From Terrimonas sp. (lineage in GTDB: Bacteria; Bacteroidota; Bacteroidia; Chitinophagales; Chitinophagaceae): 43,018 nucleotides of DNA. Location of the stretch: positions 1 to 43,018 of the forward strand of contig NZ_QCZJ01000039.1 in the NCBI RefSeq assembly GCF_003075435.1. The letters are read 5' to 3'. Positions 1-43,018 of this stretch are shown here, in pieces. The number at the start of each line of letters is the position of its first letter. Position 1 is the stretch's first letter. Made by a program: the position numbers and the translations under genes. The notes below the pieces were generated by a model, which was not told the DNA's origin, did not search any database, and saw nothing but the letters and a program-made list of their open reading frames with translations.

Positions 1-468
1 ATCAAAAGAACATAAAAAAAAGCTGCATTATAATATTTACGTAACTAATGTTGGATCTGATATACTACCTCCATCTGAGGTTAGAAAAACCTATTACCTG
101 CGCTGGCAAATAGAACTGGTATTTAAACGTGGAAATCATTCTTTCGCATTAATGAAGTTAAACGGGTAAAAAGAGAAAGACTGGAATGCCAGCTACTGGG
201 CAGGCTGTTATGGATATTGATTAATTGGAGCTTATTCAGCCGTCTCAATAAGCACGTATCTGCCTGTGGACAAACGGTAAGTATGCTGATGTTTTTTAAA
301 CGAAGCCGCAAATTTGCTTTTACTTTAAAAATCGTACTATTAAAAAAGTTACCAATAAAAACATGGCTATCCCATACCTATCTCCCGCTGATAATAGATT
401 GTGTATGCATTGCACCAAAAAATAAACAAACGCATTATGAATCCTTACAGTTTAATACAAAGTCTTAG
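1..468 (+). pseudogene. IS4-type transposase, C-terminal part, frameshifted
   Basis: The left part is cut by the window edge. Frame 2 reads a transposase segment ending in YYLRWQIELVFK and stops near 168. From about 127 a second frame carries on the same protein (WKSFFRINEVKRVKRE, then GRLLWILINW) to a stop at 466-468. YxxRWQIELVFK followed by the K/R-rich stretch and the LLW.LINW block is typical of the C-terminal half of IS4-family DDE transposases, including the catalytic Glu of the YREK-like motif (here RWQIE). One missing base (AAAACG to AAACG) just after VFK explains the break. The C terminus itself seems complete. I therefore read it as a decayed or frameshifted IS copy; the N-terminal DDE residues lie outside the window. 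Confidence 0.8.
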
Positions 469-488
469 CTTAACGACTATGGTGTCAC

Positions 489-508
489 CACATACCAGTA
501 GGTAAATT
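489..508 (+). repeat. Possible right end of the IS4-type element
   Basis: About 20 bases after the transposase stop lies CACATACCAGTAGG (489-502). The same 14 bases recur at 9794-9807 inside a short inverted-repeat element. A terminal inverted repeat just downstream of a transposase gene is expected; assignment of this stretch as that repeat is inference because the left end is outside the window. Confidence 0.35.
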
Positions 509-545
509 TCTATATAACAACTTTATATGAGCAACTCAATAAACT

Positions 546-2450
546 CTATTTGCTTTCCAGGCTTTTCATAAAACCGATAATATCTTTTTTTTCTTCTTCA
601 GAAAGGTTAAGATTTTCTTTAGAAAGCGTTTGATTAGGCAGGTTTATTCTTAACCCGGCGCCCCCCCCGTTATTATAAAAATCCATTACCAGGTCTAAAG
701 TTTGATATACACCATTATGCATATATGGAGATGTTTTATCTACATTCCTTACTGAAGGAATTTTAAAAGCATACTTGTAAGCATCAATGCCAATTACATC
801 ATAATAACCACGATCTGTATCCAGCGTGGAATCCGAGAGAGACAAGGGAACACCCAACACCTCTGTTTCACTAACAACATATTTGGGTGGGGTAATACCA
901 TTAAATAATGGAATAAAATGACAGGTAGCACACTTCGCTTTTCCCATAAACAAATTAAATCCCTTCAATTCGCTCGCCGACAAGGCTTGTTCATTACCCT
1001 GCATATAATCATCAAACCGGCTATTGAGTTTAACAAGACTCCGCACATAAGCCGCTAATGCATTTACTACTTCCTCTGCGTTTATTTCTCTTCCATAATT
1101 TTCCGGAAAAATGTTTGTTGAATAATAATTTGAGGAGACAGGATTTGAAAGATTTTTTTTTCCGGGAAAAGCTTTGGAGAATAGTGATTGATAGGTTTTA
1201 TCCGCTGAAACATATTCTACTATTGTATCCATAGAGCCATCCATTTCCTCTTTATTGCCAATCACATCCCATATCTGTTCTTCCAGCGTTAGCGCTCTCA
1301 TATCATAGAAGTAATTAGACTGTAAAGCAGCGTTGATTAACGTGGGCGTATTTCTTCTCAATAGCTTTGCGGGATGATGGATGTTTGTATTTTTAGGCAA
1401 TCCGTCAGCAAAGGCCAATTCAGGGCGGTGGCAGGAAGCACAGCTTCTTGTTCCATTGCCAGATATTGATACATCGTAAAAGAGTTTTTCTCCCAATAGT
1501 ACTTTCGGTGTGGTTGTTTGAAATTCAGCACCCGGAGCGAATGCATCCACATTGAACGCATTCGTATCAAACAATGTTCTTGCTTCCTGATTCAACATCC
1601 GGTTATATTTTATCTTCTCACCGGGTAAACCCTGTTCCAATTCAGCAATTCCGGTACTGATGCTATTTGCATAATGTGAAATAAAATTTGCCCGGTCAAA
1701 AGCGTTAAAATCGGTATGTTGATGTAAGTAATTGATGGATTTTTCCAGCTCTTGCAATAAAGTGTTTTTCCGGCCATCCTTTACATAGGCAGGCAGCATT
1801 TCTCGCAGGCTTTTTAAAGCTGCCGCCGATTCTTCCATACTTTTCAGAGAGAGTGGATTGTCAAAACCGGTAATCCCCAAAGCAATTATCCTGAATATTT
1901 CCAGCTTAGCGGCATCCAGAATCCGCCAGTCGGCAAGCTGTTGATCAGTAAAAAATGACACCAGGTATTTTGTACTATTTATTAAATGATCTACTTCGTT
2001 GATCAGTTCCTTTTTATCACCTTCATCGTATATAGGGTAAATATACCCCTCTATAACCTGCAGCCCCATCGGATCAATGGCACGTGCAATGGAAGAATCT
2101 AATAAATCCGCATTTTCAATCTCCTGAACAGGCGGTCCATTTAATCTGTCTGTAAGGTCAGCGGCAAAATATGCTGCCGCCCATTCAAATGCTTTAAAGA
2201 GTAACCTTGATTGTAAAAAAATACGACGAATGTTTTGTGTATCTACGTGCGCTTTACCGGACTCTGCCAATAAAGAGTCTTTTACATAATCACGAAAGGA
2301 TACAATATCGTTCAAAATTTTTTCCCTGATTTTCCGTTCTCGTTTGCCCTCCTGTGCTCTTATTGTATAAAATTTTTTATGATGGGGCGTAAAGCTTGCA
2401 ATGAATATGCCCATAAAAAGAAAGCCCGCTATTCCGATTTTCTTATACAT
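546..2450 (-). CDS. Di-haem cytochrome c peroxidase family protein
   Basis: A 634-residue secreted protein of the CcpA/MauG superfamily, which reduces peroxide or oxidises substrates in the periplasm using two c-type haems. Both haem motifs are visible: CASCH at residues 337-341 and CATCH at 507-511, followed by the usual IPSVRN...PYMHNGVYQTL block and a C-terminal DIIGFMKSL. Residues 1-20 form a signal/anchor segment. About 300 residues precede the first haem motif and are mostly helical, so the protein is roughly twice the length of classical CcpA; this extra N-terminal part resembles the long Bacteroidota versions. I chose ATG at 2450; a TTG seven codons upstream (2471) is possible. It starts close behind the phosphoesterase gene (stop at 2478) and is probably co-transcribed with it. 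Confidence 0.88.
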   Translation of the reverse strand: MYKKIGIAGFLFMGIFIASFTPHHKKFYTIRAQEGKRERKIREKILNDIVSFRDYVKDSLLAESGKAHVDTQNIRRIFLQSRLLFKAFEWAAAYFAADLTDRLNGPPVQEIENADLLDSSIARAIDPMGLQVIEGYIYPIYDEGDKKELINEVDHLINSTKYLVSFFTDQQLADWRILDAAKLEIFRIIALGITGFDNPLSLKSMEESAAALKSLREMLPAYVKDGRKNTLLQELEKSINYLHQHTDFNAFDRANFISHYANSISTGIAELEQGLPGEKIKYNRMLNQEARTLFDTNAFNVDAFAPGAEFQTTTPKVLLGEKLFYDVSISGNGTRSCASCHRPELAFADGLPKNTNIHHPAKLLRRNTPTLINAALQSNYFYDMRALTLEEQIWDVIGNKEEMDGSMDTIVEYVSADKTYQSLFSKAFPGKKNLSNPVSSNYYSTNIFPENYGREINAEEVVNALAAYVRSLVKLNSRFDDYMQGNEQALSASELKGFNLFMGKAKCATCHFIPLFNGITPPKYVVSETEVLGVPLSLSDSTLDTDRGYYDVIGIDAYKYAFKIPSVRNVDKTSPYMHNGVYQTLDLVMDFYNNGGGAGLRINLPNQTLSKENLNLSEEEKKDIIGFMKSLESK

Positions 2451-2477
2451 AACACATGAGCTTTTCTGCAACAGTAA

Positions 2478-3818
2478 TTACTTAAATATAAGGGTATTCA
2501 TGAAGGGATTGGCATTCTTATCACGGTCTGCCAATGGCGCTATTCCCCACCGATGCTCAATAAAAGAAAGTATACTTACTGTTTCATATTGTGTGTGATC
2601 GACAAAGCCTTTTTTAGCAAAAGGCCCAATAACAATAGCAGGTATCCGGCTTCCCGGCCCCCAGCGGTCTATAACCGGTGGGGCCACATGATCAAAGAAT
2701 CCACCAAATTCATCGTAGGTCAGTATCACAAGAGCGTCTTTTGCATTGGGACCCTCTAACACGGCATTAATTAATTTTACCGCCAGCTGCTCAGAAGAAT
2801 ATACATCGGCGCCTCCCGGATGTTCATCATTTCCTCCGCCAGGCTTTACAAAACAAACGCTGGGAAGCGTTCCTTCGTTCGCAGCTTTTAAGAAATCATT
2901 TTGATCCCTCATATGTTTTCTGCCTTCTGTTCCTTCGGCATACCCGGCAAAATACAGGAAGGGCTCATGGTTATACGCAAAATTGTTTTTCTTTTCAGCT
3001 ACAGCATCATCCCATCCTTCTGAATACCAGGCCCAGGATATTCCTTTTTCACTTAATTTATCACCTATAGTTGGCATTGTTTGAGACGGCACTAATTTAG
3101 TAGTATCTGATTTAGGAGGATAAGGTTTATTACGGGAAAAAACATGGTTAATAACATACCCATCAGGAGTAACAATTCCATCTTTTATCATCTTACCATT
3201 CTCGTCCAACTTTGCAATTAATGATGGCGGAGCATCAGGCCATACCGGCACAGCAGCAGAAATCATATAAACATGGTTAAAGTAGGAACCACCAAAAACA
3301 CTCTGAAAGAAATTGTCGCACAAAGTATATTTTTTGGCTATCGGGTATAAAGGCAGTTTTTTTGTTGTATAATAGCCCATTGCCAGTCCTTTAGAATCGT
3401 TATATGCCGCAAACCTGTCCATTTTCCCACCGTTTATTTGTAACTGGTTATGAAAGAAGCGATGTGTAACATCTGGCGTTTTTTTGTCGGATGTTACGTA
3501 TTGATCTATATTAAACAGCTTATTAGGCAGGTTAACAGGGAAAGAGTTGTTCCTCGGAATTTCTGGCAGGTATTTATAAGGGTTCCCATTCTCATCCACC
3601 TGAACAAAGTTTCCTTTTTGAGCATTTTTAATACCGTTTGCTCCTTTAAATTCACCGTAAAGATTATCGAAACTGCGGTTTTCCATATAAACAACAACTA
3701 CATGATTAATTTGCCGGATACCCTCATCAAATGAAACTTCCTGCCGTTGCGCTTTTTTACTGGTTCCACAACTGCTGATCAAAGAAATACTAAGAAAAAT
3801 AAAAAAAAGACGCTGCAT
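2478..3818 (-). CDS. Lipoprotein phosphoesterase (acid phosphatase/phospholipase C family)
   Basis: A 446-residue member of the alkaline-phosphatase-like phosphoesterase family (PF04185 type), which hydrolyses phosphomonoesters or phospholipids. The N terminus has a lipobox (SLISSC, Cys17), so the protein is probably anchored to the envelope. The diagnostic metal-binding motif [14 protein letters not shown] is at residues 42-55. Later motifs include [23 protein letters not shown] and the metal-binding stretch [16 protein letters not shown] near residue 370. First gene of a likely two-gene operon with the cytochrome c peroxidase. Substrate cannot be told from sequence. Confidence 0.87.
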
Positions 3819-4183
3819 ATTCGTTCAGTTTTTAGAAGATTTAATGATAAATAAAAAACAGACCATATTGATTCTGGAGATTATCAAAACAAGCCTATTC
3901 ATAAAAAGATTGCCTGCTTTACTAAAATTCCTGGATGCTCTTGTTATTTTTATAACGATATTTTTCCCTTATGCACAGTACAAACTTACCGTATTTTGTT
4001 ATACTACTGTTATGATCAATCACACACTAATCAAAAGTGAAGTAGCAACAGAATTCATATTCTACTGAATTAGATAGTATATTTGACGTTTGTAGTAACC
4101 AATATTTTTCTACGGAAGAACAATTTATACATTTTAATGTTAGTGCAATTGCTTTAAAAATTGCTGTAGCTGTTGGTATAGGC
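3819..4183. other. Intergenic region between divergent genes
   Basis: Holds the promoters of the leftward phosphoesterase operon and the rightward MgtC-like gene. A 74-codon open frame at 3844-4068 has a low-complexity hydrophobic sequence and I do not call it a gene. The last part (4046-4183) is open in the frame of the next gene and encodes its likely first membrane helix but has no ATG, GTG or TTG. Confidence 0.5.
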
Positions 4184-5401
4184 ATGCTGATGGGATTAGA
4201 ACGCAACTGGTCGCACAAAGAGGCCGGCATTAGAACTTTTTCCATCATTTCATTAATAGGAATGCTATCGGCGCAGGTAAGCAATGCCTTAATTATTGCT
4301 GGACTCGCAGGTGTGTGTTTGTTAATTTTAATATCAAACATCAGAAGTTTTTTAACCGAGCGCAATACCGAAATAACTACTTCGGCTGCCATGATAGCCT
4401 GCTACATTTTAGGAGTGTTGACCGGCAAGGGGCATATTTTTACTCCTGTGGCAGGTACTATTATTATTACAGCAATTTTGGCATGGAAAGCGGAGCTAAG
4501 CAGATTTGCCGGCGGCTTGCAGACTTCCGAAGTAAGGAGTGCAATTTTACTGGGCCTTATCGGTTTTGTGATCTACCCGCTGCTGCCGAATCGTTATATT
4601 GATCCCTGGCAGCTTTTTAATCCAAGCGATGCCTGGGTTAGTATTATTGCCATTGCCGGCATTGGTTTCCTGAACTATATTTTCTTAAAAGTTTTTAGTT
4701 CTAAAGGACTTTATCTTGGAGCTGTTTTTGGCGGTTTAGTAAACAGTACAGCTACCATTGCAGAAATGACCACCCGTGTAAATGAAGCAGGAACGCCGTA
4801 CAGAATTACGATGCTATCCAGTATTATTAATATTTCGATGTTTACAAGAAATATGATACTGGCAGCTATTTTTGTACCGCTCTCTCTTACGGCTACATTA
4901 TTGCCGTTGCTGGCAATGTCCTGCATTGCTGCTCTTTGGATTTGGAAAGATTACAACACTTTTAAAAAGCAAAGTGCGTTGTCAGAAGAATCCATCAAAC
5001 TTGCCTCGCCGATTGCCATAAAGAAAATCGCGTCTTTCGGCTTACTTTTTATCCTGATACAAGTAGGGGGTACACTAATAACAAGGTTTATGGGAAGTTC
5101 GGGCATGATCGTTACCGCTGCAGTTGGCGGTTTGGTTAGCAGCGCCAGTACTACGGCTGCTGCTGCAACAATGGCAATGCATGGCCAGATATCGGCAAAC
5201 ATTGCAGGCAGCGCAGCTATTATATCTTCCATGGCAAGCGCCTTAATTGATTTTCCTATTGTGTGGAAGAATATAAAAGACAAAAAACTGGTAAAAGCTT
5301 TTACTTTAAAATTAGCAAGTGTGTTGGCTGTAGGTATAGTTGCTGTAACATTAGATCATGTTTTTCATATTTCGGGATTTCTCATTAAATCATTTCATTG
5401 A
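4184..5401 (+). CDS. MgtC/SapB-like membrane protein with DUF4010 domain
   Basis: A polytopic inner-membrane protein of 405 residues from this start. The N-terminal part carries the MgtC signature (GMLMGLERNWSHKEAGIRTF, residues 1-19 plus upstream codons), and the rest, with about ten hydrophobic segments and the motif FGGLVNSTATIAEMT, matches DUF4010 proteins. Function of the fused family is not established; MgtC proteins act in magnesium limitation and ATP synthase regulation. The start is uncertain. The reading frame is open back to 4046 and encodes a matching helix (ALKIAVAVGIGMLMGLERNW), yet no ordinary start codon occurs before 4184. Either a rare ATT/ATA start is used, or the gene has lost its original start. 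Confidence 0.82.
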   Translation: MLMGLERNWSHKEAGIRTFSIISLIGMLSAQVSNALIIAGLAGVCLLILISNIRSFLTERNTEITTSAAMIACYILGVLTGKGHIFTPVAGTIIITAILAWKAELSRFAGGLQTSEVRSAILLGLIGFVIYPLLPNRYIDPWQLFNPSDAWVSIIAIAGIGFLNYIFLKVFSSKGLYLGAVFGGLVNSTATIAEMTTRVNEAGTPYRITMLSSIINISMFTRNMILAAIFVPLSLTATLLPLLAMSCIAALWIWKDYNTFKKQSALSEESIKLASPIAIKKIASFGLLFILIQVGGTLITRFMGSSGMIVTAAVGGLVSSASTTAAAATMAMHGQISANIAGSAAIISSMASALIDFPIVWKNIKDKKLVKAFTLKLASVLAVGIVAVTLDHVFHISGFLIKSFH

Positions 5402-5458
5402 TACAGATAAGCAACACGATTAAAAGCTTTGCCCCATTATAGTGTAAATGTTCCGGTA

Positions 5459-6052
5459 CTATTGCCTGCCGCCATGAATCATTCTGGAAATAATACCCTT
5501 ATCAGTTCCCATCTCAGCTAAAACCAGCCCTGCTAAATGCAGAAAAATAAAAGCCAGGGAATAATATAGTGATTGCACATGAACGCCTTTCATAGCAGCG
5601 TATACACCAGGGTAAACTTTACCAACCAGTTTTATATAAGCGCCGGTAAATAAAGACAGGAACAGGCAAATGTAAAAAATGAGGTATATAGCCGATTTTA
5701 TCCTTTCTTTAGAAGTGATATTCCTTGAAAAAGGATTGCTGAATACAGGCCCCTCAATCTTCATTACAATCAGCCGGATTATATAAAGCCCCAGCAAAAC
5801 ATAGCCTGCATAGATATGCCAGTCCCACATGGGTTTTCTAACTATTCTTCCAATTTTATCCGCAGTATCTTTAGGCATGTCAACATGATCTGTTGCTGCC
5901 TGCAGTATAACAACATCTGCAATATTATGCCGGTTCATCCATCCCTGGCGCAACCACACCGTAAGCAATATAAAAATAAAAGTCAGGGCTATTAGCCAGT
6001 GCAATATCCGGTGCGCCCGGGTGTAAGAACTTTTTAGAATAAATTTTGTCAT
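5459..6052 (-). CDS. Cytochrome b561/b6-domain membrane protein
   Basis: A 197-residue integral membrane di-haem b-type cytochrome. Four hydrophobic segments are visible with haem-ligand candidates: RAHRILHW (residues 13-20), WDWHIYAGY near 79-87, and VHVQSLYYSLAFIFLHLAG near 150-168. Proteins of this kind carry electrons across the inner membrane. In Bacteroidota they often lie beside siderophore TonB receptors, as here (receptor gene immediately upstream on the same strand), where reduction of ferric siderophore is a likely role; this is inference. A strong terminator separates the two genes, so this one likely has its own promoter in the 80-bp gap or relies on read-through. Confidence 0.8.
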   Translation of the reverse strand: MTKFILKSSYTRAHRILHWLIALTFIFILLTVWLRQGWMNRHNIADVVILQAATDHVDMPKDTADKIGRIVRKPMWDWHIYAGYVLLGLYIIRLIVMKIEGPVFSNPFSRNITSKERIKSAIYLIFYICLFLSLFTGAYIKLVGKVYPGVYAAMKGVHVQSLYYSLAFIFLHLAGLVLAEMGTDKGIISRMIHGGRQ

Positions 6053-6082
6053 ACAGCATCAAAATAATGTATATACTGGAAC

Positions 6083-6118
6083 AAAAAAAATCTCCTGTTT
6101 TTAGAAACAGGAGATTTT
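6083..6118 (-). terminator. Rho-independent terminator of the TonB receptor gene
   Basis: A perfect 14-bp stem (6087-6100 with 6105-6118, 4-base loop) is followed, in the leftward direction, by eight T residues on the transcribed strand. It sits 17 bases after the receptor stop codon. Confidence 0.9.
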
Positions 6119-6134
6119 AGTACATCGCATTTCC

Positions 6135-8612
6135 TTAAAAGGTATACCCTACACCTACCAGGAAGTTTCTGGGTGTGCCGGGAAACAAACGGGTAAAGGA
6201 GTCCGCTCCCAGCCAATATGTTTTATTAAACAGGTTATTAAACGTAGCTGAAAGCTGTATTTTATCAATGCGATAGTAAAGTGCAGCATTTGCTACAGTA
6301 TATTCAGGAAGTGTTATATCATAAGCACCGGATTCACGTTTTGACTGAAAATTAGCACCCAAAGCAATTCCGAGCCCTTTAACCGCGCCTCTGGTAACAT
6401 CATATTTTGCCCAGAACCCACCCTGAGACTTTGGCGCATTAGCCGCCTGCTTACCTATCTCGTCTTTATCTTCACTTTTTGTTATCTCAGTATTATTAAA
6501 AGCAAGATTTGCCGTGATGCTTAAATTGTACAATATCCTTCCATATACATCCAGCTCAATACCCTTGCCTCTTACCTGGCCTATTTGCCTGAGCAGGTCT
6601 GGATTACCAAGGTCATTGGCTGTTTGCAATACATTATTTTGCTCTATTTTATATACTGCCAGCGTTGCAGATAACCGGTCATTTAACCAGCCTGACTTAA
6701 CACCAAATTCAATCATATTACTTTCCAACGGGTCAAAAGGTCCTCCATATTTCGCAGGATCTCCTATATATCCCGCTTCCTGTGGCTGAAAACCGTAAAC
6801 ATAGGTACCGTAAAGGCTGATTTCCTTTAACGGCGTATATACCAAACCAAAACGTGGTAACAACGCTTTTTGATTAACATGAGTTGTAGCAGGTGTTCCA
6901 TAACCAGCTATATCTGTATAAAACTCCTGACGCAATGATAGCAATGCTTTGAACTGTTTCCAGCTTAACTGATCCTGTATATACACGCCCTGGGTATAAT
7001 ATTTACCCAATTTATCCTGCTCAGCCGTACTGATATATTTGGCAGGATCGGAAATGGTATAATCCGGGTTGCGCAAATCAACTGACGGAACATTAGTAAC
7101 CGGGCGTCCGTCAACAATCATATACTTTTCTTTTTTAGCCGGATCATATTTTTTAAGCGCTGATTTACCATCTGCAGACAGGTAACCCAACGCTTCTGCA
7201 GTTGTGTTACCAAAGCCATCTGAGCTTTGGATAAAGTCATATCCTGTTAATAAACGGTGCTCTAATCCGCCAGTGTTAAACCGGAAGGAGAAGTAAGAGG
7301 TAAGATTATCGGTAATGTTATCCGTAATCCTGTAATTATAACGCATTTCCATCAGGTCGGGAATATCATTACCGTCTTCATCTACTGCATTTTTATTGGC
7401 TGTCCGGTGCTCTCTTAAATCTTCATGATACACCCCTTTTAAATAGGAGGCGTTAAATGCAATATGATTGGAAAAATTATGTTGCAAGGAAAGCGTGGAA
7501 AATATTTTTTGTGCCTTTACATAATCATTAACCCGAGATAAGGATAAAGAAGTAGGTGTGGCATATAAATCTCTCACGCCGTTTACCGGAGAATAGGACG
7601 GTTGCCCCCTGTCATTGCGGCCATTATCGTTAATAAAAACAAGATCAAAGTTAATGCGTGTACGATCTGTTGGCAGAAAAGATACAGAAGGAGCGATTAC
7701 GAAGGATTGCTTATTCTGTAGCTCACGAAAAGAGCCTGCATTCTGGTAGGCGAGGTTGAGCCTGTATAATAAAGTTTGAGACTGATTCATAGCCCCTGTA
7801 AAGTCAGAGGTGATCCGGATAGTGCCGTAGCTTCCAGTAGCAAAATTGATGGCTTTTCTGCTCTCTGCCAATGGCTTCTTGGTTACAATATTCACGGTTC
7901 CTCCGGGGCTGGTATTAGCAAATAATGCGCTGGCTGGTCCTTTAATTACTTCAACCCGTTCTACATAGGGCAATATATCTGCGGAGCGCTCACCGGTAAA
8001 TGTTTTAAGCCCGTTAATGAGCGTTTGCTTTGATTCAGACTCAAACCCTCTTAAAACATATTTATTGTTCGTGTAGGAATTTTGGCTTACACCACTGATA
8101 TTTTTCAATACATCCATCATCTTAAAAGCCATCTGGTCGTTAATCAGCTCTTTCGTTACATAGCTTATTGATTGTGGAATTTCCCGGATAGGCGTTTCAG
8201 TTTTGGTTGCTGTAAAACTATTGGTATTCTTATACCCCGTCTCTTTTCTTCCGGTAATTTCAACCGTTTGAAGATCAACATACTGTTTTTCTAACGTGAA
8301 ATTCAAATGGGTTTTCTCTTCATTTTGAATAGTGAGGGTTTTGGTCTGGCTGATATAACCCAGCATTGAAATTTTCACCTCATATTCACCGGGAGTTACG
8401 TTCTTCCATTCAAATTCCCCATCATGATCTGTAATACCATTCTTATCACCATTATTAATTACCACGCTTGCACCTGGTAAAGGGCCCTCTTGTGATTTAA
8501 CTTTGATTTTTAATTTTCCGGATTGCGAAAAAGCAGCAAGTGAAAAGCAAAGGAAAAAAACTGAAAACAACATAGTACATAACCGAAACCTGGTAAACGC
8601 CCAATTTGTCAT
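6135..8612 (-). CDS. TonB-dependent siderophore receptor
   Basis: An 825-residue outer-membrane receptor that imports ferric siderophores using TonB energy. Order of parts: signal peptide (residues 1-30, ending SLAAFSQS), a carboxypeptidase-regulatory-like beta domain (about 33-112, GPLPGASVVINNGDKNGITD), a plug domain with the siderophore-receptor motifs PIREIPQSISYV, KYVLRGFESES, VERVEVIKGPASALF and PGGTVNIVTKKPL, then a beta-barrel ending in the aromatic residue of FLVGVGYTF. The plug motifs resemble FhuA/FpvA-type receptors rather than SusC. It has its own terminator, and a 7-bp inverted repeat lies just upstream of the start. No SusD partner is present. Confidence 0.92.
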   Translation of the reverse strand: MTNWAFTRFRLCTMLFSVFFLCFSLAAFSQSGKLKIKVKSQEGPLPGASVVINNGDKNGITDHDGEFEWKNVTPGEYEVKISMLGYISQTKTLTIQNEEKTHLNFTLEKQYVDLQTVEITGRKETGYKNTNSFTATKTETPIREIPQSISYVTKELINDQMAFKMMDVLKNISGVSQNSYTNNKYVLRGFESESKQTLINGLKTFTGERSADILPYVERVEVIKGPASALFANTSPGGTVNIVTKKPLAESRKAINFATGSYGTIRITSDFTGAMNQSQTLLYRLNLAYQNAGSFRELQNKQSFVIAPSVSFLPTDRTRINFDLVFINDNGRNDRGQPSYSPVNGVRDLYATPTSLSLSRVNDYVKAQKIFSTLSLQHNFSNHIAFNASYLKGVYHEDLREHRTANKNAVDEDGNDIPDLMEMRYNYRITDNITDNLTSYFSFRFNTGGLEHRLLTGYDFIQSSDGFGNTTAEALGYLSADGKSALKKYDPAKKEKYMIVDGRPVTNVPSVDLRNPDYTISDPAKYISTAEQDKLGKYYTQGVYIQDQLSWKQFKALLSLRQEFYTDIAGYGTPATTHVNQKALLPRFGLVYTPLKEISLYGTYVYGFQPQEAGYIGDPAKYGGPFDPLESNMIEFGVKSGWLNDRLSATLAVYKIEQNNVLQTANDLGNPDLLRQIGQVRGKGIELDVYGRILYNLSITANLAFNNTEITKSEDKDEIGKQAANAPKSQGGFWAKYDVTRGAVKGLGIALGANFQSKRESGAYDITLPEYTVANAALYYRIDKIQLSATFNNLFNKTYWLGADSFTRLFPGTPRNFLVGVGYTF

Positions 8613-8638
8613 TCTAATGGTTTTTTAAGGTGTGAAAA

Positions 8639-8666
8639 CAATGACTCCTGAAAAAAGCCGTCATTG
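8639..8666 (-). promoter_or_regulatory. Inverted repeat upstream of TonB receptor
   Basis: CAATGAC (8639-8645) and GTCATTG (8660-8666) are perfect inverted copies separated by 14 bases, 27 to 54 bases before the receptor start codon. The position fits an operator or a 5'-leader hairpin. The bound protein is unknown. Confidence 0.35.
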
Positions 8667-9127
8667 AAAAGTTTATTAATAACGGGCGCAAATGTTATTA
8701 TAACTAAAGGAATGCGCTGTCGAAATGTGGAAATTTAATTACGAAATAGGGAAATTCATAGATAAACATATATTGTTTTGAACAGCCCTGTAATGTCTCC
8801 AAAAGTTCTGTAATGCTGTAAGTTTCGGGTGTTTAAAATGATAAAGAGCAAGTTGTTATGCTTGCTTTTCAATGTTTTTTTAATCAACTTATCCCGGCGT
8901 TCACCACAAATACTGCTTAGCAAGTTTAGTTGTATTGCATAAAATGTGAAATAACAATTTTATACTCACCTGAACCCAAAAACTACAGTTAAAAATATTC
9001 TGCACTGATTTCCGGAAAAATTTAACCGGGTGTAAAAAGTATTACAGCTAAAGAAGAAACGAGAAGGATGAAGGAAGAAGCAGGGAAGTAGTGACTTTTT
9101 AAACCATACAGGTTTATTATAGCGCTA
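8667..9127. other. Long intergenic region, no gene seen
   Basis: Follows the 3' end of the antitoxin gene and precedes the receptor gene, both leftward. I find no coding frame, structured RNA or repeat here beyond AT-rich sequence; it probably contains the receptor promoter. Confidence 0.4.
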
Positions 9128-9607
9128 CTATGTTAGCGAAAAAAATGCAGTCTTTCTTGCCTGCAAAGCAGCCTGAACTTTAGCCATACCGTAAAAGCGG
9201 GATATTTCATTTTGCTCATTGGTATTACCGCGTTCATATACACGCTGTATTACCGCTTTATATTGCTTCTCCCAATCAATCTGTTTTACATCCGTATCCC
9301 AAAACAACGTTTTTCTAAACTTTGACAGGTCAGGTGTATGCTTCTTTTCCTTCTCTTTCTCTTTTTTAATATCATACCAGGCTTTCAGAAAAACCAGCGT
9401 TCCTTCACCCACTTGTAATTCCTTTTCTATCCTGAGGGCAAGCGCCGTATTTAAACTTCGCTTTCCTTTTGTAATAGCATTAAAAGTTTGGGGATGTTCG
9501 GAAAGAGATAATGCGAAAGGACGTTTTTTGATAGAACGCTTTTTTAATTCCCTCTCGAGTACAATACCGGGATGAATGCCCTTATATTTTTCAAACTGCT
9601 TGTTCAC
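9128..9607 (-). CDS. HigA-like antitoxin with DUF6922-like C-terminal domain
   Basis: 159 residues. Residues 1-75 match the HigA/VapI class of XRE helix-turn-helix antitoxins (IHPGIVLERELKKR, then ALSLSEHPQTFNAITKGKR as the HTH). A K/E-rich linker (about 80-92) leads to a second part with LFWDTDVKQIDWEKQYK and RVYERGNTNEQNEISRFYG, which I recognise as the DUF6922 pattern found on its own in front of nucleotidyltransferase (AbiEii-type) toxins. No toxin gene is next to it on either side, so it is an orphan or a stand-alone regulator. The start is GTG; no in-frame ATG lies nearby upstream. Confidence 0.75.
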   Translation of the reverse strand: MNKQFEKYKGIHPGIVLERELKKRSIKKRPFALSLSEHPQTFNAITKGKRSLNTALALRIEKELQVGEGTLVFLKAWYDIKKEKEKEKKHTPDLSKFRKTLFWDTDVKQIDWEKQYKAVIQRVYERGNTNEQNEISRFYGMAKVQAALQARKTAFFSLT

Positions 9608-9680
9608 AAAACAAATGTAATCAAATTTGCTTATATGTTTAAATGTTTTCCGGCATTATCTGTAGCAATGTATCCATCAA

Positions 9681-9813
9681 ATTTTCCCTATTGGCGGGTG
9701 TCTCCCATACACCAAAAACAGTCGCGGTAAGTTGCAGTACTCTCCTCTATACTTTATCTTATCTGCCCGGAAAATTGTGCTGGTATGTGAAGGCACATAC
9801 CAGTAGGGAAAAT
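9681..9813. repeat. MITE-like inverted-repeat element (133 bp)
   Basis: ATTTTCCCTATTGG (9681-9694) and CCAGTAGGGAAAAT (9800-9813) are inverted copies with one mismatch. Inside the right end is a perfect 10-bp hairpin (9780-9789 with 9794-9803, loop AAGG). The segment CACATACCAGTAGG also occurs next to the IS4-type transposase at 489-502, which suggests a non-autonomous relative of that IS. No clear target duplication was found. The hairpin could also end transcription of the leftward defence operon. Confidence 0.5.
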
Positions 9814-9868
9814 ATGTGATTTTAATTAAATTGTAACCTACTTAAGATACCTTCTTTTATAGGTATTA

Positions 9869-11638
9869 TCAAAAACTAAACCCAAACAGCTTTCCTTCAT
9901 CACCTGAGTCGTCGAGTGATAAACAAATCTGCTTTGGAGTAAATGTTTTTAAAATCTCCGAAGGAATATCATGTTCTATGGACGTTAATATGTATTGCAG
10001 ATTGTAGCGTGCGCAATAATCAATAACAAGGTTAATATAATTAGCTTTTTTTCTATTGTCAAGGCCTTCAAGTGCTCCATCATGATAAACAAAGCGATAA
10101 AATGATTGTTTATGATAAGCAACGAGTACAGCAATATCAAACGAAATACAAAGTAATTTTTGATATGTGTTTCCTTTTCCTTCAGCTGTTATATCTACCT
10201 CATTCTCTTTAGTTACTTCAACCTTAAATTCAACATTCCCTTGACTATTTTGCCGCATAAAAATAATCGCGGAAGAGTTAACGATATATTTAAAAATATT
10301 ATGGAATATGCGTCTTATTTCAGGATATACTTTATTAATATCGTTTTGATTAATTTCGGCATTAATGTCTTTAATTATGATTTCAAGTTTTTCTGTCAGC
10401 TTTTCAGTTGCTTCATTTAGTAACGCAATCTTGTCTATACTTTTCAATTTTTCATCAAGACGAGATATTTCTCCTTCGATCTTGGTTAAATCAATCTGAT
10501 AGCCTTTGAATTTTTTAAAAGAATCTTTATCCTTCAATACAGATAAGATTTCATTACGTTTATTGTTATAACGTAGTAGGTCGGCTCTAATAGCTTTTAG
10601 CTGCTCAGTTAATTCAATTATTTTTTCTTCCAGATATTTATTGCGTTCCGCAGTAATTCTTTTATTGAAGTCCTCAAGGTCTTTATAGTCTTTTATTAAA
10701 TTTTCTGGAAAGAAAATCTTGGACTCTTCATATATCTGTTTTAACTGGTTAATATCAAAGGAAACGTTTTGAGAAAATGATTCTTTCGTCTTATCAAGAT
10801 CAAATTCGAGTTTATATTCAATAGAATTAAGCTCCGAGATGCGCCTTTCCACATCTTCTACGAGTTCTTTATTTAATTTTCTTTCTTGCTGATAAAAATT
10901 AAAGTTGTCTATTTGTCGTTCAATATCTGCCTGCTCTGCTTTCTTTAAGGATATCGCCCCTCTGATTTTATCAACCTCATCGGAATCTACAGCAAATTTG
11001 GACTTTAAACCACTTATAAAAGTTTTTTGTTCGGCTATTTCAGTATCAGTATTGTATTTGCTTATTAGCAGATCTCCATTAAACCCAAGCATGTCAAACA
11101 TAAACGGTTTCCAATCTACATCTTTTCCTTTTGCAAACTTGGATAGTTGAAACACATCATGATAATCCTTTTGAGATCGGAGAAAGTATGTGACTGATTT
11201 TCTAAACCCCCATTTCTGCAGTACATCAAAGGATAAACATTCATTAAGTTTTTCTTCAGCTGCTGCAAAACTTAGATTTAAGTAATCCCACTCATTTTCA
11301 TCTAAAAGACTAACGGAAACATTCGTTTGTTTGAATGATATTTTACTTGGCGATGTTACAGATCTTCTAATCGTTAGATATTGTCCGCTATTTAATAAGA
11401 TTTCCAGATAAAATACATAGTCTGCAAATAACTCCTGATACTTCTTAAAAATATGATCCTCTGATAAATTTCTAAGTAACATGAAATCAATTACTGCAAT
11501 CAATGTTGTTTTGCCAAGATTATGTGAATCTTTATTGAGATCGAGCTTTTTAGTAACCTTTGCCAATACAATATTAAGCCCATCGTTGAATACAATGCTC
11601 TTAAACTTTTTATTGGCGTATAATTGACTCAATTTCAT
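9869..11638 (-). CDS. DUF2326 ABC-type ATPase (ABC-3C system)
   Basis: A 589-residue SMC/Rad50-like ATPase with a DUF2326 C-terminal domain. Residues about 15-55 hold an unusual P-loop (DSHNLGKTTL) after the beta strand IVFNDGLNIVLA. A long coiled coil occupies roughly residues 190-430 (many E/K heptads). The C-terminal ATPase half contains FVYHDGALEGLDNRKK (Walker-B/signature-like region) and ILTSIEHDIP. DUF2326 ATPases are the motor part of ABC-three-component systems, predicted to sense invading nucleic acid and drive a nuclease or other effector. The start overlaps the stop of the middle-component gene (TAATG), which implies coupled translation. Last gene of a four-gene leftward operon. 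Confidence 0.82.
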   Translation of the reverse strand: MKLSQLYANKKFKSIVFNDGLNIVLAKVTKKLDLNKDSHNLGKTTLIAVIDFMLLRNLSEDHIFKKYQELFADYVFYLEILLNSGQYLTIRRSVTSPSKISFKQTNVSVSLLDENEWDYLNLSFAAAEEKLNECLSFDVLQKWGFRKSVTYFLRSQKDYHDVFQLSKFAKGKDVDWKPFMFDMLGFNGDLLISKYNTDTEIAEQKTFISGLKSKFAVDSDEVDKIRGAISLKKAEQADIERQIDNFNFYQQERKLNKELVEDVERRISELNSIEYKLEFDLDKTKESFSQNVSFDINQLKQIYEESKIFFPENLIKDYKDLEDFNKRITAERNKYLEEKIIELTEQLKAIRADLLRYNNKRNEILSVLKDKDSFKKFKGYQIDLTKIEGEISRLDEKLKSIDKIALLNEATEKLTEKLEIIIKDINAEINQNDINKVYPEIRRIFHNIFKYIVNSSAIIFMRQNSQGNVEFKVEVTKENEVDITAEGKGNTYQKLLCISFDIAVLVAYHKQSFYRFVYHDGALEGLDNRKKANYINLVIDYCARYNLQYILTSIEHDIPSEILKTFTPKQICLSLDDSGDEGKLFGFSF

Positions 11639-11871
11639 TACAAATATTCTATTGTATCAATATCCTTTCGGTACTCAATTTTCCCTAATGCATACAAAAA
11701 ACTGAGTGTGGGAATGAAAACATCTTTAGCACTTTCTCCTCTTGCCAAAATTACTTTTTTAAGAAGTTCGTCATATTTGATTGCTCCATCTTCTTTAAGG
11801 GTGCTAATTATCAATCCACCCAAGTTAAGTACAGATAAATTTAAATTTAGATATTTATGGGGAGCTATCAT
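11638..11871 (-). CDS. ABC-3C system middle component (MC6-like)
   Basis: 77 residues starting MIAPHKYLNLNLSVLNLG, the typical opening of ABC-three-component middle component 6 proteins. The rest (IKYDELLKKVILARGESAKD...LSFLYALGKIEYRKD) looks like a small winged-helix fold that links effector and ATPase. I chose ATG at 11871, which overlaps the stop of the nuclease gene (ATGA), rather than an upstream TTG. Overlap on both sides shows a tightly coupled operon. Confidence 0.8.
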   Translation of the reverse strand: MIAPHKYLNLNLSVLNLGGLIISTLKEDGAIKYDELLKKVILARGESAKDVFIPTLSFLYALGKIEYRKDIDTIEYL

Positions 11872-12811
11872 TTTGTTTTTCCTATATCGCAATTGAAATA
11901 CATAAAATGTAAAAATACCCTTACAATACTTCGAATATCATGAAGTTTATCTGCGTTGTTCTCAACAACAAAGGTGACTAAATGTTCGATTAAATATTGA
12001 AATTCTGTAAATCTATCTCTTTCCAGCAATATTTTGGCTTTTAAATCGCTTACGGTATTACCATACATTCTGGTATACTTATCATTCTTAGGGTCCGTAA
12101 GAAATTGATCAATTTCTTTAAAGTATTGATTAGAATGACTTAAAAGAAAATCAAAATAATCCTTGCTGAGATTGTTCAGCTTATTTTTTTCGTCTTTAGC
12201 GATAACATCATAGCTTACAATATAGTCTGCGGCATTTTGCGAGATAGCTTTAGTCTGTTCTGAGAATACAATAATGACATCTCTTAAATCTTCCTCGTAA
12301 AAACGTAAAGGAGCTGCAAACCTATACAATCCAAACTTATCTGCAATAAAAGGAAAGTCTGTTAGGTATGTATCTAACTGTTCCGCCCTATTATCTCAAC
12401 ATTTTGAATGCCGAGTCCAGTTTGTAGCTGCTCAATAATGATAGGATGCACACCTCCAGGCAATTTTCTGTTAGTAAAAAGCAAATAGCAGTCAAATGGT
12501 GTATCTGCTTTTATCTCATTAAGCCTAACAATTTCTTTGACTAGAATTGAGGTTTTGTTTACTGAAAAATCATTATCACTACAACTTGCATTTAATGTCT
12601 TTGTGTGTTTCGCCTGCAAATTAAATGTACCTGACCACGGTGCAGACTGAGAGGGAAATTTTTCAGCTGTTCCGGTAAACCAACTATCCTTCGCGCCGTC
12701 TTTTCCTATAGAAAATGTTTTGCAGCCAATTCCTAAAATTTCCTTGGCTACCCGAATAACTAGTTCTTCAAACTCCTCATCCGATAAATTCTCATAAGGG
12801 AAATAGTTCAT
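11868..12811 (-). pseudogene. ABC-3C nuclease/effector gene, 1-base frameshift
   Basis: The first 143 codons form a restriction-endonuclease-like domain. Visible PD-(D/E)XK candidates are Glu15, Asp38 in IGKDGAKDSWF, and Gln66/Lys68 in FNLQAKHTK. Reading then shifts at about 12383-12386. With one base restored, the frame runs on as REQLDTYLTDFPFIADKFGL into a 153-residue helical C-terminal domain (YRFAAPLRFYEEDLRDVI...) and ends TGA at 11868-11870, giving 314 residues in total. The C-terminal half has no own ATG at its start. Alternatives are a recent inactivating deletion, a sequencing error or recoding; there is no slippery homopolymer at the site. Neighbours are intact. Confidence 0.8.
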
Positions 12812-12846
12812 CTTTAAGCAGTAATGGTTATTTACAATCGTATTTT

Positions 12847-13263
12847 TTATTTCACTTTCTCCAAAAGTTTCTGCAAAAGCTCCATTTTCTCCTTTTCGGA
12901 CTGTAACAACCGCTCATACAACTTTCTATTCTCTGCTATTTCTTCTGCCCATTTATCTAAAGGATTAAAGTTGCATTTATAATTTATAGTTGGCCCTGCA
13001 TTGACCACAGAGCTATCAAAATTATTCTGAATATTGTGAATTGCAGTTTCCTCATCAAAATTCTTAATCGCTTCCACCGGTACTTTCAATACTTTGGCAA
13101 CCTGTTCCAGCAGTTCAGGTTCAATAGCTTCCTTTTGTTCGAGTAAGGATATTTTACGCTGGTTCCAGTCATCACCTAATTCATTGGCCAAAGCTTCCTG
13201 CTTAATGCCCAACATTTCGCGGAACCGCTTAATATTTCTTCCCTGGTGTATTGTTTTTTCCAT
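12847..13263 (-). CDS. XRE-family transcriptional regulator
   Basis: 138 residues. The N-terminal half (residues 9-68, IKRFREMLGIKQEALANELG...ISLLEQKEAIEPELLEQVAKVLKV) is a Cro/CI helix-turn-helix. The C-terminal half (NFNPLDKWAEEIAENRKLYERLLQSEKEKMELLQKLLEKVK) is a predicted coiled coil, an arrangement common in Bacteroidota. It is the first gene of the leftward ABC-3C operon, 35 bp before the nuclease, and sits next to repeat copy R1, so it may control both this operon and the divergent HEPN cassette. That regulatory role is inference. Confidence 0.82.
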   Translation of the reverse strand: MEKTIHQGRNIKRFREMLGIKQEALANELGDDWNQRKISLLEQKEAIEPELLEQVAKVLKVPVEAIKNFDEETAIHNIQNNFDSSVVNAGPTINYKCNFNPLDKWAEEIAENRKLYERLLQSEKEKMELLQKLLEKVK

Positions 13264-13286
13264 AACTTAAAATTATTGTTGCCGTT

Positions 13287-13396
13287 GTTGCACAAATATA
13301 ATAAATACCCCTGCTACAATAGCCGGTAATTTACCGGGCTACCTCAATATTATACCGGCTTTTCATATTGCTTAGCGGCATACTTGTTTGGATATT
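13287..13396 (+). repeat. Repeat R1, first copy of the cassette promoter repeat
   Basis: About 110 bp that is closely similar to 14821-14933. Both begin GTTGCACAAATA, share a GGTAATTTACC palindrome (here extended to CCGGTAATTTACCGG) and the block ATACCGGCTTTTCATATTGC. Each copy lies upstream of a rightward gene pair that ends in a HEPN gene. Possible roles are a shared promoter/operator or a duplicated mobile boundary. Confidence 0.75.
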
Positions 13397-13471
13397 CACG
13401 CTTCAACCAGTGTTTGCGGGTAAAACATAACACTTGTTTTTATCGCCATCCAATCAGCAATATATCTGCTC

Positions 13472-13927
13472 ATGAAAAAAACAATCCGGAAAACAAAAAA
13501 AAGAAACCCAAAGCCTGAGTTAAAATGGCAGGTAGGGGAATATGCACGTCACGCGGAGTTTCATTTTATACTGCCCTATGGATTTCTTTTAATCTGCCGC
13601 CTGTTAGATAAAACGCCGGAACGCATGATCTACGACTTTATGGTTAATGCCGGCGGAACAAACCTGAAAGAAGAAGGCAATATTGCATCAAAAGAACACC
13701 TGAGAAACTATTTTATCGCACAGGGCTACGGGCAGCACCATTATACTGAAACTGATATCAGCAATATGTTTAAAGAACTGGATGCTGTAGGAAGTTTATT
13801 TCCCTGGAACGGCGGTAATAAAATGATTGACCTATACGCCAAATGGAGAAACAAACATTACCGGTTCTGGTTTAAACAGTGGTACTATAAGATCAGGAGA
13901 AAACTACCAAAAAAAAAGGAAGATTGA
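13472..13927 (+). CDS. Conserved-looking hypothetical protein
   Basis: 151 residues; I do not recognise the family. The N terminus is very basic (MKKTIRKTKKRNPKPELK), the middle has HAEFHFILPYGFLLICRLLDKTPERMIYDFM and GYGQHHYTETDISNMFKELDAV, and the C terminus is rich in W, Y, R and K. The composition fits a soluble nucleic-acid-associated protein but no catalytic motif is evident. Its stop overlaps the TTG start of the HEPN gene (TTGA), so the two are translated together. Confidence 0.65.
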   Translation: MKKTIRKTKKRNPKPELKWQVGEYARHAEFHFILPYGFLLICRLLDKTPERMIYDFMVNAGGTNLKEEGNIASKEHLRNYFIAQGYGQHHYTETDISNMFKELDAVGSLFPWNGGNKMIDLYAKWRNKHYRFWFKQWYYKIRRKLPKKKED

Positions 13928-14796
13928 GACCATTTACTATATACCATCTTTTCAAAAATGCTTTCACCACATTGCATCAGGCTTTAACGGATGCTATGGT
14001 TAAAGAATTAAACCCGGAGATGATACTGCTGCTTGGTGCATCCGTGAACCGCCGAAGAACGGAAAGCATATTTCAGCAGGAGAGCCCGACTGCCCAATAT
14101 ATTTCAGGTTGCTTTTTGCTCATGTTGATAGCAGATGCGGATGGTAAACCACTGTATGAATGGCAGGACAGGGTAGAAACCATTTGTAAAAATGTGTTGC
14201 CGGTAACAGCTATTGTTTTGCCAACAACTACGCTCAACCAGTGGTCAGAGCAAGGACATTTGTTTTCCCGCCATGTGCAAGTGTCTGCCCTCGTGATATA
14301 TGACGCAGGGAGGTTTAGCATGCCGAAAAATATTACACCAGTTAGTGAGGAGGTAATAAAGCAATTGCATAAAGATCACCAGGAAGGCATTACACGAGCA
14401 TGGGTGTTTCTGACAGGTGCGGAGTTTTTTAGCCGCCAAAACCAAAACGCAATGGCAGCATTTATGCTGCACCAGTCGGCAGAACAGGCTTTGCATACTT
14501 TAATAAGCGTTGCCACAGGCTATAAAACCACTACCCATAATATTGACAGGCTGCTGCGTTATGGCGCACTGGTATCTTATCAACTACCCGATATATTCCC
14601 CAGAAATACCGATAAAGAAAAACAGCTCTTCCAGGTGTTGCAGGAAGCCTACCTGGCTTCAAGATATAAAGACAGTTATAGTGTTACCTCCGAAGATGTA
14701 TATACACTCATAACAAGAATAAAAACGGTAATAGCAATAGCGGAACTTTCCGGTAAGCAGGCTATCACAAAACATCTTCGATCCCTCTCCCAATAA
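13924..14796 (+). CDS. HEPN-domain protein with degenerate nucleotidyltransferase-like N terminus
   Basis: 290 residues. The C-terminal half is a HEPN domain: AAFMLHQSAEQALHTLI (near 180) is the family helix, and ASRYKDSYSVT (near 240) is where HEPN proteins have R-x4-6-H. Here the His is missing, so RNase activity is doubtful. Residues about 20-140 resemble a MNT-type domain (MILLLGASVNRRR in the place of GSxxxG) without the usual Asp pair. TTG at 13924 is preferred over ATG at 13996: it overlaps the previous stop and gives the same N-terminal length as the paralogue at 16221. HEPN/MNT proteins commonly act in toxin-antitoxin or antiviral systems; here both domains are fused. Confidence 0.75.
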   Translation: MRPFTIYHLFKNAFTTLHQALTDAMVKELNPEMILLLGASVNRRRTESIFQQESPTAQYISGCFLLMLIADADGKPLYEWQDRVETICKNVLPVTAIVLPTTTLNQWSEQGHLFSRHVQVSALVIYDAGRFSMPKNITPVSEEVIKQLHKDHQEGITRAWVFLTGAEFFSRQNQNAMAAFMLHQSAEQALHTLISVATGYKTTTHNIDRLLRYGALVSYQLPDIFPRNTDKEKQLFQVLQEAYLASRYKDSYSVTSEDVYTLITRIKTVIAIAELSGKQAITKHLRSLSQ

Positions 14797-14820
14797 TTTA
14801 AAATGATAACGGTACTAATT

Positions 14821-14933
14821 GTTGCACAAATAGAAATGCATATTTCCTGCTATGATAGGCAGGTAATTTACCGGCTTACCTCATTATAATACCGGCTTTT
14901 CATATTGCTTACCGGTATGGCTGTTCGGATATT
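14821..14933 (+). repeat. Repeat R2, second copy of the cassette promoter repeat
   Basis: 113 bp resembling R1 (13287-13396). It holds a perfect inverted repeat ATACCGG (14889-14895) / CCGGTAT (14912-14918) with a 16-bp spacer that is also conserved in R1, plus the GGTAATTTACC palindrome. It ends 22 bp before the SWIM-protein start. Confidence 0.75.
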
Positions 14934-14955
14934 GAGCATACAAAAACTCATCATC

Positions 14956-16218
14956 ATGAAAACATCCGAAAATTTTACCAATACTACAAACAACCTTCAT
15001 TCATCATCTGAGCCATTTACACTTTACCTGGATGATGAACCCTATATACTTACTAAATCAGCCATTAAAGAACAATTAGACCCAGGAATTCAGCGAAGCA
15101 AAGAAGCGTTTTGGCCTTCTCATATAAAATTGTTGTCACAATCAGGGCAAACTTTAATACTTCAATTAAAAGATAAAAAAACAGTACAGCAAATAACGGT
15201 GCTGATGGAACCGGATAAGCTACAGTTCTCCTGCAATTGCAACACAATGGTTAAAACAGTTTGCATTCATGTATGCAGAACCCTGAGCAGATTGCTGCCA
15301 TCAAACAGCACAGATTATTTTGAACAGTACAGCCCACAGGGCATTGGCTCCATTGCTGTAAAGCATCCTGCATACTTTGATAAACATACAAGCAGTACGT
15401 TTATAACGTATAGCCCCAAAAAGCGGGAAGAAGATATTTACCGGTTCTCCCAAACTGAGCTATCATATCTCACCGCAGATCATTTTAAACTACCTGCTTC
15501 AACACCTAAACCCATCCGCGATAAAGAAGCGCTGTTTATTATACTCACCAGCTATAGAAGAGAAAGGCTTCCTGCTATTATACCCTGTGCCGGTTTATTA
15601 ACCAAAGATAGAGAGGGGATAAAACAGTTTCTTCCCTTTCTTTCAGGAGCAGATAAAAAAGATGGATTAATGACGGGTGATCAGCATCAGCTTACCAGCC
15701 TTGGGCTTGCCATGTGGAAGCTGGTAGAAAAACTGCCGGGCAGCTTCAGGGATATTACAGCAGAACATGAAGAAGAGCTACTGCAACTTTTTACACTATG
15801 GGAAGAAGCCTTACCAATACTATCCCGGCAACAAAGATTATATAGCTACCGTCTTGGATGGGTGAGAGATTTAAAACGCCCACCCCATAAGCAGGATATG
15901 TATTCCTGCCGGATATCAATGGAGAGACCGGTTTTAAGCTTTGTACTGAAAGACTGTGGAGCCTGTTATCATTTCTACCCGGAACTGCATGTAAGAGGCA
16001 AATGTCTTTCAGGGTTCCTGCATAATGAACCATTTATTGTTTCGCTCAATGCTGTGTATTATTTACTCTCTTCCCTGCGTGATGCCGCACTGGTAGAACT
16101 GGTGGAGAAGCAGATTGTGTTTAAAGAACAGTTTGCACAATTTGAGCAGGAGATATTAGCACCTATTAAAGCGCATTACAAAGTAAACCTCATTACTCAA
16201 AAACCTAAACGCAAATAA
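14956..16218 (+). CDS. SWIM zinc-finger protein
   Basis: 420 residues from ATG 14956 (earlier TTG/ATG codons lie inside the repeat and are less likely). A SWIM zinc finger of the form CxCx7CxH is seen at Cys93, Cys95, Cys103 and His105. In bacteria such fingers usually form the N terminus of SNF2-type helicases or DNA-associated proteins; here no helicase motifs follow. The remaining ~300 residues are not recognised. Two bases separate its stop from the next HEPN gene, so they form a pair similar to the 13472/13924 pair. Confidence 0.7.
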   Translation: MKTSENFTNTTNNLHSSSEPFTLYLDDEPYILTKSAIKEQLDPGIQRSKEAFWPSHIKLLSQSGQTLILQLKDKKTVQQITVLMEPDKLQFSCNCNTMVKTVCIHVCRTLSRLLPSNSTDYFEQYSPQGIGSIAVKHPAYFDKHTSSTFITYSPKKREEDIYRFSQTELSYLTADHFKLPASTPKPIRDKEALFIILTSYRRERLPAIIPCAGLLTKDREGIKQFLPFLSGADKKDGLMTGDQHQLTSLGLAMWKLVEKLPGSFRDITAEHEEELLQLFTLWEEALPILSRQQRLYSYRLGWVRDLKRPPHKQDMYSCRISMERPVLSFVLKDCGACYHFYPELHVRGKCLSGFLHNEPFIVSLNAVYYLLSSLRDAALVELVEKQIVFKEQFAQFEQEILAPIKAHYKVNLITQKPKRK

Positions 16219-16220
16219 CC

Positions 16221-17073
16221 ATGCTATCCGCTATTGAAGAAACACAAACAAAAAATGTAAGTGTATACCAGGAGATAATAGCGACCATAACAAGTCTTGT
16301 GCCTGCTGATGCTGTTTACCTGCTTGGTGAAAGACATGCAGGCTGTAGCAGCAATAGCATTTTCTACACCGGAAGGAAACAGGAAAATGAAAGGCTTTCT
16401 TTCCTGTATCTCCTTATTATTGCTAACCTTATCAATAAGGCTGCCCACGAATGGCAGGATCAGTTGGAAGCACATTGTAAAAAAATAATCCCCTGCACAA
16501 CGATCGTACTTAATACAGAAAACTTTCAGCATTGGATTAGAGAAGGACATCCCTTTGTGTGTCATGTATTGAAAACTGCCATGTGCATTCAACAGTCAGA
16601 GGGATTTATAAATAATGCGGGCATCGTTCCTCGATACCTGCCATCAATGGCAGAATCTATATTAGCAGAAGGCTTGAATATGTATACAGAGTTTATGGCA
16701 GCCGCAGAACTGTTCAGGGTTAGAAAGCAAAACCGGTTAGCCTGTTTTATGTTGCACCAGGCAACAGAGCTTGGATTGAATAGCATTCTTAAAGCTGGTA
16801 CTGGTTTTCATTACCGACCGCACACATAATATTGAAAGGCTGATTATCTATACCAGTCTTGTTCATGAGGAACTCTTTTACTGGATTAACGGTGCAGAAA
16901 AGGAAAGAAAATTATTACACAAATTGCAACAGGCATATTCTGGTTCGAGGTATGAGGAAAGTTTTGCGGTAAGCACCTGCGAACTCACCGACATCAAAGC
17001 ACTCGTACAACAACTCAACACATATTTCTTAAAAGAGAAAAAGGTGTTGATGACTTCAGTTTGTGAAGAGTGA
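16221..17073 (+). pseudogene. HEPN-domain gene broken by a 4-bp duplication
   Basis: Paralogue of the 13924 gene. The first frame ends at 16829 after ...KAGTGFHYRPHT. In the frame that follows, the sequence goes on with RTHNIERLIIYTSLVHEE and ends TGA at 17071-17073. The partner gene reads TGYKTTTHNIDRLLRYGALV at the same place, so the break is clear. The cause is a tandem ACCG duplication (16813-16816 and 16817-16820); removing one copy restores TGFHYRTHN in exact register. The lost part holds the second half of the HEPN domain (SGSRYEESFAVS). It is therefore probably inactive, unless the repeat number varies in the population. Confidence 0.85.
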
Positions 17074-17162
17074 GCAACGCAGGAGTCAGGAATGGTAACA
17101 TGAGCAATTACTATTAGATTTGTATATAATACTCTGCGAAATTTTTTATTTTCCATTTTAAA

Positions 17163-17400
17163 ATGAATGGTATTGAATTTAATGCGGAAGCCAATGTAGA
17201 TTCAAATCGTTACCCGGTATACTATCACATAAGAACAGCAAATTTGCTCTTTGATTTTTTTCCAAAAAAACCGCGGATGGTTCTATCCTTTGGTTGGACG
17301 AACCCGTGATGCCTTTGATCCAAACTATTGGCGAGGCTATTGCTGATTACGAAATGAATTGGTAGTTGATATTAATGTAAGTGTAAGTGAAGGTTTTTGA
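17163..17400 (+). pseudogene. Decayed gene fragment of unknown family
   Basis: ATG at 17163 opens NGIEFNAEANVDSNRYPVYY...LFDFFPKK. After an A7 run near 17263-17269 the protein-like sequence continues one frame over (RGWFYPLVGRTRDAFDPN, YWRGYC), meets a TGA at 17344-17346, and goes on LRNELVVDINVSVSEGF to a stop at 17398-17400. One frameshift and one stop make it a remnant. The family is not recognised. Confidence 0.45.
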
Positions 17401-17611
17401 ATATCCAATTTTGCTAAACAGCTATTATTGTGTCAAAGGAATATGACAATTGCACTTGAAATACATCTTAAATAAATTTTTGTTGAACGATATATTAATT
17501 ATGGGATTACTGTAATAATAAAAGATTTTTCAAATTTCAAATATCAACAAACCTAAATTTGTAATGCTCATTGCCAAAAATAGATTCTCTTGTAATTTGA
17601 ACAGGTATATA

Positions 17612-18250
17612 TTAATCTAGTCCGGGAATTAATATTCTTTTTTCAAGTGCATATTTTATTAACCCGATGGTTGTTTTGGTATTTGTTTTTTCTTTTAATT
17701 GATGTTTAATTTTTTCGATTGTGCTTATGCTTAAACACATGGTGGACGACATCTCTTCGCTGGTTTTTTCCTGCCATAGAAGTTGCAGAATTCTAATTTC
17801 TGTCACATTTAATTCTATCTTTTGATATGCGAAATAGAATTTATTTTGATAAATTTTGCCTTCTGCTGCAGAATGGATGGCCTCATTTAATTCTTCAGTA
17901 TCTGATGTTTTCGAAACAAAGCCGAATGCACCTAAATCAAAAATAGTATTAATTACTTTTTGATCGGTCGAAGCAGATAAAATGATAACTCGTATTGATG
18001 GATATAATTCTGATAACATTTTTAAAGTCTCTCTTCCGTCCAATTTATACGAAAACAGATCGAGTAAGAGTACATTAATGTCGATAAACTTTTTTTTTAA
18101 TTCTTTAAACAATATATCACCATCTGTAACATCAAGTACCACTGAAAAAAAGGGCGACTGATTAATATAGTTCTTAAATGTCTCCCTTACCAGTGTATGG
18201 TCTTCTACAATGGCAATTTTAATAGCATTCGTTTTTGTTGACGAAAACAT
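17612..18250 (-). CDS. NarL/LuxR-type response regulator
   Basis: 212 residues. Receiver domain: IKIAIVEDHTLVRETF with acidic residues Glu16/Asp17, phosphoacceptor Asp64 in VLLLDLFSYKLDG, and the conserved Lys in FVSKTSD. C-terminal LuxR-type HTH: ELNVTEIRILQLLWQEKTSEEMSSTMCLSISTIEKIKHQLKEK. I chose ATG at 18250 over the TTG at 18259. No histidine kinase is next to it. It is divergent from the peptide-export locus across a 338-bp region with repeated motifs, and is the likely regulator of that locus (inference). Confidence 0.9.
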   Translation of the reverse strand: MFSSTKTNAIKIAIVEDHTLVRETFKNYINQSPFFSVVLDVTDGDILFKELKKKFIDINVLLLDLFSYKLDGRETLKMLSELYPSIRVIILSASTDQKVINTIFDLGAFGFVSKTSDTEELNEAIHSAAEGKIYQNKFYFAYQKIELNVTEIRILQLLWQEKTSEEMSSTMCLSISTIEKIKHQLKEKTNTKTTIGLIKYALEKRILIPGLD

Positions 18251-18434
18251 AGTAAGCAAACAGTTTAAAAATATGGAAACCCGTAAAAAATATATGGATT
18301 TCCTTTCAGTCGGAACGCAGTGAAGTTAATAATTTTATTTAACAAACCGTTTTCATATCAACCCTATAGCATTGGTTAACACCATTTGCGGCGATTTGAA
18401 TCACTCGCAACAAAATGCTATATGAAGTTATCGG

Positions 18435-18529
18435 CTTTAGTCCAAGACTTTAGCTTCTACTATTTTTCAGATTGAGAGAAAGTAAAATGTAAAAACATGA
18501 CGAAGTCACCATTCGACTTTTAGTCGTCA
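18435..18529. promoter_or_regulatory. Repeats in the divergent promoter region
   Basis: CTTTAG occurs at 18435-18440 and 18448-18453. Further on, TGACGA (18498-18503) and TCGTCA (18524-18529) are inverted, enclosing a nested AAGTC/GACTT pair (18503-18507, 18515-18519). The position between the response regulator and the VKOR gene fits binding sites for that regulator. No convincing -33/-7 promoter could be fixed. Confidence 0.35.
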
Positions 18530-18588
18530 AACCAAACTAGGGATTTTCAATTCATAGTATTTTAGTAACTTAATCTAATTGTTAACTT

Positions 18589-20262
18589 ATGAGATCGTAT
18601 TTGGAAAATCTATTATTAGGTACGACCAATGGAACGAAAGTCTTGTATTTATTTACCCAAGAAATAAAATTGAAAGTAAGTAGAAGTACTTTAATTGCAG
18701 AAAATGAAAGTCATCCTTATTATCCCAGTATTTTAAGTATTAGTGATGTACTTAAAAAGCATGGCGTAGAAAATCTTTCAATGGAACTTCGCCCTGAAAA
18801 GCTGATTAACGTTCCCGTCCCATTTATAACATCAGTTAAAGGCAAAAGTTCAATTATGCCTCACTTTAGTATTGTTAAATCGATCGATAAAGCTTTTGTA
18901 ACAGCTAGTCATCCAGAAAACAATAAATGGGAAACCTTGCCTTTAGAACAGTTTATGTCAAGATATACCGGCACAGTTTTAATTTTCGACACTGAATCAC
19001 CACGTCATGCTGAGATCGACTATGAAAAAAATTCGAAGATCGAAAAGAAAAAACTGATTGTATTTACGATGGGCTGGGGGAGTGTCACTTTTCTAATCCT
19101 TATAAACTATATTTTCGCCTTTCTAAGAGTCAGCTTTGCTGCAACGCTACCGATAATTTTTACATCGCTTGCAATTTTGGGTTGTGTAGTTTGTACGCTG
19201 CTGGCATGGTACGAATTAGATCAGGACAATCTCACTATAAAGCAGATTTGTAGTTCGGGAAAAAAAATAAATTGTAACGCCTTGATAAATTCCAAGGCTT
19301 CAAAAATTTGGGGTATTAGCTGGAGTACAATTGGCTTTTCGTATTTTATGATGCAGCTGCTAATTTTACTTTTATATGGTATTATAAATGAGCAAATTTT
19401 ATTTATTGTTGCTTGGTTTAATATTTTAACAATACCTTATATTCCATTTTCTCTGTACTATCAATGGAAGGTAGCTAAGCAATGGTGTGTATTATGTGTA
19501 TCTGTTCAGATTTTGCTGGGGGTACAATTTTTTGTGACTTTGTTCGCAGGATGGCTTTTCTTGAAACCTTATATGGATATCCAAACAATGTTTGGTGTGT
19601 CAATGGTTACCATTACTGTTTTTATTTTGGCGAATATGGTTAAGACAATTCTAGTAAAAGCTAAAGAAAACAAATTGAAAGTAGCTCAACTACGGCGCTT
19701 AAAACATGATTCAGACATATTCGAGGCAGTCCTTAAGAAGCAGAAGGTAGTAACAGCGCCTGATAAAAACATAGGAATATCCTTAGGTAACCCTATTGCG
19801 AAATACGGAATAATTAAAGTATGCAACCCTTATTGCGCTCCATGCGCCAAAGCGCATCCAGTTCTGGAATCGTTATTACACCAGCATACTAATATAAAAT
19901 TGCAGATAATTTTTACTGCTACAAATGACGATTCAGACTTAAGATCTTTACCAGTAAAACATTTTTTGGCTATTGCCCAGAGCAAAGATGAATTGCTAAT
20001 AGAAAATGCCCTCGATGACTGGTATTTGGCTACAGAAAAAAATTACGAGGCTTTTGCCATAAAATTCCCCTTAGATAGTGAACTTGGAAAACAAACAGAG
20101 AATATTGAACGTATGAACGATTGGTGCAATAGCATAGACGTCCAATCTACTCCTACTTTTTATATTTCATTACAAGCACAAGAAAACGAGAACCAATTTT
20201 ATCAACTACCCGATCTATATACAATAAATGACTTGACTTATTTTTTCACAGAAATAGACTAA
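18589..20262 (+). CDS. C39-like / VKOR / thioredoxin fusion (disulfide-forming enzyme)
   Basis: 557 residues in three parts. Residues 1-140 look like a C39 peptidase fold whose catalytic Cys is replaced (KVSRSTLIAENESHPYYPS), though a PHFSIV His remains, so it is probably non-catalytic and may bind a leader peptide. Residues 150-370 form a membrane VKOR domain with about five helices, the Cys221/Cys229 pair, the Ser of WGISWSTIG, and the quinone-site CVLC (Cys300, Cys303). Residues 390-557 form a DsbA/thioredoxin-like domain with active site CAPC (416-419). VKOR uses quinone to oxidise its thioredoxin partner, which then forms disulfides in exported peptides. First gene of the export locus. 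Confidence 0.87.
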   Translation: MRSYLENLLLGTTNGTKVLYLFTQEIKLKVSRSTLIAENESHPYYPSILSISDVLKKHGVENLSMELRPEKLINVPVPFITSVKGKSSIMPHFSIVKSIDKAFVTASHPENNKWETLPLEQFMSRYTGTVLIFDTESPRHAEIDYEKNSKIEKKKLIVFTMGWGSVTFLILINYIFAFLRVSFAATLPIIFTSLAILGCVVCTLLAWYELDQDNLTIKQICSSGKKINCNALINSKASKIWGISWSTIGFSYFMMQLLILLLYGIINEQILFIVAWFNILTIPYIPFSLYYQWKVAKQWCVLCVSVQILLGVQFFVTLFAGWLFLKPYMDIQTMFGVSMVTITVFILANMVKTILVKAKENKLKVAQLRRLKHDSDIFEAVLKKQKVVTAPDKNIGISLGNPIAKYGIIKVCNPYCAPCAKAHPVLESLLHQHTNIKLQIIFTATNDDSDLRSLPVKHFLAIAQSKDELLIENALDDWYLATEKNYEAFAIKFPLDSELGKQTENIERMNDWCNSIDVQSTPTFYISLQAQENENQFYQLPDLYTINDLTYFFTEID

Positions 20263-20265
20263 TCT

Positions 20266-20598
20266 ATGGCCATTTTAAAACATATTAGACGCCTACGCTA
20301 CATTGACTATATGATTAAGCGAAAAGCTACGGGAGATTTAGAAAGCTTTGCAAAAAAAAATAATCTTTGCAAAAGTGCAATGGCGGGGGTGATACAGGAA
20401 ATGAAAGAATTGGGATTTCCGATTCAGTTCGATAGAAATAGATGTACTTATTATTATTCAGCTAATGGACAAATGGTCCATGATTTATTTGAAATTGATA
20501 GTAAAAGCGTATCAATCAAAGAGTCAACAATGATGGAATCTCCCAAAGAGCTATGTTTCTCAGAGATAATGACATTTAAATTGTGTAATGATGAATAA
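20266..20598 (+). CDS. Small helix-turn-helix protein
   Basis: 110 residues, 3 bp after the VKOR gene. RLRYIDYMIKRKATGDLESFAKKNNLCKSAMAGVIQEMKELGFPIQFDRNRCTYYY (residues 9-64) fits a winged HTH of the DeoR/WYL N-terminal type. The C-terminal 45 residues are unassigned. In Bacteroidota such short HTH proteins often lie next to GG-leader peptide genes; here it directly precedes the precursor gene and may regulate it. Confidence 0.7.
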   Translation: MAILKHIRRLRYIDYMIKRKATGDLESFAKKNNLCKSAMAGVIQEMKELGFPIQFDRNRCTYYYSANGQMVHDLFEIDSKSVSIKESTMMESPKELCFSEIMTFKLCNDE

Positions 20599-20606
20599 TT
20601 TTTGCT

Positions 20607-20627
20607 CGTTCTAAATATAAGAGAACG
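20607..20627 (+). promoter_or_regulatory. Inverted repeat before the precursor gene
   Basis: CGTTCT (20607-20612) and AGAACG (20622-20627) flank 9 bases, followed at once by the palindrome ACGGCCGT. This is 55 bp before the precursor start and could be an operator for the HTH protein or a leader hairpin. Weak evidence. Confidence 0.25.
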
Positions 20628-20681
20628 GCCGTTATGAACTTTGAGTCGCAATACAATTTTCATATCTTAAAAACATCTAGA

Positions 20682-21005
20682 ATGAAAAAATTAAAGTTAA
20701 GAGCTCTGGAATTAGGAGCCGAACAAATCCTCTCGCGGGAACAAATGAAGCGAGTCATCGGAGGCGAAGTTGGTAGCTGCGCTGTCTATCTGCCTAATGG
20801 AGCGACTAGTGGTTCTGTCTGGTCTAATATCCCCACAGACCCTGATTACAATTACAAGTCAATGACTATTAACAATGGCGTTTGGACGGTTTATGGCGTA
20901 ACAAAGGATACAGCAAGTGGGCAAGCTGCATCAATGGGAGGCAGTTGGTGTTGTACAAGTTGTAGTAGTGCTAGCTGGTATCATCCACCAGCCGGTTCCT
21001 CTTAA
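20682..21005 (+). CDS. GG-leader peptide precursor (bacteriocin/RiPP-like)
   Basis: 107 residues from ATG 20682 (an in-frame ATG at 20634 is less likely). The start MKKLKLRALELGAEQILSRE followed by QMKRVIGG is the leader of the Bacteroidota natural-product precursor class (TIGR04149-like). Cleavage after Gly27-Gly28 would free a 79-residue core with four Cys (33, 90, 91, 94), six Trp and many Ser/Thr/Gly, ending WCCTSCSSASWYHPPAGSS. Four cysteines fit two disulfides made by the neighbouring VKOR and TlpA-like proteins. A strong terminator follows it, as expected for a highly expressed precursor. Target and activity are unknown. Confidence 0.85.
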   Translation: MKKLKLRALELGAEQILSREQMKRVIGGEVGSCAVYLPNGATSGSVWSNIPTDPDYNYKSMTINNGVWTVYGVTKDTASGQAASMGGSWCCTSCSSASWYHPPAGSS

Positions 21006-21021
21006 ACTATTGTCATTGCAT

Positions 21022-21054
21022 AGAAGAAGAATGGGTTTTACCCATTCTTCTTTT
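21022..21054 (+). terminator. Rho-independent terminator after precursor
   Basis: A 15-bp stem with one G-T pair (21022-21036 with 21040-21054, loop TTT), ending in T residues, 16 bp after the precursor stop. Genes downstream would be reached by read-through or by a promoter in the next ~55 bp. Confidence 0.9.
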
Positions 21055-21109
21055 GATTGTCAATAAAATAGGATATGCTAACATATTGGTTACTAATTTT
21101 ACTGAAAAT

Positions 21110-22606
21110 ATGAAAGCGACTCTATTACTAGTTTTTCTTTTTTTGACTTCAACTAAGTCGTTTTGTCAAAAAGCATTCTCCTCTGTTTCGTATCCAAAGA
21201 TTGTCTTGATATTTGATAGCTTACCGCAATATCATAATGTCATATATCCACTTCCTGACTTAACCGTTAATGATTCGCATAAACAAGTAACTATTTTTGA
21301 CAATTTTTATGAATACGGTTATAATCCTTTGCCACTTGTAAAAGATACTTTAACGTATTTGCCGAAAAATCAATTTATTATTTTAAGTTTTCGTTATGAC
21401 CTAACAGCGTCTACCATTGATTATTTAATAAATTCAGGTGATACTCTGACAATTAGCTTTTTTAATGGTCTTCCATATGCAAAAAGTCGTTCTTTGTACA
21501 GTACTTCTTTTTTGAATTATGAAGTTCAGAGACGCGGCTTAACTGAAAATAACATAAATAATAATGCATATGACATATACTACCATCCTTTTCTTGTTGC
21601 CAAAGATTTGAATGATTTAATTAACAATGTAAAAAAAATTAAGGATGATTGGTATGAAAGGGCTCATCGATACATAATTAATGAATTATCGCATCTTGAA
21701 AAATACAGAGCCACAAATGAAGTTTTTACGCCTCCATTACTTTTTCTACAAGATAAATTTACTTACCAGCTAGCTAAATTAGAATTCGAGAAGCATAAAT
21801 TGCCTGTCGATAGTTTAACAGGTTTTCTGGCACGCAACAAAAACGATACTTTAAACTTCCCGTACTCCTACTTTCTGGTTTTTTTAGAAGCTATATCCGA
21901 TAGTGTAAATGTCATGCAGTCTAAAATTCTGTATTCTGCGAATAAGAATCAAATCGATTACAGGGATGTTTACGAGCGAACAAGCAAGTGGTCAGCGATA
22001 AATGATTTTTATAAAAAACTTTTACTCTTTAAATATCTAAAACAAATTGGAGATGTTTTTTCAACATCAGATTTGCAAAAATATCTTGCCAAATTTAAAA
22101 AATTCTCTAACGATACACTTTTAGTTAATCAGATTAAGAGAGAGTATCTCATTGTTGAAGATCTTGTTTCCAAAGGAAGCGATTCCTTAGTCCTAATTAA
22201 TGAAAAAAGCCAGAGCCTTACCTTTCGATCATTATTAGAAATGAATAAAGGAAAGGTTATTTATATTGATTTTTGGGCAAGCTGGTGTATACCTTGTAGA
22301 CGGGAAATGAAAATGGCTAAACAACTGAGAAATGATTTTGAAAACCAAGACATAGCTTTTGTTTATATATCGCTCGACAAAAGTAGAAGTGATTGGATGG
22401 AGGCAGTAAATGTAGATGGAATAAATACTTTAGAACATAATTATATTCTGAAAAAATCGTCGTCTTCCTTTTTGCAGTCAATTAAGTTAGAGTCAATACC
22501 GAGATATTTGCTATTTGACAAGCAAGGCACATTGGTTCATAAAAATGCACCGGAACCTAGCTCTAACGAGGTTGTAGAATTGCTAAAGAAATACTTGGGG
22601 AAGTAA
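21110..22606 (+). CDS. TlpA-like thioredoxin-domain protein
   Basis: 498 residues from ATG 21110, the first start that gives a signal peptide (MKATLLLVFLFLTSTKSFCQ). Residues 25-370 are an unassigned Bacteroidota-type periplasmic region. The C-terminal domain is a TlpA/ResA-like thioredoxin: VIYIDFWASWCIPCRREM with active-site Cys393 and Cys396, then VYISLDKSRSDWMEAV and the cis-Pro region ESIPRYLLFDKQG. TlpA proteins reduce or reshuffle disulfides, so this one may complement the VKOR enzyme in folding the Cys-containing peptide. Confidence 0.85.
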   Translation: MKATLLLVFLFLTSTKSFCQKAFSSVSYPKIVLIFDSLPQYHNVIYPLPDLTVNDSHKQVTIFDNFYEYGYNPLPLVKDTLTYLPKNQFIILSFRYDLTASTIDYLINSGDTLTISFFNGLPYAKSRSLYSTSFLNYEVQRRGLTENNINNNAYDIYYHPFLVAKDLNDLINNVKKIKDDWYERAHRYIINELSHLEKYRATNEVFTPPLLFLQDKFTYQLAKLEFEKHKLPVDSLTGFLARNKNDTLNFPYSYFLVFLEAISDSVNVMQSKILYSANKNQIDYRDVYERTSKWSAINDFYKKLLLFKYLKQIGDVFSTSDLQKYLAKFKKFSNDTLLVNQIKREYLIVEDLVSKGSDSLVLINEKSQSLTFRSLLEMNKGKVIYIDFWASWCIPCRREMKMAKQLRNDFENQDIAFVYISLDKSRSDWMEAVNVDGINTLEHNYILKKSSSSFLQSIKLESIPRYLLFDKQGTLVHKNAPEPSSNEVVELLKKYLGK

Positions 22607-22666
22607 ATATTTAGTAAACCCACGGCACTTATTTACAGGAAATACATGCTCAATAATAGAACTATT

Positions 22667-24190
22667 ATGAGATTTTGTCAAACACTATGGACTAGCGATA
22701 AAGATCTTCTTAAGGATAATTTTGGGTGGCTAAGTCCGCAACATCATATCATGGCTTGGGCGCTCAGTTGTCTAAAATTAAAGAAGTACTACCCTGTCGT
22801 AAACTTTTATACCGATAAAAAAGGAGTTGAAATTTTTAAAGATCATTTAGCTTTACCTTATACCAACTTTTTTGATGATTATTCAAACATTGATCTGCGC
22901 GCCGATTTGTGGGCATTGCCAAAATTGCTGACATACGCAAAACAAGACCAGCCTTTTTTGCATGTGGATGGCGATGTTTTTATTTGGCAACCTCTTAAAA
23001 ATAATCTACTATCATCAAACTTAATAGCCCAAAATTTAGAGAAGGGGACAGGTTACTATTCTAGTACGTTAAGACCCCTTGCAGAGCAATTACAATATTT
23101 TCCATCATATCTCAAAAAGAATTTGTTTTCACATAATATGAAAGCATATAATGCGGGAATATTAGGAGGGGCTGACATACAATTTTTCAAAAAATATGTC
23201 GCGATCGCAGAAAAGTTTTTAAAGAAGAATAACGTAGCCAATTTAAAAGGAAACTTTAATATAATCTTTGAACAGTTGTTTTTCTTTTCAATTGCAGCAC
23301 AAGAAAACAAAAAAGTGGCATGTCTATTTGAGAAAACTTTCGATGACAATGGGTATGGAGTTGAGGATGTAGCGTCCTTTCCAACGGTCGACAAATCGGG
23401 ATACCTCCACCTAATTGGTCATTTTAAGCGAACCGAAAACATTTGTGAATGGGTAGCTCGTCATTTATACATTGAGGCCCCCATGATTTATTTGAAGATT
23501 GTCGCTTTATTCAGAGAACAGCATTTTTTTTATCATTCTAAGATTAAAGACGTGCATAACCTCCCCGGGAGAGGAAATAGAATTTCTTTCCAGTTTAAAA
23601 AAACAATGAATCTAATAAAAGAATTAACTCCAAAGGTAACTCCAATTTCAAAATCTCAATTAACAACCTATATTGAAAGCAGTAAGAATTTACTTTTAAA
23701 AGAACTCTTTAAGTATGAGCAAAAGCTTAGCCGGATTTGTTCAAAATTTAATAAGCTTAATTCATCAGATCTAAAAGAAGTTGAAATCAAATCCGTTCAT
23801 TCAATTCATTTCGCCTCAAGAAAAATCGAGGATAAAGAACACTTTAGATTTAAAAGAAATCCAAATCTTGAAATCATTTATTCTACTTTCGATTGGACGT
23901 CAATGAATGCCGCTTCGGAAGGTTATGTTTTTATGCGTTTGTCAAAAATGAAAGATATCGTTATAGCTATTGTTCCCGAACTATTTTTTAATGGTTATAG
24001 AGAAGTTATTTTAGATCAAATATGTGAGAATATAATTGTTTTACACGACGAGGATATATCCTATGGACAACTATTGAAAAAAATGTTTGCTCTATTTCCA
24101 CCCTCTGAGGAGAAAACTGGATATGAAGCTTTTTGTAAATTAATTGAGCTTAAAACTACCTATCTCATCCAAAATAAGATATTGATATAA
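22667..24190 (+). CDS. DUF6734-like glycosyltransferase candidate
   Basis: 507 residues from ATG 22667 (another ATG is at 22646). The first ~300 residues match the pattern I associate with DUF6734: MRFCQTLWTSDKDLLKDNFG, WLSPQHHIMAWALSCLKL, an HVDGDVFIW segment with a DxD-like Asp101/Asp103, and SYNAGILGG-like text (KAYNAGILGGADIQFFKKY). The DxD after a beta strand and the NAG[IV]xGG motif are typical of GT-A glycosyltransferases. Residues 330-507 are unassigned. No signal peptide, so it would act in the cytosol before export. Its place inside the precursor/exporter operon makes the GG peptide a plausible substrate; this is inference. Confidence 0.65.
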   Translation: MRFCQTLWTSDKDLLKDNFGWLSPQHHIMAWALSCLKLKKYYPVVNFYTDKKGVEIFKDHLALPYTNFFDDYSNIDLRADLWALPKLLTYAKQDQPFLHVDGDVFIWQPLKNNLLSSNLIAQNLEKGTGYYSSTLRPLAEQLQYFPSYLKKNLFSHNMKAYNAGILGGADIQFFKKYVAIAEKFLKKNNVANLKGNFNIIFEQLFFFSIAAQENKKVACLFEKTFDDNGYGVEDVASFPTVDKSGYLHLIGHFKRTENICEWVARHLYIEAPMIYLKIVALFREQHFFYHSKIKDVHNLPGRGNRISFQFKKTMNLIKELTPKVTPISKSQLTTYIESSKNLLLKELFKYEQKLSRICSKFNKLNSSDLKEVEIKSVHSIHFASRKIEDKEHFRFKRNPNLEIIYSTFDWTSMNAASEGYVFMRLSKMKDIVIAIVPELFFNGYREVILDQICENIIVLHDEDISYGQLLKKMFALFPPSEEKTGYEAFCKLIELKTTYLIQNKILI

Positions 24191-24328
24191 ATAGCGATTA
24201 TTGTTGAGTAGGATTTTTTCAACTTGTTATATTACTGTAGTGAAATTCTAATAATGAATTTTGACTATCGGAGATTGTATTTACGTATCTTAATAAGATT
24301 TGGATTAAGTAATCGTATTCTAACTTCT

Positions 24329-26581
24329 ATGCGGAAATTTGTTTTCTATCGACAACTAAATACAATGGATTGTGGCGCCGCTTGTCTTCGGATGGTTGCA
24401 CAGTTCTATGGTAAGCATTTTAACGCAAATAGTTTACGGCAAATGTCTGGGTTTAACAAGGAAGGAATTTCTTTGCTCGGCATCAGTGATACCGCAGAAA
24501 GAATTGGTTTCAGAACAAGGGGGACAAAATTAACTATGGAGCAATTAAGCGAAGCTCCTCCTCCGACAATATTACATTGGAAACAGAGTCACTTTGTTGT
24601 ATTGGTCAAACAATCCAAACATCGTATTAAGATAGCAGATCCCGGCAAGGGCATTATTGATTATACTATCCCAGATTTCAAAAAACATTGGCTTGCTTCT
24701 CAGGATGAATCCTCTAACGAAATGGGTATTGCCTTGTTATTAGAACCTACCCCAAAATTTTATACATTTGAAAGTCAAAAAGAGCAGAAGTTAAACTGGA
24801 GTTTGGTTCTTCAATATTTACGCTCTTCCAAATGGCAGCTAATGCAGGTTTTTATAGCGCTGCTCATTACTTCATTGCTTTCACTAATCTTCCCATTTTT
24901 AACGCAAAGCATTGTTGATACCGGTATTAATACGAACAATTTACAATTTGTAATTATTGTGCTACTGGCTCAGATAATGCTAACCTTTAGTCAAACCATT
25001 GTGAGTATAATAAGAAACAGATTGTTATTGAGAGTCTCGAATATTTTGAATATACAAATTCTTTCCGATTTTTGGATCAAACTCACTCGCCTTCCTATTT
25101 CTTATTTTGACTTGCATCATACAGGCGACACTTTACAACGCATAGGAGATCATAGGGCCATTCAAGGGTTTATTACCGGCACTGCACTAAATACATTGTT
25201 TTCGTTCTTTAATTTTATTGTTTATGCCATTGTGCTTGTGATATATAGTGCTCAGCTGTTTTTTGTTTTTTGTTTCGGTAGCTTTATTTATTTTGTATGG
25301 GTTCAACTTTTCTTACGTATTAGGCGAAAACTTAATTATGAAAACTTTCATCTTTCTGCAAAAGAAAACACCACCACGTTGCAACTTATACAAGGTATGC
25401 AAGAGATCCGCCTGAATAACGCTGAAAAGCAAAAGCGTTGGGAGTGGGAAAATATACAGGCCAGTGTATTTAAATTAGGGTTTAAAAGCCTTAACTATAG
25501 TCAAATACAAAGTACCGGCGCCACTTTTATCAATAGCATACAAGGCATAATAATTAGCTTTATTGTGGCAAAGCTTGTGATTGATGGGAAGTTAACTCTA
25601 GGAGCAATGTTAGCTATTCAGTACGTAATCGGTCAATTAAGTAGTCCGATTCAAGAATGGGTAGGATTTGTTCAAAATTTGCAAGATGCTAAAATTAGCA
25701 TGGAACGATTGAATGAAATACATCAACTGGTTGATGAGGAAAATGGAGAAAGGAGTTATATCGATCAGTTGCCTAAACAAAAAAGCATTATCATTAAAGA
25801 CCTCTCGTTTACTTACCCTGGCGCCGGTAATGATCCTGTTTTGGAAAATATAAATTTAACTATTGCTGAAAATAATGTAACTGCTATTGTTGGTAGCAGT
25901 GGAAGCGGCAAAACCACCTTAATTAAACTTTTACTGAAAGTTTATGAACAGTATGACGGGGATATAAGGGTGGGTGAATCTCATCTAAAGGTACCTACCT
26001 CTCAATTCACTAGCCGGAGAGACGAACCAGTAATCAGTTTGAAATTTGATTTTATTAGTCATAAATATTGGCGCAAATGTTGTGGTGCTGTCTTACAAGA
26101 CGGATTTATTTTTAACGATAGCATTGCGCGAAACATCGCAGTTGGCGAAGAAAATATCGACGCTCACCGCCTTTTCGAAAGTTGCCGGACGGCCAATATT
26201 CATACTTTTATAGAGAACCTTCCTAACGGATATTATACAAAACTGGGAGCTAATGGTACAGGTATCAGTCAAGGACAGAAGCAACGTATTATGATTGCTC
26301 GCGCTATTTATAAAAATCCTGATTATTTATTTTTTGATGAAGCCACAAACTCACTTGACGCTAATAATGAAAAGGAAATAGTAGAAAATCTCGGACTTTT
26401 TTTTAAAGGTAAAACTGTCGTTGTTGTGGCGCATCGCCTCAGTACGGTCAAAAATGCTGATAAGATTGTTGTGTTAGAAAAAGGGAGAATTGTAGAAGAG
26501 GGAACACATGAAGAACTTACAGCGCTAAAAGGAAAGTATTATGAACTAGTAAAAAATCAATTGGAATTAGGGGTATCCTAA
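24329..26581 (+). CDS. Peptidase-containing ABC exporter (C39 type)
   Basis: 750 residues from ATG 24329, which gives the usual start MRKFVFYRQLNTMDCGAACL. Residues 1-140: C39 peptidase with Cys15, the HFVVLV His and ADPGKG Asp, which cuts behind double glycine. Residues 190-460: six-helix ABC membrane domain. Residues 490-750: ATPase with Walker A GSSGSGKTT (522-530), signature GISQGQKQR (645-653), Walker B FFDEAT (near 670) and AHRLSTV. It is the exporter for the GG peptide. Oddity: about 20 extra residues (KVPTSQFTSRRDEPVISLKF) lie between VGESHL and the HKYWRKCCGAVLQDGFIF Q-loop, where relatives are continuous. Confidence 0.95.
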   Translation: MRKFVFYRQLNTMDCGAACLRMVAQFYGKHFNANSLRQMSGFNKEGISLLGISDTAERIGFRTRGTKLTMEQLSEAPPPTILHWKQSHFVVLVKQSKHRIKIADPGKGIIDYTIPDFKKHWLASQDESSNEMGIALLLEPTPKFYTFESQKEQKLNWSLVLQYLRSSKWQLMQVFIALLITSLLSLIFPFLTQSIVDTGINTNNLQFVIIVLLAQIMLTFSQTIVSIIRNRLLLRVSNILNIQILSDFWIKLTRLPISYFDLHHTGDTLQRIGDHRAIQGFITGTALNTLFSFFNFIVYAIVLVIYSAQLFFVFCFGSFIYFVWVQLFLRIRRKLNYENFHLSAKENTTTLQLIQGMQEIRLNNAEKQKRWEWENIQASVFKLGFKSLNYSQIQSTGATFINSIQGIIISFIVAKLVIDGKLTLGAMLAIQYVIGQLSSPIQEWVGFVQNLQDAKISMERLNEIHQLVDEENGERSYIDQLPKQKSIIIKDLSFTYPGAGNDPVLENINLTIAENNVTAIVGSSGSGKTTLIKLLLKVYEQYDGDIRVGESHLKVPTSQFTSRRDEPVISLKFDFISHKYWRKCCGAVLQDGFIFNDSIARNIAVGEENIDAHRLFESCRTANIHTFIENLPNGYYTKLGANGTGISQGQKQRIMIARAIYKNPDYLFFDEATNSLDANNEKEIVENLGLFFKGKTVVVVAHRLSTVKNADKIVVLEKGRIVEEGTHEELTALKGKYYELVKNQLELGVS

Positions 26582-26656
26582 TTTCAAAAATGGCTTAATC
26601 TATAGCGCTTTATGACACAGGTTCTTCTATGAAAAAATACTTCGAAAATAAAGTAT

Positions 26657-28000
26657 ATGAAAAATTTGAAAACAGATATAAATAAGGTTTTGGGCGAGGA
26701 ATTGAAGGATGAATCTAAACATAAGAATTTTCAAGAGAGGTCAGAAATGACACAGCAAATTATTAGTCATAGACTAGATTTCTTTGAAAGGTGGTCGTTA
26801 ATCATATTTCTTATTTTGTTACTTTCTCTACTGGTTGGCACTTGGTATATTCGTTATCCTGATATTATTGAAGGTATAGCAGTTCTTACTGGAGACAACG
26901 CTCCTAAACAAATTATACCCAGACAAGGAGGTCGATTAACAGCACTTTTTGTAGCGAATAACCAAACTGTGAAACAAGGTGAGGTTATTGGCTGGATCGA
27001 AAGCAGTGCGTCCACAAAAGAAGTTATCAACTTATCTGAGCAATTAGGAACTTGTATAAGTTTATGTGCGCAAGGAAATACAACAGAAGTTTCGGTTTTG
27101 TTTAATCAACGGCTTAAAGATTTAGGAGAGCTTCAAGCCCCATATCAAACGTTTGTCACAGCATGTCAAAAGTATAATGATTATGTAATTAACGGATTTT
27201 ACAATCGAAAAAGAGACATGCTGGAAAGCGAAATTTTATCGCTCCAGGGCATTCAAGAAAAAACGAATAGTCTAAGGGCTATAACAGAAAAGGAAAACGA
27301 GTTGGCAAAAGAAACCTTTAAAATGAAAGATATTCTTTTTAAAGACAAAGTAATCTCCGCTGATGAACATCGGCAGGCCCAAGTAGATTTAATAAATAAA
27401 CAAAAAAATATACCGCAGTTGGAAGCTACAATTCTTTCTCAGAAAAACCAAATAAGAGATAAGCAAAAAGAAATCGACCAATTGAATCATGATATTCTTC
27501 AGCAAGAGAAAATATATGAGCAAGCATTGCATACTCTGAAAAGTAATATAGATGAATGGTTAAGAATTTATACTATCCGGGCGCCCATTGGTGGACAAGT
27601 AGTTTTTGTGATGCCCATTCAACAGAACCAATATATTGAACAAGGAAAGTTACTAGGCTATGTTAATCCGCCTGACGTTAAATATTATGCTGAAGTGAAA
27701 CTTTCCCAATTGAATTTTGGCAAAGTGGATACAGGCATGAATGTACAACTAAGATTTGATGCATATCCTTACCAAGAATCTGGTTTTGTTTCTGGTACTC
27801 TAAATTATATTTCTAAAATTGCAATTGACAGCGGTTTTATTGCAACTGTGCGATTAGAAAAAGGATTAATGACAAACCAAAATAAAGAACTACAATATAA
27901 GCCTGGTCTAACATCAAAGGCTCTAATTATTACTAAAAATCAAAGATTGCTTGAACGGTTGTACTACAATATTGTAAGGGCTACATCGCTGAATAAGTAG
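26657..28000 (+). CDS. HlyD-family membrane fusion protein
   Basis: 447 residues. One membrane helix (about 47-68, SLIIFLILLLSLLVGTWYI), a lipoyl-type half motif (GGRLTALFVANNQTVKQGEVIGWI, 90-113), a long coiled-coil hairpin (about 185-295), the second half motif (IRAPIGGQVVFVMPIQQNQYIEQGK) and a beta barrel. It links the C39 ABC exporter to an outer-membrane channel, which is not encoded here. Last gene of the peptide locus. Confidence 0.92.
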   Translation: MKNLKTDINKVLGEELKDESKHKNFQERSEMTQQIISHRLDFFERWSLIIFLILLLSLLVGTWYIRYPDIIEGIAVLTGDNAPKQIIPRQGGRLTALFVANNQTVKQGEVIGWIESSASTKEVINLSEQLGTCISLCAQGNTTEVSVLFNQRLKDLGELQAPYQTFVTACQKYNDYVINGFYNRKRDMLESEILSLQGIQEKTNSLRAITEKENELAKETFKMKDILFKDKVISADEHRQAQVDLINKQKNIPQLEATILSQKNQIRDKQKEIDQLNHDILQQEKIYEQALHTLKSNIDEWLRIYTIRAPIGGQVVFVMPIQQNQYIEQGKLLGYVNPPDVKYYAEVKLSQLNFGKVDTGMNVQLRFDAYPYQESGFVSGTLNYISKIAIDSGFIATVRLEKGLMTNQNKELQYKPGLTSKALIITKNQRLLERLYYNIVRATSLNK

Positions 28001-28320
28001 ATTTTATTGATTTTTCGATTGAAAGTTGTTGCTGAATATGAGGGCACACAGCTCAAATACTTTTGTCCATTGATCAACATATTTCAACATAGCCAAAGTA
28101 TTAGAAGTGGTTAAAATAATGGACTCGGAGACAATATCTCTGATGCTCATTCCTGAAACTTTAGTTTCGTAAATTGCTTTTATCTTTAACCCATATTATA
28201 CAGTAGCGTTATCCGGTGAGACTTATTGGCGGTTTAATATTTTTCCAATATTACATAACAAACCATTATACCATTTTCGCTGCTTGACTTCTACAATTAA
28301 ATTCATTTCATTACAATTTG
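28001..28320. other. Intergenic region between convergent genes
   Basis: No clear gene. On the minus strand a short frame (about 28004-28147) reads MSIRDIVSESIILTTSNTLA and goes on to a stop at 28004-28006; it may be the tail of a lost mobile-element gene, but support is weak. Confidence 0.35.
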
Positions 28321-29655
28321 CTAGGCCTGCTTTTTGTTAACAATGCTAATATCACCTCGCCGTTCCCAAAGTTCTTTGATCTTAAAACCAGCCTCTTCAG
28401 CAGTTATACGGATATATCGATAAAAGTCACAGATATTTTTATGCCCGCTAATCTTCATAATCAAATCAACAGGTGTGCCTGCTAAAAACTCATTCGTGCA
28501 GAATGAGCGGCGACACGTATGGGATGTAACCCAGGCATATTTCGGTTTGACCTCTACAATATCTTTATTCCCTCGTTTGTGTGAGAATTTTATCAATTCA
28601 GTAATGCCTGCTATTTCGGCAACTTCTTTTATGTAATAATTAAACTTCGAATTAGTGATTAAGGGAATATTCTTCTTAAAATTATTTGTGAATATATGAT
28701 CGGCTTCGTTCCTTAAAGGAATCACAACCCGATGGTCTGATTTTTCCTGCTTTTTATAAAGCATACCTTTCCTAATATCTTCAGGTTCAATAATTGAAAA
28801 ATCAGAAAATCGAAGTCCCGTTAAACATCCAAATACAAGAAGATCTCGATATTTTACTAAGTGTGGATATTTACCTAAGTCTGTTTGATATATAAGTGTT
28901 ATTTCTTCCCAGTTGAGGTAAACAGCATCCGATTCTTCATCCATCACTTTGAAGTCTTCAAAGTTAATTGGAGGAAAAATCTTACGCCTTATCCGGTTAT
29001 TCAGAAAAATACGGAGTTGTTTAATGGTTTTGCCTATAGTACTGATTTTAAATCCCCTTACCAATTTCTTTCTTCTCCGTTGTACATGTTCGTACGTCAT
29101 GTAATCTACAAATTCTTCATAGAAATTAATATCAAAAGATTCAAACGTAATTTGTTTTTTTCTATATTTCTCAAATGCTCTTAAAGTATCACGCATGTTA
29201 TTATAGACGTTAATCATCTTTGGAGTGACTTTCCTTTTTTTGCTCTTTATATATTCTTCAATTTGAAAAAACACATCAAGATTAATTTGGGGGAATGTTA
29301 TTTCTTGCCCTAATCTTTTTTCTAGGGTTGATACTTCAAAATCCGGGGAGAATGTATTTTTAAGAAATTCAAGGATATCAATATCATTTCTTTTTCTGGC
29401 GAAATTCACAATATCCTCTGCGATACGAATGCTTCTGAAAAGCTTATCATTATGTGCTTCAACATTTCCATAGATATTTGGAAGATCATTACTAATGCAT
29501 AGTTTCTTTTGATTCCAATACTCAGGTGGAATTGCTATTCCCGAATTCAGTAAAGTTCTTTTTTCAACCGAATGGCAATACTGAATAAAGATGACGCTTG
29601 TGCCGTCTTTGCGTTTTAGTGCCCTTTTGCACACCGGCTTAATAGGTAGTAACAT
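28321..29655 (-). CDS. Tyrosine recombinase (integrase)
   Basis: 444 residues of the Bacteroidota integrase type: N-terminal arm-binding-like domain (1-100), SAM-like core-binding domain (about 120-225) and catalytic domain. Catalytic residues seen: Arg282 (TGLRFSD), His379 and Arg382 (SHTCRRSF), His405 (SGHKN) and nucleophile Tyr414 (FYRYIRI). All are present, so it should be active. It sits at the end of the AT-rich peptide locus, pointing towards it, which suggests that the locus is or was part of an integrated island. No tRNA attachment site is visible nearby. Confidence 0.92.
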   Translation of the reverse strand: MLLPIKPVCKRALKRKDGTSVIFIQYCHSVEKRTLLNSGIAIPPEYWNQKKLCISNDLPNIYGNVEAHNDKLFRSIRIAEDIVNFARKRNDIDILEFLKNTFSPDFEVSTLEKRLGQEITFPQINLDVFFQIEEYIKSKKRKVTPKMINVYNNMRDTLRAFEKYRKKQITFESFDINFYEEFVDYMTYEHVQRRRKKLVRGFKISTIGKTIKQLRIFLNNRIRRKIFPPINFEDFKVMDEESDAVYLNWEEITLIYQTDLGKYPHLVKYRDLLVFGCLTGLRFSDFSIIEPEDIRKGMLYKKQEKSDHRVVIPLRNEADHIFTNNFKKNIPLITNSKFNYYIKEVAEIAGITELIKFSHKRGNKDIVEVKPKYAWVTSHTCRRSFCTNEFLAGTPVDLIMKISGHKNICDFYRYIRITAEEAGFKIKELWERRGDISIVNKKQA

Positions 29656-29784
29656 TTTACTCTATAATTTAGTCTATAAAAAATGCGTCAGCCGGAGTAA
29701 AAGTAATTTCTAACAGAGGAGCAAAATGTTTTAATATTTTGAAAAACAGATAATTATAGTTAATTTAAAAAAGATAGAGTAAAG
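29656..29784. repeat. Inverted repeat upstream of the integrase
   Basis: TTTACTCTAT (29656-29665) and ATAGAGTAAA (29775-29784) are perfect 10-bp inverted copies on either side of the integrase promoter region. They could be recombinase arm sites or part of an attachment site; no matching copy was found elsewhere in the window. Confidence 0.3.
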
Positions 29785-29785
29785 T

Positions 29786-30106
29786 CTAAAATATTATTTT
29801 GTATCCCAGCGGGATCACTTCTTGGGACAAGTGCGAAAAATCGTTACTTGTCCCATTTTTATTATCCTCTAATTCATTATTAAATAGATAGATATATTCA
29901 ACGACTTCATTTACTTTTTTGGTTCGATGTTGCCCTCCGTCAAAAACCCATTTTTCGGTGAAGATCGAACCAACGATGGAGCGTTGCTCTGCACTTGTAC
30001 CATTTACAAAAACATCTTCAAATAAAATCAGCTTATCAACAGCCTGATTGATTAGATCATCTACGCCTTTTTCTTTGATATCAGTTCTCATCAGTTTTAA
30101 CTCCAA
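29786..30106 (-). pseudogene. C-terminal fragment of a serine recombinase
   Basis: About 106 codons matching the tail of large serine recombinases of Bacteroidota: ELKLMRTDIKEKGVDDLINQ, a coiled region, then AEQRSIVGSIFTEKWVFDGGQHRTKKVNEVVEYIY. The catalytic and zinc-ribbon domains are missing and the frame has no ATG at its front. It is a remnant of a second mobile element next to the tyrosine integrase. Confidence 0.65.
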
Positions 30107-30107
30107 C

Positions 30108-30287
30108 TCATTTGCCTAATTCTTTCTTCAGTCGCTTTAACAATTGCTGATTTGAAATCTTTGCAGAGAAGGGCGCCAGCGATTCATCTATTTGGGCAGT
30201 TTTTCCAGTTTTGATAGAAATAGCCTTATCCAAATTGTCATTAAGCACATTATATTTCGCTGTTAAGCGATCATATGGGTTTAGAGA
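30108..30287 (-). pseudogene. Unassigned gene remnant
   Basis: An open frame of 59 codons without a start codon, reading SLNPYDRLTAKYNVLNDNLD and then KAISIKTGKTAQIDESLAPF to a stop at 30108-30110. The composition is protein-like and it directly precedes the serine recombinase fragment in a different frame, so it may be another piece of that gene or of its element. Family unknown. Confidence 0.35.
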
Positions 30288-30738
30288 TTAAGGTATAGAC
30301 AGCCGAGTTACATACTTATTATTAACTATATATCCTATTTAATTACCACTAAAAAGAAAGTGTCGGTTGTGTGGTGACAATAGTTAAATTATTTCTACCC
30401 AAAAAAGGAACAAAAAGCGTTCGGCAAAGGTCGCAGCAAGGTCGAAAGTCCAAGTTCGCAGGTAAAGATTGAGCGGGAATAACCAATCCATAATCAAGAA
30501 AATCCTGGAAGGATTGCAGCAGTAAATATTGTAATGCTTCAATGGTGGGAAATGCAGCAGGTATATCCGAAACATTACCGGAAATAACTTCTGCTATGCT
30601 TATCAATCCTGACTGATGCTGTCTGACATAATTTTTAAGGAACCCTGCATCATGTTCAGAGTTATATCATACTCTCGTCAAATGAGATTTTTTAAAGGAT
30701 ATTGACAGAATTGATTCTAAAGTTAAACTTCATGAAAA
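30288..30738. other. Non-coding or decayed region
   Basis: A minus-strand frame of 85 codons (30349-30606) shows no recognisable motif and is probably chance or a decayed fragment. No RNA gene or repeat was seen. Confidence 0.35.
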
Positions 30739-30772
30739 AATATTTGCAATACTGTTGCAAATATTATATTTT
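30739..30772 (+). promoter_or_regulatory. Palindromic operator overlapping a promoter
   Basis: AATATTTGCAA (30739-30749) and TTGCAAATATT (30755-30765) are perfect 11-bp inverted arms with a 5-bp centre. A TATATTTT at 30765-30772 resembles the Bacteroidota -7 box (TAnnTTTG), and TTTG inside the left arm lies at about the right distance for a -33 element. A repressor on the palindrome would block the promoter. The form (A/T-rich arms around TTGCAA) resembles Fur/Zur-family sites, which suits the metal-uptake genes downstream; the exact regulator is inference. Confidence 0.65.
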
Positions 30773-30802
30773 AGCGTTTTACTATAATCATCACGTTTGA
30801 AG

Positions 30803-31129
30803 ATGCATTTTAACAAGACAGGTAAAAGATTATCAGCGCTGACAATGCTCAGCCTGATGACTTTTATTTTCGTTGTTAAAGTTTTTCATGCGTCTGCACA
30901 CGATACCTGTGCAAACTTTTCCGTTAATGGCAATGGAGTAAATCACATCTGCACCATTTGCGAATATCACTTTACCAAAGACGCAGATAATTTTCACTCC
31001 GTCATCTCAATACCAGATGCGGTTAACTTTTTGTTTTCTGACACGTGCAAAATATCCGCTTACTTTTTTGCCGCTGTTAACATTATTACGCTACGAGGTC
31101 CTCCTTTCACTACAGGTATATTACAATAG
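30803..31129 (+). CDS. Small secreted Cys/His protein (RGPP-tail type)
   Basis: 108 residues from ATG 30803 (TTG at 30797 also possible). Signal peptide to about residue 33 (LMTFIFVVKVFHASA), then HDTC, an ICTICEYHF motif (CxxC plus His near 52-58) and a C terminus LRGPPFTTGILQ. Bacteroidota carry many short periplasmic proteins of this build, with CxxC and an R-G-P-P tail, in front of metal-related TonB genes; they look like metal sensors or carriers but are uncharacterised. First gene behind the palindromic operator. Confidence 0.65.
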   Translation: MHFNKTGKRLSALTMLSLMTFIFVVKVFHASAHDTCANFSVNGNGVNHICTICEYHFTKDADNFHSVISIPDAVNFLFSDTCKISAYFFAAVNIITLRGPPFTTGILQ

Positions 31130-31471
31130 GTTTTACTTCACACCGGGAGGTGATCTGTTATTTCTTTTATGTTTTAAAGCCAGGGGCGCTTTAACTGCTG
31201 ATACCAGCATAGTGTTTATTCACTTTAATGCGTCGCTACGCATGATTCACTTCCGGATGAATTATACAGACCTACTGATCATTTAACAAGTATTTTTCTG
31301 TTCCATGTATCAGGTTAATGAAGACCTCACCAGAGAGTGTTCTGATGCCTGCTATACTATCAACTCATAGAAATCTCACCTGGTTTCAGGATAATAAAAA
31401 TGTTGTTGCAATAACGGGAGTATGCCGAAAATCCCCATAAGAGTAGGCGTTCATTTTTCAAATTTAACCAC
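31130..31471 (+). other. Gap before the short peptide gene
   Basis: 342 bp. A chance frame at 31017-31286 overlaps the previous gene and is not supported. GTTGTTGCAATAAC (31412-31425) is a near-palindrome around TTGCAA like the main operator and might be a second, weaker site for the same regulator in front of the peptide gene. Confidence 0.3.
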
Positions 31472-31579
31472 ATGCAAAATTCAGAAAAAAAAGCAACCCT
31501 GGTTGCGGCTATTATTGCTTTAAAAGCCGTTGGCGGCACGCATTGCAGTAACTGCGGTCACTGCAAAGCAACGCTCTAA
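31472..31579 (+). CDS. 35-aa GG-leader peptide with Cys/His-rich tail (metallophore candidate)
   Basis: ATG 31472 to TAA 31577-31579 encodes a leader MQNSEKKATLVAAIIALKAV, then GG, then THCSNCGHCKATL. The double glycine followed by a short tail is the build of exported peptides cut by C39-type or similar proteases. The 13-residue tail has three Cys and two His in CxxCxxC spacing with His beside the first and third Cys, a classic soft-metal binding arrangement. It is followed after 63 bp by an operon with ABC transporter, two outer-membrane receptors and a siderophore-type lipoprotein. It is too short for most gene finders. Function as a secreted metal-binding peptide is inference. Confidence 0.7.
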   Translation: MQNSEKKATLVAAIIALKAVGGTHCSNCGHCKATL

Positions 31580-31642
31580 ACAAGTATTCCGGGAGCAGCG
31601 AAATTGCTGCTCCCTTTTATAGGTAATCAAAAAATATATGGT

Positions 31643-32134
31643 ATGAATACCGAAACTATAGCGCTGAACCCTACGCAACTACAAGACATGTTATCCTATC
31701 GCAACGAAGATATCCTGTCACGCTTCACGGATATGTTTGAAGTTACCGGCGAAGAAGCGATGGACATTTTCCAGGAAACAAAGAAGTTTTTATATGTATG
31801 CCAGGTTGATGGCGTTTTTATTCCTGATGACCTGCTCATCGTAGATGAGATGTGGCACAACTTTATTCTTTTCACCAAAGAATACCATGCATTCTGCAAC
31901 CGGTATTTCAATCGATACTTCCATCACCTGCCTGCATCAAAAGCAGAAAAAGAGGAGCAAAAACGCAAAAACCTGGAGGATCCTGAAAGTGCACGTAGCA
32001 TGTATTTACAAAAACTGGAGCATGTGATCAGTACAGTGTATGATCACCTGGGAGAAGCGACCGTCATAAAGTGGTTTCAGCAATATCCTGCAACATACAG
32101 TAAAGAAAATATCAAACAACTAAGAAAAGTATGA
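31643..32134 (+). CDS. GRDP-like (PF07173-type) protein
   Basis: 163 residues from ATG 31643. The central motif VDEMWHNFILFTKEYHAFCNRYFNRYFHHLP (residues 67-97, given here in two parts: VDEMWHNFILF and TKEYHAFC..HHLP) matches the WH-x8-Y-x2-FC-x7-HH signature of glycine-rich-domain-like proteins, with His72, His82, Cys85, His94 and His95 as possible metal ligands. No signal peptide. Its stop overlaps the next start (ATGA). Directly behind the peptide gene, it is a candidate for peptide modification, metal loading or leader handling; no activity is known for this family in bacteria. Confidence 0.65.
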   Translation: MNTETIALNPTQLQDMLSYRNEDILSRFTDMFEVTGEEAMDIFQETKKFLYVCQVDGVFIPDDLLIVDEMWHNFILFTKEYHAFCNRYFNRYFHHLPASKAEKEEQKRKNLEDPESARSMYLQKLEHVISTVYDHLGEATVIKWFQQYPATYSKENIKQLRKV

Positions 32135-33024
32135 GCATCTTTCCTAAAAGAAATATACCAGGTTCCACTGTTACCATTCATTGGAACTTCAATACTGCAC
32201 ACATTACCGATGTGCATGTATGTCCTTATGTGCGTATTGGTGTGCAATCGCCTGACGGCACAACCACCATGCTGTTTGAACAGCATGTATTGGGGCTGCC
32301 TGCCATTCAAATGCCTGCAGATCCCGCTTCGGGGCAGCAATTGCTGTATTTAAACAAAAATACACCCTTGTTAGTGCTGGCTGATTATTTAAGCACACAC
32401 CATAAAAGAGCGGAGCTAATACAGATACTTCAAAATATTCAGGCCGGCCGGCATTATTATTTTACCTACCCCATTCCCCAAAATGCACCGTTGGGAAAGT
32501 ATACATTAATTTCTGAGGTATATAATGGAGGAAATATTAAATACTCTGCAACGGCTTCGGATGATTCGTTTTTTGTAGAGCATATCTCCGTTAAAGAAAA
32601 TAAAATCATTAATCATTCGTGTGAACCAACGCCGGTTAAGATCGTTACCTGGCAACCGGATAAAAAATTACAACCTGAAAATATAGCGGTATTTGAAATG
32701 CAGCCGGGAGAAATCATACCGGTATATGCTTTTCCGGAAAATTCTTTTTTATGCTATAACGAAGAGCGGATTATACTTTCCCTTCAGCGTCCGGATGCTG
32801 TTCGCTGCATTCGCAATCAGCAGGCGCTCTGTTTATCTAAAGATGACAGCCTTCATGTACTTCTGCCTGGTAATAATGCATTTACGTTGGAAAATGATGA
32901 AAAACTAATCTGGGAAAAAGCAGATGGTATTACTCAGGGAGAAGAAATATGTACTCAGGGTAAGGAGCATCTCTACCGCGAAATGATCGAAAATAAATTA
33001 ATCATAGAAATAAAAACACAGTGA
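32131..33024 (+). CDS. Unknown beta-rich protein of the peptide operon
   Basis: 297 residues, family not recognised. Residues 1-150 look like an Ig-like beta sandwich (STVTIHWNFNTAH, VHVCPYVRIGVQSPDGTT, NAPLGKYTLISEVYNGG, DDSFFVEHISV). The second half is also strand-rich and contains several Cys (FLCYNEERI, AVRCIRNQQALC). No signal peptide or membrane helix. Start overlaps the previous stop (ATGA) and its stop overlaps the next start (TGATG), so it is a core part of this operon, possibly a peptide-processing or scaffold protein. Confidence 0.65.
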   Translation: MSIFPKRNIPGSTVTIHWNFNTAHITDVHVCPYVRIGVQSPDGTTTMLFEQHVLGLPAIQMPADPASGQQLLYLNKNTPLLVLADYLSTHHKRAELIQILQNIQAGRHYYFTYPIPQNAPLGKYTLISEVYNGGNIKYSATASDDSFFVEHISVKENKIINHSCEPTPVKIVTWQPDKKLQPENIAVFEMQPGEIIPVYAFPENSFLCYNEERIILSLQRPDAVRCIRNQQALCLSKDDSLHVLLPGNNAFTLENDEKLIWEKADGITQGEEICTQGKEHLYREMIENKLIIEIKTQ

Positions 33025-33740
33025 TGACAACACCTGTACAAGATCGTGTGGAAGCGATTGATCTGACTAAAGCATACAATGGGCATACGGCGTTAAACAA
33101 ATTAAATCTCCGGCTTAAGGCAGGTGAAATTTTTTGCCTGCTGGGTCAGAATGGAGCCGGCAAAACCACAACCATTAATATTTTTCTTGGCTTTATAGAA
33201 GCTACTGCCGGAAAGGCGATTATTAACGGGGTGGATGTTAAACCGGGTAATAGCGAGAGTAAAAAACATCTTGCTTATATACCAGAAGTTGTTCAATTAT
33301 ATGGCAATCTTACAGGAATAGAGAACCTTGATTTTTTTAGCCGGCTGGTAGGATTTAATTACCGCCAGGATAAACTGGAGCAATTGCTGCTGCAAGCCGG
33401 ACTGCAGCAGGAAGCACATAGCAGGAAATTAGTGCATTATTCAAAAGGCATGCGCCAGAAAGTAGGCATTGCCATTGCACTTGCTAAAAATGCAGATGTG
33501 ATTTTTATGGATGAACCTACCAGCGGACTGGATCCTAAGGCTACACAGGAATTTACAACAATTGTGAAAGCATTAGGGCACAAGGGCAAAACAATTCTTA
33601 TGGCTACTCACGACATTTTTAATGCGGTTAATGTGGGAACGCATATTGGTATTATGAAAAACGGCACACTTGTGCATACGCTCAAAACGGCGGATATCAC
33701 GGCGAATGAATTACAAAAACTCTACCTGGAAACTATTTAA
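33024..33740 (+). CDS. ABC transporter ATP-binding protein
   Basis: 238 residues of the CcmA type. Walker A GQNGAGKTT at residues 41-49, Q-loop region YIPEVVQLYGNLTG, signature YSKGMRQKV, Walker B VIFMDEPTSGLD, and H-loop ATHD. ATG at 33024 overlaps the previous stop; a GTG lies one codon upstream. It would power the two DUF3526-like permeases at 37126 and 38552, which lack their own ATPase, to export (or less likely import) the operon's product. Confidence 0.93.
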   Translation: MTTPVQDRVEAIDLTKAYNGHTALNKLNLRLKAGEIFCLLGQNGAGKTTTINIFLGFIEATAGKAIINGVDVKPGNSESKKHLAYIPEVVQLYGNLTGIENLDFFSRLVGFNYRQDKLEQLLLQAGLQQEAHSRKLVHYSKGMRQKVGIAIALAKNADVIFMDEPTSGLDPKATQEFTTIVKALGHKGKTILMATHDIFNAVNVGTHIGIMKNGTLVHTLKTADITANELQKLYLETI

Positions 33741-33754
33741 AGTCATCTTGATAC

Positions 33755-35899
33755 ATGAAGTTTTTTATTCCTCTGACCTTTATGCTGCTATCCTCCTATG
33801 CCTGCTTTGCACAAAACGATAGCACGACCCGCGATAGCAGCCGCATATTAAGTGCCGTTACAGTATACGGCAGGGTTAGTATAAAAGCGCTGAAGCAACA
33901 GCCATTTAATATTTCGGTAATAGATGCAACACCATATTACAGCAGCAATATTACCGGTGTGGATCTGCTGAGGCAGGCTTCTGGTATTAAGATTAAGCAG
34001 AATGGCGGCTTTGGCTCCGGTAACGATTTTTTTATTAATGGCAGCTCCGGTAAGCAGGTAAAGTTTTTTATTGACGGGTTGCCGCAGGATAACCTGGGAG
34101 AAACGCAGGCATTGAATATTTACCCCGTGGAGCAGATAGAAAGGCTGGAAGTATATAAAGGTGTGCTGCCGGTGGAATTAGGCGCTGATGCGCTTGGAGG
34201 CGCTATAAATATAATAACCAGGAAGGAGCGGGAAGATTATATTAATGCGTCTTACTCCATTGGTTCCTTTAATACACATAAACTGAATTTGTTTGGAAAG
34301 AAATACCTGGGCAAACATTTTTTTACCTCGCTGCAGGCAAACTTTAATTATGCTGGTAATAACTACCCGGTGCAGGCAGCAGTTATCAGGTCTAACGGGC
34401 AGGCAGATACCATGAATGTCCGTTTATTTCATGACCGTTTTAAAAATTATAATGTCAGGTTCCAGGTTGGTTATAGTGGAAAACGGTTTGCAGATCAGCT
34501 AACGCTAACTTTTTTGCAAACAGGCATGTATGACCAATTGCAGCATAGCTTGATGATGCAGCAGCCGTACGGTTTTGTTTACCGCAACGAAAAATTACAA
34601 AGCGCCGTGTTGCGGTATCAAAAAGCAGATCTGTTGCCTGAGACGGATGTTGCCGCAATGGTTTCTTACAACAGGGTAAACAGCCTGTTAATGGATACGT
34701 CGCGGTATGCATTTTTATGGAATGGAGAAGTTGCTACAGACCTGAACGGACAGCCGCAACGTAAACTGAGTGGTGGTGAACTAAGCTCTTCCGGCCACGA
34801 ATTATATACCTATACAGATGTATTCAACGGAAAGCTTACTACTGTCTATAAACTGAGTGACCAGGTTAAGCTTGTTTTCAGTAATACTTTCCTGTGGTAC
34901 AGGCGCACCGGCAGAGATCCTGTTGCGCAAAAGTTCTACGGCGGCATTGATTATTACAGTACACCATCGGAGATGACAAAAAATGTGGGGGGAATTGGAT
35001 TGGAAGGAAAACTCAATAAATCAAAATGGCGATATCTAACCTCACTCAAACATTATTATACTTCCATAAAAGGATTTGAGATCATAGACCTTCATCAGAC
35101 AATATCCCGAAAAACAATTGCGAAACTGGCATGGAATGCAGGCTTAGGGTATCAATGGAACGAACGTCTTTTATTAAAACTTTCGTATGAACATGCAGCA
35201 AGGTTGCCAGATCCAGAGGAGGCATTTGGAGATTTCACTTATGTAACTGCCAATCCCGGCATTAATGCAGAAGCAAGTGAAAATCTTAACCTGACCGGAA
35301 TGTATAATACCAACAGGTTGGAATTTGAACTAACAGCATTTTACCGGAATGTGAAAGACCTGATTTACCTGCCGCCTTCCCAATTTTACAGCCGCTATGA
35401 TAACCTGCTTAACCTTCGTGTGGCAGGTATTGAGGGTGGTATAAAATATCGCTTATGGAAGAACATTATTATCAATGGAAATTTTACCTGCCAGGATCTC
35501 CGCAATCAGTCTGATATCAGCAACAGACCTATAGATAATGAACGGTATAGAAACAGCCGCATGCCTAATGTGCCCTACCTGTTTGCCAATGGCAGCATCA
35601 ATTATAGCATACGGGATTTTTTTAGAACCGGTAATAGTTTTCAATTGTGGTATACGGCCAATTATACGCACGAATACTTTTTATACTGGGCCGAAGATGG
35701 AGACCGTGAACTAAAGAACCGCCTGCCCACGCAACTGCTGCACGGAGCCGGTATCTCCTTCTCGCCATACGATGGACTGTCCCTGGCTTTAGAAACAACC
35801 AATATTACCAATGCACGTACCTACGACAATTTCAAAGTGCAGCTTCCCGGAAGAGCATTCAGCTTTAAAATAAGATTTTATCAATTCAATAAAAAATAA
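33755..35899 (+). CDS. TonB-dependent receptor
   Basis: 714 residues. Signal peptide (1-19, ending YACFAQ), TonB-box-like SAVTVYGR, plug domain (NITGVDLLRQASGIKIKQNG, VKFFIDGLPQDNLGE, VEQIERLEVYKGVLPVELGA, GGAINIITRKE) and a beta barrel ending RAFSFKIRFYQF. There is no carboxypeptidase-like N-terminal domain and no SusD partner, so it is of the metal-chelate/vitamin receptor type rather than a glycan receptor. Followed after 5 bp by a lipoprotein gene that may form its surface lid or ligand-binding partner. Confidence 0.9.
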   Translation: MKFFIPLTFMLLSSYACFAQNDSTTRDSSRILSAVTVYGRVSIKALKQQPFNISVIDATPYYSSNITGVDLLRQASGIKIKQNGGFGSGNDFFINGSSGKQVKFFIDGLPQDNLGETQALNIYPVEQIERLEVYKGVLPVELGADALGGAINIITRKEREDYINASYSIGSFNTHKLNLFGKKYLGKHFFTSLQANFNYAGNNYPVQAAVIRSNGQADTMNVRLFHDRFKNYNVRFQVGYSGKRFADQLTLTFLQTGMYDQLQHSLMMQQPYGFVYRNEKLQSAVLRYQKADLLPETDVAAMVSYNRVNSLLMDTSRYAFLWNGEVATDLNGQPQRKLSGGELSSSGHELYTYTDVFNGKLTTVYKLSDQVKLVFSNTFLWYRRTGRDPVAQKFYGGIDYYSTPSEMTKNVGGIGLEGKLNKSKWRYLTSLKHYYTSIKGFEIIDLHQTISRKTIAKLAWNAGLGYQWNERLLLKLSYEHAARLPDPEEAFGDFTYVTANPGINAEASENLNLTGMYNTNRLEFELTAFYRNVKDLIYLPPSQFYSRYDNLLNLRVAGIEGGIKYRLWKNIIINGNFTCQDLRNQSDISNRPIDNERYRNSRMPNVPYLFANGSINYSIRDFFRTGNSFQLWYTANYTHEYFLYWAEDGDRELKNRLPTQLLHGAGISFSPYDGLSLALETTNITNARTYDNFKVQLPGRAFSFKIRFYQFNKK

Positions 35900-35904
35900 C
35901 AAAC

Positions 35905-37089
35905 ATGAATACAACCTTCAAATCTATTATCGGACTATCGCTCCTCGTATTATTATTTACGGCATGTAAAAAAAACAACGATCCGGAGCCCAACGACCAG
36001 TCGGTTAATTACGCACTATCTGTTACCGGCGGCACATATCCCAATCAAACTACTTACATTTTTGGAACAAAAGCGTTTCCGGCTGGTACGGTTAATACAG
36101 GCAATGCGGTGGAACTCAGCAGCTCGGGGCAAATGTTTAAATATGGCAGCGAAATCTATGTGTCCAGCTTTGGAGCTCCTGCCACGTTGCGGAAATACAG
36201 TTTTGACGAAACCGGTAAACCAACACAATCAGGTAGTATTGCTGTGCCGGGACTCAACACATTCGGTGCAGTGGAATTTTTAAGCGCTACGGAAGCTTAC
36301 GCCGCTTCAAATGGCTTTGGCGGCATTCCCCAGATGGTCAGGTTTAATCCATCTACCATGGAAATACTGGGTTATATTGACCTGAGCACACTTCAGTTGC
36401 CGGGTGCTTCAGAGATCTATTATCTCGGGTTGGTTGAAAGAGATGATTACCTGTTCATGGGCGTCAATTACCAGAATGCCTCTTTTGAAAACCTGGAAGA
36501 TGCTGTGTTTGTTGCGGTGATCAATAAAAGTACATCCACCGTTGAAAAATTACTGAAGGACACCCGTACCAATATGATGTGGAATGGTGGCACTACTTCT
36601 TCTTTCAGTCCTGCCTGCCTGGTAAAAGATGCCGCAGGAGATATTTATGTAAATGGTTATGCTAACAATGGTAAACCAAGCGGCATATTAAAAATCAGTA
36701 AAGGCACAACCGAATTTGATGCTTCTTATTTTTTTGATCTTGACGCTGTAACAGGTGGCCATTGCCTGGGTATTTTTTATTTTGATGATGATCATGTTTT
36801 TACTGTTAAATATTCAGATGAATCCGCTTACCCGTTTGATGGCAGCGCAGCCGGAGAACTGTACAAAATAAATCTCTCTGCTACATCCACTTCCGGGAAC
36901 ATCGCTGCCTCATTACCCAAATTTTTTGGCAGCTATACATTTATGACCAAATGGGATAACGAGAAAATTTATTTCAACATAGCAGCGCCCGGCAGCAACG
37001 CTATTTATTCTTATAAGATAAGCGACGGCGCCGTAACGAAAGAATTTGATTTGACAGGACAATGCAACGGCTTCACCAAAATAAAATAA
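35905..37089 (+). CDS. DUF4374-like beta-propeller lipoprotein
   Basis: 394 residues with a lipobox (VLLFTACKK, Cys21). The rest is a series of short beta-propeller-like repeats (IYVSSFGAPATLRKYSF, PQMVRFNPSTMEILGYIDL, DIYVNGYANNGKPSGILKI, GELYKINLS). This fits DUF4374 lipoproteins. Members of that family pair with TonB receptors and bind ferric siderophores on the cell surface (XusB of the Bacteroides xenosiderophore system, as I recall it). Here it lies between a TonB receptor and the ABC permeases, so it is a good candidate for capturing the metal-loaded peptide. Confidence 0.7.
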   Translation: MNTTFKSIIGLSLLVLLFTACKKNNDPEPNDQSVNYALSVTGGTYPNQTTYIFGTKAFPAGTVNTGNAVELSSSGQMFKYGSEIYVSSFGAPATLRKYSFDETGKPTQSGSIAVPGLNTFGAVEFLSATEAYAASNGFGGIPQMVRFNPSTMEILGYIDLSTLQLPGASEIYYLGLVERDDYLFMGVNYQNASFENLEDAVFVAVINKSTSTVEKLLKDTRTNMMWNGGTTSSFSPACLVKDAAGDIYVNGYANNGKPSGILKISKGTTEFDASYFFDLDAVTGGHCLGIFYFDDDHVFTVKYSDESAYPFDGSAAGELYKINLSATSTSGNIAASLPKFFGSYTFMTKWDNEKIYFNIAAPGSNAIYSYKISDGAVTKEFDLTGQCNGFTKIK

Positions 37090-37125
37090 GAACGCATCTC
37101 CCTTGTAATAACGAAACCGTTAATA

Positions 37126-38541
37126 ATGATGTACAGCATAATCAAAAATGAATGGCTGCAATACAGCAGGGATAAACGCATTGTGTGGCTGATTGCTTTT
37201 TTATTGCTGATAAGCGCCTTTGCCTTATGGCATCAGTTGGATTTTCAAAACCAACTGAACAGCACAAGGATGAAAGCGCAGCAGGATTCCCGCAGGGAAT
37301 GGCTGTCGCAGGAATTGAAACATCCGCATATAGCGGCCCACTTTGGTAACTATGCCTATAAAAAACCGGCATTGCTGCATTGTTTTGACCCGGGGCTTAG
37401 CATTTATACCGGCACGTCAGTATATATGGAACCGCACCGGCAAAATGATTTTCTATTCAGCAAAGGACAGGAAAGTGATACGGGAATACGTTTCGGATGG
37501 TTAAGTCCGGCATTGATCTGCCAGCTATTGCTGCCCTTGTTAATTATTGTGCTGTCATTTAATAGTATTAATGGTGAGGTTGAAAAAGGAACCATGTCTT
37601 TATTGCTCTCACAGGGCATATCATTCAGGCAACTGTTGTTTGCAAAAACGTTGGCTGTGTTTCTTGTTTTTGAAATTTTTGTGACTGCTTATTTATTAGC
37701 CACGGCAATAGCGGCAGGTTTACTGTTAAAAGCAGCTGTTGACCCTGCCGGTATATTTTACCTGTGGCTGGTTTATAGCTGCTACTGTATTATCTGGAGC
37801 TTATCGGGCGTATATATCTCTTCCCGTATTAAAAATGCAGGAGGAGCTATTGCCGTGTTGCTGTTGTGCTGGATGTTTACCAATATTCTATTGCCGCGTA
37901 TAAGCGCTAACATAGCAGAAAATGTGTACCCTGTTGCTACCAACTACCAGTTCAGGAAAAAGATTTCTGAAGCCATTGAAAAGGGACTTGACGGACATGA
38001 TGCGCAAGGCGAAAGAGCAAAACGGATAGAACAGGAATTGCTTGCAAAATACAAAGTAGACAGCGTGGAGCAGTTGCCTTTCAACTTTGAAGGATATATT
38101 ATGCAGCAGGGTGAGGAGTATAGCAGTAAAGTATATGATAATTATTTCGGTGAAATTTTCAACAGCCTTAAAAAACAAAAGACACTTCAGTCGTGGCTGG
38201 GTTTGGGTAGCCCGTTTGTTGCGCTCCGGAATATATCAATGGCTGCATCCAATGCAAGCCTGGAATCAGAAATAGATTTCCAGCAGCAGGCGGAACATTA
38301 CCGGCGCAGCTTTGTACAGAACCTCAATAATGATATGCGCGACAATTCCGCTTACGGCAGTTTCAATACATATAAGGTAAGCAAGGATACATACGGCTCC
38401 ATTAGTGATGTAGAGATAAAGAATCATCCGCTTGCCTGGTCCTTTCCCCATATAATACCGGACAATATCGGGTTGCTCTGTTGGCTGCTGGTATTGATCA
38501 TATTAATGTACAACAGGAGCAATATAACGGGTTACCATTAA
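37126..38541 (+). CDS. ABC permease, DUF3526 type (first copy)
   Basis: 471 residues. One N-terminal helix (17-36), a ~100-residue outer loop (GNYAYKKPALLHCFDPGLSIYTG, with TSVYMEP), then a cluster of five helices with NSINGEVEKGTMSLLLSQGISFRQLLFAK, a second large loop (about 280-440) and a last helix. The E..GT..LLL...S.....AK motif is the ABC-2 permease coupling region. The build matches DUF3526 permeases. Works with the ATPase at 33024 and the paralogue downstream. Confidence 0.85.
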   Translation: MMYSIIKNEWLQYSRDKRIVWLIAFLLLISAFALWHQLDFQNQLNSTRMKAQQDSRREWLSQELKHPHIAAHFGNYAYKKPALLHCFDPGLSIYTGTSVYMEPHRQNDFLFSKGQESDTGIRFGWLSPALICQLLLPLLIIVLSFNSINGEVEKGTMSLLLSQGISFRQLLFAKTLAVFLVFEIFVTAYLLATAIAAGLLLKAAVDPAGIFYLWLVYSCYCIIWSLSGVYISSRIKNAGGAIAVLLLCWMFTNILLPRISANIAENVYPVATNYQFRKKISEAIEKGLDGHDAQGERAKRIEQELLAKYKVDSVEQLPFNFEGYIMQQGEEYSSKVYDNYFGEIFNSLKKQKTLQSWLGLGSPFVALRNISMAASNASLESEIDFQQQAEHYRRSFVQNLNNDMRDNSAYGSFNTYKVSKDTYGSISDVEIKNHPLAWSFPHIIPDNIGLLCWLLVLIILMYNRSNITGYH

Positions 38542-38551
38542 AAACAAAAGA

Positions 38552-39997
38552 ATGAAGCTACAGAACAGACATAAAGGAATTGCCTTCAACATGCATTACT
38601 GGTTTTTAAAAAAACAACGGGTAAATATTTTACTGTTTACTGTTTTCATGTTGACCGGGCTGTATGGTCTTTACCAGGGTTTTGCCTTTAAGCAAAAACA
38701 AATACGAACCATTGATGCTTTCCGGAGTGAAAAATTAAAAGCATTAAATGAATTAAAATCGGGCTTTGCAATGGATACTACAAAGCCCGAAGGGAAAGCA
38801 GCCTACGCAAAAGCAACCGGAATTATATCAAGCAACTGGAATATTGTTTTACCGGCAGGTAAAATGCCCTCTGGCGCCGCTGTTTTTAATATAGGCCAGG
38901 CTGATATTTTTCCCTACTACTATACAATCAAAAATGAAAGCTTCTTTATGCAGCTTTTTAAGCAGGGAGAAATTGCTAACCCGTTAAGATCGCTTGCCGG
39001 TCATTTTGATATCAGTTTTTGGATCGTTTACCTGCTTCCTTTGCTGGTTGTGATACTATGTTTTAATACCTTGTCTGCGCAATATGATAACAGCAACTGG
39101 AAACTCATCGGCAGCCAGGGTATCAGTGCCCGGCAATGGGTACTGTCTAAATGTTTGCTGGTTGGATTACTGGTCTGCGCCATGGTAACTGTTATATTCA
39201 TTATCGGGCTGGCGCTGAATTACCGGGCTTTTAAGCAGGCTCCTGTTGCAGGCGATTTTCTTTTCCTGCTAATTACTGTTGTTTATCTTGCTTTCTGGCT
39301 TGCTGTAGTATATGCTATCAATGCATATACAAAAAATACCAGTAGCGCCGCCCTAGCGGGAGGTATAGCCTGGATTGCTTTTTGTTTTATCATTCCCACA
39401 CTGGTAACCTCCATTGCCGAAAAAACAATCCCCGTTGATAATACCCTGGTAAGCCGGATGTCCAGGAGACCGCAGGGATCGAAATTTGATGATACAACGT
39501 TTGCCAAACAAACCATTACGCAGCTTGGTATACTTCGGCCACAGTATAAGCAAACAACGCTGCGTCCTCAAAGTCCCGCTTTTGTATTTGCTACCTATAT
39601 GTCTTATCATGAATTGATGGATGACACAAATAGAATAGCGGTAAATGATTATTTCAATCGCATAGAGCAGCGCCAGCAGGTAACTAATACAACCACCCTT
39701 ATTAATCCCGCAGCGGGTATCGATGGAATATTCGCTCATTTGGCTGCTAACGATGCGCAGGCTAACCACGATTTTATATGGCAGGCAAAAGCTTTGCACC
39801 AGGGATTACACGATGCTTATTTCCCTCCGCTGTTTTTTGAAAAACGACTGGCGGAAAATGATTATGAAAGGTTCCCGCTTTTCAGTTATAAGCCGGCCAC
39901 AATTTCGGCAAACAGTATTCTTACCTGTATGGAACTATTGCTTTCAACTGCCTTTATTTTTTTAATCAGTAACAGGAGGCTGAAAAAAAAGTGGTGA
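38552..39997 (+). CDS. ABC permease, DUF3526 type (second copy)
   Basis: 481 residues, with the same build as the gene before it: N-terminal helix (VNILLFTVFMLTGLYGLYQG), outer loop, central helices with LSAQYDNSNWKLIGSQGISARQWVLSK, second outer loop and C-terminal helix. The ABC-2 coupling motif is recognisable. It is a paralogue of the 37126 product, and the pair probably forms a heterodimeric transport channel. Its TGA overlaps the ATG of the next gene (TGATG). Confidence 0.85.
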   Translation: MKLQNRHKGIAFNMHYWFLKKQRVNILLFTVFMLTGLYGLYQGFAFKQKQIRTIDAFRSEKLKALNELKSGFAMDTTKPEGKAAYAKATGIISSNWNIVLPAGKMPSGAAVFNIGQADIFPYYYTIKNESFFMQLFKQGEIANPLRSLAGHFDISFWIVYLLPLLVVILCFNTLSAQYDNSNWKLIGSQGISARQWVLSKCLLVGLLVCAMVTVIFIIGLALNYRAFKQAPVAGDFLFLLITVVYLAFWLAVVYAINAYTKNTSSAALAGGIAWIAFCFIIPTLVTSIAEKTIPVDNTLVSRMSRRPQGSKFDDTTFAKQTITQLGILRPQYKQTTLRPQSPAFVFATYMSYHELMDDTNRIAVNDYFNRIEQRQQVTNTTTLINPAAGIDGIFAHLAANDAQANHDFIWQAKALHQGLHDAYFPPLFFEKRLAENDYERFPLFSYKPATISANSILTCMELLLSTAFIFLISNRRLKKKW

Positions 39998-42171
39998 TGA
40001 GAATTACATACCTATTTTCCATGCGCATTTTTTTAATACTATGGATGATGCTGCAAATAAATTGCCTGTTAGCGCAGGATAGCGCTACCGGCAGGAAAAC
40101 AGATACACTGCAGGAAGTTATTGTGAAAGGCAAAAAGCAGGTTATAGAAATAAACAAGGGGAAGATCGTGCTGAACCTGCAGAACAGTGCCCTTACATCG
40201 GGTATATCTGTTTTTGACGCGTTGAAAAAACTTCCTGGTGTTACCATAGGCCAGGATGAAAATATACTGCTTCGGGGTACAAGTGGTATTAATGTAATGA
40301 TTGATGGAAAAATGACTTACCTGTCTGGCAAAGCATTAACAACAATGCTACAGGGAATGAGCGCTGAAAACCTCAGTAAGATTGAGCTACTGACTGCGCC
40401 TTCCGCTGAATTTGATGCTGCCGGTAATGCGGGCATTATCAATATCGTAACCAAAAAGAGAAATGCGCTCGGATATGCAATCGATCTTCGCTCGGGCATC
40501 TCCATAGGGAAGTATTGGATGGTAAACGAAAATATCACAGCCAGTCTTAATACAAAAAAGTGGAGCTTATATGGTTCGCTTGACTATAACACGCCACACC
40601 GGGTAATGACCGGGAAGAGCGGTAATACTGTTGCAGACAACGGTGAAAAAATGCTGATTGACAGGGCTACGGAGAATGTTTTCAAAATCAGGTACTATAC
40701 TTACCGCGTTGGCGCCGACTGGCAGGCGGGCCGCAAACACCTGCTGAGCTTTAACTACAACGGGTATTTTGATGATTTTGTGGCAGCTAAATCTTCCCGG
40801 CTGAAAATGTATTACCCTAATGGCATGGCATATTCGGATATTTACACACAAAACAATATTGCTGAGCCTTATCATTATGATGCGGCAAACCTCAGTTACA
40901 AATTTGATATTGATACATCAGGAAAAAAAATAACCACCGATGCCCATTATATCAGTTACCGAAATTTGTCGGACGGGTTGATGACAAGCCAAACATCAAA
41001 TGGCGATGGTAACCCAACCAGGGTGAGTACGCTGCGGCAACATCAGCCGGGTTTTATTACCATCAAATCAGCCAAAACGGATATTGATCTTCCTTATAAA
41101 TCCTTTTCGCTGAAAGCCGGTATAAAATATGCCATTACATCCAACGACAATGCTTACCGGTTCGATTCATTAGCGGCGGGCGGTTTTGTGGAAGCGGAAA
41201 CAATGTCCAATCACTTCAAATACGAGGAAAAAATATTTGCGGTGTACACTTCGGTATTGCAGAAATTTAATAAGACTGTTGTGGAAGCCGGACTTCGTTT
41301 TGAAAATACCTACGCTAAAGGATTTACTGTAAAGCAGGATCTTAATAATACATGGAAATACACCAGGTTATTTCCCAGCCTGTCTGTAGATTATCCTGTA
41401 AATAATAATAACAAGATCAATGTTTCTGTCAGCAGGAGAATTAACCGCCCTTCGTATGCCGATCTGAACCCGGTACGCTGGTACAACGACCAGTATTTTT
41501 ATTATTCAGGCAACCCGGAACTACAGCCGGAAATGGCATGGCTCTTTTCGGTAGCCTATTCGCTGCACAGCAAATATATACTTACCGCAACGTATGGGCT
41601 ACGTGATCATTACATGGGCAGACAATTGATTGTTGATCCATCAACAGGTGCAATAAAAAGTCAAACAGCCAATTTTAACAATGCTAAAAGACTTGATCTG
41701 AATATGTCGGTTCCCTTCAACATTATGCCTTTTTGGGATCTGCAGCTAAACTCCGGTTTGAATTATACTACTTATCCCATTGCTGTCACCGCCGGGCTAA
41801 AGCAATTGTCTCAATGGGGTGTAAGCGCTCAGTTACAGCAACAGGTACGCCTGCCGTATGATTTACAATTGCAGGTATCCGGCTTTTTCTATTCTCCTGA
41901 ACTGCTTGGCATTTATAAAACAGCTACTGTTTTTTTTATGGATGCCGGTATAAAGAAATCATTTTTTAAAAATAACCTGGTGCTGCAACTAACGGGGAGC
42001 GATCTGTTCAGCACCAACCGGTATAAGGCAATGTCGCAAACAAACATTACGGATTATTATTACCATGATCGCCCGGACTCAAGGCGTATTGCCTTTTCCA
42101 TCCGTTATCATATCGGCGGTAAACTCCTGCATAAAAAAGGAAATGCCATTGAAGAACAGGAGCGTTTATAA
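39997..42171 (+). CDS. Outer-membrane beta-barrel receptor (TonB-like, OMP_b-brl_3)
   Basis: 724 residues from ATG 39997, behind an AGGAGG-like site and overlapping the previous stop; two GTG codons lie just upstream. Signal peptide to about LLAQ (residue 26). TonB-box-like TLQEVIVKGKK, plug domain (SVFDALKKLPGVTIGQDENI, LLRGTSGINVMIDGKMTYLSG, NLSKIELLTAPSAEFDAAGN, AGIINIVTKK) and a barrel with NRPSYADLNPVRWYNDQYFY and GNPELQPE, the typical signature of outer-membrane beta-barrel family proteins in Bacteroidota. Two receptors in one operon suggest separate forms or steps of uptake or release. Confidence 0.9.
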   Translation: MRITYLFSMRIFLILWMMLQINCLLAQDSATGRKTDTLQEVIVKGKKQVIEINKGKIVLNLQNSALTSGISVFDALKKLPGVTIGQDENILLRGTSGINVMIDGKMTYLSGKALTTMLQGMSAENLSKIELLTAPSAEFDAAGNAGIINIVTKKRNALGYAIDLRSGISIGKYWMVNENITASLNTKKWSLYGSLDYNTPHRVMTGKSGNTVADNGEKMLIDRATENVFKIRYYTYRVGADWQAGRKHLLSFNYNGYFDDFVAAKSSRLKMYYPNGMAYSDIYTQNNIAEPYHYDAANLSYKFDIDTSGKKITTDAHYISYRNLSDGLMTSQTSNGDGNPTRVSTLRQHQPGFITIKSAKTDIDLPYKSFSLKAGIKYAITSNDNAYRFDSLAAGGFVEAETMSNHFKYEEKIFAVYTSVLQKFNKTVVEAGLRFENTYAKGFTVKQDLNNTWKYTRLFPSLSVDYPVNNNNKINVSVSRRINRPSYADLNPVRWYNDQYFYYSGNPELQPEMAWLFSVAYSLHSKYILTATYGLRDHYMGRQLIVDPSTGAIKSQTANFNNAKRLDLNMSVPFNIMPFWDLQLNSGLNYTTYPIAVTAGLKQLSQWGVSAQLQQQVRLPYDLQLQVSGFFYSPELLGIYKTATVFFMDAGIKKSFFKNNLVLQLTGSDLFSTNRYKAMSQTNITDYYYHDRPDSRRIAFSIRYHIGGKLLHKKGNAIEEQERL

Positions 42172-42193
42172 AAAGATATTTTAGCCTGTTGTT

Positions 42194-42928
42194 ATGCCAG
42201 ATAAAAGAGAAATGATATTGCAGGATAACCTGTGGACCCTGATGGTAAAAATGTCGCTGCCTGGTATTGCAGGCATGCTTCTCATTGCATTTAACGCTTT
42301 TGCAGATGCTTTATATGTAGGCAGGTTTGTAGGCGCGGATGCGCTGGCGGGGGTTTCCATGAGCATCCCTCTTATGGTACTAAATACAGCGTTGCTGAAT
42401 TTAATTGCAGCAGGCGCTAATTCGTTGTTGAGTCGTAGCATTGGCAGCGGAAATAAAGCAATACAGGAACAGCTATTTGCGCATGTGCTGCTGCTCAGCA
42501 CCGGGGTTGCTTTACTGTTAATGATACCGGGATTGTTTTTTGCTGCTCCGCTCATCGCGTTAACGGGTGCTTCGGGAAACATATTGCATTACGGCACGCA
42601 GTATTATACCATATCACAAGCCGGATGTTTTTTTAGCATCTTCGGATTGGTGAGTTCAGGTCTCATTAGGGCAGAAGGCAACATAAAACGGGCAATGCTT
42701 ATCAGCTTATCCGGTGTTATGATCAATTTGCTGCTTAATCCTTTTTTTATAGTTTGGCTGCACATGGGCGTGGAGGGTTCCGCATTGGCAACAGTAGTAT
42801 CCATGTTTTTTTATTGCCTGCTCACTACGCAGTATTTCCTGTCAGGTAAAAGTGTAGTCCGTATCCGAATTAACCGCAACATTTTACGCTACAATAGACC
42901 TCTTGTATTAATTGAAAAAGGCATATAA
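42194..42928 (+). pseudogene. MATE efflux transporter cut by an insertion sequence
   Basis: The first ~234 residues match the N-terminal half of MATE family transporters (MVKMSLPGIAGMLLIAFNAFADALYVGRFVGADALAGVS; here cited as LPGIAGMLLIAFNAFADALY and later LLNPFFIVWLHMGVEGSALAT). Full-length members have about 450 residues. Near 42895 the sequence changes into the end of an IS5-type element; the last ten codons to the stop at 42926-42928 come from the IS. The gene is thus split, with the other half expected beyond the element outside the window. It begins 22 bp after the receptor gene and was probably the last gene of the operon. Confidence 0.8.
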
Positions 42929-43018
42929 TTCATAATTGTAAATGCCAGCGATTAAATTTACTCTTAATCCAAAACGTTTTCTTCTGTTACGGTATCGTTC
43001 GCCCAGTATTTTGAATAC
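42896..43018 (-). mobile_element. IS5-family insertion sequence, transposase C terminus
   Basis: The minus strand encodes, from the window edge to a stop at 42908-42910, VFKILGERYRNRRKRFGLRV followed by NLIAGIYNYELYAFFN. RNRRKRFGLRxNLIAGIYN is the familiar end of IS5-family transposases. The element end is probably near 42896 (AGACCTCT, similar to GAGACC-type ends of the group). The rest lies beyond the window. Confidence 0.85.

Follow-up and report, generated by a model that had tools for sequence, protein, structure and literature searches.

Methanobactins are short ribosomal peptides that carry cysteines, operate in a metal-starvation setting, and return to the cell by TonB-type re-uptake. 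To our knowledge, the ribosomal metallophores described to date all serve copper and are products of MNIO enzymes. The zincophores pseudopaline, coelibactin, and EDDS are enzymatic products and are not ribosomal. Excerpts of PMC6103462 place these zincophores under Zur-type control and describe their uptake as TonB dependent. XusB, the surface lipoprotein of the XusABC system, works with a TonB transporter and binds iron-siderophores according to the accessible part of PMC13142918. ZepA of Anabaena is an exported zinc-handling exoprotein encoded among zinc genes (excerpts of PMC10957091), and TIGR04222 proteins with Cys tails are discussed as putative precursors or MNIO substrates in the available portion of PMC12452194.

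We compared these systems with an operon in a 43,018-nt stretch of Terrimonas sp. DNA (hereafter, the window). There, a 35-aa ORF is followed by a co-directional run of genes for a 163-aa protein, a 297-aa protein, an ABC ATPase, a TonB receptor, a DUF4374-type lipoprotein, two DUF3526 permeases, an outer-membrane barrel, and a MATE protein. The sequence-only reading of this DNA was right to place a short gene directly ahead of a transport operon. The features are as follows.

30744–30760, no strand: Fur/Zur-type palindromic box, TTGCAATACTGTTGCAA, at the operon head before the small CxxC protein gene (consensus from relatives)
30803–31129, + strand: small protein with a hydrophobic N-terminus, CxxC, and a C-terminal GPP (alignment of 8 diverse proteins from related operons)
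31402–31415, no strand: second, shorter dyad, GTTGTTGCAATAAC, before the peptide gene
31415–31449, + strand: DUF805b RNA (RF02914), a pseudoknot-like 5′ leader element (35.5 bits, gathering 35.6, E 1.6e-8)
31472–31579, + strand: precursor peptide gene, an ATG ORF of 35 aa, MQNSEKKATLVAAIIALKAVGGTHCSNCGHCKATL
31643–32134, + strand: GRDP-like protein, 163 aa, with DEMWHNFI...Y..FC...HHxP conserved (35-sequence alignment, hhalign, peptide association, model)
32131–33024, + strand: conserved 297-aa protein with beta-sandwich regions and a small C-terminal region with helices (10-sequence alignment, pLDDT 77.8)
33021–33740, + strand: ABC transporter ATPase (PF00005, 6.2e-28)
33755–35899, + strand: TonB-dependent receptor (nearest NCBIfam model MxcH, 398 bits, cut-off 925)
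35905–37089, + strand: XusB-like (DUF4374) lipoprotein, candidate surface metallophore binder (phmmer to XusB 9hqe, E 2.9e-7)
37126–38541, + strand: DUF3526 ABC-2 permease 1 (PF12040, 1.8e-29)
38552–39997, + strand: DUF3526 ABC-2 permease 2 (PF12040, 1.9e-11)
39991–42171, + strand: outer-membrane beta-barrel protein with plug, OMP_b-brl_3 (PF14905, 1.6e-90)
42194–42928, + strand: MATE transporter, N-terminal part only in frame, 244 aa (PF01554, 1.8e-20)

At odds slightly better than even (roughly 0.55), we propose that the 35-aa ORF encodes the precursor of a Zur-type-regulated ribosomal metallophore, likely for zinc, whose processing would involve the GRDP-like protein and whose recapture would fall to the TonB and XusB-like proteins. 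Such a system would share with methanobactins a short ribosomal Cys peptide, TonB-type uptake, and a metal-starvation setting. Methanobactins, however, are MNIO-made copper chelators, whereas the window system has another partner protein and a regulon pointing to zinc. MNIO modification is ruled out for the window genome by the lack of PF05114 matches (0 at E ≤1e-6), and this domain is likewise absent from 7 of the 10 genomes examined that carry a window-like locus (type A, defined below); 4 of 15 system genomes were positive versus 2 of 14 control genomes. Radical SAM domains gave 17 matches in the Terrimonas genome, 16 of them over the cut-off, and none among the operon proteins scanned. Zur-type control and TonB uptake would be shared with the Zur-regulated zincophores, but the enzymatic origin of those compounds contrasts with the ribosomal one proposed here. 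With XusABC of B. thetaiotaomicron and B. fragilis, the operon shares a TonB receptor and a DUF4374 lipoprotein homologous to XusB, but it has an ABC ATPase and two DUF3526 permeases instead of PepSY, along with a peptide of its own; a Pfam scan of nine operon proteins at E 0.001 yielded no PepSY protein (XusC). ZepA, as a folded protein that is secreted, differs from the short peptide of the window, and the accessible text of PMC10957091 mentions no GRDP-like partner for it. Finally, the PF07173/TIGR04222 proteins show a profile-profile link (99.0) to the 163-aa partner and have Cys-rich C-terminal tails, but the window splits domain and Cys peptide into separate genes. Some TIGR04222 proteins with such tails have been proposed as MNIO substrates (available excerpts of PMC12452194), in contrast to the window genome with its lack of detected MNIO.

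Searches of open-access full text found no paper containing any of the core or motif strings tried. Among the open-access matches listed, the accessible text held no paper on peptide maturation for GRDP-like, PF07173, or DUF1399, and nothing comparable for zincophore/RiPP or for Zur/Bacteroidetes. Among the matches listed for RiPP metallophores in Bacteroidota is an MNIO peptide of Chryseobacterium, judged from its abstract to be a different system.

Relatives of the locus were retrieved from GTDB contigs by using the neighboring 163-aa protein, and not the peptide, as the query. This search returned 32 loci from Bacteroidota, Shewanella/Alteromonas, and one cyanobacterium (33 loci including the window). 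Type A comprises loci where the GRDP-like gene lies beside TonB-receptor, DUF4374-type, or 297-aa genes, with the caveats that the contig of locus L017 is without a 297-aa gene and that the operon is incomplete on the short contig of L012. A peptide ORF occupies the same position in all 14 type-A loci examined (13 from the sample plus Aureibacter tunicatorum plasmid pAT2). On pAT2, the peptide (MEKKETIIENLLAERKDLGLGHCSNCGHCSASF) is followed by a GRDP-like gene (E 2e-52), a gene for a 310-aa hypothetical protein at the position of the 297-aa gene, and then genes for a TonB receptor, a DUF4374 protein, an ABC ATPase, and two DUF3526 proteins.

Translation of 31472–31579 gives a precursor of the form MQNSEKKATLVAAIIALKAVGG-THCSNCGHCKATL, in which residues 1 to 22 form the leader (K7, L10, and I11 conserved) and residues 23 to 35 form the candidate core THCSNCGHCKATL with H24, C25, H30, and C31. 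The peptide ORF ends 63 nt before the start of the GRDP-like gene. When the 13 type-A peptides from the sample were aligned (window, L007–L013, L015–L017, L059, and L060), leader positions K7, L10, and I11 were found to be nearly invariant; within the core, there is no variation at C25, H30, or C31, and 12 of the 13 peptides have H24. Pairwise codon comparisons, which covered 10 of the 14 type-A peptides in one group of six and one group of four, gave pN < pS in 21 of 21 pairs; for the window and F. psychroterrae genes, pS is 0.66 and pN is 0.21. Moreover, the reading frame is preserved among type-A peptides, length changes occur as whole codons, and the Cys and His residues are retained though their codons differ. 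Because relatives found without a peptide query carry the ORF at the equivalent position, and because all 21 pairs show pN < pS, the ORF is beyond chance: it is a real gene that is under purifying selection where tested.

A search of 379 family genomes with a profile of the 13 peptides gave matches at E <1e-10 in six (the next match being 1.2e-3), and the 297-aa protein was found in 6 of 394 genomes at E 1e-6. These are the identical six genomes, and in all of them the genes for the peptide, the GRDP-like protein, and the 297-aa protein are consecutive. Type-A loci present traits of a RiPP system, namely an encoded precursor with conserved leader and core and an adjoining dedicated partner. 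The core may be modified post-translationally, and its two His and two invariant Cys residues could suffice for one tetrahedral metal site.

The sequence-only reading had seen a double-glycine leader and expected the ORF to be kept with GG and Cys/His invariant. The ORF is kept (14 of 14) and the HC...HC residues are nearly invariant, so the check by which it could have failed, related loci without the ORF or without retained Cys/His, was decided in its favor. GG, by contrast, precedes the core only in the window, F. psychroterrae, and Filimonas (3 of 14 type-A peptides), and double-glycine logic fails because of its absence from the other 11. In the fetched stretches of the other type-A loci, no C39 peptidase transporter was seen, and ORFs of that ABC blast cluster are only ATPases of 231 to 254 aa. 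We therefore rejected double-glycine export via the C39-type transporter at 24224–26581 as a general mechanism, since GG and transporter are missing from most related loci. This transporter is accompanied by a GG peptide of its own (20634–21005, RVIGGEVGSCAVYL...) in a separate secretion cluster (18589–28000), which also includes a vitamin-K-reductase/thioredoxin-like protein, a TlpA-like protein, and an HlyD-like protein (26657–28000); all of these names, including C39-type and HlyD-like, are our assumptions from the look of the sequences. Between this cluster and the peptide operon lies a minus-strand gene (28321–29655) for what is presumably an integrase-like tyrosine recombinase.

The XusB-like lipoprotein scores 24.6 bits against PF14298 (DUF4374), for which the cut-off is 25, and the MATE blast cluster recurs in L007, L011, L012, L016, and L017. 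Eight diverse copies of the small CxxC protein, which are 15% to 30% identical to the window copy, have M1, C50, C53, P100, and P101 invariant in alignment; the protein matched neither Pfam (E 0.01) nor NCBIfam (E 0.1) and is probably exported. No Pfam match above the cut-off was obtained for the 297-aa protein, and the 50 listed PDB matches to its model, all with TM <0.4, indicate only a beta-sandwich. By eye, its C-terminus seemed to resemble PqqD, which would make it a candidate RRE. This resemblance was not confirmed: hhalign against two PqqD proteins, a template of two sequences only, gave a nonsignificant probability of 4.6 (N-terminal control 0.1). PqqD itself was not found in the Terrimonas genome at E ≤1e-6.

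A second genome of the same genus (G336) carries the uptake genes by themselves. Its locus L085 (6250–15541) includes ABC, TonB, XusB-like, two DUF3526, and OMP genes with no peptide, GRDP-like, or 297-aa gene alongside, and no peptide or 297-aa match occurs elsewhere in that genome. The L085 operon adjoins a divergent Fur-family gene. Because this operon exists without peptide genes, strict dependence of the uptake genes on the peptide is disfavored and the transporters can serve another ligand; the uptake part can perhaps stand alone, maybe for a foreign or other ligand.

The palindrome common to the upstream regions of type-A relatives is TTGCAAYANNRTTGCAA. The window box matches with 0 mismatches, which was reached by 0 of 300 single-base shuffles, and exact copies occur at only two places in the 6.18 Mb Terrimonas genome. 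The second copy stands between a MerC gene and an SCO1-Fur-family gene pair. Boxes with ≤3 mismatches head 13 of 14 operons tested, a count that includes L085 (no peptide), omits Aureibacter, and rests on about 250 nt compared with single-base shuffles at a head chosen per locus (the gene for the peptide, the small CxxC protein, or, in L017, the TonB receptor). Exactly 3 mismatches are present in L007, L013, L015, and L059, where 6 to 12 of 300 shuffles reach an equal score, and the L012 box has 4 mismatches (48 of 300). Within the 160 nt before the peptide gene itself, boxes with ≤3 mismatches occur at 5 of 13 loci versus 5 of 166 other genes, the latter being the zinc-cluster reductase of L007, the ZigA-like gene of L009, two TonB receptor ORFs of L017, and a reductase fragment at the stretch edge of L060. 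A looser pattern, GCAAYNNNRTTGC, was set aside after matching 66 genome sites versus 8 for the reversed-pattern control. Of ten one-mismatch sites in the Terrimonas genome, two were opened: one is beside a thioredoxin-reductase-like gene with homologues in related loci, and the other (C8:168011) has no evident metal gene but lies near a short ORF that, by eye, ends like the small protein of L085. The shorter dyad GTTGTTGCAATAAC has 1 match in the window versus 0.05 expected (5 of 100 shuffles had one), and similar dyads are seen by eye at the equivalent place in some relatives.

Genes near the peptide in related species speak to the metal involved. In F. psychroterrae (L007), the peptide gene stands after a same-strand cluster that encodes a reductase, COG0523, a MoCF protein, threonyl-tRNA synthetase, a dCTP-deaminase-like protein, HisI, FolE, a Fur protein, LCIB carbonic anhydrase, QueD, MerC, and an acid phosphatase. 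We read this cluster as typical of zinc starvation. Excerpts of PMC2770081 list HisI, ThrRS, QueD, and carbonic anhydrase paralogues along with COG0523 in Zur regulons of beta- and gamma-proteobacteria, although the carbonic anhydrase there is of another class than LCIB. The Mucilaginibacter oryzae locus (L009) has a gene for a ZigA-like zinc chaperone (562 bits, cut-off 600) divergent from the peptide gene, and the two share an intergenic region carrying boxes. Because a Fur/Zur-type box precedes the zinc cluster of L007 and stands between the ZigA-like gene and the peptide gene in L009, metal acquisition is indicated, and zinc is most likely the metal.

Nevertheless, a ribosomal metallophore of equal build could serve copper or iron instead, which we consider an unlikely alternative. 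The zinc-starvation genes share the operator in relatives, whereas the Terrimonas genome itself shares it with MerC and SCO1-Fur and not with classic zinc genes. SCO1 we take to be a copper-protein family, and HmuY and CobN genes flank the Aureibacter operon; both observations call for caution on zinc. The Cys-rich ribosomal chelators known to us serve copper. In addition, bufferins and methanobactins are described as copper chelators (available part of PMC12452194), and the XusB family binds ferric siderophores (excerpts of PMC13142918). Set against copper or iron are the COG0523, ThrRS, HisI, FolE, QueD, and carbonic anhydrase genes beside the F. psychroterrae peptide, the ZigA-like gene in Mucilaginibacter, and the fact that two of four scanned Fur proteins have Zur as their best model. 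These two are from the Terrimonas genome (36.9 bits) and L085 (38.7 bits), both far below the NCBIfam Zur cut-off of 167, and those of L007 and L012 are best matched by other Fur/PerR models.

The constant companion of the peptide, in a role that the sequence-only reading missed, is the 163-aa protein, which is probably a remote GRDP-like protein. It gives no match to Pfam PF07173 (GRDP-like) up to E 1, but its family aligns by hhalign with a probability of 99.0 to an alignment of four distant Bacteroidota GRDP-like proteins. The best of these four reaches E 4.2e-4 against PF07173 (21.5 bits, cut-off 22.7), two others are weaker, and the fourth (L041) has no match. The predicted model is all-helical (pLDDT 94.5) and found no fold match in the PDB (best E 3.2). 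Among 35 aligned copies, a set that omits the L010 copy (near-identical to L009) and includes the L012 copy only before its stop, D68, M70, W71, H72, N73, F74, Y81, H95, and P97 are invariant and E69, C85, and H94 are nearly so. The interrupted copy is that of Hymenobacter lapidarius (L012, 1393–1860), where the gene is broken near its end. Residues D68, H72, H94, H95, and C85 form a putative metal site, and we propose that the protein is a processing or metal-dependent partner of the peptide.

A Cys peptide lies directly upstream of the GRDP-like gene in 29 of 33 loci, compared with 31 of 391 other genes from these loci that served as controls, counting ORFs with ≥2 Cys near the end and a stop ≤160 nt upstream; L020 is counted via a less similar peptide and L019 via a long Cys peptide. 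In the four remaining loci, the peptide is directly downstream (L014), lies behind a second GRDP-like copy (L025), would fall at a contig edge (L026), or is represented by peptides ~270 nt or more away (L027). The peptide differs strongly among architectures, which comprise the window-like uptake operon (A), Marivirga and relatives with a hybrid histidine kinase (B), Flavobacterium/Chryseobacterium with an S9-type hydrolase (C), and Shewanella and relatives, in which GG peptides occur with an HlyD-like protein and a large C39-kind ABC transporter (D; HlyD and C39 being names that we assume from the look of the sequences). In L024, L025, L031, L032, and L036 (Shewanella/Alteromonas), several similar GG peptides, mostly with CxxxCxxxC cores, are encoded ahead of one or two copies of the GRDP-like gene and of genes for an HlyD-like protein and a large ABC transporter. 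These peptides are a candidate second family for the GRDP-like partner.

A search of 395 phylum genomes for distant relatives hit 13 of them, with 14 matches in all, corresponding to two close copies, 11 longer proteins (284–463 aa, L042–L052), and L041 (143 aa), whose C-terminal end is CGFCCN. In each of the 11 longer proteins, a GRDP-like domain at the N-terminus is combined with a C-terminal tail rich in Gly and Cys (2 to 8 Cys among the final 45 residues); two that were scanned gave weak TIGR04222 matches. Small E. coli plasmids encode a GRDP-like relative with a Cys/Gly tail and, after it, an ABC transporter and a JmjC/cupin protein (25 Escherichia records matched, two opened). The opened plasmids, L122 (376–3601) and L124, are about 7.9 and 12.6 kb and mobilizable, and may carry a peptide natural-product system. 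Because Cys peptides lie upstream in 29 of 33 loci, and Cys tails are present on the longer and plasmid relatives, the GRDP-like domain by sequence accompanies Cys-rich peptides in trans or in cis.

The bacteriocin-like layout of the mobilizable E. coli plasmids, with Cys-tailed GRDP-like protein, ABC transporter, and JmjC protein, and the pairing of Shewanella peptides with HlyD and a large ABC transporter raise the idea of an antimicrobial or toxic peptide. The ABC ATPase/DUF3526 and MATE proteins would then provide self-protection, and the TonB receptors would be Trojan-horse or scavenging parts. The ATPase and permeases do resemble lantibiotic-immunity ABC models, all below cut-off. We regard this explanation as improbable, given that it is opposed by the metal-starvation box and neighbors, by the XusB-like lipoprotein, and by a core that is conserved across several families and not diversified.

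The element immediately before the window peptide gene matches DUF805b RNA (RF02914), and its 35.5 bits are just short of the gathering score. Of the relatives scanned with Rfam, L011 (40.7), L018 (41.2 and 44.3, at two places), and Aureibacter (L123, 53.4 bits) exceed that score, whereas L008 is below it (26.3 bits). By pattern or eye, the element is present at 14 of 14 type-A loci (12 by pattern, a variant in L007, and Aureibacter). It is not specific to the peptide operon, since a stronger copy (45.4 bits) exists elsewhere in the Terrimonas genome (C30:12343–12377, L095), before an 88-aa ORF with a signal-peptide-like start. No paper was found under the name DUF805b in open-access full text.

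A peptide gene directly after a cis-regulatory RNA could also mean that the product remains inside the cell or periplasm, where, as a small buffer or sensor for metal, it would tune the uptake operon like a leader peptide or co-regulator. Its short length, the lack of an evident signal peptide (by eye), and the nonconserved GG fit this idea. However, a leader peptide would need no dedicated conserved partner protein, and such peptides accompany the GRDP-like protein in 29 of 33 loci, whose downstream genes are of several kinds, so we give this alternative little weight, slightly less than the antimicrobial one. That the ORF is untranslated and its conservation belongs to an RNA, as the adjacent DUF805b element might suggest, is very improbable given pN < pS in 21 of 21 pairs, whole-codon length changes, and Cys/His residues kept while codons change.

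Returning to the proposed metallophore, the following course of events would be consistent with the sequences. Upon metal starvation, a Fur-family (Zur-like) repressor would leave the palindromic box, and the operon genes would be transcribed as one unit, with the DUF805b RNA maybe adding control before the peptide gene. The GRDP-like protein, and maybe also the 297-aa protein, would recognize the leader through its K-x-A-L-I helix and process the Cys/His core (HC-SNCG-HC), possibly by metal-dependent Cys modification. Cleavage would yield a mature product ending in HCSNCGHCKATL, which the ABC ATPase and two DUF3526 permeases may move across the inner membrane in the presumed export direction. 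Once secreted, its two His and two to three Cys would bind one metal ion, probably zinc, and the XusB-like lipoprotein and TonB receptor would take the complex back in.

Support for this metallophore comes from the conservation of the peptide, its association with the GRDP-like protein, the box, the zinc-type neighbors, and the likeness to XusB. Points against it are the G336 uptake operon without peptide genes, the iron siderophores bound by XusB proteins in the accessible part of PMC13142918, and the Terrimonas Fur protein scoring far below the Zur cut-off. Likewise, neither a protease nor a dedicated exporter for the peptide was identified, and pairs of GRDP-like protein and Cys peptide also occur with other neighbors, such as the Shewanella C39-type transporter and the Marivirga histidine kinase. 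The earlier idea of a ribosomal metallophore precursor is thus partly supported: it holds in outline, through the conserved Cys/His precursor, TonB/XusB-like operon, Fur/Zur-type box, and zinc-starvation neighbors, and was wrong on the double glycine. The GRDP-like protein as constant partner, the operator, the DUF805b RNA, and the link to zinc are additions to it.

More tentatively, and with less than even confidence, GRDP-like proteins may define a widespread class of Cys-peptide maturation that acts in trans in Bacteroidota, Shewanella, and cyanobacteria and in cis in Flavobacteriia-like proteins and E. coli plasmids. The type-A systems would then make the first ribosomal zincophore, with Zur-type control and XusAB-like recapture.

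The system is small, with one peptide and two partner genes, and is directly testable. If the proposal is true, it would give bacterial GRDP-like proteins and the orphan DUF805b RNA their first testable role, and would account for the recurring XusB/DUF3526 uptake operon of Bacteroidota. A zinc-linked ribosomal metallophore with a non-MNIO partner would also widen the known kind of such molecules.
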